The position numbers were made by a program, and so were the translations under genes. Of a stretch of 64,000 nt of DNA, positions 1 to 64,000 are shown piece by piece; position 1 is the stretch's first letter, and the number at the start of each line of letters is the position of its first letter. Origin of the DNA: Undaria pinnatifida (lineage: Eukaryota; Sar; Phaeophyceae; Laminariales; Alariaceae); NCBI GenBank assembly GCA_012845835.1, contig JABAKD010000035.1:186001-250000 (forward strand), given 5' to 3'. The notes beneath the pieces are model-generated. The model was not told the origin of the DNA. It was given only the letters and a program-made list of their open reading frames with translations, and searched no databases.

Positions 1-1890
1 CACCAAAACACCGAGACCTTTTGCGAGGCTCGATCCGGTGTTTGCGCACGACAACAGCGGGCGCTCTGTCCTTTGTGCCATCAAGGAGGAGTCGACAAGA
101 TTACTTATCTCGTCTCCCTTCTCCAAGAGGCCTAACAAGAAAGGACCTCCACGGGAAAGACCATTATTACCACCTGCCCGAGCCCCGCTTCAGAAGATGC
201 CCACAGGGTCTACGGACCCTGCTTGGTTTTTTAGCACGCTAACCCACATGTTTTCAGGCTACGTCTGCCCCTGTGGCACAGGAAGAATATCCGACACTGC
301 GCGACGGGCCAGTGGTGACGCCACGGCCTCCAGCCTAGTCAGCTGGATGCTATTCCCGTAATTTTGCGGATCAATCGCGCCTCTCGTCAAGCAGAAACAG
401 CTCCGAGCCCCTGCCCCTTCTGGCGCAGTTGGAGCCGTTATCTTGCGATTGTACGCTAAAGAGCGAAGAGGCCAAGACGCGAGAAAACGTGGGCTCGGAC
501 CCGCGTCGTACTCCCGAGGTCTGGTGTTCCTAAGGGGGACAATACAGGCCCAAAGTGCCGAGGACTGGTGTTCCGAGAGGGGGACATTGCAGACCCACCT
601 GTCCAACGAGGCTACTGACGGGTTGGCACCGTCGGTGTTGGACTCTTTTCGGGTGCAGCGAGGGCGGCTTCTTACGAGTTTCCGCCAGCGAGTAAGGAGC
701 ACCCGAGGCGAGAAACCCCGGGTTCGAACTCGCATCTTGCTCCCGAAGCCTGGTACTCCCGGAAGGGGACACTACAGGCCCAAAGAGCCGAGGTGTCGTG
801 GTCCCAGAAGGGAACATTGCAGACCCACAAATGTCCAACGAGGCTACCGACGGATTGGCACCATCGGTTTTTGCCATTTTTCGGGTGCAGTTAGAGCGGG
901 TTCTCGCGTTTTTCCGCCAACGAGCAAAGAAGACCCGAGGCGAGAAACCACAGGTTCGGATTTGCGTCGTGCTCCCGAGGCCTGTTGTTCCGGACGGGGA
1001 CATTGCAGGCCCAAATTCAAACACGGCGTTTGACCCTTTTCTCGAATACTCCTTAAAGTGGTGTTGCTCTGGCAGCCCCCATCCTATTTCCCACTGTGGT
1101 CCCCTTCGTCGTTTGTCGTGGGCGACGTGCCATATTATTGCTCGGAGCAGTACTCGATGGCTGAAAAGACCAGGTTTTCCAAGACCATCGAGCAGTGGAG
1201 CTCATCATGTCGTCGCCTAGTCCAAGCACACGCAAACGCATCGGTCGAGGCGTGCGCAACTTTGACTCCGGTGTTGGGGACAGGGAGAAGAAAGCACCTT
1301 GTATCCGACACCTACGCCATATCCACGCAGAATCCAGCCACAAAAAAAACACCTTGTAAGCTCTGACAACAAGCTTCTGGCTGAATCCAGCCCTCTGGAT
1401 CCAGTGTGGGGCATTGGTTTCCGGGCGGGTGATCCCAGGGTCAACAACCCATGCCAGTGGAAAGCAAAAATTAGCTTGGCGAGGCACTTTCTGCCGTTCG
1501 CGAAGCTGTTCGCGACAGTGAGACCGGGTCGGCACACCCGGCCTCCCCTAGTCGGTCCCGCACCTGCACTGCGACTGCAAGAACCGAGAAAGATCGTCCG
1601 CGCCGCGGCCGGGCCTTTCACAGCGGCCAGCGTTGCTTCCCTTTCGGAGTTTCCGACCTATTTCTCGGGCGCGCTGGCCAACTAAAACCCGTGAAGTTTT
1701 GTAGACAACTTCTGGCGTCGGTCCTGACCTTGCGCTGTCCGAACACGGCCTGTTTCGTCAAGGGTACTGTGACACTAGACCACGTTTCGTTCACTATGAA
1801 AATCGCGTACATCAGTCGAGCAACGCTCGACTCGGAGAAGGCAATGGTCTCCCCACGGTTTGGGGACCGGCAGCATTGTTTGGGCTCCTG
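1..1890 (+). other. TE leader/gag-side region of G1, no recognised domain
   Basis: This part lies upstream of the first recognisable pol piece and is presumably the gag, protease and RT side of G1, heavily decayed. I find no zinc knuckle, no aspartic protease DSG/DTG motif and no YxDD. Basic, Arg-rich open frames occur (for example 443-1033 and 798-1220), but they are two frames of one duplicated segment rather than two genes. The assignment to G1 rests on position only. Confidence 0.4.
530..1015 (+). repeat. 232-bp tandem duplication inside G1
   Basis: The segment containing tgtccaacgaggctac occurs at about 600 and again at 832, a period of 232 bp, and the flanking text (gaggcgagaaac..., gtgcag...) repeats in the same order. 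Both copies can be translated to a shared motif SNEATDGLAPSV followed by FRVQ and TRGEKP, but in different frames because 232 is not a multiple of three. A partial third copy starts near 975. Confidence 0.8.
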
Positions 1891-1892
1891 AA

Positions 1893-2120
1893 CTCCTCCG
1901 TGTGTACTGTGGGGAACAAAGTTCCGCCTATCCTCCGGCCGCAAGACACAGGAGAGCATTGGCAAAGTGGGGACCCTCAATGCACGAGTCCAGCGGCACC
2001 TTGAGTTCGTCACCGCGTTCGATTGCACACTCGAATACCGCAAAGGCAACGCCAACGGCACCGCCGATTTTTCTGGCCCGCTTTCCAGAGCCTGCTACGG
2101 AGTACGATCGCAGTGGTTTG
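1893..2120 (+). pseudogene. RNase H C-terminal piece of G1 pol
   Basis: Frame 2 reads WGTKF, then IGKVGTLNARVQRHLEF and TLEYRKGNANGTADF. This matches the end of Ty3/gypsy RNase H, where a conserved LEYRKG-N-ADxLSR pattern closes the domain. The usual TDHKAL motif is degraded to SGRKTQ. The frame is lost shortly after, near 2,150, where the downstream linker continues in another frame. Confidence 0.65.
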
Positions 2121-2159
2121 ACACACGTCAACCCCGTGGGGTCAACAAGCTCCAACCCC

Positions 2160-2790
2160 ATTGGAGATAGCTGCATCTACCTCCTACAGACCGACGGGCT
2201 GCGCGCTCCCTCCTCGCCGATCCCAGGGGTCGGTTTGGGTGGTCTCGTACCCCACACCGAAAGCACTGCTTTGGGTGGGCTCGTGCCCCTCGCTGAAAGC
2301 ACTGTCTTGGGTGGGCTCGTGCCCCGTACTAAACATGCTGCCTTGGGTGGGCTGCCACTCACCTCCACCGCGTTTCACGATTTTCGCACACACGAGCCAC
2401 GAATAAGGATGGACGGCCTTTCTGCTCCCTCGGGAAGATTCATCGCTCGTGTTTCTGCCTCCGTCGCCACTAACGAAGGCTGTACCGGCCGCGGGTCGAT
2501 TTCGCCTGCCGATGACACCGTTTTCGCTTCGGTTTTTGCCATACTGACCGAGGGCGACACGGGCTCCGCAGAAGCCTCGGCTGCAGCGACGCCCATCGCA
2601 CAGCCGGCTCCTCTATCAAGGTGTTCTACACAGGAGACGGCCTTCGCCGCGACCACCTGTTCGACTGTGTCCGTCTCTGCCTTGCTTGGCACTGCCTTGC
2701 TTGGCACTCCAGCCCCTTTGTCGTCGACGACGAGCCTACGAACAGCGACAGCAACGGGTAATGCACCCCTGCTGTAGATTATGGATTTGA
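2160..2790 (+). pseudogene. G1 RNase H-integrase linker with 12-residue repeats
   Basis: An open frame (1,860-2,777) covers this part. It is Ala/Ser/Thr/Pro-rich and contains a minisatellite of period 36 bp at 2,234-2,352. The minisatellite codes for repeats of the type ALGGLVPLAEST, with three full units and one partial. It then reads DFRTHEPRIRMDGLSAPSGRF and ends at a stop before the integrase. I cannot name a domain. It sits where such elements have a variable linker between RNase H and integrase. Confidence 0.45.
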
Positions 2791-2911
2791 GCCCGGCGGG
2801 GCCCCTCGGCCATCTCCCAGACTAGGTACAACCCCGCCGCGAGTCTCACGGCCGCGGCCGGCGCCGCCCGCCGCCGCGAAACCTGCTCTTGCCGACTCGC
2901 CAGTCCGCACG

Positions 2912-3790
2912 GTGCCACTAACTACCGACAGCGACCACGCACAGCCTATGGGAACTCTTCTTTTACGGCTCACGCCTTCTCTTGGTGACACGCCAACATC
3001 ACATACAAAGTCGGACGCCCTCAGCGACGCTGCTGAACTGCGGTTCGCTGATTCCGTCGCGCGTTATCCGCACGCCGATTGGAGGCGAGAGCAGCACGCT
3101 GAGCCGACGTGCCACGCCATGATGCGTTACATCTCTATCGGTCGGCCGTCGGCCATGCCGCCCGACGTTTTGGAGTGCTACCCCTCGCACAAGCGTCCCT
3201 CCCTCTCAGACATCCAGGAGCTGGCGGGTGAGGGTCGACTACATACAACCGACGACGACATCGTCCTACTCGTCCATAACCCGACACTGCCGTCAACAAG
3301 GTCTGACAAACCCAGCTCTGTGGGTCGAGCTGTTTGCTTGCTAAACGACGGGCCAGTTGGCATCTACGTTTCCCTGCTCATGCGACCTTGGATCATGAAA
3401 GCTCGTCACTCGACGGCCTCTTGTCACCTTGGCACCACGCGCACGTTGCGCATGCTGGAGCGGTTTTATTGGTGGATTGGCATGAATATGTGCACCCGGT
3501 GGTAGCTTCGCCACTGCTTGGGGTGCCAAGCGCGGAAAACCCCACGGCTGACTGTCCGCTGGCCCATCATCTCCATGCCTCTACCGGAACATCCAGGTGC
3601 CACCGTCAGTGTTGACTACCTCGGCCCCCTCCCGGTCACTCCACGAGGCAACACCTACATACTGCTGTTCACCGATCGCTTCAGTCGTCGGGCCGACATC
3701 TTTCCCGTCACGGCAGCTGAGTTCACCGCGGAGTGTACAGCCACATGGGCAGACTCCCACGGCCCCCCCTGACGGTTTTCGACCGCACTG
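2912..3790 (+). pseudogene. G1 integrase: zinc-binding domain and start of catalytic core
   Basis: One frame (frame 2) runs across two in-frame stops (TAG 3,503-3,505 and TGA 3,770-3,772). Visible are an HHCC-type zinc-binding domain (RHSTASCHLG ... RHCLGCQARK, His residues five apart and a CxxC) and the beginning of the DDE core (VDYLGPLPV with the first catalytic Asp, then YILLFTDRFSRRADIFPV). The second Asp (SDxG region) and the catalytic Glu are not found, so the core is truncated by an internal deletion after about 3,730. Integrase would join cDNA to chromosomal DNA. This copy cannot. Confidence 0.75.
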
Positions 3791-5041
3791 GTGTCGTGGG
3801 ACACCAGAGTCTGGCCCGTGACCACCTGGGCTGTTGCGACTTGCCCCACGGACCGGCAAAAGAGCGCGAACGACATTGTTCGCGCACACCACGCCCTCAC
3901 CGTTTCTCGTGTTAACCACAGAAACTCCGCCCTCGCCGACGCGCTTCATGCAGCACATGACTTCGCTACGGGTGGTTGGGCATGGGTGAGCAATTCTGCC
4001 TCTACCATTCGCCAGGGTGGGAAGGCGAACACCGACGCCAAGGTACTCAAGGTCAAACTCGCGCTCAACTGGACTGGCCAAAAACAAGATCCTGGCAGTC
4101 GGTCCCTGCTCCGCCGCCGAGACTCCGGACGGTTCGCCGCTCGGGAGCAACCTCCTCTATTTGGATCTCCCTTCAGACCTGCCCGGTTCTGACACTCATC
4201 GGCGTGTGGCCATCGAGCACTGCAAACCCTGCACCAACCTCCATGACAGTGGGGACATGCCCGAATATCTAGCGGCGGGGCTGACGCAGTACGTGCCCAA
4301 CAATTTTTCCAAGAAGTCCCCGCCGTACCACGTCACTCAAGACGACGTTTCGACTCCCCTTCAACTGGAGCAGATGACCGGTCATTAGTCGGTACGGGGG
4401 CGAGGGGACGTCAACGCGGTGCTATACAAGACGCATCGGGCGGGACTCTCCGAACCTTCCCGGGAGCGGGAAATGGACCTCCACCTCTCTCGCTCCCACA
4501 TTTTGCGTTATTGGGCCGGAACCCCGGACCAGCACCGCCAAACCAACCAACTCTACCGCCGAATGCGGATCGGGGCGGCACAGCGCGAGCTCTCCCGCAA
4601 CAACGGGGAAAGTTTCCTAGCGCCGGGCTACGCTTGTGTCCCCCGCGCCGAGTGGCTCCGTGGCTACCACGACACAGTACTTCCTAAGGGAGCTCACTTT
4701 TGGTACAAGGGAGACGATGGGTTATGGTGGCTTGAAAAATCAGTGCGAGAACTACCGAGGACAAGGTATACCTGGTCCGCTTTCTGGACGACCCGGGACC
4801 GATTGAACTTCCTCTTCGCCCGGCACGCTACACGACTTTGACAGGAGCCGTACGAGGCTCTTGGTGCCTGCAAGTTCACATCGCCAGTGTGTTTCCTCGG
4901 GGGATCCAACGTAACGTAGACGAATCTCGTAGCGAGGCCGTGGCCAGTCGACTTTCAAGCCGCCACCGCTCATCGATAGTTCTCCCATTTTTTGGGGTTA
5001 TGACGTTTGAGTCTGTCTTTGGGTTGTTCGTAGTGTTTTAA
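3791..5041 (+). pseudogene. G1 pol C-terminus with chromodomain-like segment
   Basis: After the integrase remnant the frame changes near 4,070 to frame 3. It passes a TAG stop at 4,386-4,388 and changes again near 4,733 to the frame ending at 5,041. Between about 4,404 and 4,520 the text VLYKTHRAGLSEP...EREMDLH resembles a chromodomain (aromatic-x-x-W/R-x-GL/F ... WE pattern, with the two Trp positions replaced by Arg). Chromodomains direct integration to heterochromatin in this clade. Further on GAHFWYKGDDGLWW and VYLVRFLDDPGPIEL are readable and look like a second small beta-barrel module, which I do not recognise. Confidence 0.6.
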
Positions 5042-5837
5042 GAGTCTTCGTCGGGTTTTGGGGCGGTTCTTTCCTTTTTTTTCTTTCTGACCTGCCGAAC
5101 CCCCGGCTCAGTGTTGGGCCAGGGTTCGGGTAAAACGCCGCTACCTGAGGCGCAGGACTGTCGCTTTTTCGTCGTTGTTCAATTTTGCCCTGCCGATGCC
5201 CTCCTCCGCCCAAAGCCGGGGGGGGGCAGGGTACCCTGTTCGCACGTAACGTGGTACAGGGCTATGTACGGGCCTGTGTGTCATCTTTAATTTTTTTGTG
5301 CGTTGTATTTGTTCTACTTTGTTTTTTCGGCTTAGCACTCCCCCCCCTCGCGGGGTTGTACGTGCGGCCATCTTCCATCCTGGGTATTTGTCGTTTCTTC
5401 GTCTAGCCGCCCGCCATGCCGATGGCCAGCGGGAAATTTTCCGAATGACTTCTCCCTTGTGTTAGCGCCTGTGTTCCCCTCCATATCGACGAGGGCTCGC
5501 ATCGCCATAATACCTTTTCTGTGGTTGGTTTGCCGTAGCGCCTTTCCTGCCCCCCCCGCCACACCGGCGGTATGCGGCAGGTCCTAGAGCCTGTTCTGCC
5601 CCTCCCCACCACACCGGCGGTATGCGGCAGGTTTTGGATGGGCAGCTTTTGCCTGGGAGGGTCTGCGTTTCCTTCAACTGTTTTTCTTCGCGTGTTCCTG
5701 GCTCCGTAGCCAGACCGTTAGAGGTGTGGGAGTGGGTTTTGAGGAGCCGCATCTTCGATTCATGGTCTTGTTCGTAGAACCGGAGTTTCCCCGAATCTCC
5801 CATATTTCTGCATATGCGGCTCATCAGGGTGGGCTAG
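5042..5837 (+). other. G1 3' non-coding spacer with short tandem repeat
   Basis: No convincing coding content. It contains G/C homopolymers and two adjacent copies (about 5,553-5,640) of a 60-bp unit containing caccggcggtatgcggcag. Immediately before the LTR is a purine-rich stretch (agggtgggctag), a plausible plus-strand primer site. Confidence 0.5.
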
Positions 5838-6078
5838 TGTTAAGATACGGCCGCGGAAGGCCTATAATTATCCGAATTCAGGCAATTTGGTTTCGTATGA
5901 TAAGGTTGGCGTTTCATATTCGGGATAGTCAGGAAATAGATCGTCTCGGATCTCAGAAGCCATCCGGGGCTCTGGTGGAATTGAATAAAGCTACGTCTCT
6001 GCGAAGCCCAAGAAAGTGAGTACTCTCCGAGGACCTGTTCAATTGGCAGAACTGCAGGGGACACTCTCTGTCCCCACC
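5838..6078 (+). repeat. 3' LTR of G1
   Basis: Starts tgttaagatacggcc and shares a series of blocks with 59,231-59,487: the start, ttcgtatgata, a tggcgttt-or-ct block, tattcggg, and a tail of the form gggacactctctgt. An AATAAA lies at about 5,984. The start TG and the preceding purine tract fit an LTR border. The right border is approximate. Confidence 0.7.
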
Positions 6079-9000
6079 TTATACTCTTACAGTAGCAGCA
6101 GCAGCGCCAGCGCCAGCGCAAGCACCCAACATGCTCGTGCCTGATACTCGTATACTGGTCGCGCTTTTTTACATCCCAAATATATCGGTTGAAGGACTAC
6201 CGAAGAAGTGCTGACCCGTCAATGTGTACGAAGACTTGGGCATGCTAATTTTGGTCTATAGAGTTCATTGACGGACGTCTGTCAAGAGGAAAGGGTGCCG
6301 TCATAGAAAAATTGTTGTTGATAAACACCACCAAAAGCCCACACAAGAGGACACACGACAGAGCACAGAGAAGCTGCGATGAAAAGCAGCACGGGGACAC
6401 GTATAATCTGAGACCAGACATGGCATGACATGCAAAATAAGCAAGGCAAACTCGGGCTGTGACGCTTCGGTTTGCGTAGCACACGCAGAAAGCGCATGGC
6501 TGAGTGAAGTGTACCTAGAAATGTTGCTGGAATAATTTTGTCCACGCTGATAGGCAGAAAAGTTCAGACGTTTTCTCTCGTATCAGCGTGAGCTTGAGTG
6601 CCGTCAGAACGCGCCAGTGGGCCCAATACCCATGGACCAAACTCAACACATATTCATTCAATGAAGCTGGAAACTTTGTGAGGTTGTTTAGTGCCACATA
6701 AGCTGCATGATGGGGTGAAGTTTACCGCAAATAGGAGTCGGCTTCAAAAAGTGCGTGGTTTGGAGCTTCCGTTTAAAAGCCGAGACTCACTCACGCGCTC
6801 ATTCACGGTCTGAAGATTAGGCCAGAAAGCTCTCACGGAACCTAAGGTTCCTCTGAGAGAATCACGGTATCTTAACAGGTACCAGCATGGATTAACACTC
6901 TTGTAGCACTTTATGTTACCATGTGTCGCTCTTCCGGGAAAGAATATGCGAAATAACTAGACCCTCGATATAACAACTTCGTGACGAATAGCGAGGCGTT
7001 GCGGTCTGATATATCGATACTCTGAAACAGAAAGAAACATGCGGATGAATTCGTGCCACACCGGTATCAAACAGGTGTCGAGTCAACTCTGAAATACCAC
7101 GACTTTATTGCAGGATTAGCGGTGAATGGTGCAGTATGCGTTAGTTCGAGTAGGAGAAACCGCTCGAGAAAAGGTATCGACCTCGACGAGTTCGATAAGT
7201 CTGAAACCGAGGGCGACTGGCTTTTTCGAGAGCTGGTCGGGGCTTTGATGTGGCTTGACTCCGGGGTGGAGGAGTCATATCTGAGCTGATTTTGGGGTCA
7301 TGAAACAACGACCTTTCTGCATTTCCAACGACCAAAAACTACGGCGTGGACGCTTCATTTCTTTGCCGATTTTAGGGTAATCGAAAAACGATTTTTCTGC
7401 GTTCTTACGACAAAACAAACCACGTTATTTGTTTGGAACTTGGGTATTGTGGAATTCGGATGGTTTAAGATGTCTGCCCAGCGAGAAGGAATTGTCCCTG
7501 ATACGATACTAAGTTTTGGGACTACTGCCCTAGTACACCCGTTTCAATCATGTTTTCACCAGCTGAACCCCGTATAATCACCGTGGTGAAAATTCACTAG
7601 GTGCAGTAGCTGAGTGCGGATTGATGTTGGAGACTTGTGCTTTAGAGACTGCGGCGTGTTTCGGATTCTGGGTTTTGGTTTTCGGATTTTTGACGTTGAG
7701 GTTTCCGGATTTAGGATTGTGGAGTTTTCCGAGTTTGGTTTTGGGCTTCGGATGTTGGATTTTAGAGTTTGGATAATGACCCTGAATACTATCCCTGGAT
7801 TGTGATTCTTGATCTATGGAGTGACTTTTGGGGACTGTGGTACTGCAAACTTTCTTTCTGCCGCAGCATTGCAGGGAGAATACCGTTTGACTGTATTTTT
7901 TATTGACTCATTTTTTACTTGAGGAAATGACAACATGGTATCATACCGCATCAGTTGCAAAAGCAGGGATGCTATTGATTGTGTTTTCTTACTTGATGCA
8001 GATATGACATTGGGGGATAGGAGTTTCAATGATAGATTGGTGTTGTCGTATCGAGATACCGGGATGGCGGAGATCGATTCCGCATATTGTTCCCGTTATT
8101 CCTTTTCTCCGAGACGTCTTCCCCTTGGTACTCTAGAGGAGCTCAATGATGTATGTGTGGTACTCGAGAGGAGTTGAAAAATATATATCTACGCGTTCTA
8201 TTTGCCTACCCACTGGGTTCTCCACCACCCTAGCTATTGTCTGTGCAGTGGCGCTGCCCTGTGACGCTCCCAGGAGCCAGGAAAGAGTAGCGGATGTTTA
8301 TCCTGATTTTAAAGGGAAAATATATCAGACTCCTACCGTGACGTTGGAGGGTAAATCGATCAGACGTTTGCCTCTGATTTCAGGAGGAACAAAGGTTGGA
8401 CATGAATATGTATTTATATTTATCTAATCAGAGGCCCCAGTTGTACCAAACAGGGAATAACGGGACGATAGTTATCAGTCTCCCGCCATAAAACCGGCAA
8501 GATTTCCAAGTAGCTTTCTTTTGGTATTCACAATTGATCATATTTCGGTATTACCGGTAGGTTTGAACTCAAGTCCGCGGTAACACGCGTCCCCGCATTG
8601 TTTTTAGACGTCCAACCGCTTCACATACAAACGGACGGATACCTTGAATGGTCTGTTAATAGGCGTGCGCACGTTGCATTGCGTATGTAGGATGGCGCTT
8701 GAGAACATCCTACGCTCATTGCGTATTGATGCAACTTCTTGACGTATAGCACACCAGGGTGCATAGGTAAAAAACAAAATCCCTGATGACCCTGAACTGC
8801 TATTTCATCATTTTCACCACCTGTAGAGCTCTGACCCACAGCGTCAAAGAGGCCCGCCACAGTACGAATTTTCAGGGTAGGTGCAACCTAGACGAATAGA
8901 AAAGGTAGCACATCGCTTAACACAGAGCAGCACAAGTAGGTCATCCTTGTCGCCGGACCTTTCTGCCTTGTCGTTTGTCAGTCTCCATCCCCCCTCCAGC

Positions 9001-9480
9001 CAGGCCCTTTCCGACGGCGCCCATTGCGCGCCCCAGGATTCCTCTGCTCTTCCCCCCACATTTCCTTTCCCTCTCTCCCCCGAATATGCCATATTCGCCG
9101 CCTTCCATCTTCACTCCGAACCCATCTGCCAACAACAAACACAACCAAAGGCGAAACGACATAAAACACACCAACAAAAACGTCACTAATAAAGGCAGGA
9201 CATAAAAAGTAAGGTTGCGGCGGAGACGCAGACAGGATGTTGCAGTAAGCGGGAACAGTGATGCAGCATCCACAATTTGGGAAAAAGCGAAAACATGCTT
9301 GGTCAAGAAACCTGCGACTAGTTGTACTGTGGCGGTGCGTACGGCAGGCACGGTACGTGTAGGACCGGCTGCCTGCACGATGTAAACAAAGCGCGCAGTA
9401 GAAGAAGCACACCAACTGGCCAGTTAACGGTTTTCTGTCTGGTTACGTGAAGACCCGGAGCGTTTGTACAGTGCAGGACA
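6079..9480. other. Non-coding stretch, no gene seen
   Basis: Only short, compositionally random open frames. 7,650-7,790 is a degenerate T/G-rich stretch built from variants of ttttggattt and ttcggattt. Short direct similarities (for example acgacctttctgc near 7,308 and cgatttttctgc near 7,390) suggest old repeats. A (CT)-rich tract lies at 8,990-9,090. Nothing else can be supported. Confidence 0.5.
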
Positions 9481-9627
9481 CCTAGTTCAGGGATGTTAGC
9501 TCAGGCTGGATTTCTTAATGGAGCAAGCACGCGTTCCACACTACATTCAGCACAGTGGCTTCCGAACTTGATATTTTACTGTAAATATCAGGCTGGCTTT
9601 TTTACTGCCTTGTTCCTTAGTAGGTGC

Positions 9628-9969
9628 TTAGTGTGTAGTGCAAGGGGGTTTGTGTTGTTTTTCCACGGTGTATGTTATTTCCCCCAGATAGCTGCGAGTT
9701 GCGTGGACGACTGCACTGACACGACGAGTGGGCCCGGTGCAGATGCAGCCGGTGAGGAACAGTTCGGCCGTGAGCCCGAGCACGAGGGGGTCGGATCGCT
9801 GGATGTAGGAGGCGTGCAGAGCCAGGTGAAGCTCCACGGTCATCGCACTCATGAGGATGCAGATCTCAACCATGTCCACGCACGCCCCTGCGACCGATGG
9901 GAATGCTGGTACCGATGCAAGGCAGGTTGCAGGACACCCCACTCCCACCCCAGGTGCATGGCTCCTCAA
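9628..9969 (-). CDS. Possible exon of unknown gene, GC-rich hydrophobic frame
   Basis: The minus strand has a 113-codon frame with alternating hydrophobic stretches (MVEICILMSAMTVELHLAL, then DPLVLGLTAELFLTGC). It is more GC-rich than its surroundings. A possible acceptor (gcatcggtaccag) precedes it, but no clear donor follows. The plus strand also has a longer, lower-quality frame. I do not recognise the product, and chance is a real alternative. Confidence 0.2.
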   Translation of the reverse strand: MRSHAPGVGVGCPATCLASVPAFPSVAGACVDMVEICILMSAMTVELHLALHASYIQRSDPLVLGLTAELFLTGCICTGPTRRVSAVVHATRSYLGEITYTVEKQHKPPCTTH

Positions 9970-11900
9970 TCAACGAGCCTGGGAAACTTTAGGCCCACCC
10001 CTACCGTAGCATGCCACATTTGTTTTCCTCGTCCACTGAGGAAGCGATCGACTAATCCTGTACCTATGCTCCACGGTGCGTCAATCGCGCATCAATCAAT
10101 AATCATCATCGGGTCACCAATTAATATCTCAATACACCAGTAAACAATCACGAACCACCGACAATATCAGTCACAATCCCCAAACCATTAACCTCAAGAC
10201 AGAACAACAGCAACAACAATGATCAACCAAATACGAGTCAACCAACCGACCAATCACGCGCAATGTATACCCGCATCCCTGGCGACGCAGACGAAGTCAG
10301 CGGCGGTTCCGACGTCCGCGATGGTCTCCAACCTTCCTGCGTCCTTCTCGCTTTGCGCCCTCGCCTTCTTAGCCTTCCGTGTCATCGTCTTCATGTTACG
10401 GTTCGAGCAGAAACAGGTGTAATCGCCGGTTAGGGCAAGAATTACGTGCAGCTTTCGGTTCGAGCAGAAACAAGTGAAACTGCCGTTGAGGGCAACAAAA
10501 TATACCAGGCAGAAAAACAGTGACGCAGAGGAGATAGGTCAGGGTACATCAGCCTTCCGTCTCACCTTCTACATGTTTCATGTTTCGGTTCGACCAGAAA
10601 CAGGAGTACCGCCGTTCAGGGCAAGAAATATATCAGGTACAAGAAAAATGGCACAAGAAGAGGTAATCATAGGTCAGGGTACCATGCTACAAGCAGAGGA
10701 TAAGGCGAGAAAAGGGGGTGAGATGATAATATTACGGGGGGGCGGAGTAATCAGGACCTACTCTAAACACGAAAACATACATAAATCCCAATCTGTATTA
10801 ACCATAGTGGGTTCTGACTAGTATTCATATGTTCTCCCTACGTGCTCCCGTAATAGGATGTTGGCAACAATTAAAATAATGTTGTGGTGGAAAGAAAAAA
10901 GAAACCGTAAAACACGGAAAAGTGAGTGAGTGTTGCTCGTATTTTGGTGAATTTTGCTGGGTTGAAGTTGTACTGACCAACCCAACCCAACAAAAGATAT
11001 TGAGGGATGTGGGTAAGCAAGGCCATTTTGGTCGTATTCAGCTAAGTTACTGTCGGTTGACTTGGCCTTGGGTTATTATGCAATTCATCGATTTTGATAC
11101 TATTATTACTAGAGAAACATGTTCCTACCCGAACAAAGTAAGTGTCCCGCAAACATCATATTCGCACAGATGAGACAGGCCAGGGGTAGTACAAACAGAG
11201 GATAACGCGGGAACAGAGGGCGGGGGGGTACCGAAATAGGCACGTGGCAAATTTTAAGTTTTCCCGTCTGCACCGTCGTCTTCGTCGGCACTGTATCAGC
11301 CTTCCGTGAATGTAGCCGTCTAGTCCGAAACGACAAAAATATGTTACGGTCGGATACTACCGCACTATTACGTATGCATGTCAATTTTCGAAAAAAAAAA
11401 ATCAAATGTATATACCCCGTGCATGAAATTCCGTAGTCGATAGGGACCGACCGAGGGGACAAAATATATAATAATATCCTTGCAGCTTCTGAACAAGGGG
11501 CAAGGCAGGCGTAGGTACCCCTGACATCATTAATGCATACAGATACAAATACATACATACCTGGTAGGTATAACGGGCACATATTATTGCTGAAAGAGAA
11601 CATAGGTAATCCTAGGAAATTGCTGGTACCACTATTGCACACATCGGACCCATACATCCCCATTCATGATCTACGTCTTTCAGGGCAGAAAGATTGCTGG
11701 TCTACATAATTTGCATGGCGTACACATCATGTTGCTGGGTTAGAGCCGGATGATGTAAATTACCTAGCACATATTTTCTGGGTTGGATATGTACTACACA
11801 GATTCTGCGCAAATTACCATGGCGACAAATATAGGGTCTACAGTGGATGATCTAGATCGTGATCTGTACGATGCGTGCACATTTGGTACTACCACTGCCA
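9970..11900. other. Non-coding stretch with short repeats
   Basis: No coding signal. Apart from the 10,393-10,628 repeat it holds AT-rich single-copy-like text, simple A runs, and ggtacc/acctggta-type palindromes near 10,678, 11,500 and 11,560. Confidence 0.45.
10393..10628 (+). repeat. Three copies of a 45-bp unit
   Basis: The unit ttcggttcgagcagaaac, followed by a GCCG-AGGGCAA block, occurs at about 10,400, 10,455 and 10,586. The third copy is separated by text that itself partly repeats (cagccttccgt at 10,371 and 10,551). Confidence 0.7.
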
Positions 11901-11906
11901 AAACCA

Positions 11907-12048
11907 CTACTTCGAACCCGACCCCTTGACGGCACTCACCAAGCGGGACAAGTAGTCCTCTTCAAAGTCCAACATATCCTTGTCCTCCTCAAGAAGACGC
12001 TTCATCTTTGCGTCTGACACTCCAGCGGCCAGCGCGTTCCCAGCAGAA
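11907..12048 (-). CDS. NGDN: Neuroguidin/LCP5-like protein, terminal exon
   Basis: On the minus strand a pyrimidine-rich tract ending ccggttacag is followed by one base and 46 codons to a TAG. The peptide is acidic then basic (KRLLEEDKDMLDFEEDYLSRL ... VKGSGSK). In neuroguidin/Lcp5 (Sas10/Utp3/C1D family, U3 snoRNP-associated factors of the small-subunit processome in the nucleolus) the equivalent place has an acidic segment followed by a YEE-x-x-x-x-RL motif and a lysine-rich tail. The intron phase (one base carried over) matches the donor phase of the exon at 14,172-14,339. The tail here is shorter than in animal proteins. Confidence 0.6.
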
Positions 12049-14171
12049 CTGTAACCGGCACAAACACGAAAATATAAAAAATAACCAAAAACCACAACGA
12101 ACCAATTATGAGTTACATAAGGTATACCTAAACCCGGGTACACCTTTGAGGTCGTACCTCAAGCTACTACGGAGATCCATTGCGAGTGGGACGAAATATA
12201 AAACAAAAAATGGGAAAGGGGGGGTGCTTTTATTTTCTAGTTTGTACCCTTGAAAATAATGTTGCCCGGTCCACACCCTACAGAGGCCCAAATGAATACA
12301 ACCGTTACACAGGAGATCTGGACTCAAAGTCACTGTCCCCTTTTGTGGTACTTCATTTTAACCAATACTCGTGGTCTCCGAACAAGGTGATGGTGTGAAC
12401 CCCTGTTATCATCATGCTGGGGGCAGTCGCCTTATCAGGGCGGATAGTCTAGTACCGTAATGGGTTTGGTAGTGTGAAGGCCATATTTTTAAAATGTGTC
12501 GTCTGTGCAAATGTGGAGGCCTCAACCGCCCCCAATAAGACAGTAGACCGCTCTATCGAGGGATCAGCCGTGAGTAAGGTGGTCACTGCCGTTCTGCGGG
12601 GTTCAGTCGTTCCAGGTTTTTTTACCATCTTATTTAGGGATACTGGCTTATCAGCACTGCCTTATTCGGCACCACTACTGTACCAGCAAGGTACATCCGA
12701 AATCGAAACAGTTTAGGTAAGGGACGGAGGTGGTACTTAAAGTTAGGTAACGTTTAGCTAAGTAACTGAGTCATACCTGTACCTGGGTATTTGTCGACGG
12801 GTTCACCCGATGCCCGGGTGAATAGCGAGCGGCGTACCACATTTAGGTAAGCGACGAAGGTCGTAGCTAAAGCTGGTAAAACTAAGCGAAGTAGGTCGCA
12901 ACTGAGCCATACCCATACCTGGATATTTTGTCGACGGGTACACCCGTGACCAGGGTACATTTCGGGCTGCGTACGTCAATAAATAGGCACCCATTACCGG
13001 GGATATTTTTTCTTAGTCCCCCGGTTCGGCTAGATTGATTTCATTATTTTGCTAAAGATCTGAAACCCATAAACCAATATTTCCACCACAGACCGTGCCC
13101 TACGACCTACCGAAACGTGCTCAATCGCAGACACTAAACTGACACTTAATTGGAACAGGGCGAAATACCCTGCGTTTCATATCCCACAACAGCTATTGAC
13201 AGCACTGGTTCTACCAAATCCAATACACGTTAGTTGTTTAAAAAATCGCAGCTATGCCTTTAGAAGGGGACATCACCTACACCGAGATACCCCTCCATCC
13301 CTCCAACTCGCAGTATTTTCAACGATCACTTTCCGTACAGGGTGGCTAAATCGGCAGTTAAAAGAGGGACGACAACGCCCACCTCCCCAACTTGTAGTCC
13401 GAAAGGGATAATACTTTTGCCCCGTCCTTCGCCACGATGCCGCTATTTAGCCCTGAAAATGCCCCCGATAATAAAAAAAAGTGTGTTTGGGATTTCCAAA
13501 TTGTGTTGGATACGAAAATATATTAATAGTACTGAAAGCGACAATGTCATAACCCGGGGTCAACCAACCCTTTAAAATAAAACGTTGGAAAATAAATATA
13601 AACGTAGAAACACATTTTCAAAACGTCATTTTTCAATGAATTATCGTGGCTTAGGTTGGCTTTGGATTGTGATTTTCGACGGTTTCAATACTCTTCCGAT
13701 GTTTTCGTACCCAACTCTTACCCAGCAAATTTTGTTAGCTCGCAAACACCCTAATGTGCATGCTCGGCATGGGCTGCGAGCTTCAGAGCGTCAGAATTGA
13801 AATTGAGGCAAGTTGGGGCAAGTGCGGGTACTTGCCGCTGGTCATGTTTTCCCTATACCCTTGACTGTCTGACAAAGCCAAAGGTACGCCCCCTTTGCCT
13901 ATTACTTTCAACGTGCACATATCTCATGTCTGCTCAAGACGAGATTCGGGACCGCTGTTACGTTCAATACAGTAAAGGCCCCGCTGTAGAGCTGGTTGAG
14001 AAGTGCCGCTTGTGCGCTATAGTGCCTGTGAAATCGCTTAGCATAGACGGGAACAACCGGGAGTGCCAGTATGCGGATGAGTGCGCGTTGCTGCTAAAAT
14101 GTCGGTGTTTTCGGCTGGTACATACCCGCCCAATAGAGGGGCTACTACTCTACATGGCATCAAAAACTCAC
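12049..14171 (-). other. Inferred 2.1 kb intron of the neuroguidin-like gene
   Basis: Bounded on the minus strand by GTGAGT (donor) and a TTACAG acceptor. It contains a two-copy 131-bp tandem repeat at 12,714-12,975 and otherwise AT-rich text without coding potential. Open frames inside it on the plus strand (13,585-13,800; 13,797-14,315) have no recognisable content, and the latter overlaps the exon in antisense. Confidence 0.5.
12714..12975. repeat. 131-bp tandem repeat, two copies
   Basis: Blocks aggtaagsgacgaagg, gtcgacggg-tcacccg and catacc-tacctggatatt recur in the same order with a period near 130 bp. Identity is moderate. Confidence 0.65.
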
Positions 14172-14339
14172 TTGACAGTTTCGGGTTGTTCGCCAAACTC
14201 TCCCCGCAGTGTCTCAACCACATCATTGCGACGAAGCTTGTCCCGCTGCCTTTCTAGCCTTCGCTGGCTTCTTGCGGCTCTTGCCCCCGCCCCAGCAACG
14301 CCATCCTCATCATAGGGCACGGTGGAAAGCCTCGGCGCC
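14172..14339 (-). CDS. NGDN: Neuroguidin/LCP5-like protein, internal exon
   Basis: The exon is bounded by an AG acceptor (ctcaaacag) and a perfect GTGAGT donor. It is 168 nt: one base, 55 codons, two bases. It reads RAPRLSTVPYDEDG, then a basic helix (SQRRLERQRDKLRRND) and VVETLRGEFGEQPETV. This follows the neuroguidin signature PPRL-x-V-x-YDE, a charged R/K/E helix, and a x-LR-x-x-x-x-x-PEE element. The family acts in 18S rRNA maturation. N-terminal exons encoding the Sas10 helical domain were not found up to 16.3 kb, so the gene is either continued beyond the repeats or truncated. Joining to 11,907-12,048 keeps the frame open. Confidence 0.6.
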
Positions 14340-15535
14340 CTGTTTGAGTATGTTTTTTTTTTCACAAAATTCATGGTCAGCTTCTGTTCCCCTCCATCCG
14401 GGTTATAAGGTATCAGTGCGCAGAATGACTACGAACCAAAATCGCCCAGTTACATGTTTCGCCTATAATAGAGCCAAAAAACGAGATGCTTCGTATTGTC
14501 GCGAGCATCACCCATACACACAGGTAAGTTCACAGCATACGTTTTTATCGTTTGCGTTGTACCAAGTGTAAGCGGGTACATGCAAATAGTACGGTAGGTA
14601 CTGCTGTATAAGAATGCTTAAAACATTGGGCACGGGGGGTTATAGTGTACAAGCGCAAGAATCGGAGCGCTTCGCGCGCCTAATTTTTTTTATTGAACTG
14701 CACCAATCGAAGACCGTACCAGGTAGAAGGTATCTACGGAGATAGTTGCATTTGTGACAGTATCAAATGGGGGAATGGCGGCTGACGTCCCAGACTCGCT
14801 GGAGTGGTAGCGGAAGTGCGGAAAGCGGAAGAGGTGGGGAAGGCGTGTCGCTCCAGCGAGCAGCATCAACAGCCTCTGTTGCCAGAGACCGTCGCTGTGA
14901 AATCAATGGCGACGTCAGCATATTATCCACGGAAACCGTAGCATTCGTGGCAGTATCAAAATAGGCGATACCGCTTTCGTCGCAGACTGGTTGAAGTGGT
15001 AGAGGAAGTACGGAAGGCGTGTCGCGTCTGCTTGCAGCATCTTATCCATAGCTTCTGGTGTTGCTGGTGACCTCTGAGAATTCGATGGGTACGTCAGCAA
15101 TTTTAAAACGGAAATCTCGGAAATACCTCAACTTTTTGGACGCCCGGGGGTTGGATGCGCCAGAAACTGACACATCTCCAACATTGATCTATCTATATTC
15201 TTGGTTGGCAAACGTAGCAAGACAAAGGCTTTCTGTTGTTTGACTGTCACTGAAGGCCTCTCTGACAATCAGTCCTGAAAAACACAGCAAACATGAAAGG
15301 GTACATATACCGGTATAGCCTCAACTGCCGGCCGACAATCGACAACTGCTACCTGGGGTACCAGGCAAGATGTGTGCCTTGCCCCGAGACGTGTATTACC
15401 TCAGCACCTGGTGGTAGAGGGTCGGAACCTAAATCGAGATCATCAATGATGCACACACGATGGTGGTAAAGCATACCACAATGACAAAACCTATACAGCA
15501 CCTGGAACCTGGTACATACATACCACTATTAATAG
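14340..15535. other. Stretch upstream of neuroguidin exon, old repeats
   Basis: No Sas10-domain exon recognised. A two-copy repeat of about 192 bp (14,745-15,060) contains gtagcattcgtggcagtatc variants, and part of it (about 90 bp around ctccagcgagtctggga) reappears on the opposite strand at 54,205-54,300. A good acceptor-like site (ctgtgtttttcag, minus strand, near 15,275) precedes a short frame of unknown meaning. Confidence 0.4.
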
Positions 15536-15539
15536 GAAT

Positions 15540-16214
15540 AAACCCCCAGCGAAGGCCCACAGTCGATAACTCCTACGCGTTGATCGTCCACCAAAGGGAA
15601 CGTCGGCACCTTTTCCTGGAGTTCGAACTCGATCCCCAACACTCAGATACATTTCGTATATCCCTGTTCGCAAACAACCTCTCTCTCCTGGCTTGTGTGG
15701 TGCGGGTCAGCTGTTACCCAGCAGTGGCAGGCAGATACCTCGAGGTAGCAGCAGCAGTACTCACTCACGTAAGAAACGACCCCTACCCACCCACCCACCG
15801 GCTAACCCGTCCACCCACCAAACAACCCAACGATCATGTGCCACAGGTGTACAGCAGTACGTACGGCAGTACGTACAGGAGAAACAGTTGTGGTATTTTG
15901 TCGGCGAACTGGAAGCGGATGTTATGCTGGTACGATTGATGTTTGTTGCTTCCTTGCTCCTTGCTGCCGAACACGGTTGTTTGTTGTGCGGCGGGTTTCT
16001 GCTGCTTCGAGAATCAAGTTTCGCTGAATTCTGTAAGCTGAATCTGCAACCACTCTAGCAATAAGTATGGTGAGACAACAGTCATTAAGCGTGATATGTA
16101 ACCCGGCGCGGCGGGACTGGGGGGTTCTCCCGAGGGGCAACTCGCCACGCGTGCCTCGTCCCCTGATTGGTTGAGGACGAGCGGGGGGGGGGCAATGATG
16201 GAGCCTCTCTGAGC
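15540..16214 (+). repeat. Dispersed repeat family B, copy 1
   Basis: Collinear with 26,480-27,240 over most of its length. Shared blocks include cgataactcctacgcgt, gaactcgatccccaacac, gtggtgcgggtcagct, a (CCCA)n tract, a gcttccttgctccttgc block, and a GC-rich tail (ggcgggactggggggttc ... ctgattggttgagg). No protein is recognisable. It is probably a non-autonomous mobile element or a fragment of one. The copy is followed directly by a second, 5'-truncated copy. Confidence 0.75.
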
Positions 16215-16364
16215 TGCTGCTGCCGCTGTGGTCTTTTGTCGGCGACCTGGAAGCGGATGTCTTGTTGGTGTGGTTGTTGTGTCGTGTGTTGCTTCCGTGC
16301 TCCTTGCTGCTGAACCCTGTTGTTGTGAGGTGAGTTTCTGCTGTTTCGATAATCAAGTTGCCCC
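16215..16364 (+). repeat. Family B copy 2, left part, interrupted by the retrotransposon
   Basis: Reads as family B (cttttgtcggcgacctggaa, gcttccgtgctccttgctg, gataatcaagttgccccg) and then stops abruptly at agtaatat. The expected continuation (acgttgaatctacaacc) is found 8.5 kb away at 24,857. Confidence 0.75.
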
Positions 16365-16365
16365 G

Positions 16366-16525
16366 AGTAATATCGTCAACCAACTTCAGGTTCCCACGGT
16401 TGGCACAAAAGTTGGAACCATATGTTTGCTACCAATTACTAGGACTGTCTGTGAAGCGAGCTCACTCGTGTTATAGTCCCCGAAATCCTCGACGAGATAC
16501 CAGCGAGGAGCGGAAAAAGCTAAGA
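16366..16525 (+). repeat. Left terminal repeat A1
   Basis: 160 bp, from agtaatatcgtcaacc to cggaaaaagctaaga. It matches A2 at 24,488-24,647 with five differences that I could count (about 97% identity) and no indels. Confidence 0.9.
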
Positions 16526-16536
16526 GGATAGACACG

Positions 16537-17318
16537 ATGCCCAGGACGCGCGCGTCGGCAGCGCCGGGCCGGGCGCCTACACCCGCTCCGACGCCCGCAC
16601 CTGGCCCTGCACCCGGGGCGTCTCCAGCGCTTTCGCCGATTTCGTCCGCTTCACCGCTGCCTCCCCCGAACCCGCGGCGCGACACGGCGGTGCGTGTGAC
16701 TCCGTGGACTCCGCTGGGCCAACTCCCGTGTTTCACGACGATTCTGGGGGCGCCCCCGACGCTAGACGTCACCAGGGTCTTCACTCCCGACAACATGAGT
16801 TGTGGGGAGGGATTCAGGCTGGAACTCGTCCTACGACTCGAACCGATCCTCACCAAGTTTGCGTCAATTCCGGGGTCGGATTTTTTTTTTTTTTGACGGT
16901 GTGCGAGGAGGCCGAGGAAAAGGCCCATAGCGCACGCGGGGTGGGGTCGGCTTCATTTCGTCGCAACGAGGCTAAGGTGATGGTGGTGGCCCATGTGGTG
17001 GACCTCCTGCGATACCACGGGGTTCTCCTCGTGTCGGATAACTGCGTGTTCTTGCACGGAGCGGTAGAGGAGGAGGCGGACCCGACGGCGCCTCCACCCA
17101 TGGCAGCAGCTGCGGCCCCGGAAAAAGGCCCGGCACAGAAGGAAAAGGGGCAGGCAGCCTGCAGTGGAGGGCTCTCCGGGGGAGAGGCCGCGGGGAATAT
17201 CAGCACACCGGAGCCCGTGGGGGACGATGGGAGCCAGGACGACCGCGACCTGGTGCACTTGGTTACGGCCCAAAGTCATGGTTCCGAGGTATGTCCTGTA
17301 CTTACAAGCCACTCGTAG
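16537..17318 (+). pseudogene. ORF1 (gag-position) protein, split at a T14 run
   Basis: An ATG 11 bp after A1 opens a frame rich in Pro/Ala (APTPAPTPAPGPAPGASP) and ending in a hydrophobic/charged segment (EGFRLELVLRLEPILTKF) at a run of 14 T (16,881-16,894). The following coding-like text (VCEEAEEKAHSARGVG, then MVVAHVVDLLRYHGVLLV and an acidic, Ala/Gly-rich tail) is in another frame and ends at 17,318. The position between left repeat and pol suggests ORF1/gag, but no zinc knuckle or capsid signature is seen. GAG/GTATGT near 17,289 is a good splice-donor match, so a captured host exon is an alternative. Confidence 0.4.
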
Positions 17319-17359
17319 AGCAGTAGGGGCGAGGCTGGTTTGCCTGACACTACACTTTT

Positions 17360-17525
17360 GAGTTAGTTCACAGGAAATTAGGGCGAGATGCACGGTTCGA
17401 ACCCATATTGATCGGGCAGCATGGAATGGACAAATTTTGTTGGTTTTGTTCGTTTATATGCATATCACTATACCTGTGAGTTGGTTCAGTGGAAGTTAGT
17501 GTGAGAATGCACGGTCCGAATCGAT
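17360..17525 (+). repeat. 117-bp tandem pair
   Basis: Two copies of a segment containing gagttrgttcasaggaarttag and atgcacggttcgaa, at about 17,360 and 17,477, moderately diverged. Confidence 0.55.
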
Positions 17526-17801
17526 AGTTCTTGGACACAGGCTGGACTACCTTTAATGTGTTATCGGCATTATCATAGCAATACTATGATAACGATAATG
17601 TCGCTATACGTCATGTGTTCCTACTCTACGCCAGGGACCCTGCCATGTTCCGGTGGCCTCCGACTCGGGAGGGTTACCATTCTGTGGTCTCGGGAGGGTT
17701 ACCAGTCTGTGGTGACCTATCGGTCGAGCGTACGTAGCGGCCACGTCTATGAATAGTGGACTACTGTATCGCACGCCGCGCGTTCTGTTTCTCTCGCGAT
17801 T

Positions 17802-18350
17802 TGCTGAAGCCTACTCGCCAGGGATGACTCTTTTGGCTGGAGTCTAGCTTCGATATGGAATGGCAAGGATAGTCCTCTGCCAGCATGAAGCCCTCAACTT
17901 CTCGCACGTGTCCAACGCGTATGGTTGGGGTGCACAACGAACCTTTTATATGTCACGAATATTCACCGAATCGGAGCTCAAATAAGACCTATGTCATAGG
18001 GCTGTATAGTATGGTATTTCTTGACAGGATCACGGCGCAGTATGGTTGCAGCTATTTGCTGAAGCCTAATGGCCGGGGATGACTCCTTTGGCGGGGGTCT
18101 AACTCAGATATGGAACGGGAACCATATTCCTTGGTCAATATGAAGACATCAACTTCTCGCGCGTGTCCAACACGTATGGTTGGGGTGCACAACAAAACTT
18201 TTCAAATCTGGGCTACAGCAATATCAGGATATATCGTGGGTGATATATATGTGATGAGTCTTCACCGAATCTACTCAAATACGACCCACCTGTACATGAA
18301 GGTATGTCGCCACATGATCACGGTGCAGTATAGTTACAGCTGTATGATAT
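17802..18350 (+). repeat. About 260-290-bp tandem duplication
   Basis: gctgaagcctactcgccagg ... caacttctcgcacgtgtcca ... tatggttggggtgcacaac ... gatcacggcgcagtatg recurs in order from 18,059 with substitutions and one indel of about 30 bp. Confidence 0.75.
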
Positions 18351-18618
18351 AGGCTGGTATATTCATATCAGGCTTGAATGTCCTCTATGGCAATTCACAA
18401 GTATTGGGTATGTATACCTGCATACCAGGTTTGAATCGCAACCGGGTGATGGATCTACCGGACATGCAGGGCTGCAGCTCGTCTACGCCCTTGCCTAGGT
18501 ACATAGTAAAGACGTGGTCCGGGTCGCACGATATTTATGAAGATTAAATATCGTTAATTCATTTCGAGTCGGACGATAATATTTATATATATAGTCATTC
18601 ATTTTGAATATTAATTGA

Positions 18619-19770
18619 TACAGTCTGGAGCTGCTAGAGGTACAGAGCTGCCATTTGGCGAATACGTTGAGGATAAGGGTTACAGGCGTGCCCGCGCCGC
18701 ACGACATTCTCGAGTTTCGCAGGCATCTCCGGCGTTGCCGGGGATACCCCCCAGCGTGACTGGTTTTTCTGGCGTTGCCAGCTATATGCAGCGCTGCTGT
18801 TTCAACGGTTGGTTTACGACGAGGTTGCGATATTCTATTTATTTCAAAGTTAATTTATTTTATTTTGATATTACTTTATACAGTCTGGCGTGGACAGCTA
18901 TATACAGCGCTGCTGTTTGGCGAGTACGCTGAGGATAAGGGCTACAGGCGTTGCCCGTGCCGCGCGATATTCTCGAGTTTCGCAGGCATCTCCGGCGTCG
19001 CCGAGATGCCCTCCAACGTGGCAAGGCTTTCTGGCGTTGCCAGCTACATGCAGCGCTGCTGTTTCGGCGGTTGGCTTACGACAAGCCTGCCACTGTCGCA
19101 CGATATATATATTTCAAAATTTCAAAATTATTTATATATTTTGAATATTTTCGTTACACCGTCTGGAGCTGCCAGAGGTACCCAGCGCTGCTGTTTGGCG
19201 AGTACGTTGAGGACGAGTGTTACAGGTGTTGCCCGTGTCGCACGATATTTTCGAGTTTCGCAGGCCTCTCCGGCGTCGCCGGGGATACCCTCCAGCGTGG
19301 CAAGGGTTCTGGCGCTGCCAGCTATATGCAGCGCTGCTGTTTCGGCGGTTGGCTTACGACGAGCCTGCCTCCGCCGCACGATATTTATTGAAATAAATAA
19401 ATAAATTTTGAATAATTGCTTTATACCGTCTGGAGCTGCTAGCGGTATACAGCGCGGCTGGTTGGCGAGTATGTTGAGGACAAGTGCTACAGGCGTTGCC
19501 CGTGCCGCACGATATTCTCGAGTTCGCAGGACTCTCCGGCGTCGCCGGGGATACCCTCCAGCGTGGCTGGTTGTTCTGGCGTTGCCACCTGTATGCAGCG
19601 CTGCTGTTTCGGCGCTCTGTTTCAACGAGACTGCCTCTACCGCAGGAGATTTATGTAAAATATAGATTTATTTATTTATTTGAATGTTACTCTATACCGC
19701 CTAGAGCTGCCAGCGGCATACAGCGCCGCTGTTTGGCGAGTACGTTCAGGTTAAGGGTTCCAGGCGCTGC
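18619..19770 (+). repeat. 268-bp satellite, four copies plus a partial fifth
   Basis: Units begin near 18,619, 18,880, 19,158, 19,425 and 19,695. Each has ccgtctggagctgccag, then ggcgagtacgttgagga, then cgcacgatattctcgagt, then cagcgctgctgtttcggcg, and an AT-rich tail of variable length. Frames run through both strands (a minus-strand TAETAALHVAGNAR pattern persists between units), but lengths differ and no start or domain is evident, so I treat it as satellite DNA. Confidence 0.85.
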
Positions 19771-20600
19771 CGGGTACACAGTTAATACATATATAGTCTA
19801 TATATAAACATGCGGCAGGTCACGAGCCGGGTGGCAGCGAAGAATCCCCTCGGCTACTGAAGCTCAAAGACACGGGCCACGATTACCTATGAATTTACGA
19901 TACGTACGCACGGTACACGACTATCCTCGGGTTATCGAGGAATCCCCTCGGTCCCTGGTTCCAAGACACCGGGTATGTCACGTCAACTCATTGTGCCCTT
20001 CCTGGGCGACGCTTGCGTGACACTTGGCTCGCCAAGAGGCCTCGTGCATTTTACTTGATTGATTTAGGTATATACCAGATTCGTATTTACGTACTTACTT
20101 ATATATATATTTATTCTATTTTATTTATTTATTTATTTCCGATTATCAGAGACACTCCAGCGACTCTTCGCACCCTTTTGCTAGCTTACACGAGAACCCG
20201 AACGCAAAGTATTCTTAGGATGCGACCGGAGTCGCGTTGCAGTTGTCTTTGTACCCGTCAGGTTTTCTCGGCGGGTCCCTGGACGCAGCATCGCTTCGAC
20301 GTTTGCTTACAGCACACGCCTACAATTTACCCTTGCTGTGTATAGTTGACTGACCTTCCAGGCGCGGTGAACCTAGGTCCGTGCAATACGGCCAGCTCGC
20401 CCCTCCTATTGCCCCCGTCACGGGGCTCCCGCGTCCATGCACCGATGTCGCAATGCGCTGGGAAGCAGGTAGTAAGAGGGGCATAGCCCTGCTCGGAACG
20501 GGTCTGCTCGGGTCGGAGCAGGCCTGATGTCCTTCCCCCTCGCTGCCCTTGTGCCACACGGTACGCACACGTCCGACCCTCTGCCTCACTGTGCAATAGG
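19771..20600. other. Spacer before pol, no gene seen
   Basis: AT-rich to about 20,150 (tatata and ttta runs), then GC-rich. No coding signal with recognisable content. 20,648 has a B-box-like ggttcgatcc, but no tRNA can be folded around it. Confidence 0.5.
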
Positions 20601-20677
20601 TCGTGACTGATGCTTAGTTCGAAGGCCTCGACCACCGCCATCGGCAGGTTCGATCCTGCTTACCTCCGCCGCCCGCT

Positions 20678-22865
20678 GTGTCGGCAGAAGAGGCCTCGTG
20701 GGCAGCCACCGGAGCGCGACTCTCCGCCCCGGACATGCCACCTGGGCTGGCCGACCTTGCCAGCGACCCTAGCGGAGCATGCCGCTTGCCGTGGCTCTCC
20801 CCGGTATGGGATGCTGGAGAAAAGGGCCGCAACTTCGTGCCGGGTTTCGTCCGTAAACAAGTGGCTTTCTGGGAGAACGTCGTCCTCGAAGACCATCCGC
20901 TCCGCGATACGTTGGTTTCGTACCTACGTGCCGGGGGGAACGTGCACGATTTCTTTTTCGACTCGCACAAGGGGCCATCTAGTGATCGTCCATACAACGT
21001 TGACCGGTTCCCGGGGGCAGTGTTTGCCAACCGTATTCCGCTGCCATTCACCGAGTTCGTGGGCATGGAGATGCAGTCGCTTATCGACCGGGGGGGGGTG
21101 GTTAAGTGGGCCGACGTGAGAAGCCCGACAAGTCCCTCACGGCCGCGCTTAGTCATGGCACTGTCAGTGGTAGAGACGAAACCGCGCCTCATATACGACG
21201 CGCGACCTCTGAACAAGTTTTGCAAGCAGGTTCTCTTCTCCATGGACACAGTGGTGCGAGTGGCAAACGTCGCATCAGAAGGGTGTTGTATGACATATCT
21301 CGATGACTTGAGCGCCTTCCACCATATTTTACTTCGTCCGTCGTCGTGGCCCCTCTTCGGTTTCACCCACCAAGGGGTCGATTACTGCTGGTGTGTTGAA
21401 CCCATGGGTGTATCATGCTTTGAGTGAGGCCAAGGCGGCGTTCATTCGCTTCAAGGGAATCCCGGCACTAGCTTACCTCGACGATTCTTGGTAGAGCAAC
21501 CACGTTGCAACGCAAGGTTTGCCGGCGCGAGATCAATGGCTGGCGGCGGGGGAGGCTACCTACATAGCCATGCTCGTTTCCTTCATGGACGGTTGCTTCT
21601 TGTCCGTCAAGAAATGCGATCTACGCCCTACACGGTTACAGCAGTACCTCGGAATCCTGTGCGACTCAGACACGGCCCCGTTCCGAGTACCGCCAGACAA
21701 ACTCGATAAGCTGCGGCAGCTTGTGACGGCGGCCCTGGATGGGGAAGGGACCTCATTTCGAACACTGCAGCGTATAGCGGGAAAATGCATGAGCATGACC
21801 GTCGCGATTCGGCCCGCATCGTTATGGACTCATGCCATGTTCTCAACACTCGCAGCTTTGGAGAAGTCCGGCCTGAGCCGGATCGACTTGACGTCGGAGG
21901 CGAGGGGGGATCTCCTCGGTGAACTCAGGCAATGGAAGGGCCTTGCATCTACGTCGCACGAGGGGCCGTGGCAGCGGGCACGCCACTTTACGGCAGCTCT
22001 CATCGAAGGAGCTTCGGACGCCTCGTCAGTCGGATGGGGGGGGGTCGTTATGTCCTTCGGGGACCCCTCCAAAGCCGGGGGGGTGTTTCCGCACGATTAG
22101 TTGAACAAACACATCAATAAGAAGGAAATGTATGCGCTATACCATCTCCTCAGGCAGGTCTGTACACGGCGCCCCGAGACTTTGCGCCGGGCTCAAATGT
22201 TGATCAATGTGGACAACTAATCGGTGGTGGGGGCGTTCAACCGGGGCCGGGCGAAAGGCCGGGAGACACATGCCATCTTGGTACAGCTGTTCGATCTACA
22301 AGTCGAGTACGGATTTATGCTGTCGCTCAAGTGGGTCCCTACCGCGGATAACGGCGTCGCGGATGCTATTTCGAGGCCATTGCGCGACTCCAGAATTCGT
22401 CTCACGTCGGAAGCCTTTCGAGCCCTCTGGGATTACTCAGGTCCGTTTAATATGGACTTGATGGCTTCCACAGCGTCCGCACAACGCGTCCCCGGTAACG
22501 CGGGGATATTACCATTTTTCTCGCAATTCCATGGCGAAGGCTCGTCCGGGGCGGACGTTTTGTCCCAAGATGTCTCCCGAGTTCCAGGCACGGGAGAATC
22601 TGCCTTTGGGTATTGCTTCCCACCACCGGGGATCGCCGGGCATATATTGCAGCATATGGCAGAGTGCAACGCGCACGCGGTAATTCTCGTCCCGGATACA
22701 AAAGCGTATTGGTTTCCGCAGGCGAAACAGGCCACGGTCCGATCTAGGGTTGTAGCCAGGAGGGATCAAAAAGGTGTATTCCAGTGGCCTAGTCAGGACG
22801 GCACCCTCAAAAAGTGGCGATACCCTAGGTGGCCCATGGTAGCATACGAGGTGGATTTCCGCTGA
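20678..22865 (+). pseudogene. pol: reverse transcriptase and RNase H
   Basis: Frame 2 from 20,678 reads PRLVMALSVVETKPRLIYDA and CMTYLDDLSAFHHI, the RT palm motif with its catalytic Asp. A short deletion near 21,400 shifts to frame 3, which continues LSEAKAAFIRFKGIPALAYL, the YLDD catalytic box, then SW and a TAG stop (21,492-21,494). The same frame continues to 22,865 through a TAG (22,098-22,100) and a TAA (22,218-22,220). It reads the RNase H acidic residues: ASDASSVGWGG (D), NKKEMYAL (E), INVDN (D), and WVPTADNGVADAISRP at its end. The order RT-RH with RH reading DAS-GWGG is typical of DIRS-like elements. It would copy element RNA to cDNA. Three stops and one frameshift disable it. Confidence 0.85.
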
Positions 22866-22997
22866 GGCTGAATGTTAATTTCCATTTCTGCGTTTTCGTA
22901 GTCTGTTGGGTGTTGGTACTGGTTTGTGCAGAGTGCCTCACGACATCTCGGGGGGGGGAGGCCGTTCTCACGGGCATCTAGCCGAGTCGGGAGCTTC

Positions 22998-24258
22998 ATG
23001 CGGCAACAGCTCTGCACCAAGTGTTACTCGTCGAACGTGCTGTAGTTTAACTTTTGTTGGCATTGCGGCAAACCTCCGTACCGTGGATCACCGGCCCCGC
23101 GGGATCCGAGGGTACCACCGGTCCAGATTGATCTGGCTAAACTGCGGGCCCATCGCGACGGGGTGCTAGCAGGTATGGCGGAACAGCCCGGGCAACAACA
23201 GAAGTGCAAGGTAGCCGATGATTTCGATGCATTCCTCCGCGCCTATTCGGCTGGGCTTCGCTGGTGGGAATCTGGGACAGATCACGATGTGTTTGCTTGG
23301 TGTTGCTACCTCGACTCACACGGGAAGGGTACCACTTGGGTGCACGACGTGTCATGCTCCAACGTTGACTCCAACACCGCCGACGACTGCCCGGCTGCTA
23401 CGAACTGCGCACAACGATATGCGGCCAATTCCCTCGACAAAGGCAAAGTATCTAAGTTGAAAATGGCCTACCGGGAGCAGCGCGGGAAGGGGGAGGGTTG
23501 GGACCCGGTTGGAAAGCTCGGTAACCTTTGCTCGAGTCAGCTGGTCGACGCCTACCTCTCATACGTTAGTGTAGAGCAGAAGCGGGTAGGAGCCCCGGTT
23601 AACCAAGCGAACCCCATGTTAGCGCACGTGTTGGCCGAGTTTCTGGAAGACATGCGATCACGGGCGCAGCTCGTGAAGTCTTTGGCTCAGCGGATTGCTA
23701 TTACTACGGACATCGCCTTGTATTCTCTAGCATTTGCTTTTATGAGGCGGGGGCACGACCTGTCCTTCACTAAAGGATCACAGTTCCTGCGCCTTCCTCA
23801 GTCTAGGAGGCTGATCTTTAACTTTCAATTTGGAAAAACGTTGAGAAAGTCTAGCGAGGCAGTCGTGGTGTTGGCGGACAACGAATGCCCTCAAATTTGT
23901 GCGTTCCGGAGGGTCACGGAATACATTTCGGCAGCGTATAGTGTCGGTTGGGACCTCGCCAAAGGACATTTGTTTCCGGTAGTTTTGCCAGGTGGGGGGC
24001 GGGGAGACGTCACGCTGGCTGCGCGGCGCATGGTCACAGCGCTGCAGGGGCACCTGCGAGCGGCCGGGCTGCCCAGCAAGTTTACAATGCATTCATTTCG
24101 CTCAGGCGGTTTTCCTGAGTAAGCCGCTGGCAGGAACCCCAATGGACGAGATCATGCACATGGGCGGCTGGAAGACGGAGAGCATGGCACGGTACTATAT
24201 CGGGTCTACCACTAGTACGAGAGTAGTAGGGGCTAAGCGGCAACGGAAGCAGGCTTGA
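22998..24258 (+). pseudogene. Tyrosine recombinase with N-terminal CxxC-CxxC ribbon
   Basis: An in-frame ATG at 22,998 starts MRQQLCTKCYSSNVL, a TAG (23,043-23,045), then FNFCWHCGKPPYRG. C6-x2-C9 and C20-x2-C23 would make a small zinc ribbon. The frame then stays open from there to 24,122. Recombinase catalytic positions readable are FMRRGHDLSF (first Arg), FGKTLRK (Lys), HSFRSGG (His-x-x-Arg), and after a frameshift at about 24,115 HMGGWKTESMARYYIG (Trp and nucleophile Tyr). The protein ends KRQRKQA at 24,258. The enzyme would integrate circular cDNA at a short core sequence. It is inactive because of one stop and one frameshift. Confidence 0.85.
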
Positions 24259-24401
24259 GCCGATGCCTCCGACTTACCACTGTCACCGGCCTTCGCGGAA
24301 GATTTTGCTGTATGTTCGCCGAAGTTCCATTTTAAGTAATGTAAGTTTGGGTGGGTTGAGGTAACATGGCTCCAGGCTGGTGGTCAGAAAAGAGAGAAGT
24401 T
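24259..24401 (+). other. 3' untranslated spacer of the YR element
   Basis: Short non-coding stretch between the YR stop and B1. No polyadenylation signal AATAAA is visible. Confidence 0.5.
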
Positions 24402-24495
24402 CAGGTGGGACCACCGGCGGGAGCAGGAAGCCTCATCCAATCCAATACTTCGATGAAATGATCGGTAACAGAGTTAAAGGATACCGCAGTAATAT
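24402..24495 (+). repeat. Internal repeat B1
   Basis: 94 bp with gcgggagcaggaagcctcat and tccaatccaatactt. It matches B2 with about five substitutions over its last 78 bp and weaker similarity at the start. Its last eight bases (agtaatat) are also the first eight bases of A2. Confidence 0.85.
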
Positions 24496-24647
24496 CGTCA
24501 ACCAACCTCAGGTTCCCACGGTTGGCACAAAAGTTGGAACCATATGTTTGCTACCAAATACTAGGACTGTCTATGAAGCGAGCTCACTCGTGTTATAGTC
24601 CCCGAAATCCTCGACGAGATATCAGCGAGGAGCGGAAAAAGTTAAGA
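24488..24647 (+). repeat. Internal repeat A2
   Basis: 160 bp, about 97% identical to A1. Together with B1 it reproduces the sequence expected if the right and left ends of the element were joined, as in a circular intermediate. Confidence 0.9.
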
Positions 24648-24761
24648 CCATCCCACCCACCCTACACTGGGTATTCTTTTAACAGTTGTGTTCATTTCCC
24701 AAATACTGCTGCGCTAAGGGCACTTCGACCGAAGCCACCCTCAGCGCGGGTGGTGTATCGA

Positions 24762-24856
24762 CAGGTGAGGACCTTCTGCGGGAGCAGGAAGCCTCATCCA
24801 ATCCAATACTTGAATGAAATGATCGGTGACAAAGTTAAAGAATACCGCAGTAATAT
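24762..24856 (+). repeat. Right terminal repeat B2
   Basis: 95 bp, homologous to B1 and ending in agtaatat at 24,856. Text to the right (acgttgaatctacaacc) belongs to family B. Confidence 0.85.
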
Positions 24857-25030
24857 ACGTTGAATCTACAACCACGTTTTTACGAATAACTATGATGATA
24901 TGATAATTTGAACGTGCTGAACCGGTGCGGAGGGACTAAAAATACAATACCTGGAATCTGGTACATAGAACTACTTAGCTTTGTATTGTTGCTGAGAGGC
25001 CTCGGTTGGTGGATCCCTGGCCTCTCAGGA
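24857..25030 (+). repeat. Family B copy 2, right part
   Basis: acgttgaatctacaacc ... gtgctgaaccggtgcggagg aligns with 26,993-27,070 of the intact copy. Similarity fades by about 24,940, after which a palindromic tacctggaatctggta occurs. Confidence 0.65.
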
Positions 25031-25118
25031 TCTCCCACTTGGACACCGCCTCCTTACATTGCTTGCTGAACGGGCCAGCGTTTTTTCTTTGATTTCCCCC
25101 TCCACCTTTTTTTTGCAG

Positions 25119-25860
25119 TTGCACGAAGTATCATCATACCAAGTCCCAGCTGAGCTCAGCTTTGATCATCATCAGCTCAGCTCCGCTCAGCACCGCAGCG
25201 CCGTGCGATGCTGTGCCCTGCCGTGCCCTGCCGTGCGGTACTATGCGGTGCTGTTTCGTGCTGTGCTGTGCTGCATGCTTTGCTGTACTTACTCTTTCGA
25301 GCATGCAGTATCATCATACTAGATCCCAGCTGAGCTCAGCTTGGCTCATCAGCTCAGCTCAGCTCAGCAGCGCAGCCCCGTGCGGTCCGTGCCCTGCCGT
25401 GCCCTGCTGTGCGGTGCAGTCCCGTGTGATGCTGTGCCGTGCTGTCACATACTGCGTTGCTGTAATTGCTCTTTCGTACACGTTAGGGCTTTTAGTTGCA
25501 CGAAGTGTCATCATATAAGGTCTCAGCAGAGCTCAGCTTGGCTTATCAGCTCAGCGCAGCGACGTGCAGAGCCGTCCAGTGCCGTTACCGGAAAGACTTT
25601 CGTGTATGCCAGGTATCACTCGAAGTGTCAAAATCATACCAGGTACCGGTACTATTAATACTGCACCAGATTTATTGGTACTGCAGCACATTGTTGAATC
25701 ACACAAAATGTACTACCCGCGCAGCTCAGCCCCGCTATGGCTCAGTAGCGAAGCGCAGCGCCGTACGGTGCCGTCCGGTGCGGTGCCGCGCCGTTTGCCC
25801 TGCGGTGCGGCGTTGTGCCGTGTTGCGCTATGCTTTTTTTTTCGAACATACAGAAGAAGG
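25119..25860 (+). repeat. 190-bp satellite, four copies
   Basis: Units start near 25,119, 25,306, 25,496 and 25,690 with cacgaagtatcatcatacc, then agctcagctcagctcag, then (ccgtgccctg)n-rich text. The high CpG/CTG content creates spurious Cys/Ala-rich open frames. Confidence 0.8.
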
Positions 25861-26479
25861 CATTATGCCAAGGAGTGCCAGGTACCAGCTACCGGTATGT
25901 ATGTGTGTACAGACTACTCGTATTTTTGCTTTCTTCATTTGATCTCTCTCTGTACTCATTACCACGTACTTTTTTTCACAAATTTTACCTATACTGCTGA
26001 TCAGAACGGGACATAGGACGCCTGCTACGATAGATGGTAGCACTTTTTCGCTTTTTTCTTCCTCAATTTCGATACTCCTTAACACAATATCGCTGGAATG
26101 TCGTGTTTTTGTTCGTTTTTTTTTCGTGTCTATACCTAGGACGCGAGATTGGCCATCGTACTGCGCATTCATTTTTCTCAAAGTCAGCGTTTTCGGTAGA
26201 GATGGGTGGGATATAGATCTTCTTAAGTGAGGAGTTCCAGAAAAAAAACGGTGCACCTCTACCATAGCGTGTGTCATCGCAAACAAGCACACAGCACAGC
26301 GCACGGCAATCAGCTCTGCACAAGTAGTTCTTGGCATTATCAAATCGCTAATAGCATCAAGTAATGGGCCTCTTCGTTCTTGCCCCTTCACCTTAAATTG
26401 CATTCTTCCTTGCTCGAGAGTAGCGGGGGGCGTCAGTCGCCCGCGGGGTGGAGCCCATGTACATACCACCAGCAAAAAT
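25861..26479. other. AT-rich stretch, no gene seen
   Basis: T-rich on the plus strand, with no recognisable coding content. The minus-strand frame 25,828-26,475 is low complexity at its end and has no family match I can see. Confidence 0.4.
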
Positions 26480-27245
26480 TATAACCCGCCAATGAACGCC
26501 CACAATGGATAACTTCTACGCGTTCTTCGCCGAAGGCAGAGGGAGCATAGTACCTTTACTTCGAGCTCAAACTCGATCCCCAGCACTCAGATACATAGGA
26601 AGTATGGTATATCCCCCTTCGGGACGTTTCCTCCAAGCAATCTCTCTCTGCTGCTCCGCGTGGTGCGGGTCAGCTATCACACAGCAGTGGGAGGCAGATA
26701 CCGCGATGTAGCCGCAGCAGTATCAGCAGCAGCATTCAAAAACGTACGAAACGATTCCCACACACACCGACTAACCCGTCCACCCACCCAATACCCAACC
26801 GCCATGTGGCAGCTGTACAACAGTGCGTACAGCAGCAAACAGCTGTGGTTCTTTCGCCGGCGAACGGGAAGCGGATTTCGTCTTGGTAAAATCGTTGTGT
26901 TATGTGTTGCTTCCTTGCTCCTTGCGGCTGAACGCTGGTGTTGTGCGATAGGCTTCTGCTGTTTGGGGAATCAAGTTGCGCCGAATTCTGCACGTTGAAT
27001 CTACAACCGCTCTACTCATGACTGTAATGAAATGATTGTCACTGAACTTGCTGAAACGGTACGACGGGACTCGAGGCTTCCCCCGAAGGGCAACTCCTCC
27101 CAGGCGTGCCTCGCCCCCTGATTGGCCGAGTGGGATGGGGGGGGGGACCTCGGCCAATGGGATTGGGGCTCGGAAACGCAGGGATGAAATCAAACTGCCT
27201 CTTATATTCCCGGGGGCGCTCCGCCGCAACGGGCTGACGCCCGCC
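26480..27245 (+). repeat. Dispersed repeat family B, copy 3 (uninterrupted)
   Basis: Collinear with copy 1, including cactcagatacatag, the (CCCA)n tract, aatcaagttgcgccgaattc, acgttgaatctacaacc and the GC-rich tail with gattggcc and ggccaatgg. It shows the uninterrupted sequence at the point where copy 2 carries the YR element. Confidence 0.8.
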
Positions 27246-27765
27246 TGAGGCTCCGCGCGTTCCAGTAATGTGACTAAAAAGAACGGTGATGTGAAACGAT
27301 ATACTGCCAAGGGTGCAGTGTGAATAATGAAATGGTAGTCGATCATAACGTGTCGAACCCCAAAGTGCCATGATGCATAAATAATCAGGTAGGAGATGAG
27401 GCCAAATTGTTATTGTTCTCAATGACGGATAGACATGACACAATCGCCTCAGCCAAATCGACTTTGACGTTCACATTTTGTTGTACGGGCAACGTCAACC
27501 CACGAACCAGCACTGCACCATTCCTGCTAAGAACTGCAACAAAGTAGGCTTAAAACAAAATTGAAACGCGAACCGCGTATACGCGGACGTGACGGCGCCC
27601 ATGTTGGAAGGGAACCGTATAATTATGAATACTGCAAGTAAACTGTACTGCCCCTACTCTACCAATGGTAGGACATCTCTTTTTCCACTTGGCCGCAGAG
27701 CATTGTCGGAGCACAACGCACAATCGGAGAACATTACCCCGAACTACCCCTTGCTCCCCACTCGT
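27246..27765. other. Single-copy-like stretch, nothing recognised
   Basis: No coding or repeat signal beyond short open frames. Confidence 0.4.
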
Positions 27766-28295
27766 GCCCATGGCGGCGTAGCCGCAGGCGGGCGCCAACA
27801 CATTACTGCAACTACTCCTACTGCGACACTATCGCCTGTCCCATGCCCTATAACGTATGACGATTGGGCCACAGCATGTCTCTTGCTTCCTACTCTCGCT
27901 CCATGGCTGCGGAGGCGCAGGCGGGCGACAACACAACATTACTACAGGTGCTGCTGTCACAACTACACATGCCTCCCCGGTTCTATGGCGTACAACTGTA
28001 TGGTATGCTGCACCTGCAATTACTGGGCCAGCATTAACCATGCCCTCTACTCTTGTATGACTTGCCTCCACTTTTGCCGCGTGGTTATCGAGGCGCAGGC
28101 GGGCGACCACACGATACGGTACTACAAAAAAAAATATTACCCCGACTACACTTCTGTACCATTGCATGCAACTAAATGGTATGCTGCACGTGCTTATACT
28201 ACCGGTTTAAGGTATACGATGCACGCAATACTGCTGTGCCACAATGTCCCATGCCCCCCATGGCCGCGGAGCTGCAGATGGGCGTGAAGGCAGTA
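27766..28295 (+). repeat. 130-180-bp tandem repeat, four copies
   Basis: Core catggcngcggaggcgcagg, then gggcgacaacac, at about 27,770, 27,901, 28,080 and 28,259, separated by text with tactgcaactactcc-like blocks. Confidence 0.7.
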
Positions 28296-29595
28296 TCTCT
28301 AAAATAGCAAAACCTCGACCGAAACGTAAACCCATAACACTGCGAGAGTCCCTGCAAAACACGTTAGTACAGGTAAGTTTATAGGGCAACAGAAAAAATT
28401 AAAGGCCGCGTCTGATGTTGAAGAAACCTGGCAACTGCTCAGGGTGATGGGTGCGAACGATAACTGTTGGCTACTGAAAGAAAACACTGCTCCTGATACT
28501 GCTGCTACCATTGCTTTTACTCCCATTGATACTGCCACGACTGCTTTTCCCTGCTGCAACTCAGAGCCAGTTCATCCCATTCGCCAAGGGCGCTGAGCCG
28601 TTGCCGTCGGTAAACGCACTACTCTTAACGTCCGCCGCTCGTACTACTACCGTGGAAGACAATTCGTAATGTCACCAACATCCGACGAAGTAATCAATCG
28701 ACATGTTGTACTGCTACTGTCTGCCGCACGCACAACTTATCGGTCAGTGTACCGCGTTTGTACAGAATTTCCAGCGCAACATCGGATTGACGTGTTGCGT
28801 ATTTCACAAACTTTCGTGCACCCTGTAGCATAATACCCCCGCCACCCCCCCTCCTACAGACGCCCTAAAGCCGCAATCCCTAAGATGAAGTACATTATGT
28901 CTACATATATCAGCATAATGCGTGATAGATGACTTGTATGCCGTACAGCACAAGACAACTTTTAGTCACGGACAGCGCTTGGTATGCCGTCGAAAATGAG
29001 CGTCGGACACGGACGAAGCGTAATCCAGTGTCGGCGATCATGAGACACCTGTAGACACTGGATGGACGACATGTACAGCAGTGGGCATAAGACGTAGAGA
29101 GTTGGGGTGATAGGCCTTGGTATCGCAAAGCAAAAGAATATAATCCGTAATCGCAGTTGATGGATCCGCAGTGGCGACCCGGTGAAGGAGATACGGATAA
29201 CTTTAACGTACCCTAGTTGTACTGCAGTAATTTCTGGCTGACGCATGTAGGTAAAATGGCTACCAGGTATACATTATTCGAATGTTCTCGTCGTACGAAG
29301 AATATGAACGCGAAGGAGTTCTTGGTTTATGCCATTGGCGATATGGAAAGAAGGGTTGTTACGATGGGCGTTGAGGTATTGTACAACTTCATAGCGAATG
29401 TCAAAATACCTCTCAGGATCCCCGAAAATGCGACTGGCGACTGGCGAGTGCTCGAAATCCACACGATCCATCACAAACTTCGCGGCGTACACGCCATGAA
29501 GAAGGTGGAGGTTGTGAATGGGCAGATGGTGGTTGGAAGAAGACGGGTGGTTGAGCGAGAGGTGGTACAGAAGATCGAGAGGTAATACCTGTCGC
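28296..29595. other. Unassigned stretch next to the Helitron
   Basis: No recognised domain. It probably includes the 3' end of the Helitron on the minus strand, but I could not find a convincing hairpin plus CTRR terminus. Confidence 0.4.
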
Positions 29596-29639
29596 GGCTT
29601 CAGTTAAAGGTTCGTAAACAACACTTGCAACGTGGGGAA

Positions 29640-30950
29640 CGCTGTTGGTAAGATGAGAAAGAAACACAGGCGTATGACGGATTGCCGGTTTTGGGCACGA
29701 GTGAGGGCAACTTACATTTGCCCGTGCCCGAATACGTCGTTTCTTAAGTAAAGACCTATGCGGGAGAACGTTTGACCCTGTGATATGTTGATTATGAGAG
29801 AGCCAACTCTAGGAGGGAATTGAATACGTTGAAAAATTATATTTTCGACCTACTTGGCCGTGAAACATAGTTCGAGGAATGAGCACATTTTTTTCCTCGG
29901 GTGTGAGGAGTTTTACTTGAATAACTCGCGAGTTGGGGGAAATCCCGCGGAGGGCGGCTTTCTGTCCATTCCCAAGGCCTTCAGAAAAGTTGAGGATTCC
30001 AAAGAGCACCGCTAAGGCACCGGATTCGAGGGTAAATTCGTGAGGTAGAACACCTTGAACGTTACTACTATCGAGGTGTTCTGGTGATGCAACGCCGTAC
30101 TAGGGTTTGTTTCGTCATTCATAACGGTGTCGGACCTGTAAAATGCGGCTTCGTTGCCGGGGCGCTTAGCGGCGATGACGTATTTTGATCCGCCAAGTGA
30201 GGCGTTAGTCGTAGCCAAGATGGCATTATCCTGCAGCAGCCGTGTGTCCTGATTGAGATCGGCATATACGAACTTAATATCTTGAAGCCAGTTGTGCATT
30301 GAAGGTTAAAGTGGTCTGCGATATGGTTATTATCGGAGTTAGACGGCGCGATGAGGTAGGCACCGACAGAAAAACGAGAACTAGGTTGGCGGTTTTCGCC
30401 TGCTGTTCGTACGAAGGAAGCATAGGAAGCACAATTTTTGTCTCTTTGGGAAACGGCGAGACGCATTTGGTGGACGTATTGCCATAAGTCGCTCGATATG
30501 AAAGCAGCATCAACAGTGTCCGACGATGAGCCGAACTCGACAACAGGCCCAATCTGCCTCCAATCCCAACTAAACGAAAATAGTTTCCCCGCCAAGGACG
30601 GGGAAATTGCGCATAAAATCACGTAGAGTAATGACGAGGGCTTCGATGCAAAAGTTGTGAGTCATTGGTAATTCATCGAAGATAATGAGACATTTTTTTT
30701 CTCATGCGCTCAGCCCGTTGGGAATCGTTTCTGATGTTACACACAGCTCCAGGTACAACGTTTTCGTGAAGACGAAATTCGAACATGGCACGGGCGGTCC
30801 ATCTACCAGGAAGCTGGAGGGCGGCAATGCCTGTCGATGCCACAGGTAACACAGTCACACCTTCATATCGTAAACGTGAGGCTATGGCCTTTTTCTGTTC
30901 CCAGTCCCAGCTTGCACCAGCGCTGGTGCATCGATCACGACAGGCCGTGT
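29640..30950 (-). pseudogene. Helitron PIF1-like helicase remnant
   Basis: Motif I position reads AGTGNRKRP instead of GTGKS/T, followed by VLPVASTGIAALQLPGRWTA. Walker B is IIFDELPMTHNF (DEAPM in relatives). WDWRQIGPVVEFGSSSD corresponds to GDFRQ. Then LQDNAILATTNASL, EGLGNGQKAALRG, NVLIPRTMF and INISQGQTFSRIG...FGHGQM then a stop and VALTRA. The helicase would unwind donor DNA. Loss of the Walker A lysine motif and stops make it dead. Confidence 0.85.
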
Positions 30951-31892
30951 ATGTCCGCTCCTAGCGGCGTTAATAACGGTAGTGTAAATGTGATATTAAT
31001 CGGAAGCGAGCAGAGGTTCGTATTAGTCAGTAAAAAGTGCTCCGTTGGCTTGTTTAAATGAAGATTTTATTCGCTCGAAATTGGCTTGTCGGTGTTTAAC
31101 GGGAGGAATACTGAGCTGATCGTTCGTTTTACCATGGAGTTGAAGCTTGAGCTTAATTTGGCGGCGCAACGCTTCTTGTATGGCCTCATCTCTACCGAGT
31201 CGAAGGCAGAGGTATTCGATGAGGATGTCTTGGTAATCATGTCATCGTTTGGGAGTTGACCGCCCCGCTGAAATAAGGGTTGCAACCAGACCTCGTAGCT
31301 CGTGTGGCATTTGGAAAGCACAAGCTTCTTCCATGCATATAGAGTACTCCTCGTGGCCCGTGCCGAGAGCCAAGGTTCTCGCGGTGCCATGAAATGGGGG
31401 GTATGCCATCGGTGTTTGTTGCGGGGAGGTGGTTGTACGCAATTCGAGGAAAGATCTAGCGGCAGTTTTACTGGGGAGCCGGAGATAAAATAGATCACCA
31501 ACGGCTGGAGATTGGAAATTACGGTGGCAGACGTGGGGCAACGCTCGTTGAGAAACGGTGTTTCCGTAAGTGTCCAAAAAATTTCGGGGGTGCGGAGTAG
31601 AAGGGGCAGGGGCGTCATTTCTTGTTTTAATAATGATGTAAGTTTCGAAGTAGTCAAGTAGTGTACGAGATGAGAATTTTTCATGTCTTGGTCTCTCCAA
31701 GTATCTCATAAGAGCTAAAATAGCAGTTTTCGCTAATTGTTGGCGTTCATCAATTGATTGTTGCTGGAAAAACGACGTTGTTGTCGCCCTCAACGCGTAC
31801 GTGAACGAGAGAAACTGCAGGTGTACGGTTGAGATTGCTAAAGCAGTACGCTTCAGCCCCTGATACATACCTTGTCTTTCGATATTGGTCAA
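30880..31892 (-). pseudogene. Helitron central region
   Basis: Reads MRYLERPRHEKFSSRTLLDY then FETYIIIKTRNDAPAP, and AVGDLFYLRLPSKTAARSF then EEYSICMEEACAFQMPHELR. All are typical of the region between Rep and helicase in Helitron proteins. Frame changes lie near 31,245 and 30,960. Confidence 0.75.
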
Positions 31893-31939
31893 TTTCGCTG
31901 GTTATTCCGGATATCCTTGCCTCCATCCTGTCAGCGCCG

Positions 31940-32670
31940 TTAATTACGTGTCAAAGAGGTATTTTACACAAGACGCAGCGGTAACGATGCCAACGCATAT
32001 ATGACAGCTGTATTTTAGAAGGAGATATGGGTTGTAGGGGACAATCCATTGTTTGCCGATTTCGACGTCTTTGAATACTCCCTCACCTTTTTCGCGAAAT
32101 GTCAGGTTGTCATGTTATCTGTTTATTTGTATTCTGCGCGGCCTGCGTTCCCATTTTGCGGACGCGGTCGTTCTGAATAGTTGAGGGTAGTATAAATTAC
32201 AGAATTTTACGCCAGCTAGTTTCCATGCACGGAGAGTTGACGTCATGTGCTCCGCAAGGCCAATGGACCATGAACTTGAACACCTTCTCACGAAGGCATC
32301 CGTTTGCTATGGACTCAGAAGGAAGTTGGGCACACATCCAGAATCTAATTCGTTGAGTGTGTCCGGACCATCGCCCTTGAATTTGATAACGATATGCGAA
32401 TGTGGGAGTCCTCGTTTTTGGAATTCGATGAAAGACATGTGGTAGTCGTACCGTCCGAAGACTTCACCGCTTTTAATACCTGCCGATATTTCGGCAAGTT
32501 CGGGTTAAAAACACGATAACATAAAGCCGGGCGATCAGATGTCGCTTGATGCGGTTTTAGGTTGTCGGCAATTTCTGGGCATTGAAGATTCCAAGTAAGT
32601 GCAATCATGAGGTGGGGCTTTCCTCGAAGGTTAACAACGGCGAGTGCATGTCATATATGGCTGGTAGTAC
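31940..32670 (-). pseudogene. Helitron Rep (HUH) domain remnant
   Basis: Minus-strand frames read HLMIALTWNLQCPEIADNL and DRPALCYRVF (start of Rep), then in another frame FIEFQKRGLPHSHIVIKF, the HUH motif (H-S-H). FKFMVHWPCGAHDVNSPCM and IVPYNPYLLLKYSCHI follow. The downstream catalytic-tyrosine region reads CVKYLFDT then a stop. In relatives the pattern is Y-x-x-K-Y, so only one Tyr remains. Rep would nick DNA to start rolling-circle transposition. Confidence 0.8.
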
Positions 32671-32689
32671 GGTAGTCTATACTGGTAGG

Positions 32690-33310
32690 TGTACTTATCA
32701 TATACGGCCGTACGTGCTGCTGCACTGCTGTACTGATGTATCGGGTTGATCGGCGGGTGGTGGGTGCACTGGGTGGCGTGGCAAGCGGGTGGTTAATTTC
32801 CCATCACGAGTACAAACCAAAGGCATATATTTGCTGCTGTACGCACTGCTGGACTGCTGTGTCACATGATGGTTGGGTTGTTCGGATGGTGGATGGGTTG
32901 GTCGATGGGTGGGTAGTTGGGTGGGTGGGTGGGTCGTTTCGTACCTGGGTGGGTGTTTTCGTGCCTGTGGGAGGTGGCCGTGTTTTCGAAGGGTGGACGG
33001 GTTGGTCGATGGGTGGTTGGGTGGGTACTTGGGTGGGTACTTGGGTGGGTGGGTGGGTGGGTGGGACGTTTCGCAAGTGGGCGGGTGTTTTCGTGCCTGT
33101 GGGAGATGGCCCTGTTATTTTTTTCACTGCTGTGCTGCCGTTGCTATCTATATGGTGGTTGAAGTTGGTCGGTGGGTGGGTGGCTTAGTCGGCGGTGGGT
33201 GTGTCGGGGCGTACGTGGGTGGATGTTTTCGTGCTTGTACACCGGGAGGCTGTGGCATGATTCGGGCATTGCAATACCGAATGTTGGCGATTGGAACCGA
33301 CCAAATAACG
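32690..33310 (-). repeat. Family B-related repeat, inverted, with (GGGT)n minisatellite
   Basis: Reverse complement matches the middle of family B (cacatgatggttgggttgtt, gggtggtcgatgggtgggt). It contains long GGGT runs at 32,900-33,070 and is repeated at 33,530-34,000. Confidence 0.7.
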
Positions 33311-33355
33311 ATACAAACATGACAGCTTACCAGGGAAACTAATCAGCACAGCTTA

Positions 33356-33503
33356 AATCAAATGAAGGGATGGTCTACAACCAATCGGATTAGTAATCAC
33401 CAAAACACCGGAGTAATCAGCAATCAAAATCAAATGAAGGGATGGTCTACAACCAATCGGATTAGTAATCACCAAAACACCGGAGTAATCAGCAATCAAA
33501 ATT
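33356..33503 (+). repeat. Perfect 72-bp tandem duplication
   Basis: The segment containing gaagggatggtctacaacca and caccggagtaatcagcaatc is present twice with period 72 and no mismatch that I can see, so it is recent. Confidence 0.9.
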
Positions 33504-33529
33504 TGGCGTGCGCTAGTATGGTATTCTTG

Positions 33530-34000
33530 TAGATGAACTTATAATATACCGCCGTGCGTGCTGCTGCAGTGCTAAACTGCTGTATTGAGTTGGTCACTAG
33601 GTGGTGGGTGGGTGGTGGGTGCACTGGGTGGCGTGACTGGCGTGCGGGGGGAAATCCCATCACGAGTGCAAACCAACGCATTTGTTGGATGCCGTACGTA
33701 TTGCTGGACTGCTGTGTCATGTGGTGGTTGGGTTGTTCGGAAGGCGGACGGGTTGGTCGGTGGGTGGGTAATTGCGTGCCTATGGGAAGTGATCCTGTTC
33801 ATTTTCTTGCCGATGCAATGCCGTTGCTATCTATGGTGATTGGGTAAGTTGGTGGATGGATGGCTTGGTCAGCGGGTGGGTGGGTCGTGTGGTACGTGGG
33901 TGGGTGTTTTCGTGCCTGTACACTGGCCGGCTCTGGCATGCTTCCGGGGTACCACCGAATGTTGGTGATTGACACCGACCAAATAACCATACAATCGTGG
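33530..34000 (-). repeat. Second inverted family B-related copy
   Basis: Collinear with 32,690-33,310 (cactgggtggcgtg, tcccatcacgagtgcaaacc, actgctggactgctgtgtca, ggtgggtgttttcgtgcctg) but with a shorter GGGT tract. Confidence 0.75.
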
Positions 34001-34144
34001 TATATTATTTACGGAAAAAAATAGCGAAAATGAAACTAAATGAAGGGTGATTGACAACGATGACAACGACCACGCCCAACAAGGGTATACTAAACGACGA
34101 TACAAACATATATTAATCACGGAAATAATCAGCAAAAAAATCAT

Positions 34145-34772
34145 TAAATCAACGGATAAACTACAACTAATCTGAGCAAGAATCACGGAAACACCGAAGC
34201 AATCAGCTATCAAAATTTTGATGATACACCAAAGCAATCAGCTATCACAATTTGTGTGATACACCTAACTGATCAGCTATCAAAATTTTGGTCCTCACAA
34301 AAAAGTAGATTAAATGGAGGAATATTACATTACCTGGTAAAGAAGTAATCGTGATTTAACTGATCAGACTGAAACCGAAAATACAAAAAAAACAGGCAAC
34401 CACGAATGATTAATCACGGACGACACCTAAATAGTCAATAACGTTATGTTGTTCATACTATTCACAAACGACATGCCAACCAAACATACATTTTTTTATG
34501 CAATCATCGTAAACTAACCACTGAAGCAATCCGCAAAAAAACGTAAATCAAGGGATGTTCTACAACTAATATTACCAATAGTCACGGAAACACCGAAGTA
34601 ATCAGCAATCAAAATTTTGATTATCACAAAATACTTATTTACTGCAGGAACATTATGCCACCTGGTAACTAACTAGTCGTGATTTTACTGATCACAGAGT
34701 GAAACCCATAATACAAAAAAATCCGACAGCCTTGAATAATCAATCACGGGCATAATAAAATAGTCAAAGACG
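34145..34772 (+). repeat. About 390-bp AT-rich tandem pair
   Basis: gataaactacaactaatct..., cggaaacaccgaagcaatc, agctatcaaaattttg, cctggtaa and a gtgattt-actgatca block recur from about 34,540. Short echoes match the 72-bp unit at 33,356. Confidence 0.65.
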
Positions 34773-34829
34773 TTTTATTTACCATTACTACTGGTATCAC
34801 TTCGAGTATATTCGAAAGCAACGGCGTAC

Positions 34830-34988
34830 CTTGATCTTCCACAGTCTCTTCGCACAGCGGGTGTGTAGGCCTTGGTCCTCAGCCTCGTTGCAACCCCTGA
34901 CGATCGCGGCGCCTTCGAAAAAATCCCCGGTACAGCCGTATCTAACGCCCGTGAAGGTCGAGCCTTCGATGAAGGCGACGCAAGTAGT
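34830..34988 (-). CDS. Cys-rich internal exon of an unknown gene
   Basis: On the minus strand a strong acceptor (ttctcatatttgatcag) and a GTACGC donor enclose exactly 53 codons with no stop. It reads TTCVAFIEGSTFTGVRYGCT, then GDFFEGAAIVRGCNEAEDQG and LHTRCAKRLWKIK. Four cysteines, balanced composition and phase 0/0 ends argue for a real exon, and the other frames are poor. The family is not recognised, though the Cys and Gly spacing suggests an extracellular or disulfide-rich domain. Neighbouring Cys-rich segments at 35,222-35,285 and 35,629-35,865 may belong to the same gene, but their splice phases do not join directly. Confidence 0.45.
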
Positions 34989-35221
34989 CTGATCAAATAT
35001 GAGAAAACGGTGTGCGTGAGTTACGTATTACGGTTAAAAACAATCTATTGAACGGTGTGATTGTTTCAACTCTGATGGTTCGGCATGCGTCAGCCAATTG
35101 CATTTTTCTTTTATGCCGAGCCCAAGCACAGCACCACCGAACCATCTGCGATGGACTTACACCGATCACCCAATCATCACATCAGCCGCATCAAAACTAT
35201 TTTCACTCTAAAAAAACAAAC

Positions 35222-35285
35222 TATCGCCGCCCTTTGCGTTTGTGCAATTGCACAGCAGCCGCCCGCAGGAGTCGTTCTCGAATTT
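35222..35285 (-). CDS. Candidate short Cys-rich exon
   Basis: Preceded on the minus strand by a pyrimidine-rich acceptor (ccatgactgttcctgcaag) and followed by GTTTGT. One frame reads KFENDSCGRLLCNCTNAKGG, with a C-x4-C-x-C pattern. It is short, and its end phase does not fit the exon at 34,830-34,988 in that frame, so the call is tentative. Confidence 0.25.
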
Positions 35286-35319
35286 CTTGCAGGAACAGTC
35301 ATGGAATAATAAGTGCAGG

Positions 35320-35430
35320 TTCTCGTCGAACAGGGGGTAAACGGAAGGGATGGAAAAAACACGGATTCAGCGTAGCCTGTGCAGCGAACGGGAGGTAAAC
35401 GAAAGGTGCGGTAAAAACACGGATTCAGGT
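35320..35430 (+). repeat. 58-bp tandem pair
   Basis: gtaaacggaagggatgg-aaaaacacggattcag is repeated at about 35,337 and 35,395 with small indels. Confidence 0.6.
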
Positions 35431-35628
35431 TGTAGCTACTACTGAAAAATAATGCGTACGCCCAATGCGCTCAATGCACACAACGACGGAAGCGTGACTG
35501 TTGTACGATACTGTTTTGTTCTTGTTTTTCCATTAAAAAGCGCAACGCATACTTCTGCTGTATATGATTGCAACGAAAGGGTGACCGCTGGACGAGCACG
35601 AAAGCGTTTGTAGTGCTCTATGAAACTA

Positions 35629-36062
35629 TTAATAGTACTGGTATGTATACACGTCAAATAGCATCTCGGTGGGTTGGGGTTGGGCGAAGGGAGAACCGCG
35701 GAAAGAAAGCGCGAAAAACAAATTATGCTTACGTGCTCTTCCGTTGTCGTTGGTTGCCTCCACCAGCTTCCCGATGGAGACGCAAGCCAAGCAGTAGGTT
35801 TTGGAGGACTTGGACGGGTCCCGGTCCTTGCAGAATAGGTTGGCGACGAAATCAGGTCTTAGCATCCTTGTACACGCCGCGGTCGCAAACGTCGAAAGAC
35901 GAGTTCTTCGCCTTCTTCACGGCCTAACTCCCGAGACAATCCTCCTCGGAACACGGCTGAATTTTGGGGCTCCCCGGCTACTTCCAAAGGACGATTGACG
36001 CCAGTAACCTCCGGTGCGGGTCTACTCTTCTTAGCGGGAGACCGCTTGAAAGCGTCCGACAT
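35629..36062 (-). CDS. Candidate 5' exons of the Cys-rich gene
   Basis: A minus-strand ATG at 36,062 opens a 67-codon frame (MSDAFKRSPAKKSRPAPEVT ...). Overlapping it, a second frame reads PDFVANLFCKDRDPSKSSKT then YCLACVSIGKLVEATNDNG and reaches a good donor (CAC/GTAAGC, about 35,736). The junction between the two frames is unresolved (intron or frameshift near 35,870). I do not recognise the protein. Confidence 0.3.
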
Positions 36063-36199
36063 GGAGCCGTGATGCGGCTAACGTGATGACCGGGTGGTGG
36101 GGGTATGTCGGCGAGGATAGTTATGCGGTGCTCGTGCGCCCGACAAAAAAACGTTGCAATTGGCCGACGCATTGACGCGTACCGAATGATCAAACCGGT

Positions 36200-36640
36200 A
36201 GCCGTTCAATAGATTGCAACAGGCTTTCCACGAAAACGGAAACTATACTGTACCGTCCATACCGGTATTGCTCTGCGTTCGCCTGATTGAAACCGATACG
36301 CGTTCGCGAGACTAACATACAATTCACTAGATTGTTCGACTGTCGGATAATATACGCGTAGAATACTGTTCTTAAACCTGTCAAACGGTATCAGTATTGC
36401 TCGGTCTTGGCATGATTAATATTGATAAATTGATACCCGTTCGCGAGACTATTATACAATTCACTAGATTATTTGACTGTCCGAAAACTACGCTTAGAAT
36501 ATTGTTCTTAAACCTGTCTAACGCATGAAACACCCAAGAGAAAAAACGAAAATTAACTAGAATACTGTTCTAAAGCCTGTCTAACGCATGAAACACCCAC
36601 GAGATGAAAAAAAAAACGCGTGAAACACCAAAAAGAAAAA
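36200..36640 (+). repeat. About 140-bp degenerate tandem repeat
   Basis: gttcgcgagactaacatac, aattcactagatt, gttcttaaacctgtc and catgaaacaccc recur near 36,300, 36,435 and 36,560. Confidence 0.65.
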
Positions 36641-36975
36641 AATGGTAATAACGAGAACAAATCAAACACAACAAAATGTATTTCCGGTTCGCGGGACGGT
36701 AAAATATACGGTTAGCAGGACAGTCGTGTGCTACGCCGCGTTCGAGAGGCGCATGAAATTAAAAAAAGCTTTTAATGAAGAGAGCACAGCACGCCCGGTG
36801 AGATACCCCACGAGCACGCCAGAGGCTGCCCCCGGCAGCGTCGGGAGTGGCGAGCAAGGCGAGGCACGTCCTGTAATCAGCTCGCGAGAAGTGGACCGCA
36901 GCTCGAATTACCTCGAATACGGCCGAAATTCTAGTCTATATCGGAGTCCTCGGCTGTTCTCGTGCAAGCGTCAAA
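36641..36975 (+). repeat. Family A head segment, copy 1
   Basis: The part from about 36,800 (ggctgcccccggcagcgtcg, gcgagcaaggcgaggcac, cagctcgaattacctcga, ggctgttctcgtgcaagc) matches 46,230-46,405 in the same orientation. No protein recognised. Confidence 0.7.
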
Positions 36976-37065
36976 CTCAAAAATATCTGTCCTTGCCAGG
37001 GGGGCAAAGCGGCGGGCTGCCGCCCGCCTTGGCGCCACGCATGCCCGCAAGTTTCGAGGATGCAT

Positions 37066-38892
37066 AGTATGTATACCTATAATTGTCATTTTCCCTTCTG
37101 TTGTTGGGCATGTCGCTTCGTGCTCGCACTTTCATCCAAAACGCCAGAAGGGGTGGGCAAAATTCGGACCTTGGCGTCACGTTGCCCGAGGTTTGGGCGC
37201 GATCCGTGCCAACGTGTCGCGCGTGGCAAGCCCTTTTGACCTTTTTGGCCTTGGGCACATTTAAGGCAAATCCCCGGGTTTCCGCAAATTTGCAGATGAC
37301 AGACAGCAGACAACATGCGGAGACGCAACGCTACATACTACCTTGCCGCACAGCAGCAGCAGTTGGCAACAATATGTATTATGTGCGCATAATAGCGTGT
37401 GCTCGCTACGCTTCGGCGTGATGCTCGTGTCGGAGCCTGCCATTTGTCACCCCACCATACCACACATTTCTGCTGTGCTGCCGCTGCCTCCGCATGTCCA
37501 TCGATCGCGCCATGATGTCCGCAAAATCCTCGGGGTTGAGGTTCCCGCATCCCCTATCCCCGTATACGTACGTACGATTTGGGGAGGCAGTTCTTTCCAC
37601 GCGAAAAAAATCAGAATTTTTTGCCAAGATCGCAGATGACACACGGCAGACAACATGCGGAGAGCACAACGCTACAACCCTGCCGCACAGCGGCAGCAGT
37701 AGGCGACACCATGTACGTGTGCATGGCGTGTCCTCGCTATGCTGCCACGAGCTGTTTGTGTCGGAGCCCGCCGTGTGTCACCCCACAATACCACATATTT
37801 CTGTTGTGTTGCTGCTGCGTGCGCATGCCCATAGGATGCCCATAGATCGCGCCACTTTGGGCGGAAATATGGGGACCTTTGTAACATTAACTTATATACC
37901 AACCTGTACATAACCACTATTTTTACGTCCATACCAGGGGTAATGTTTTGTGTCTAAAATTCTGCCCACACCACAGATGACAGGCACCAGACAACACGCG
38001 GACAGAACAACATTATGCGTACAACCCTGCCGCACAGCAGTATTAGAATACATCATGTACGTGCGCGTGGCGTGTCCTCGCTATGCTGCGGCGAGTTGCT
38101 TTTGTCGGAGCCTGTCATCTGTCACTCCGCCATACCGTATATTTCTGCTGTGCTGCCGCTGCGTGGGTGTGCTCATTGTCGCTTAACTTTGACGGAAATA
38201 CAGGGACCTTTAGAATAATAATTTGGAGACAAACCAATCCTTACATTTTATTCCACAGAGGCAGTTTTTTACGTACGTCATTTTTTACGGAGATTTCTTG
38301 CCCACGTCACAGATGACAAGACACCAAACAAAATGCGGGAAACACGATGCCGTGTTGTACGACCCTGCCGCCCAGCAGCAGCAGCAGGCAGGGCCATGTG
38401 CGCGTGCCGTATTCTCTCTATACTGCGGCAAGTTGTTTTTGTCATAGCCTGTCATGTATTGTCCTGTTCCTTGCTCGTGCTCAATAAGTGCTCTATACAT
38501 TGCATTATACAGTACGCCACGTCCTACGCCATCGGTGTGGGTTTGTCATACCGTGCTCCTTATCGCTTCCTGGCCATCCCTTATTTAAGCTGGAGTTCGA
38601 AGCGTGGCCCTCTCCTCGGCATCATACATACGTATCATACATTCGAGAGTGTTTTGTCAACAACGACATCAAATCGCGGTCATGGGCATGTCAATTGAGT
38701 ACCCAAAAAGTGCAAAAAGTGCTGCTATTGAGTACACCCCAGAAGCATTGCGGTTCAATGCGAAATCGTTATTTTTTCCGAGCAACATTTTTTTCATGTA
38801 CAAGAAATGGTCATCGCGTCCGGTAGTGACAATAATGTGTCCTTGCGCTACTCCCCTACACACTTCCCGGAGTAGAACCTTGTATGTATTAT
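37066..38892 (+). repeat. Family A body, copy 1
   Basis: Matches the reverse complement of 46,418-48,600 in several blocks: cttcgtgctcgcactttc/37,117, ggcaaatccccgggtttcc/37,266, the cagatgaca-cagacaacatgcgg units, ccaaaaagtgcaaaaagtg/38,702 and cccggagtagaaccttgt/38,871. It contains four internal units of about 340 bp (starts near 37,293, 37,629, 37,973 and 38,309). Confidence 0.75.
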
Positions 38893-39244
38893 GAGTATAG
38901 GATTATAGGTAAATCGATGCTGTGCATGCGACAGTACTGCCAAGGGGTGCATTACAAAGAAATCGTGTTAATCTGGTGCAGTAGACCACAGATATAAATT
39001 GCGTCATCCGGCACACCACGACTAACAGCAGCAGCAAGCAGCACCATTGCAGCTGCAGTAACAGCACGATAGCAACACACAGAGATGCGGCAGCAGATAA
39101 ATACATGGCGGGTGGATACAAATACACACTCTCACGCCGTACAGCAGCGTACAGCAGCCTAACAATAACATATCAGGTCCAGGTACCCTGTTGTGGACCA
39201 CACACGGTGCCAAACAAAAAGAGACGAAAACAACAATATAAAAA
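38893..39244. other. Spacer, no gene seen
   Basis: Contains cagcagcagc-type repeats and ccaggtaccctg. Nothing else recognised. Confidence 0.4.
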
Positions 39245-39480
39245 AAAAAACTGGAAGCGCTCCGGCGGGAATTGAACCCTCGACCGCATACTCAAAAGGG
39301 ACGCAAGCTACCGTCTAACGACACGTTGTTTTACATGATCACAGAAAAAGACGGAAGCGCCCCGGCTGGAATTGAACCCTCGACCGCATACTCAAAATGG
39401 ACGCAAGCTACTCTCTAATCAAACGTTGTTTTACGGGATTAAAAAAAAAAACGGAAAGCGCTTCGACGGGAATTGAACCC
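39245..39480 (-). repeat. Tandem tRNA-like (degenerate) units, interrupted by G2
   Basis: About 100-bp units, two complete and one broken by the LTR. Read on the minus strand, each has a B-box-like GGTTCAATTCC, a TGCGGTCGAG stem, an A-box-like region (TTAGACGGTAGC), and ends GCGCTTCC followed by a T run (T5 to T10), like a Pol III terminator. Acceptor stems do not pair and the anticodon stem has mismatches, so these are not functional tRNA genes. A tRNA-derived repeat is the best reading. The third unit resumes after the element at 45,398. Confidence 0.45.
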
Positions 39481-39806
39481 TGTTGACAGTGGAGCACCAG
39501 AGTGTAGTGCTGGTGGTAAGATACGACCTGATCTTTTTGGTGGTGATTGGCTGTTGAGGATCTGACGTAGTGTGTGAACGTTATTTTGATCTGAAGACAG
39601 TAGGAGTTTGTACTTATCCTCTTCTGGATTCTGATATGGAGATTCAGGGATGAAATCAAGATCGCTTGTTTTCTTGTGTTCGGAGCTAACATAACAAATT
39701 CTCTCTCCTTTCCTAGCACCCGAAAGGTGCTGACCAGCCCCCCTCAGGCCAAGGGGGGATGCTTTCTGGTCAAGTAGACCTTGCCTAGCTCAAGGCGTGT
39801 CTACAA
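39481..39806 (+). repeat. 5' LTR of G2
   Basis: Begins tgttgacagtggagcacc and ends ctacaa. It matches 45,070-45,397 closely. It holds three potential hairpins: agcacc/ggtgct (39,715-39,731), cccccc/gggggg (39,738-39,758) and ccttg/caagg (39,779-39,795). Confidence 0.9.
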
Positions 39807-39966
39807 TTATCGATAACTTTGGTGAACACACTGAAGTTAGTCAAGGACTTTCGGTAAGGATCGATACAGCAGCTACGGGTAGCTGCGAATTGCGCCGCGT
39901 CTCGGTAATACAAGATTGAGAGAAGAGCCGAGACGCCTATAGCTGAACAAGGGATCGCCGCAGGAT

Positions 39967-40870
39967 ATGTCCCAACGTCGCTCCCAGCATGGAGGAGTGG
40001 CAGCAGCAGAAGGCGGGGGATCGCAGGGCCCCACGTCTGCTGATGGTGAGGTTCGCATCGGGTTGAATGACCTCATATTGGGAAATGGTCCCGGCGCTCC
40101 ACACTATGGACGGTTTTTTTCACAGGCAGCATTGCTCCGCTTCTATACCCGATACGCTGAGTACGAGCGGGCGATGGAACTCAGCAACAACGCACAGTCT
40201 ATCTCGCGCCCTGTGCTGCCGGTTGCTCAGCTGCTTCGTCAGTCCATCCGTTCGAGCCTGTCGTGGACGTATTTTGATGGGACTGAATTACAGGAAGACG
40301 ATTTACGCGAGGCGCTTGCGAAGCACGCAGAATGTTGGACCGACGATTCTAACAACCCAACCATTGCGGCGGCTGAGGTGCCGTCGGGTGACCATGGGGC
40401 CCAAAGCTACTGCTGTAGATCGGATTGACGCCTTCCATAGCCGCCTTGAACAGTACCTTGAAACCCCAGTGCTGAACGCGTTTTCCGTGACACGCTGGGT
40501 GCTTACAAAAGAGGTCCTGCAGCCGTCATTAGTAAAGCACTGGTGGCTGGGTTGAATCCCCCCGAGTTTCAAGGTTGAGCATCAGCTCAAAATGAGAGGG
40601 GCCTGAAAGGACAAACCAAAGAAAATTTTGATCTGGTGCGGGAGGTGGCCGTCGAATGGCGCACGGTGGAGATGGTTGATAAGCAGCGGCACCAAACAGG
40701 TACTGGTCGGGTGAATTCGCGCGGGCAGTCGTCCGCAAAGCCGTTTCCCGGCGTATCGGCCGGTGGGGCGGCCGATGAGGCCTTTACCGCGGTGGTTACC
40801 TGTTTCGAATGCCGTAAGCCCTGTGCACACCTTTCCTTCGAAGGCCTCCTCGTCGCCCGCGGGGGGGCGG
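39967..40870 (+). pseudogene. G2 gag with zinc knuckle
   Basis: ATG at 39,967 opens MSQRRSQHGGVAAAEGGG, then LLRFYTRYAEYERAMELSNN and SSLSWTYFDGTELQEDD. The frame shifts near 40,390 to read VDRIDAFHSRLEQYL, passes a stop near 40,577, and continues NFDLVREVAVEWRTVEM to TCFECRKPCAHLSFEG, a CCHC-type knuckle with the last Cys replaced by Gly and one extra residue. Gag would form the particle and bind RNA. Confidence 0.65.
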
Positions 40871-40889
40871 GGGAACGGGGGTCATGCGT

Positions 40890-41060
40890 CGTCCACGGGG
40901 CGTGGACGACCGCCGCCGCCGCCGCCGCAGCAGCAGCGACCACAGCAGCAGCGGCAGCCGCAGCAACGACAACCGCAGCACTCGCAGCAGCAGCAGCGAC
41001 CACAGCAGCAGCGGCAGCCGCAGCAACGACAACCGCTGCACTCGCAGCAGCGGCAGCGTT
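40890..41060 (+). repeat. Gln/Pro-rich coding repeat of G2
   Basis: A CAG-rich stretch in which a unit of about 66 bp (cagcagcagcgaccacagca, then gccgcagcaacgacaaccgc) is duplicated. In frame 2 it codes for QQQRPQQQRQPQQRQP-like text. In the other frames it gives poly-Ala or poly-Ser. It lies between the zinc knuckle and protease. Confidence 0.75.
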
Positions 41061-41260
41061 TCTTGGCGCATCAACCAGGCTCGACGCCCTTTTCAGGAGC
41101 GGGGAAGGGTTACGGGGGGGCATCTTCGACTGCTTTCCATCAGCGCCACGTTGGCGGTTGGTTTTCTCTTGTGACACCGAGCCCGCGGGCGCGGGAAGAG
41201 CGACCGCATTTTTACCCCCGCACCCGATCCCGTCTTCCGCTAATGCCCCGGCATCGGTAA

Positions 41261-42097
41261 ATGCGCCGGCGGCTGACGAGCCTGGGGAATCCGGGCCGTA
41301 CGTACCAGCGTTCCACGGCGTGCTGCCAGGTAGTATGTCTGGGTTCAGTGCCGAAGGCGTGGCCGTCGACGAGCGCGAAAGATGGTGTCAAGCCAGCTTG
41401 TCAGTTCCCGGGGCAACTGTTATGGCGACGGTTGATGCTGTTGCCATACTCGACTCGGGGTCTGGTATCACGACCATGTCTGCTGGGATTGCGAACAAGT
41501 TTCAAGCTGCATTTCGGTATCTTGGTTGGCCATTTTGTTGTGGATGTCTTGAATTTCATCGTGCCACTTTTTTTGTGGTCGTTAAGCACCTTACGCGCGT
41601 ATCTAATAGAATCGAATCCCAAAGTACTTGAAGTACAGAGGGTACTACATGATCAAATATCCAATAACTTGAAGTACCGGGACATGGCGCACCCGGGGAA
41701 GCTCAAGGTGGCGGATGGCCGTGTGCTCGTGGTCCAGGATAGAACGTGCCCGGTGCGGATTGCTCTGCACACCAGCTGGGGTTTGGTCACCATGGATCCG
41801 TTTTCCTTTGCAGTCGTGCCGGGCGACGACGATGTTGTCATTATCGGAAACCCAACTTTGAAGCTGTCGGGCATCGAAGTCTGTGACAGTTTGGGGGCGC
41901 GCGCGCGGGAACGTGCCGCTCTCACCGGTGTCGACTCCACAGCGTACCGGCAATGCCGCCGCGTTATTGTTGGTGGCGACATTTTGCAGCAGCAGTGCGG
42001 GACGCCGGAGAAGCCGGATGGAGCCGTAAAGCGCTTGGTGGCGCGGGAGCCGGACATCGACATGGGCCCGGAGGAGGAATTACGGGCTAGCAGCTGA
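41261..42097 (+). pseudogene. G2 aspartic protease
   Basis: Frame 1 reads VDAVAILDSGSGITTMSAGI, the active-site DSG at 41,452. After an insertion of about 120 bp that breaks the frame, frame 2 reads GKLKVADGRVLVVQDRTCPV, then FAVVPGDDDVVIIGNPTLKL (the flap-distal IIG motif of retropepsins). The frame ends in a run of acidic residues at 42,097, where RT should begin. Confidence 0.75.
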
Positions 42098-42123
42098 TCC
42101 TGGAGCGCTTGTAAGAGGTCGGG

Positions 42124-43080
42124 TTGTACGCTGCGGCTCACAAGTGCACCTTCTTCGAGACTAGCATCACCTGGTGCGGGAAGGTGTACTCGCAGGGGCA
42201 AGTCAAGCACGATCCTGAGCGGTTGACGGGCTTGGCAACCATGAGGCGGCCTGAGACTGCGGCCGAGTTGATGCAGTTCTTGCAGGCTGTTAATTGGCTG
42301 CGTACGTCTTTGCCGCGCATGGCAGAGGTTGTTTATCCTCTTCGTGTCTTCCTGGAGGAGCATCTGGCGGGTGCCAAGCGTCGCACCAAACGTGTGGCAT
42401 CAAACCGGGTGATCTCGGCTGGGGACTGGACCTCGAGGTTGATCGGGGCCTGGGAGGCCGCGCAGGATCTTGTCGCTCACGCTGTGGCTTTGTCTTACCC
42501 GAAACCGGGATGGGCGGTGCTCATGTTTCAGGATGCCTCCGATGAGCATTGGGGGAGGTTTCTCACGCAGGTGCCGCAGGAAGAGCTCGACCGCGGCGTT
42601 TCAGTCGAGGACATGACTCACGAGCCTCTTGGATTCCAGAGTGGGACCTTCAAAGTGTCACAGCAGCGCTGGACGACGGTAGACAAAGAAGGCTTCGTCA
42701 TGGTGAGTACCTCCAAGCAGTTGGAGTACCTCTTGTGGAACGGCGTGCACACTTATACTGACCACCGGGATTTGGGGTACATTTTTGATCCGTAGGCGTG
42801 GGTGTCGTCTGTTGCGAACACGACGGCGCAGCGTTTGGACCAGTGGAAGGCGGTATTGGGGCAATACGACAATACCATTGTGCACATCGCCGGAGATCGT
42901 AACTGCTGGGGGGACTTGCTCTCGCGGTGGGTGACTGTCCGTTCGGTGAGTGTTCGCGCTACCGCGGTGTACGCTGCTGGCGCGCCAGATGAAACTCTTC
43001 CGTCCAAGCAGGTGATCCGGGACGCGCAGCAATCGTCGCGGCCAAACCTGAGCAGCTCGCGTCGAGGGCTACGTCGTTCA
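42124..43080 (+). pseudogene. G2 RT thumb and RNase H; RT catalytic core deleted
   Basis: The frame starts directly in the RT connection (AAAHKCTFFETSITWCGKVY, then ELMQFLQAVNWLRTSLPRM). No palm YxDD exists between it and the protease, only 26 bp, so about 300 codons are missing. RNase H residues are readable: LMFQDASDEHWG (D), TVDKEGFVMVST (E), TYTDHRDLGYIF (D), with HIAGDRNCWGDLLSRW closing the domain after a TAG at 42,793-42,795. Confidence 0.8.
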
Positions 43081-44100
43081 TGACGAACGTTGGTCAAGTG
43101 AGCTTGGATGCCAAGGGACTTTTTCGGCTCCCGGTTAATGGGCGCGCGGTGTTGTGGATTCCAGGAGGAGCTAAGCAGCTTCAGGTACTGGTTAATGGTT
43201 TGTGCACACATGAAGGAGGCTGGCCATCGGGGTGCCGTGGCTATTCTGCACCGGCTGTCGGAATACTCCTGTTGGTTTTCCATGGAGGAGCACTTAGCCG
43301 AGTTTATCAAGCAGTGTCTTCATTGCATGGATTCCAAAGCAGGGGAGAAAATGCCACGTCCGCTTGGGGAGACGGTGCACGGCACCAGGCCGGGCGAAGT
43401 GGTCCACTTCGACCATCTCCATGTTGGTGCGAGCCGGCCGTTGGGATACGATGGCCTGGATGAGGACGGGGGGTACCGATACATCCTCGTCATGATGGGC
43501 GATATGAGTAATTGGGTTTGGCTTGAGCCCACAGAAGCATGCACTGCTCGTTTAACAGCGCAGCATCTCCTGACCTGGTGTAAGATTAATGGGGTTCCGG
43601 AGATGTGGGTGAGTGACACTGCTTCCCATTTCAAGAATCAAATGATGGCTGCGTTAGAGGAGTGTCTTGGTGTTGACAGGAGGTTTTCAGTTGCGAATTC
43701 GCCTTGGTCTAATGGTACATGCGAACGAATGATGCGTAAGGTGGTGCTTACTCTGAAGGCCATGAATCATGAAGAGCAACGGATCGCCCAGGATTGGGTA
43801 GAGTTAGTACCGGCGATTAAGTGGGCCTTGAACACTGCGTTTCGCGAAAGGAACGGCTCTACCCCGTATCATGTCATGCTCGGCAGAGTACCTCGCGTAG
43901 CGTTGTCCACGTTGGCGTCGTCGACCGGACAGGATTGGCAGGTGGATGTGCTGGACGAGAAGGCTCTTCGGGCGAAGGTGCAGAGCGTGGTTGCGGCGCA
44001 GAGTCAGCTGCACAAGGAGGTCTTGGAAAAGGTGCAGGTGAATCGTGGTAAGCAGCGTGCGGCCGCGAGTCGGGGAAGTTTGCCGATATTTTTATGTTGA
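43080..44100 (+). CDS. G2 integrase, long open frame with DD35E
   Basis: The frame 43,108-44,100 is open for 330 codons. Zinc-binding HHCC: CAHMKEAGHRGA and KQCLHCMDSKAG. Catalytic core: VVHFDHLHVG (D), MWVSDTASHFKN (D), NGTCERMM (E), with 35 residues between the second Asp and Glu by my count. A leading piece (LFRLPVNGRAVLWIPGGAKQ) is in the adjacent frame from 43,080, so the N-terminus has a frameshift near 43,190. Integrase joins element cDNA to host DNA. The core could fold, but no upstream polyprotein is intact. Confidence 0.85.
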
Positions 44101-44538
44101 TGGTTAGGTCTTGATAGCTCGGGTGCGGCGTAGTGACTCGACGCCAAAATTGCCGATGACGTGGACTGGGCCGTGGCGTGTGCTGGTCGCTCAACGATCG
44201 CATGCGTGCAGAATATTGTATATGGGGAAGTCCGAGACGTTCATGTTGCTCGGATGCGTTTTTATGCGAATGCTGATCTTGAGATCACTGCCGAGTTAAA
44301 AGAGGTTTTTCAACATGTTTTCAAGCAAGGAGAGCTTGAGATGGCAGCAATTGTGAATTTGGCGACAGTGTAGGAAGGATCTGGCTTTGAGGTGGAAGCA
44401 GAGTGGGCTGGATTTGACACGGAAGAGAATACGTGGGAGGACCTAGCGAAGATATGGGGCGCGGCTCCTCAATTTGTGAAGTCGGAATTGCGTAAGTTAA
44501 GACTAAAACGGGGAGTGAGGACGAAGCTGAAGCGGTAA
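44101..44538 (+). pseudogene. G2 integrase C-terminus and chromodomain
   Basis: After the stop at 44,100 the text LPMTWTGPWRVLV (GPY/F-like) is in one frame and IVYGEVRDVHVARMRFYANA, then ELKEVFQHVFKQGELEMA, in another. Past a TAG (44,371-44,373) the frame reads GFEVEAEWAGFDTEENTWED, a good chromodomain match (hydrophobic strand, W-x-GF, then TWE). It ends KLKR at 44,538. Chromodomains of chromoviruses bind methylated histone H3 and guide integration. Confidence 0.75.
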
Positions 44539-45069
44539 TGTGGTATTACGCTGTGAGTTATCTGCGGTTTTCGCGTGCCTTGAGCGAAAACCGTCCTGGA
44601 ATGGTTTTTGACGGTATTATTTTGCTGAGTGCATGAGTTTGTGGTATAATTGTGGATGAAAGCGGATGATACTATTAATGTTCGTGTAGTCGTAAAAGGG
44701 TTCTTACGATGTTTATATTTTGGTCGGCGGGTTTTTAGATGGGTTTCTGTTTGGCTTGCCGCTTATATAAGTATGTTTTTTGGAGCTTGCGTTTGAAATA
44801 ATATACGAAATAATGTACCTATTTATTGGTGATATTGCGATGTTTTAACGCATGATTTGTGCATGGTGATCGTGTGTGCATGTTTTTGTGAAGTATTGTA
44901 ATGCTTCATGACTCGGAATCATTGGGTATGGTATCTAGATGTATGTGGTCGTTTATCATTCAAAAACGACATGTGTGTTTTCTTTGATGTTGCTTATGTA
45001 GCTGGTGCTCACTTTTGATCAAAGCTTGTTCATGAACTACTTCGAGTAGGAACGCGCTTTCGGGGGCAT
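44539..45069 (+). other. G2 3' non-coding region
   Basis: T/G-rich with no coding signal. A G run (cgggggcat) just before the LTR is the likely polypurine tract. Confidence 0.6.
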
Positions 45070-45397
45070 TGGACAGTGGAGCACCAGAGAGCGTGTAGTG
45101 CTGGTGGTAAGATATGACCTGATCTTTTTGGTGGTGATTGACTGTTGAGGATCTGATGCGGTGTGTGCACGTTATTTTGAACTAAAGACAGTAGGGGTTT
45201 CTACTTATCCTCTTCTGGATTCTGATAAGGGGATTCGGGGATGAAGTTGAGATCGCTTGTTTTCGTGTGTTCGGAGCTAATATAACAACTTCTCTCTCCT
45301 TTCCTAGCACCTGAATGGTGCTGACCAGCCTCCCTCAGGCCAAGGGGGGATACCTTCTGGTCAAGTATACCTTGCCTAGCTCAAGGCGTATCTACAA
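45070..45397 (+). repeat. 3' LTR of G2
   Basis: Starts tggacagtggagcacc and ends tctacaa. It is collinear with the 5' LTR with roughly one difference per 12-15 bases, so the insertion is not recent. Confidence 0.9.
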
Positions 45398-45917
45398 CCC
45401 CCGACCGCATACTTAAAAAGGACGCGAGCCATTCTCTAACCAAACATTGTTCAACATTATTATATTCGGAGATGAAGTTAAGATCGCTTGTTTTCTTGTG
45501 TTCGGAGCTAATATAACAACTTCTCTCTCCTTTCCTAGCACCTGGATGGTGCTGACCAGCCTCCTTCAGGGCAAGGGGGGATACCTTCTGGTCAAGTAGA
45601 CCTTGCCTAGCTCAAGGCTTGTCTACAACCCCCGACCGCATACGTAAAAAGGACGCAAGCCATTCTCTAACCACACATTGTTCAACATTATTATATTCGG
45701 GGATGAAGTTAAGATCGCTTGTTTTCTTGTGTTCGGAGCTAATATAACAACTTCTCTCTCCTTTCCTAGCACCTGAATGGTGCTGACCAGCCCCCCTCAG
45801 GCAAAGGAGGGGTACTTTCTGGTCAAGTAGACCTTGCCTAGCTCAAGGCTTGTCTACAACCCCAGACCGCACACTTAAAATGGACGCAAGCCACTCTTTA
45901 ACCACACATTGTTTAAC
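45233..45917 (+). repeat. 231-bp tandem array spanning the LTR/flank junction
   Basis: attcggrgatgaagtt starts at 45,233, 45,464 and 45,695, exactly 231 bp apart. Each unit carries the last 165 bp of the LTR plus 66 bp of the tRNA-like flank (gaccgcatacttaaaa ... accacacattgttcaac). Confidence 0.9.
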
Positions 45918-46229
45918 GGTCATTGCAGTCGGTCATTGCAGTCGGTCATCGCAGAGGGATGCGAAGCTGCGACCTTCCACCATTAACGAACGCATGTCAA
46001 ATTGCTGAGACGTAAAAACAACACATGATGCACACAACAAAAAATGAACGGAGGGGTGATTCGACACAACGACCTTCCAACCACAACTGTTCAACAACAC
46101 AGGTTTGAGCCACTCGACACTTAAATATACAACCTCAAACTGGTGTAGATTTGTATGCATGCGTAGAAACTTGAAATTAGAGTACACATTTCGTCAAAAA
46201 AACGAAACTATTAATAGTCCTCGGTCTCG
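45918..46229. other. Short spacer, nothing recognised
   Basis: Three short direct repeats of cggtcattgcagt at 45,917-45,950, otherwise single-copy-like. Confidence 0.4.
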
Positions 46230-46405
46230 AAACACGACAAGAGCACGTCCGAGGCCACCCCCGGCAGGGTCGGGAGGGGCGAGCAAGGCGAGGCACATGC
46301 AGAAAACAGCGCGGCGAGAGGTGGACCTCGGCTCGAGTTACTTCGAACATGGCTCTAGACCGGGTCTAAGTCGGACCCTTTGGCTGCTCTCGCGCAAGCA
46401 CCAAC
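46230..46405 (+). repeat. Family A head segment, copy 2
   Basis: ggccacccccggcagggtcg, gcgagcaaggcgaggcac, cggctcgagttacttcga and ctgctctcgcgcaagcacc match 36,800-36,975 in the same orientation. Confidence 0.75.
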
Positions 46406-46417
46406 ATACTTATACAT

Positions 46418-48600
46418 ATACAAGGTTCCCCTCCGGGAAGTAAGCGCCTAGGGGAGTGGCGCAAAGACACGTTGTTTTCACTACCGGACGCAATGACCAT
46501 TTTCTTTTGTAAATCATAAAAAAAAGTTGCCCGGGAAAATAATGAATTCGCATTTTACTCGCACAGTACTTCTTGGGTGTACTCAATAGCAGTACTTTTA
46601 GCACTTTTTGGGTATGCTCGACATAGACGTGCCCACGACCGATCTGTTCTTGAGAAAATATACACAGCACTACTTGATAACACACAAAACTTTTACACCG
46701 TGTGATATGTATGATTTCGAGAAGAGCGTCACAATTCGAACGCCAGCCCAGGGACCGCCAGGAAGCGAGAAGGGGCACGTGTGGCGTGGGATGCGGCACG
46801 TATTGAGAACGAGGGAGCAAGAGGACAATAACACGTGACATTTGCTAAAAAGAAAAAAATCGCGGCCGTAAAGAGGGTATAGAGCACGCGCACACACATG
46901 GTCCTACCTGTAAAGTTTTGCTCTCCGCACGTTGTGTGCTGTCTGCCATCTGCGATCTTCGCAAAAACCACATAAAAAATACTCGTTAAAGAACTGCCTC
47001 TGTGGACGTAAATGTACAAGGATGGGTTGGTATCTAAATTATTACTATTACAAAGGTCCCAATGTTTCCGCATCGATGGACACGCGCACCCAGAGCGGCA
47101 GCACAGCAGAAACGTATGGTATGGTGGGGTGACACATTATGACAGGCTCCGACACAAGCAACTCGCCGCAGCATAGCGAGGACACGCCAAGCGCACATAA
47201 ATGGTGTCACCTGCCACTGCTGCTGTGCGGCAGGGTTGTAGCGTTGTGTTCTCCGCAGGTTGTCTGCTGTCTGTCATCTGTGATCTTAAATAGTGTTGCC
47301 TACCGCTGCTGCTGTGGGGTAAAGTTCTAGCGTTGTGCTCTCTTGGTATGGCACGATATCATATACCTAGTACGAAGCACACCAACATGAACATGAATAT
47401 AAGAATCGTTTGAGTACTAATATGATATTCAAACGATCCTTACACTTTACGCCGGCATGTCACTTGACACTTGGCGGAAGCAGCAGTAACAGCAGCAGCG
47501 AGAGGTAGTGGCGTATAAGCGGGTAGAGCATCGCAGGCTAGCGTTGTGCTCTCCGCATGTTGTCTGCTGTCTGTCATCTGCGAACTTACATAAATGATGA
47601 TGATGCCTACCGCTGCTGCTGTGCGGCAGAGTTGTAGTGTTGTGCTCTCTTGGTATGGTACGATATCATATAAGAAGCACACCAACATGAACATAAATAT
47701 AAGGACCATTTGAGTGCTAATGTGATATTCAAACGATCCTTACACTTTACGCTGGCATGTCACTTGACAGAGGCAACAGAAGCAGCAGCAGCGAGAGGTA
47801 GTAGCGTATACTGGTAGGCCGGTAGAGCATCGCAGGCTCCGATCAAAGTAAGCACCTACTACAACAGCAGCCACACGCGCATAGACTTGCAGGCTGCTGC
47901 TGCCAGGGGGCTGGACTGCTGCTGGGCGCTGTGCGGCAGAGTTGTGACGTTGTGCTTTCTTGGTATGGTACGATATCATATAAAAAGCACACCAACATGA
48001 ACATAAACGTAAGGACCGTGTGAGTACAAATGTGATATTCAAACGATCCTTACACTTTACGCCGGCATGTCACTTGACAGAAGCAGCAGCAGCAGCGAGA
48101 GGTAGTGGCGTATAGGCGGGTAGAGCATCGCAGGCTCCGATCAAAGTAATCACCTGCTACAACAGCAGCTACACGCGCATAGAGTCGCAGGTTGCTGCTG
48201 CTGCTAGGGGGCTGGACTGCTGCTGGGCGGCAGGATCGTAGCGTGGTGCTCTGTGCAAAAATAGGGAAATCTATGTGTACTCTTTACGAGCAGAAAACTC
48301 GGTTCGCATCCAAGTCGTACGTGCCTACCCGGGGATAGGGGATGCAGAAAATCAATCCCCGGGGATGTTGCGGAAACCCATGGATTTGCCTCAAATGTGT
48401 CCAAGGCCAAAAGTTGAAAATGCTTGCCACGCGCGACACACTGCACGAATCGCGCCAAAACCTCCGGCATCGTGACCTCGACGGTCGAATTGTGCCACCC
48501 CATCCGACGTTTCGGACAAGGATGCGAGCACGAAGAGATATGCCTGAAAATAAAAAAAATGACAAGTATTCGTATACATACAAGGTTCCCTTCGGGATAT
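46418..48600 (-). repeat. Family A body, copy 2 (inverted relative to copy 1)
   Basis: The reverse complement matches 37,066-38,892. Both ends carry the same motif in direct orientation (atacaaggttcccctccggg at 46,421 and atacaaggttcccttcggg at 48,576). The same motif is found inverted at 52,826-52,848. Confidence 0.75.
47284..48240 (+). repeat. About 310-bp tandem, three copies with a palindrome
   Basis: ttggtatggtacgatatcat occurs at about 47,344, 47,650 and 47,959. Each unit has an imperfect palindrome (aagga-c-ntttgagt ... atattcaaacgatcctt) and a cagcagcagcgagaggtag block. Confidence 0.85.
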
Positions 48601-48849
48601 GTGTAACGTGAAATCCTGGGGGCGTCGCAAGGCGAAAAGGGAGCCACAGGTAACGTATCGAATAACTAGACGTGTCACACACATGTATACTACACACAAT
48701 GGGACGATCGAATGAGCGAGCGCGCAGACGATGGACGATTGCACGGATTGTAACTGACCGCACATCATAATGTCGTATACACACCACAACAGGCACACAC
48801 ACATACACGCCCACCACACACATGCGTACACAGACGCACACGCACGCAC

Positions 48850-50229
48850 TCCAAACGGCCCTGATATAGCGTCCTCATCCTCGTCCCTAGAGCAAGAGAA
48901 ACCTAACCTTGTGGACGGAAATATAAGGACCGATTGGTAGGCGTCTTGTTTTCTAATAGTTTACTATATTTACGTCCAATATAGGTATCTTGCAGCAGCA
49001 CGCCGAGATTTTTTTGTTTTCATGGAGGCACCAGGTGCCCCATCCGCAGCCACCCTCTCTCGGCCGATGCCGGCCAAGTTGCGCCCGAAATCGGCAGCCC
49101 CGACCCCTCGAAGTCGAGGAGGCCCGGCCCCCGTCGCGTGTTCACCAGGCGCACACGGTCCAAGGCAGCTATCACGGTACCCGAAGAAGCCAACCAAACG
49201 TTGCGTATCTGTTCACAGTTTCTTTCTGGGTTAAAATATAGGGTACGTGAACCATTGGACATGATTATTGTATTGTTCCTTGTATTCCCGGCCCACACGG
49301 CATACCAAGCGAGAGAACAGGGCATATTTCGGCGCACGATATACCTCTGTCTGCACCCTGCTCGCCGCCGCGAGGGATATGGCGCTCGGCAGAGGTGTAC
49401 TGCTGCTTCTGTATATTGCTCCAGCTGCTGCAGTTGTGCTGCGGTTACTGCTGCTGCTGTTGTGCTGCGGCTACTGCTGCGGCTGGTACTTCTCTACTGC
49501 AGCAATTGCTGAGAGGGTGTGATAAAACAGAGCAGGTGATTCGAGACTGGGTGATGGTAGCGGGGCATTCTTTTACAAAACGAAAAAGAAAAAAAAATGT
49601 ACAAGTTTATCAGAATTTGTGAAAACATTTTGGGTGTTCGACCTCCCTCTCCAGTACACAGCTGTGGTAATTGTACATGTGCGAACGCACTTCAAACGGC
49701 CCTTTCATATACCGTCCTCGTTCCTGGGGCAAGAGAAACCTATCATTTGTGGACGGTAATACATGGACCGATTGGTAGGCGTCTTGCACTTATAAGAGGT
49801 TGTTATATTTACGTCCAATCTAGGTATCTTGCAGCAGCACCCCAAGATTTTTTTGTTTTCATGGAGGAGCCAGGTGCCCCATCCCCAGCCACCCTCTCTC
49901 GGCCGATGCCGGCCAAGTTGCGCCCGGAATCGGCAGCCCCGACCCCTCGAAGTCGAGGAGGCCCGGCCCCCGTCGCGTGTTCACCAGGCGCATACGGTCC
50001 AAGGCAGCTATCACGGTACCCGAAGAAGCCAACCAAACGTTGCGTATCTGTTCACATGTTCTTTCTGGCCGAAAATATAGAGGGCGTTTACCATTTGATA
50101 CGATTATTGTATTGTTCCTTATATTACCGGCCGACACGGCATACCAAGCGCGAGAGCAGGGCCCATTTCAGCGTATGATACATCCCTGTCTGCACCCTGT
50201 TTCCCGCCGCGAGAAATATGGCGCTCGTC
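48850..50229 (+). repeat. 839-bp tandem duplication
   Basis: Text from caaacggccctgatatagcg through tgtggacggaaatataagga, gtaggtatcttgcagcagca-like text and a GC-rich 200-bp block is repeated. The block's ATG lies at 49,022 and 49,861, 839 bp apart. Both copies have a 70-codon frame (MEAPGAPS/MEEPGAPS ...). The four changed codons in its first 46 codons are all amino-acid changing, so I do not call it a gene. Confidence 0.85.
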
Positions 50230-51539
50230 AGATGTGTACTGCTGCTGCTGTATATTGCTCCAGCTGCTCCTGTTGTGCTGGGATCACTGCTGCGGCTACT
50301 GCTGCTTTTCCTGCTGCAGCTACTGAAAGGGTCTGACAAAAACAGAGCAGGCGAATCGAGACTGGGCAGGTAGCGGGTCATTTTTTACGAAACAAAACAA
50401 AAAAGAACAAAAAAAAAAAAGTTTCTCAAAAAATGTAAAACAATTTGCAATTGGGGGTGTTCCAAGTGACCTGCTCGTCTCGGGGAGGCGGAGCGCAATC
50501 TCTTGCCATATAGAGCCAGCCCAGCGACGTTTAATGCGCGAGCACCGCCACGAAGCTCGGCCGAGATCCAGGCATGCTTCATAATGTACCCATGGCAGCC
50601 TAGCTTGCCCCGCGGACAAAAGTGCGAGAAGAAACCCCCGGCAGCCGGAGAGCAGCGAGCCAAAAAAAACGAAGATGATAGTTTACATATACATCTATAT
50701 ATCACCCTTGACAATAGGCAATGGCCACTGCAACAACTTTATAATATGGCGCTATAGACGGGTCTATTGCCGTCGGTAGTGGCTGTCGATTGACTACTTC
50801 CCCAATCTATGGTCGCTGGTAGTGGCTATCGATTACCTACTTCCCTCACATCATGACATCGGTAGTACTAATAGCTATCGATTTGACCACATCCCCAGTC
50901 TACTGTCACTGGTAGCGGCTACCGATTGGGTTTCCCCCGAGCCATTGCGGTTGACAATGTCCATCAATTGTTACCGTTCCCAATATGTCGTCACCGGCAA
51001 TGGCCATCAATGGATAATTCGCGCAACACATTGGAAGCAATGTGCATCGATGGGTCACATGTACATTTTATCGTCGCCGGCAATATATGTATATGTAAAA
51101 TATGATCTTCATTTCTTTTTGGCTCGCTGCCCTCCGGCGGCCGAGTGTTTATTTTCGCACTTTCGGCCGCGGGGCAATATAGCCTGCCATGGGTACATTA
51201 TGAAGCATGTCTGGATCTCGGCCGAGCTCCGTGGCGGCGCTCGGCGCATTAAACGCCGTTCAGCTGGCTCTATTTGGCAAGGGATTGCGTTCCGCCCCCC
51301 TGAGACGAGCAGGTCACTTGGAACACCCCAAACTGTTTTTCAAATGTTGATATTTTGATAAAATGTACAATTTTTTGTTCTTCATTGTTTTGTTCGTACA
51401 AAAATGGCCCGCTACTCAAGTAACCTCAGAAGCAGCACAGCAGCAGGAGCAGCAACAGCCTGGACTACATTAACCTCAGCAGCAGCACAACAGCAGCAGT
51501 AGCAGCAACATACAGCAGTAGTAACAGCAGTACACATGT
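50230..51539. mobile_element. Foldback element with about 460-bp inverted repeats
   Basis: Left arm 50,230-50,702 and right arm 51,082-51,539 are inverted copies. gatgtgtactgctgctgct mirrors the right end, ggggtgttccaagtgacctg mirrors caggtcacttggaacacccc, and catgcttcataatgtaccca mirrors tgggtacattatgaagcatg. The 380-bp centre consists of degenerate units with gtagtggctatcgatt. No transposase is encoded. Confidence 0.8.
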
Positions 51540-52760
51540 GGGTCGGACTAGCGTGGGGTTTGGGGGCGCGCCCCCCTCGGCCGTTTCGGCCCCGGATCTC
51601 GACGTGGGTGCGTGGACATGGGTGCAGACAAGGGTAAACCGGTCTGCGCTCTCCCGCCGCGGAGGCGGCCGCTCAAGGCAGAAGCGAAAGCGTTTGTGGG
51701 CATGGTTGACCCGGTGTGTTTATTTTTCTTTTGCTGGGTAACTAGACGTGTCCGAATGTAAGGATCGTTTTTACTTGAAAAAAATACATATCCCGGTATT
51801 ATATTTCCGGGCAGAGGGGATGCCAGCAGGAGGAGGCTGGGAGGTAGAGGCCGGGAGCAGCCGAGTATTGGAACGAGCGCCACAGGGCACGGCTTGCATC
51901 TCTCCGCGCGGGGACTCACAGGGACATAGAGCGGGGAAAGCTTGGAAGTTGGCACCGAGAGTGGCGAAGGTGGCAGGCATCGCGAGCGCAGCATGCATGC
52001 GAGTTTCGACCAGGCCAAATATCTTTTTTTTTGCAGAGTGGAACCATGGGTACGGTTCAACGATATATAACTCCTTATTAGCGATAGCCAAACTCAGGTA
52101 TGTACACGGTGCTACTGTGGCCAAAACCGGGTACAGTTCTATTTCAGCGTTCGTCACGCGCCCAGGACGCCATCTGGTTGGCTGGGTGGATCGGTTCTAG
52201 GTCTGTTGCTATTATCGTACACACATATCATACACACATATATTTCTGACCACATGCATCAAGTAGTGGTGGGTTCAGGCGGGAACACTATCGACCTAGC
52301 TCTACTTTCTAGGGGGATAAACGAGGAGTACATCAAGGTTTCGGTTCCCCTCAAACACAGTGCCAAAGCGTTGAACACTACTACTTCCAACTCATGGAAA
52401 CTCCTACCACGTACGCCACATATACCGAAATTGTTGCCGCCAACCAATTAATTATCGTACATCCAAGAGCAATTGGCATTGGCTGCTCAACCCTATCCAT
52501 TACCACCAAGTGCAAACACATGTATGTGAACGTACTGTATAGCATCGAGCGTACGGTACACAGGATCCCCTCACCACTAATAGTAATTCGTTTGCGCGTA
52601 CATCAGTACAACGTGCACCCACCCTATCACACTCATTCCCGCTGAGTATTACTCTTTCTTTGGAGCAATGCACCAGCTCATGCCACACGTTTCCTCTAAG
52701 AAGAGCAGTGGGGTTTATCTATGTGAGTACGCGTAACACCAATATTATAGGTGGAAAAGT
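51540..52760. other. Unassigned stretch
   Basis: GC-rich to about 51,980, then AT-rich. No domain recognised in the open frames on either strand. Confidence 0.4.
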
Positions 52761-53070
52761 ATCTATACGGGTGCTACCGGTGTCTTCCTCTTCGCCTGGC
52801 GACGCCCCCGGGATTTCACGTTACCCGCATCCCGAAATGGAACCTTGTACAATACATATAATTATTTTATTTTATTTTATTCGTTTTATAATACAAGAGA
52901 CATTTGGCTTTCATCCCTGCGTTTTCCGAGCCCCAATATCATTGGCCGAGGGTCCCCTCCCCCCGCCCACCTTAGGCCAATCGAAGCGCGAGGCGCGCGC
53001 GGCGGGAGTTGCCCCGCGAGACAACCCCCCCCCCAGTCCCGCCGCACCAGGCGAGAATAGGGCCCCATCC
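52761..53070 (-). repeat. Family A end joined to family B GC-rich tail
   Basis: cgacgcccccgggatttcac ... cgaaatggaaccttgtac is the reverse complement of the family A border at 48,570-48,640. From 52,905 (ggctttcatccctgcgtttt, ccgagccccaatatcattgg) the text is the reverse complement of the family B tail at 27,060-27,200. Confidence 0.65.
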
Positions 53071-53079
53071 TAGGTTCAC

Positions 53080-54090
53080 GATCCTTCCATGTCTCTACAA
53101 CTCCGACACCCCAGGGACGAAAATCGTTCTCCCGGGTTGACATCGCCCGGCAAGATATGGAAACCCCAATCCCGCGGGCCGACCGCTGATAGACTGGGGG
53201 CGTAGAGCGAGGGCAACCCGGGGCCCATCCCCGTTTCAGACATCCTTACATATCTCTATATCTCCGACACCCCGGGGACGAAAATCGTTTCTCTCGGGTC
53301 GACACCGCCCCGCACGGTGTAAAAACGCCAATCCCACGAGCCGATCGCTGATTGGCTCGGGCGCATAGAGCCAAGAAGCCTGGGGAGAATAGGGCCCCAT
53401 CCCCGGTTCAGACATCTTTCCACATCACTGCAACTCCGACACCCCGGGGACAATAATCGAGTTCTCCCGGGTCGACACCGCCCACACGATGTGGAAACCT
53501 TAATCCCACGGGCCGATCGTTGATTGGCTGGGACGCGTAGAGCGAGGGCAACCCAGAGAAGATAGGTCCCCATCCCCGGTTCAGACATGCCTCCATATCT
53601 CTACAACGCCGACACCTCGGGGACGAAAATCGAGTTTTTTCGGGTAGACATCACCCCGCAAGGTGTGGAAACCCCAATCCCGCGGGTCGATCGCTGATTA
53701 GCTTGGGTGCGTAGAGCGAAGTCAACCCGGGGAGGATAGGTTCCTGTCCGCGGCTCAGACATCCTTCCATATCACTGCAACTCCGATACCCCGGTGATGA
53801 AAACGGCAGTCCCCCGGGTCGGCACCACCCCGCACGATGTGGAAAGCCCAATCCCGTTTGCCGATCGCTGATTGGCTCCAGCGCGTAAAGCCAGCGCCAA
53901 CCAGAGAGGATAGGACCCCATGCCCGGATCATAAATCCGTTCGTATCTCTACAACTCCAACACCCCGTGAACGAAAACGATGTTGTCCTAGATCGACACT
54001 GCCTCACAGTGTGGAAACCCCAACGCCGCTGGCAGATCGCTGATTGGTTAGCGCTCGTACATAGAGTCAATGCGATCCGAGGAGGATAGG
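53080..54090 (+). repeat. 170-bp satellite, six copies
   Basis: aactccgacaccccggggac recurs at about 53,098, 53,262, 53,431, 53,602, 53,778 and 53,953. Each unit also has cccgggtcgacaccgcccc, gtggaaaccccaatcccg and cgatcgctgattggct. Confidence 0.9.
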
Positions 54091-54880
54091 AAGGAAGTAA
54101 CGCACAACACTACACCAACACGAAGCCCGCGCTTCCAGTTGACCGGGAAACGACCCGAACAGCAGCAGCACAGGCAGGCACCACAGACAGCACGTCTTTC
54201 ACACATCTTCTAACTGCTCCAGCGAGTCTGGGATGAAAGCCGCGACCCCCCGATACGATGATACCGTGACGAATGCGACTGTTTCCACGGATACCATCTA
54301 CGACCTTCGCTTGGCGCAGCCCAATATTAAATAATAAAGCGTGCGAAGCGCGCTGATTATTGCGCATGTATCGGTAGGCTCTCCCATAATTTATTGTGAT
54401 TGACACTAGCTATCGATACACACCTCGCACAATCAGTTGCGACAGGCAATGGCCATCGATGGGTGTGGTCCATCATTTACTGCAGTCTACAATGTATATC
54501 GATCGACATATTCACCAGTCCATTGCCACACATACAATGTGCTCTGCTGAACGCAGCAATGTGTCTATTGTGTAACGGCAACATAATATATTTTCGTGTA
54601 ACGGCAACATAATATATTGTGACAAAAGAGACATACCGTGACACGCGAAAATGAGCGCATGGCACGGCATATCGTGATCACGTGATGTAATCTATGCCAG
54701 TCAATGAAACAGGGACAGGCGTTTCGATAATATTGAATAAGATCTCCATCGTTTAGGATTTTAAATTTGTGATTTTTCCAACATACCTTATGAGGATGCT
54801 ATGTTTGCTTTAATTTACGCGCCGAGTACGATACGTTGCTTGATATCAGATTTTCGTCTAGACTCCTGCGTTAAGTGTCC
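54091..54880. other. Unassigned stretch
   Basis: 54,205-54,300 matches the minus strand of the 14.7-kb repeat. 54,400-54,640 has tatcgat/atggccatcgatggg-type text like the foldback centre, and a 25-bp duplication (cataatatattttcgtgtaa / 54,590-54,625). Confidence 0.45.
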
Positions 54881-54996
54881 TCATTGCCGGCGGAACCGCA
54901 AAAGGTGACAGTACCAGAGCACGTGTCCACGACGACCACCAAACCCCCGTCATCACGACGAACCACGATCAGCACGGCTCGGCCATTAGACGCCAC

Positions 54997-55560
54997 GTGA
55001 GCGCGATATCCATTTTCTCCACGAACAACAGTGGCCAGAGGCATCCCCAACGTTGTAACCGGTCTGCTGCTGCTTCACCTGGTTCACCTGTTGCTGTAAA
55101 ACTTGAGCCTCCTGCGGCGGACCCTGTTGAGACTGCTGCGCCCGCGGCTGCCTCGACTGCATTGCGTTCGATTTCAACGTGCGCGGTACCTAACCTCGAC
55201 CAAGAGGTGAGGGTCGTGATAGCTGCGCGTCGGTCAAGTTGCCCAGAGATGTGCCAGCTGTGGTGAAACCTGCAATCAACAACTGCAAACCTAACAAAGG
55301 ACCTTTCCTTGTCAAGGCGAACCCCCGTAGCCCATGCACAATCTATTTTTGGGGCGTGAGGACTAAAGCCAGAAGATGAGTGGGAGATTGTAAACAACAA
55401 GCCAAAGGAGCGCCCCCAGCTGTCGGTCTGCCCCGCAGACGACAAAGCCGTACCGCTCAGCACAAGATCAAACTCACCAGCAAGATAGCCTCCAGTGCTA
55501 CAACCCGTTTGACCAACCAGCTCAGGGTCAAAAAGCAAGCGGACAGCCGTTGCGGAGGAA
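54997..55560 (+). CDS. Coding-like region of unknown product with a GTGAGT donor
   Basis: The plus strand reads EPPAADPVETAAPAAASTAL to about 55,200, then in another frame VVKPAINNCKPNKGPFLVKA and NPRSPCTIYFWGV (55,255-55,370). A third stretch then ends in a canonical donor (GGAAAA/GTGAGT, 55,561). The minus strand has a longer open frame with less convincing composition. Frames need two shifts, so this is either a decayed gene or chance. Confidence 0.2.
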
Positions 55561-55609
55561 AAGTGAGTCCAACACGCCCGATATAACGCGATGTGCGCGC
55601 TTCGGGTCC

Positions 55610-56010
55610 GATTGTTTTGTTTCATTCCGACTCTTTTTTCCCATACATGTAGTTCTGTATATATATATATCCCACTCGTTTTCATACTCGGTCGCCGTCG
55701 CTCGGTCGCCGTCGCATATCATATTATTCAAGTGAATTAGAACAAACGAATCCAACGCTCCCTAGCTTCGTGTTGTTTTTGTGTTGCCTGTGTCAGCAAG
55801 CTGGCAGTTCGGGCAGGTCCGTTTTTTTTTTATTCCGACTCTTTTTCCCCGTACATGTAGTACTGTATGTTTATCCCACTCGTCTTCATACCCTGTCGCC
55901 GTCACATATCACATTATTTAAGTAAGGTTGTTACAAACGAAACCAACGCTTTCTCGCGTCGTGTTTTAGGTGGTGTTGCCTGTGTTAGGAAGCTGGCAGT
56001 TAAGGCGACC
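55610..56010 (+). repeat. 208-bp tandem pair
   Basis: attccgactctttttycccrtacatgtagt, cccactcgt-ttcata, tcgccgtcrcatatca and gtgttgcctgtgt recur at an offset of about 208 bp. Confidence 0.75.
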
Positions 56011-57740
56011 TCGAAACGACCCCGCAAAGCAACCTGTTCCGGACGAACCCCGAACGTTTTCCGTCACTGGAGTGGGTAAAAGCGTTCCCAGTTCATGTCG
56101 ATGCTACATTCAGCCTTGCCGAGAGCGAACCCGCCCGCCACTTTTCGTTGCGGATGAGGAAGAAAAATAAAGTGGAATGTGCGAACAAAAAAGCGGTGAG
56201 GACCACGGCGGTACAACGTAACATGTACCGCATCATCGTTGGCAACCAATCCATCAGTAGATTGCTGTCGGCAACAGCAGCGGTAAAATGTGTGAAGGCA
56301 TGTATCGATAGATATTTTTGACAGCAATGGATGCTGTTTTGTTCTGGCAATGGATGGTTAGCGTCAGGGGAAGAATGACATACCCTCTGGACGATAAAAA
56401 GGAAATTTAATAATAGAGGGTCGAAGCGTATTAAAGACATATCACGTATAGATAAGTATTATTGACAGCATCGGATGCTGCTTATTGCAGGCGCTTGACG
56501 GTTAGCGTCAGGCGCAGTTATGATATACATTATCAGGGCAAAATATCGAAACGTTTGTCTATCGATCGCTGTTGCCGCCAACAATAGATTATCAATTGGG
56601 TCCATCAATGATCATCCCCCCCCATAGTAGATTGTCGATTGTGTCTATCAATATGCCTCACCCCTCACAATAGGCGATCCGTTGTGTTCATTAATAGCCA
56701 TCGCCACCCCCACTATAATACCAACTGTGTCCATCAAAAGACATCGCACCTGAATACTAGATCAGTTGGGTCCATCAATAGTGATCTCCCCCTACAATAA
56801 ATGGTACATTGTGTCCATCAATAGCCATCGCCACGCACAAAATTTGGTCCACTGTGTCCATAAATAGCAATCGACGCCCTCGATGGTCTGTTGGGCGTCC
56901 TTCCACATCAGTCTATTGGATCAACATATTGTATACAGGAAATTGTTGTATATCAGAGGCCATCGTTGCCGCCAACAATACATTATTAATGTCGCCCATC
57001 AGTAGCCATCTCCCCAACAATAGATGGTGCATTGTGTCCACCAACAGCCATCGCCAACCACACTGTAGTATCGTGCGTGCTTCCACGACGGAACCGTTGT
57101 CTCAGCATGGTGTATTTAAGACTCTTGTTGCAGCGGACAATAATAAGTTATCAATTGTGTCTGTAAGTAGCTATCTCTACCGGCACCAGACTATTTGCGT
57201 GTTTCCGGAATTGACTATTGCTTCGACTTTCTGTGTATCGTGTGATGGTGAATATCGTACAAAAGGCCGTTATTGGTGCCAACAACAGATGTTTGATGGT
57301 GCCCGTCGATATCCAGCAATTGACTATTGATAGTGGGGGCATGATATGTTGATGATATGGTATAGACTGTTGTTGCTGTTGCCTCGACATGTTGTGTATC
57401 GTTTAGTGGTGTACATCATGCAAAAGGCCGTTGTGGGTGCCAACAGCAGATGTTTGCTTGTGCCCGTTGGCATGCATCGCCACTGACAATGGATTATTGA
57501 TAGTGGGGGTATGATATGGACATGATGTTATATCGCCTATTATTGTATATCGTGTATGGGTGTACCCTGGTGTATTGATGTCCATGGTTGGTGCCCTCTG
57601 GCATGCAAAAGGCATAAATATATATATATCTGTGTCTATTGTCGAACATACAGCCAATTGTTGTGTTTGTGTGGTACATGAATGAGCAGGGTAAATAGGT
57701 ACATTATCGTGCTCAGAGTGGGTGCACTCTTTTCAGTCCG
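56011..57740 (+). repeat. Degenerate short tandem repeats
   Basis: 56,300-56,520 has two 143-bp units (gacagcaatggatgctg ... ggttagcgtcagg). 56,560-57,110 has many 55-65-bp units around tgtgtccatcaatagccatc. 57,230-57,520 has two 170-bp units (tgtatcgtgtgatggtg ... tattgatagtgggggcatga). The tgtccatcaatag words resemble the foldback centre. Confidence 0.75.
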
Positions 57741-58960
57741 TTGCTTAACCTCTGCGAGCTTTTAGCTGTTGCTTCACCTCCCCTTTGTGTTAGGGCGTGC
57801 CCTCATCCTGGCGACGTTTTTCTCCTCGCCGTTAACCACGCGCGGTGCTCACTTTACCCTAACCCTTTAATTTTAACAAACAAAATCAGACACCACATTG
57901 GTTTATCAGAAAGCTACACAGGGTGGGGAGGTGTGCTCAGTTCATACATAGCCATAGACCCTCGCACCCCTACAATCCTGGGACAGGGCACGTCGGGTTT
58001 GCCTAACAGGCAGACACCGCACGCACCGAGCGCGAAGCGCCGTGAGGTGTTCGGCGAGTCGCATGAAGGGTGAGTTACATCCTACTAAGAGCCACTTTGG
58101 AGGCGGACCTCCGCACCTTGTGGGTACTTTATTGAAGATCGGATAACAGCTTCGAATGAGACGGGGTATGGCAGACACATGGATTCTTCTGTTGTGGGTG
58201 ATATGAAGTTCTCTCCGTAGATGGGTAGTCTATAGATTCGACGTGAAACCATCTCATAGTTGGGGTGAAACCAGGAGATACGAAATGTCACAGTCACGTG
58301 AAATCATAGATGCGTGAGAACGTAAGCGACGGTGATGGTCCAGGCAGGATTCCCCACCTTGGAAATGCCTGCCTGCCTGCGTGTCCTATACTGTTCTACA
58401 ATATTGAAAATATCAGCCTTGTGTCTAGGGAGCGAGCGAACGGAGAGATGAATGAAGACACCGGGAGGAATGAGGAGAGCGCTTCGCAACACCGACGACC
58501 CTGCGTCCCCCTCGGAGACCTCTTGACATAGATAGGAGACGCTTCGAGGTTGGGAAGGCGTGAGTGAGTGTGGTGCGTGTGCATAAGCGTAATTACTACA
58601 AGGCGCTTCGCTCCGTGGGCGGCACTCAACGCCCGCTACGTTTGCTCAGCAATCAAACATAAATAAATACATACGAAGCGGACAGAGATTCACGATTGAG
58701 AGCAGATGCAAGCTGGCGACTTTGATCATGCCAATGTCACTGCCGGGCTCTGGGAAAATAGCCGGGACGCCACATGCATGTGAGTACACTGTATGCGCCT
58801 GGTGTCTTGCTTTAAACACTCGTGATGGATGCCTGTCTCGAAGCTTGTGACTACCGAGCTTCTTAAGTCTCTCTGTAGGATAACGAATCGGCACAGACGC
58901 TGGATATGCTGGATGTCGATGGGTGGAAGATATAATATCAAAACACGCACGTTAGTTACA
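57741..58960. other. Coding-like pieces, unassigned
   Basis: Plus strand 57,741-58,070 reads IGLSESYTGWGGVLSSYIA, faintly like an RNase H start, up to a GTGAGT (58,069). Minus strand 58,085-58,297 reads ISWFHPNYEMVSRRIYRL and SMCLPYPVSFEAVIRSSIKY. Minus strand 58,726-58,950 reads DIQHIQRLCRFVILQRDLRS. No start, domain or consistent gene model emerges. Confidence 0.25.
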
Positions 58961-59230
58961 CCTTATGTTCCATACCAAAAAGCATATTACGACTAGACGG
59001 CGGTCCGTCACAGGGCTAAGTGTCTACGGCACTTTGAAAAAAACAAAAAAAAATGGTGTGACTAGCATTCAAGAACACCAACAACGTAGACAAAAGGACA
59101 CAAAACATACAATTAATAGTACGTACTGCTGTGAAAATCAAACCAAGCCCAATCTCAAGTGAACAACAGAGGAAAGCATATGAAATACCTGATACCTGGT
59201 ATCGGCTTATCGCATACGAATAACATAATA

Positions 59231-59487
59231 GTGTTAAGGTACGGCCTTGAAAGGCCGGTGACTACCTGATTCAATAGGTAATTGGCCGTTTTCGTATGAT
59301 AGGATGGCGTTCTATATTCGGGGTAGCCAGGAGACGGAGAGACTCTTGCCTCTCGTCTCAGTTGTCGTCTTCCATTCTGGTTGAAACAATGAACGCTGCG
59401 TATCTACCGCTTTGAGCTACGAAAGTGTGTCACACCGGGAGCATGCCCACTTGGTCGACCTGTAGGGATACTCTGTGTCTCACCCCG
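59231..59487 (+). repeat. LTR related to the G1 LTR (solo or 5' LTR of a truncated copy)
   Basis: tgttaaggtacggcc, ttcgtatgataggatggcgt and tattcggggtagccaggaga match 5,838-6,078. It ends caccccgaaca. No matching second LTR or pol sequence follows in the window, and no clear target duplication is visible. Confidence 0.65.
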
Positions 59488-60680
59488 AACAACTTGACTA
59501 ATGGCGTCTTCGTGCAGAACTAGGACAGCTGACTTTCTCCCTCCTATCATAGGCTCGTCTTGGGTTTTTGTTTTTGGTGGGCTTTTGTTTTTCCCGTGGA
59601 TCGGTTCATGCCCTTTTCCGGTGACAACTCAATCGGTGAGATACTCTTCCCTCCCGTCGGTGACCACAACGACAGTAAGACGGCAAGGGCCTCCTGGCAG
59701 TCATCGTGCGCGTGACACATGGGCGACACCCTTGGTCCAAACGCAGAAGATACTTTTTTTTAGAGCTCTGTCCTTTGCGATACAAGATGGTTTGGTCGCT
59801 CGCAGATGGTTTGGTCGCTCGGCACACATCCAGCAGACGATGCGGCACCCAGGAGAAATGCTCTTCGGAAACAGGGTTCACTGAGCTAGGACGCCCGACA
59901 GGCCTTCTGGTAGTCCCGCCCTCCGCCAGTTGACACACAACTCCGCAGAGGAGTCGACCCAAGCCTCAACCACCAGACTTGCTCGCTCCGTTCTCAGCCA
60001 GCGTGTTGCAAATTTGCCAGCCTCGCGCTCAGCATTTACCTGCACAGCTCCGCGAGCAGCCAGCGCAAACCACAGCATCACCCTCCGACACGTGCCCTTC
60101 CTTTATTTTGCTTCGATCCCCGGGCATATGAGCAATTAAGGGCAAGCATACTGGGCACTTTGGATAATCAGCGACCGACAAACCGCTTTCCGAGGGCTTC
60201 ATCGGACATCGTACAACTTTGCCGAAAGAGCCAGGCCGACCTTAGCGGGACCTCCTTGGACTGCCGACACTGGGCCGGGATGATTTATTGCCTCGGCCAC
60301 TGAGCCCGTGCCTGGTCCCCTCCGTTCGACCCTCAGGACAACAGGCGGCTCTCGCGGTTTTTTTTCCAGTATGTACAAGCCTACAGACGCGTATGTTACG
60401 GGTATCAGTATAGGCGCCGAGTTCTGGTACTACCTTGAAAGTCGGACAGGTTGCGGTATCTTTTCTATTGAAAAATAGTACCAGGTATACCGGATCCTGG
60501 GTCAATAATCCGACATCTCTCAGACCCCAACACGATCCACTGCAGTCCATGCGACTCCACCGCTGCACTGACACCCTCGCTGCTGTGCGTGTGCCCCTTG
60601 CAAGAAAGATTTGAGAGTTTTTTGTCTTGGCTATCCCATGCCACAGAACTTAATTTAGTGAACGTTGAATTCATACGCTG
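59488..60680. other. Unassigned stretch
   Basis: Open frames of 60-127 codons on both strands (for example minus 59,878-60,081 with ARGAVQVNAEREAGKFATRW) lack recognisable domains. A ccaggtataccgg palindrome lies near 60,480. Confidence 0.35.
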
Positions 60681-62110
60681 GCTTTTTCTGACGCACGGTC
60701 AGCGTGGGCGTTGCCCTTTATCTGGGAATGCACATACTGATACTCTTGTCCTGTATGGGCACAGCACCGATATTGCAACACACTGCACTGCTGTCGACGT
60801 AGCCGTCCCTTTATAATGCGGTCGGTGTGTGTACCATTTTTTTCAGCTGTTCAGGCGTGGTACTTCTTTCTACTGCTGTTAGTACATGTGCTACCCTTCA
60901 CGATGCTGCTAGGGTCGATGCTGGTATTTTTTCTGCGGATGTCAGGACAGATACTGTCCGTTACAATGCGGCTAATACAGTTAGCGGAGATGCTGCACTT
61001 TACACTACTGGCGTATGTGCTGTCTTCCCACTGCTGATAGTACATGTGCTACCCTTCACAATGCTGGTAGGGTCGATGCTGCCACTTTTTTCTGCAGTTG
61101 TCAGGGCAGATACTGCCTTACAATGCGGTTGCTACAGTTAGCGGAGATGCTGCACTTTATACTGCTAGCGCAAGTGGGGATGGGGCCCTTTGGTACTGTT
61201 ACCAGGGAGCAAACAGTCTTTTTGTTCGGCTGTGGACGTACATACTACCTTTTCTACAGCTGGTCTTGGCGTTCTACTGCCCATTTTAATGCGGTTGTTG
61301 TTGTCGTTACTTATGGGCACAGCAGCGATGATGCAGCAAGCAGCATTGCTGTAGACGCCACCGTCCTCCATAGTGCAAATGGTGGGGAACTGCCTTGTTC
61401 GGGCGTTATACTGCCTGTTTTACTGCGGTTGGTGTCGACGTTACCTTCCCTTTCATGCGTTTGGTATTGCCCCCCCCCCCCTAGGGAAGATGCCGCCCGT
61501 TTTGGTGCGGTGGATGTGGACATGTTGTGCGACCCTTTGCTACGCTGCCCCCTACTCTGAACCAAGGGTACATGCTGCCCGCTTTTATACGGTTTGTTGT
61601 GAGACCCTTTGCTACGCTGCCCTCCCCTACATTGCACCTAGGGTACATGCTGCCCGTTTTAATGCAGTCGGTTGTGAGACCCTCTGCTGTGCTACCCCCC
61701 TATACCTGGCCTAGGGTAGATGCTGACCTTTTTGGTGCGATGGATGTGGGCGTTTTGTGCGACCCTTTATTGTGCTGCTCCCCCCTACACTGCACCTGGC
61801 ATAAATGCTGCCCGTTCTTATACGGTTTATTGCGCTATACGGTATGTTGTGCGACCCTTTGCTGCACTTCCCCCCTACACTGCATCTAGGGTAAATGCTG
61901 CCCGTTTTTGTGCGGTTGATATTGACGTTGCCTTCCCCTTTCCTGCGGTTAGTGCGGGCGTTGCCCGTATACCCTGCTGTTGGGTTTTTGGTGGATGCTG
62001 TCCTTCTTACTGCTGTTCGTGCGGACTCTCCTTATGCCCTGAATTTTCAGTGGGTGCCATACTTTTTTTGCTGCGAGCGTTGACGCTGCCCTCCGTTCAT
62101 GCTGCTAGTT
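60681..62110 (+). repeat. Degenerate array of about 100-160-bp units
   Basis: Two 160-bp units at 60,872-61,180 share gtacatgtgctacccttcac and gttagcggagatgctgcact. Downstream units repeat gtgcgaccctttgctacgct, ccccctacactgcacctagg and gtacatgctgcccgttt. Open frames through it (up to 181 codons) are by-products. Confidence 0.7.
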
Positions 62111-62323
62111 GGCGTGGGTGCTGCCATCATCCATATTGATGCTGGACAGAGTCGAGGCACTTATCTTGCTGCTTGCTGGCACGCAGATATTACCGCTGCT
62201 TGAAGCAGGGGCACTACCACAATATATCTGCCTCCATCGCTTCTTCACGCGTCGTTCCCGTCCTGCCACCTTCCTCCATACCCCCTCCTTTCACTGTCCT
62301 CCCTACAGACAACAAGCAACAAC

Positions 62324-64000
62324 ATGTCTACCTGTGAGGAAGCGGGCTACTCGGGCAGGCTGAGGTCTTTCACGCGCCCCAACCTGGATGCCCACGAGAC
62401 AAAAATGGAAAGCTCGAGATCACGCTTGAGACCCCGCGACTCGAGACGGGGAGAACTTCCGGAGGAGAGCTCCGATGACAAGATAGAGGACGGACCACGA
62501 AATCACCACCCGAACCCACCAACCAAGAGGGTCGACTCGTCGGTTCTTGAGGACGAGGCGGCGGACCAACCTCCACCGTGGTCGGGGGCATCTCGATGCC
62601 AGCTCTCGCCAGCCCCGGAGGAGCGCCACCAACTGGCCTGCCCGCGCTCGACAGAGCACCACCGCCGCCACCTGGGCTCTCCGCGCTCGACCGAGTGCCA
62701 CCCCCAGAGTTCCCGGGACCGGGGTGCCTTGTCCGCCCCTCCGATTTGGCATCTGGAGGACGCCAGGAAGACGATACTCCGGCGTGAAGCACGCCGACGT
62801 CGGTATGACGAGAATATCGAGCAAGCCAAGAACGCTGTGCGGGAGGCGTCCGTGGTGGCAGAAAGGGCGCACCAAGCCCTCGCTCATTCAGTTGTGTCGG
62901 CCGCGGGAGCTACCGCGGCCCGCTCGTCTTCAACGCGCCCGCAGGGTGTCGCATCCCAACGACCACGGCCCGGGGACGACGCCTTTTTCAAGGGCAGCGT
63001 CGAGTGCATGGCGTCTGAACCGAGGGTGGGGTTCTCTTGGGAGTTGCCTCCACCCTCCTTACGTCAGAGGGGCAGGCGTTGCTGTACGCGGAAGCCCTTT
63101 CAGTGGAAGTGGCCTGGGCTCGAATGGATTTCACCTCCTATGCCGGACAGAAGAGAGCCGCCCCGACCCTTGCTCTCGTCAAGGCCCTGAGAACGGCTCA
63201 CGACGAGGCCCGCGACCCCGTTTTTAGGCCGAATCCGGAGGAGGAGTTCGAGGAACGCCGCCGTGACAAAAAGCAACGCGGCGACAGTCGCGATCGCGGG
63301 GACCGCCACAGTGGGGGTGGTGGCTTCGGGGGTGTCGGCAAAAATGGTGGAGGCGGGAGAGGTGCATCGGGTGCTGGTGGTGGCTCAAGACACCGCCACG
63401 GAAACAACCATAGTCGCATCAACCGGGGAGGTGGCCGCACCTCTGGCGGAGGCAACGGAGGGTGGAGGAACGGCGCGAGAGGACGCTCAGCGTGGGACGG
63501 CTCGTCAACCTCCTCCCGCTCATCGTCGGCCTCGAGCACGGACCACGGAGAAGTGACCGTGGTACAACGCAACAGGCGAGTGACTCCTTCCATGGTGGAT
63601 ATTGCTTCCTCCGCCGAGCGCCACAGCAAACTGACCGTGTGGGGTGATCATATTAAACCTGTTTCTTTGGATTTGGCCCGCGCTCGTACCTCCGCGATTG
63701 CCACTGCCGCTGCTACAGCTAAAGCCATGCTTCATGACTCGGTTAAGCGTGCGTATGTCAAGCTCCCTGACAAGGACGTAGCCCGCATTTCTGTGCTGCA
63801 TTTCCCCACCTCTTTGAACAAGTCTGACGGCGCGCAGCAACTTAACACGTTCGGTTAGATATGCAATGAAAATCCGACATACTCATGCGCTGCGACGATC
63901 TTTGCACAAGGGCGTATTATCGCCCACGTGAGTAACCGGTCGGGACTCGCTCCACATGGCGTTCACACGTGATATCACGCCTGACATGCCCACCACCGCC
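62324..64000 (+). pseudogene. ORF1/gag-like protein of a retroelement, cut by window end
   Basis: ATG at 62,324 in good context opens a charged frame (MSTCEEAGYSGRLRSFTR). Coding-like text then alternates between two frames (shifts near 62,583, 62,740 and 63,035). It includes a Pro-rich part (APPPPPGLSALDRVPPPEF), a basic coiled-coil-like helix (TILRREARRRRYDENIEQAK), VEVAWARMDFTSYAGQK, and an RGG/Gly-rich box (63,290-63,500). After TAG at 63,856-63,858 the same frame continues ICNENPTYSCAATIFAQGRI. Composition suits a nucleic-acid-binding gag/ORF1. The family is not recognised, and a relation to the YR element at 16-25 kb is not visible. Confidence 0.45.

Follow-up and report, generated by a model that had tools for sequence, protein, structure and literature searches.

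Does the segment at 16366..24856 of the window (the whole 64-kb stretch of DNA analysed here) represent a complete retrotransposon and, if so, to which type of element does it belong? A first-pass annotation had described it as a retrotransposon of the tyrosine-recombinase kind, bearing split direct repeats. This description is supported by the repeats themselves, by a match of the recombinase to the ALOG profile model and a sub-threshold one to Phage_integrase, and by homology of the reverse transcriptase (RT). The element is 8,491 bp long with the repeat order A1 ... B1-A2-(121 nt)-B2. We conclude that it is very probably a tyrosine-recombinase retrotransposon that belongs to the DIRS order and to the ALOG-recombinase type known from Ectocarpus, that carries split direct repeats in the style of PAT and Ngaro, and that entered a dispersed host repeat and decayed afterwards. 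This type of element is already known, and the copy is a new example of it, not a new kind of element.

Results

Repeats and ends of the element

The features of the element and of its flanks are collected in Table 1. As the first-pass annotation had stated, A1 and A2 match over 160 nt with five mismatches, in an alignment free of gaps. The B repeat is also real: the gap-free alignment of B1 and B2 covers 88 nt with eight mismatches, and the length of about 95 bp first given for it is reached when a single gap of 1 nt, judged by eye, is allowed at the left margin of B. B1 and A2 are contiguous with an overlap of 8 bp, again as described earlier, and the overlap is AGTAATAT (24488-24495). Between A2 and B2, however, there is a gap of 121 nt, a point absent from the earlier description. 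The 8-mer AGTAATAT thus stands at the start of A1 (16366), at the B1-A2 junction and at the end of B2 (24849-24856), and its single further copy in the 64-kb window is at 18868 on the opposite strand.

Table 1. Coordinates of the element, its repeats and coding regions, and the flanking host repeat.
Feature	Position	Strand	Remarks
Left half of interrupted host repeat	16225..16365		80.3% identity, 142 columns, vs 26842-26983
A1, left terminal direct repeat	16366..16525	+	155/160 identical to A2; starts with AGTAATAT
5' ORF remnant, putative Gag region	16537..17318	+	ORFs 16477-16896, 16524-17318
Unassigned stretch, about 3.3 kb, between 5' ORF and pol	17319..20600		tandem array, repeat pair, ORFs up to 214 aa
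pol: reverse transcriptase, RNase H, conserved C-terminal domain	20618..22865	+	homology to L001
Tyrosine recombinase: CxxC...CxxC, ALOG DNA-binding domain, catalytic domain	22998..24258	+	profile matches
B1, internal copy of right repeat	24408..24495	+	80/88 identical to B2
AGTAATAT, common to B1 and A2	24488..24495	+	proposed crossover core; also at both outer ends
A2, internal copy of left repeat	24488..24647	+	match to A1
Spacer from A2 to B2, 121 nt	24648..24768		no second match in window
B2, right terminal repeat	24769..24856	+	ends with AGTAATAT; 80/88 identical to B1
Right half of interrupted host repeat	24857..24937		74.7% identity, 83 columns, vs 26992-27071

A chance origin of the repeats is excluded, since 20 shuffles of region 15501-25600, made in blocks of two bases, gave longest self-matches (at least 90% identity) of only 12-21 nt. 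Inverted repeats of at least 30 nt (exact seed 12) were absent from 15500-25600 and the only inverted match between the two element ends was one of 9 nt (E = 2.8), so the ends are not of the inverted DIRS1 type. Around AGTAATAT, no inverted-repeat arms rose above shuffled controls, the best arms at the three sites being equalled by 203, 299 and 90 of 300 shuffles.

The ends were defined from a single copy of the element and are fixed by the host sequence. The host repeat is broken, to the base, where A1 begins and resumes directly after the last base of B2. Two uninterrupted copies of this repeat, at 26842-27071 and 15889-16140, can be aligned with both flanks at once, and in each of them exactly 8 nt separate the parts that match the left and the right flank. 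Whereas both element ends carry AGTAATAT, in each uninterrupted host copy the landing point is occupied by a different 8-mer, with mismatches to AGTAATAT at 5/8 positions in one copy and 4/8 in the other; in the 50 nt alongside there are 6 and 9 differences, respectively. A ready-made identical target core is therefore not supported by those copies.

Coding regions

Evidence for the RT came through L001, the one relative found among bacterial and archaeal genome contigs. L001 is a contig of 3,015 bp that is catalogued with a Rickettsiales MAG and is probably eukaryotic contamination. The pol region is 58% (153/266) and 66% (293/444) identical to the L001 open frame, which in turn matches Pfam RVT_1 (PF00078, E = 6.6e-7) and, among PDB entries, RT chains with E values down to 5.4e-5; because pol resembles L001, the RT of the element is homologous to retroelement RTs. 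The pol pieces from the window matched no RT model in Pfam, either alone or read through. In the PDB, the read-through pol (X at the breaks) matched the Protease/RT/RNase H chain 7ksf_A (E = 0.016), and the first pol piece listed an RT at 0.52, below unrelated chains (best 0.016, an E3 ligase). Phage records held no relative, and viral contigs none with a locus, a single relative without a locus being reported by one search. Downstream of RNase H, pol has a conserved stretch with about 120 aa comparable with L001. This stretch presumably takes the place of the methylase in DIRS/PAT elements, and we assume that the conserved C-terminal domain (22386-22862) is methylase-like; no methylase model matched this third pol domain, and the matches that it did give, to unrelated models or chains, were no better than chance.

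The recombinase matches the ALOG model (PF04852, E = 4.2e-6; score 27.4 bits, cut-off 26.6) N-terminal to its catalytic domain, and it also matches Phage_integrase (PF00589, E = 0.0062, profile 106-169/172), below the curated cut-off. Also present, in two frames, are the motifs HSFR and GGWKTESMARYY, which we take to be the catalytic HxxR and Tyr motifs of a tyrosine recombinase. The CxxC...CxxC feature, at 23013, has a stop codon inside it and is recognized at the level of a pattern only. Sequence comparison of the recombinase with the PDB gave only unrelated chains (0.57 for the ORF, 1.6 for the read-through), and a single-sequence structure model was too poor for use (mean pLDDT 35.4). The DDE integrase model had no match among the searched element pieces. 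Four pieces of the element were without matches in PHROGs and had two unrelated matches in NCBIfam (0.1 and 0.21), and neither RNA families nor tRNAs were found within the window.

Upstream, the 5' ORF remnant has a proline-rich start and shifts frame at a T run near 16880. We call it a putative Gag region on the basis of its position; its two ORF pieces had no Pfam match, and the six frames of the element contained no CCHC zinc knuckle pattern. As the 5' ORF is broken, a zinc-knuckle Gag may possibly have been lost by decay. The region between the 5' ORF and pol contains a 152-bp repeat pair (17796-17947 / 18051-18202), a 278-bp tandem array of 4.4 copies (18601-19771) and a segment (20228-20300) that resembles L001 362-437 (71% over 76, E = 1e-4).

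Both main reading frames are damaged. In pol, the frame is broken near 21404-21424, and in-frame stop codons lie at 21492, 22098 and 22218; the recombinase has one stop codon, at 23043, and its frame is broken near 24110-24120. Owing to these stops and frame breaks, the copy is, as judged from its sequence, structurally complete but dead as assembled. The earlier term "full-length" is thus apt for the ends, which are complete against the host repeat boundaries, but not in a working sense, with pol and the recombinase both broken.

Discussion

Comparison with known elements

The element closely fits the ALOG-bearing DIRS1-type retroposon of Ectocarpus described in 2012, which is reported to be a little over 9 kb long with 159-bp direct repeats (Iyer and Aravind 2012, PMC3537659), compared with 8.5 kb and 160 bp here. 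In the description of the Ectocarpus element, as here, RT-RNase H lies upstream and the recombinase is composed of a cysteine motif, ALOG and the catalytic domain; the N-terminal cysteine motif is given as an FCS-type zinc ribbon there and is a CxxC...CxxC pattern here, and both elements have extra sequence in the 5' part (PMC3537659). In contrast to our element, the Ectocarpus retroposon is reported with terminal direct repeats, the available text mentioning neither "split" nor B repeats, and with a zinc-knuckle Gag (PMC3537659); the comparison made here is one of descriptions. Since no zinc-knuckle Gag was found, we file our element as of the type of the Ectocarpus ALOG DIRS retroposon and not as the same family.

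The repeat arrangement has its counterparts elsewhere. PAT elements (the echinoderm form of Pat1, Toc3) are described with A1-B1-A2-B2 split direct repeats and with recombinase and pol on the same strand, and here, too, the internal repeats lie 3' of the recombinase; for PAT, the available part of that source mentions no ALOG domain and uses the methylase domain to define DIRS/PAT (PMC4157794). Ngaro of Cafeteria burkhardae, in a stramenopile genome, is described as A1-[ORFs]-B1A2B2 and as typically ~6 kb (PMC8547959). VIPER, described from kinetoplastids, has A1 ... B1-A2-B2 in T. cruzi and C. fasciculata copies (PMC6681497). DIRS1-like elements share the combination of RT and tyrosine recombinase, but DIRS1 is described with inverted terminal repeats and an internal complementary region (PMC3266345), and no inverted repeats were found here. 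The first-pass view that such elements are little described in stramenopiles is contradicted by the record, which includes 15 Ngaro and 5 PAT-like families catalogued in Ectocarpus, the ALOG-type DIRS element of 2012 and the Cafeteria Ngaro.

Alternative explanations

A Ngaro-type element, with split direct repeats and no methylase domain, in place of an ALOG/PAT-type element appears improbable. Ngaro is also marked by split direct repeats together with internal repeats 3' of the recombinase, Ngaro and Viper elements are described as being without a methylase domain (PMC4157794), and the lack of a methylase match for the C-terminal pol domain would be in keeping with this; however, the recombinase here carries an ALOG domain, and pol is conserved beyond RNase H over the stretch comparable with L001. 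Outside streptophytes, ALOG domains are reported to map to DIRS1-like elements and tend to accompany an inactive adenine methylase (PMC3537659). We consider it highly unlikely that the locus is a composite, in which the 160-bp direct repeats belong to an element of LTR-like or other kind and the B repeats stem from a local duplication at its right end that had nothing to do with it. Divergence is indeed greater for B (8/88) than for A (5/160), a difference that is not significant (Fisher p = 0.07), but B1 abuts A2 through the common 8-mer that also ends B2 and starts A1, the end of B2 is the exact point at which the host repeat resumes, and the models matched by the enzyme are those of ALOG and phage integrase, with no DDE integrase match among the searched pieces.

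Could AGTAATAT simply be a target site duplication from the present insertion? An identical 8-mer at both element ends is what a duplication would leave, and when the 8-mer is counted once the site has the length of the uninterrupted copies, which a duplication would give equally; the main argument against it, on which we rejected it as very unlikely, is the third, internal AGTAATAT, which lies where B1 meets A2. Even less plausible is that the host uses TAA/TAG = Gln, so that the in-frame TAG and TAA codons would be read as sense and the copy would be less broken than apparent. All three pol stops and the stop at 23043 are TAG or TAA, translation with table 6 gives 517 aa of open pol frame, and the first pol frame is closed by a TGA located past the frame break, but the frame breaks persist whatever the code, and we rejected an alternative code on the grounds that L001 has three different residues at the pol stops, with glutamine at one of the three.

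A probable route of integration

For the ALOG-type element with split direct repeats, the model for elements of the DIRS order suggests how the repeats are most likely used. The RNA would lack complete ends; the B1-A2 block corresponds, apart from later mutations, to the sequence of the junction at which B2 meets A1. Reverse transcription using this block could then give a circle closed with one B-AGTAATAT-A junction, and recombination of the junction with the target by the recombinase, with the crossover presumably inside AGTAATAT, would leave AGTAATAT at both ends. In the integration model published for DIRS1-like elements, the circle junction recombines with an identical target without duplication (PMC3266345). 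It is conceivable, though we think it unlikely, that the ALOG DIRS class is really a split-direct-repeat class and that its recombinase accepts targets that mismatch the 8-bp junction of the circle.

The repeats of ALOG-type DIRS elements have been reported, in the available description, as terminal direct repeats only (PMC3537659). The copy analysed here offers base-exact ends, a nearby uninterrupted version of the landing site and a clearly defined candidate for the crossover sequence, and with these the circular-junction model of split-repeat elements becomes testable in ALOG-type DIRS elements.

Split direct repeats and ends of the element

The tyrosine-recombinase retrotransposon carries two pairs of direct repeats, the left repeat having a terminal (A1) and an internal (A2) copy and the right repeat an internal (B1) and a terminal (B2) copy. 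The last 8 bases of B1 are also the first 8 of A2, AGTAATAT; this 8-mer begins A1 and ends B2 as well, and a 121-nt spacer separates A2 from B2. One more AGTAATAT in the window lies at 18868 on the opposite strand, within the tandem array. The longest self-match (at least 90% identity) in 20 shuffles of the element region was 21 nt, and no inverted repeats of at least 30 nt were found in that region. The first-pass annotation had described A1 and A2 as 160 bp with five mismatches and B1 and A2 as contiguous with an 8-bp overlap, and both descriptions were borne out; B1 and B2, put at about 95 bp, are indeed a repeat pair, but their ungapped extent here is 88 nt.

Features of the element and other repeats in the window
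Feature	Position	Details
Element	16366-24856	8,491 bp
A1	16366-16525	155/160 positions agree with A2
A2	24488-24647	155/160 positions agree with A1
B1	24408-24495	80/88 agree with B2, ungapped
B2	24769-24856	80/88 agree with B1, ungapped
Tandem array	18601-19771	278-bp unit x 4.4; within element, between 5´ ORF and pol
pol		two frames; frame break between ~21404 and 21424; in-frame stops 21492, 22098, 22218
Recombinase		stop at 23043; frame break near 24110-24120
Dispersed host repeat	26842-27071
Dispersed host repeat	15889-16140
Dispersed host repeat	16225-16365 + 24857-24937	split by element
Dispersed host repeat	52955-53051
Gypsy-type element	42115-44097	by domains; frames broken
Second integrase remnant	2762-3502	PF17921 3.3e-6
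FQKRGLPHSHI/DELPM frame	30400-32534	minus strand; many stops

The flanks are the two halves of a single host repeat: the left flank aligns to 26842-26983 (80.3% over 142 columns) and the right flank to 26992-27071 (74.7% over 83 columns). Left-flank positions 16227-16359 also match the neighbouring copy at 15889-16020 (79.6%), the right half of which was positioned by multiple alignment, not BLAST. When the flanks were joined with one AGTAATAT, 33 nt on the left and 17 nt on the right aligned ungapped to both uninterrupted copies, which have exactly 8 nt each at the joint, AATTCTGC and AATTCTGT. By these alignments the element runs from the very start of A1 (16366) to the very end of B2 (24856), and no second element copy is needed to fix its ends. 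The two 8-mers at the joint have 5 and 4 mismatches to AGTAATAT, compared with 6 and 9 across the adjoining 50 nt. A strict-identity recombinase would need AGTAATAT already in the target, which two copies cannot show here. A longer similarity surrounds the host repeat (15517-16191 versus 26460-27146, 70.7%).

Coding regions and state of the copy

No Pfam RT match was obtained for the window pol pieces, singly or read through. The sole relative found was L001, a 3,015-bp contig filed under a Rickettsiales MAG and presumably eukaryotic contamination of that bin, in which the pol of a DIRS-type retrotransposon is open over 719 aa (857-3013), up to the contig end. The two window pol pieces share 58% (153/266) and 66% (293/444) identity with L001, whose RVT_1 match (6.6e-7) narrowly clears the curated cut-off and which matches PDB RT chains at up to 5.4e-5. 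With its breaks bridged by X, the read-through window pol matched chain 7ksf_A (Protease/RT/RNase H; presumably a foamy virus) at 0.016, covering the Y-x-DD motif; the first pol piece alone gave only 0.52, below unrelated chains. RNase H in L001 gave a weak RVT_3 match (E 0.17). The stretch that follows is kept between the window and L001 over ~120 aa. It matched no methylase model; by its position it may be the methylase of DIRS elements. The recombinase contains an ALOG domain (4.2e-6), a CxxC...CxxC pattern at 23013 and a Phage_integrase match under the cut-off (0.0062).

Upstream, a putative Gag remnant is seen in the ORF that lies near 16537; a zinc knuckle was tested for and not found. 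Between this ORF and pol lie ~3.3 kb of unassigned sequence that include the 278-bp array. Read by eye, GAG/GTATGT at 17286-17294, near the ORF end, is splice-donor-like, so an intron might account for part of the stretch upstream of pol.

Structurally the copy is complete, yet in the assembled sequence it is dead; "full-length member" holds for its structure but not for intactness, given the stops and frame breaks in pol and recombinase. At the three pol stops L001 has three different residues, glutamine at only one; because these differ, the comparison argues that decay accounts for the three stops better than a changed genetic code, with the 23043 stop lying outside it. Assembly errors could account for some of the frame breaks.

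Elsewhere in the window, the Gypsy-type element matched RNase H models (PF17917/PF17919, E about 8e-9) and integrase models (PF17921, 4.9e-7; rve, 1.8e-6, under cut-off). The minus-strand frame, with its FQKRGLPHSHI and DELPM motifs, resembles a Helitron Rep/helicase.

Relation to known elements and proposed mechanism

The ALOG-type element of Ectocarpus (Iyer and Aravind 2012, PMC3537659), a DIRS1-type retroposon with an ALOG domain in its recombinase, is like ours in order, repeat length and recombinase, whereas its Zn-knuckle was not found here; for the methylase and the zinc ribbon there are candidate stretches, the conserved ~120 aa of pol and the CxxC...CxxC pattern. The word "split" is absent from that text. 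The resemblance to the ALOG type makes a stramenopile host plausible, but the text also reports elements of this type from several marine animals. Among the open-access matches listed, supplements aside, we noticed no split repeats in ALOG-type elements in titles or abstract openings, and prior publication is possible. As previously suggested, the arrangement is on record for PAT/Ngaro-type elements: in the definition of PMC4157794, PAT elements combine split direct repeats with a methylase domain, whereas Ngaro and Viper have such repeats but lack the domain, and PMC8547959 gives A1-[ORFs]-B1A2B2 for Cafeteria Ngaro elements. Together with the 15 Ngaro and 5 PAT-like families of a 2025 Ectocarpus survey (PMC12477816), the Cafeteria elements contradict the view that such elements are little described in stramenopiles.

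A DIRS-order integration model is described for DIRS1 (PMC3266345). In our element, B1-A2 is the sequence of the B2 right end joined to the A1 left end, save later mutations. The DIRS-order circle model extends to split-repeat elements. By this route, reverse transcription of an RNA would restore the ends it lacks by way of a circle, as B1-A2 would permit, and the circle junction, where we infer the crossover point, may then recombine with the target.
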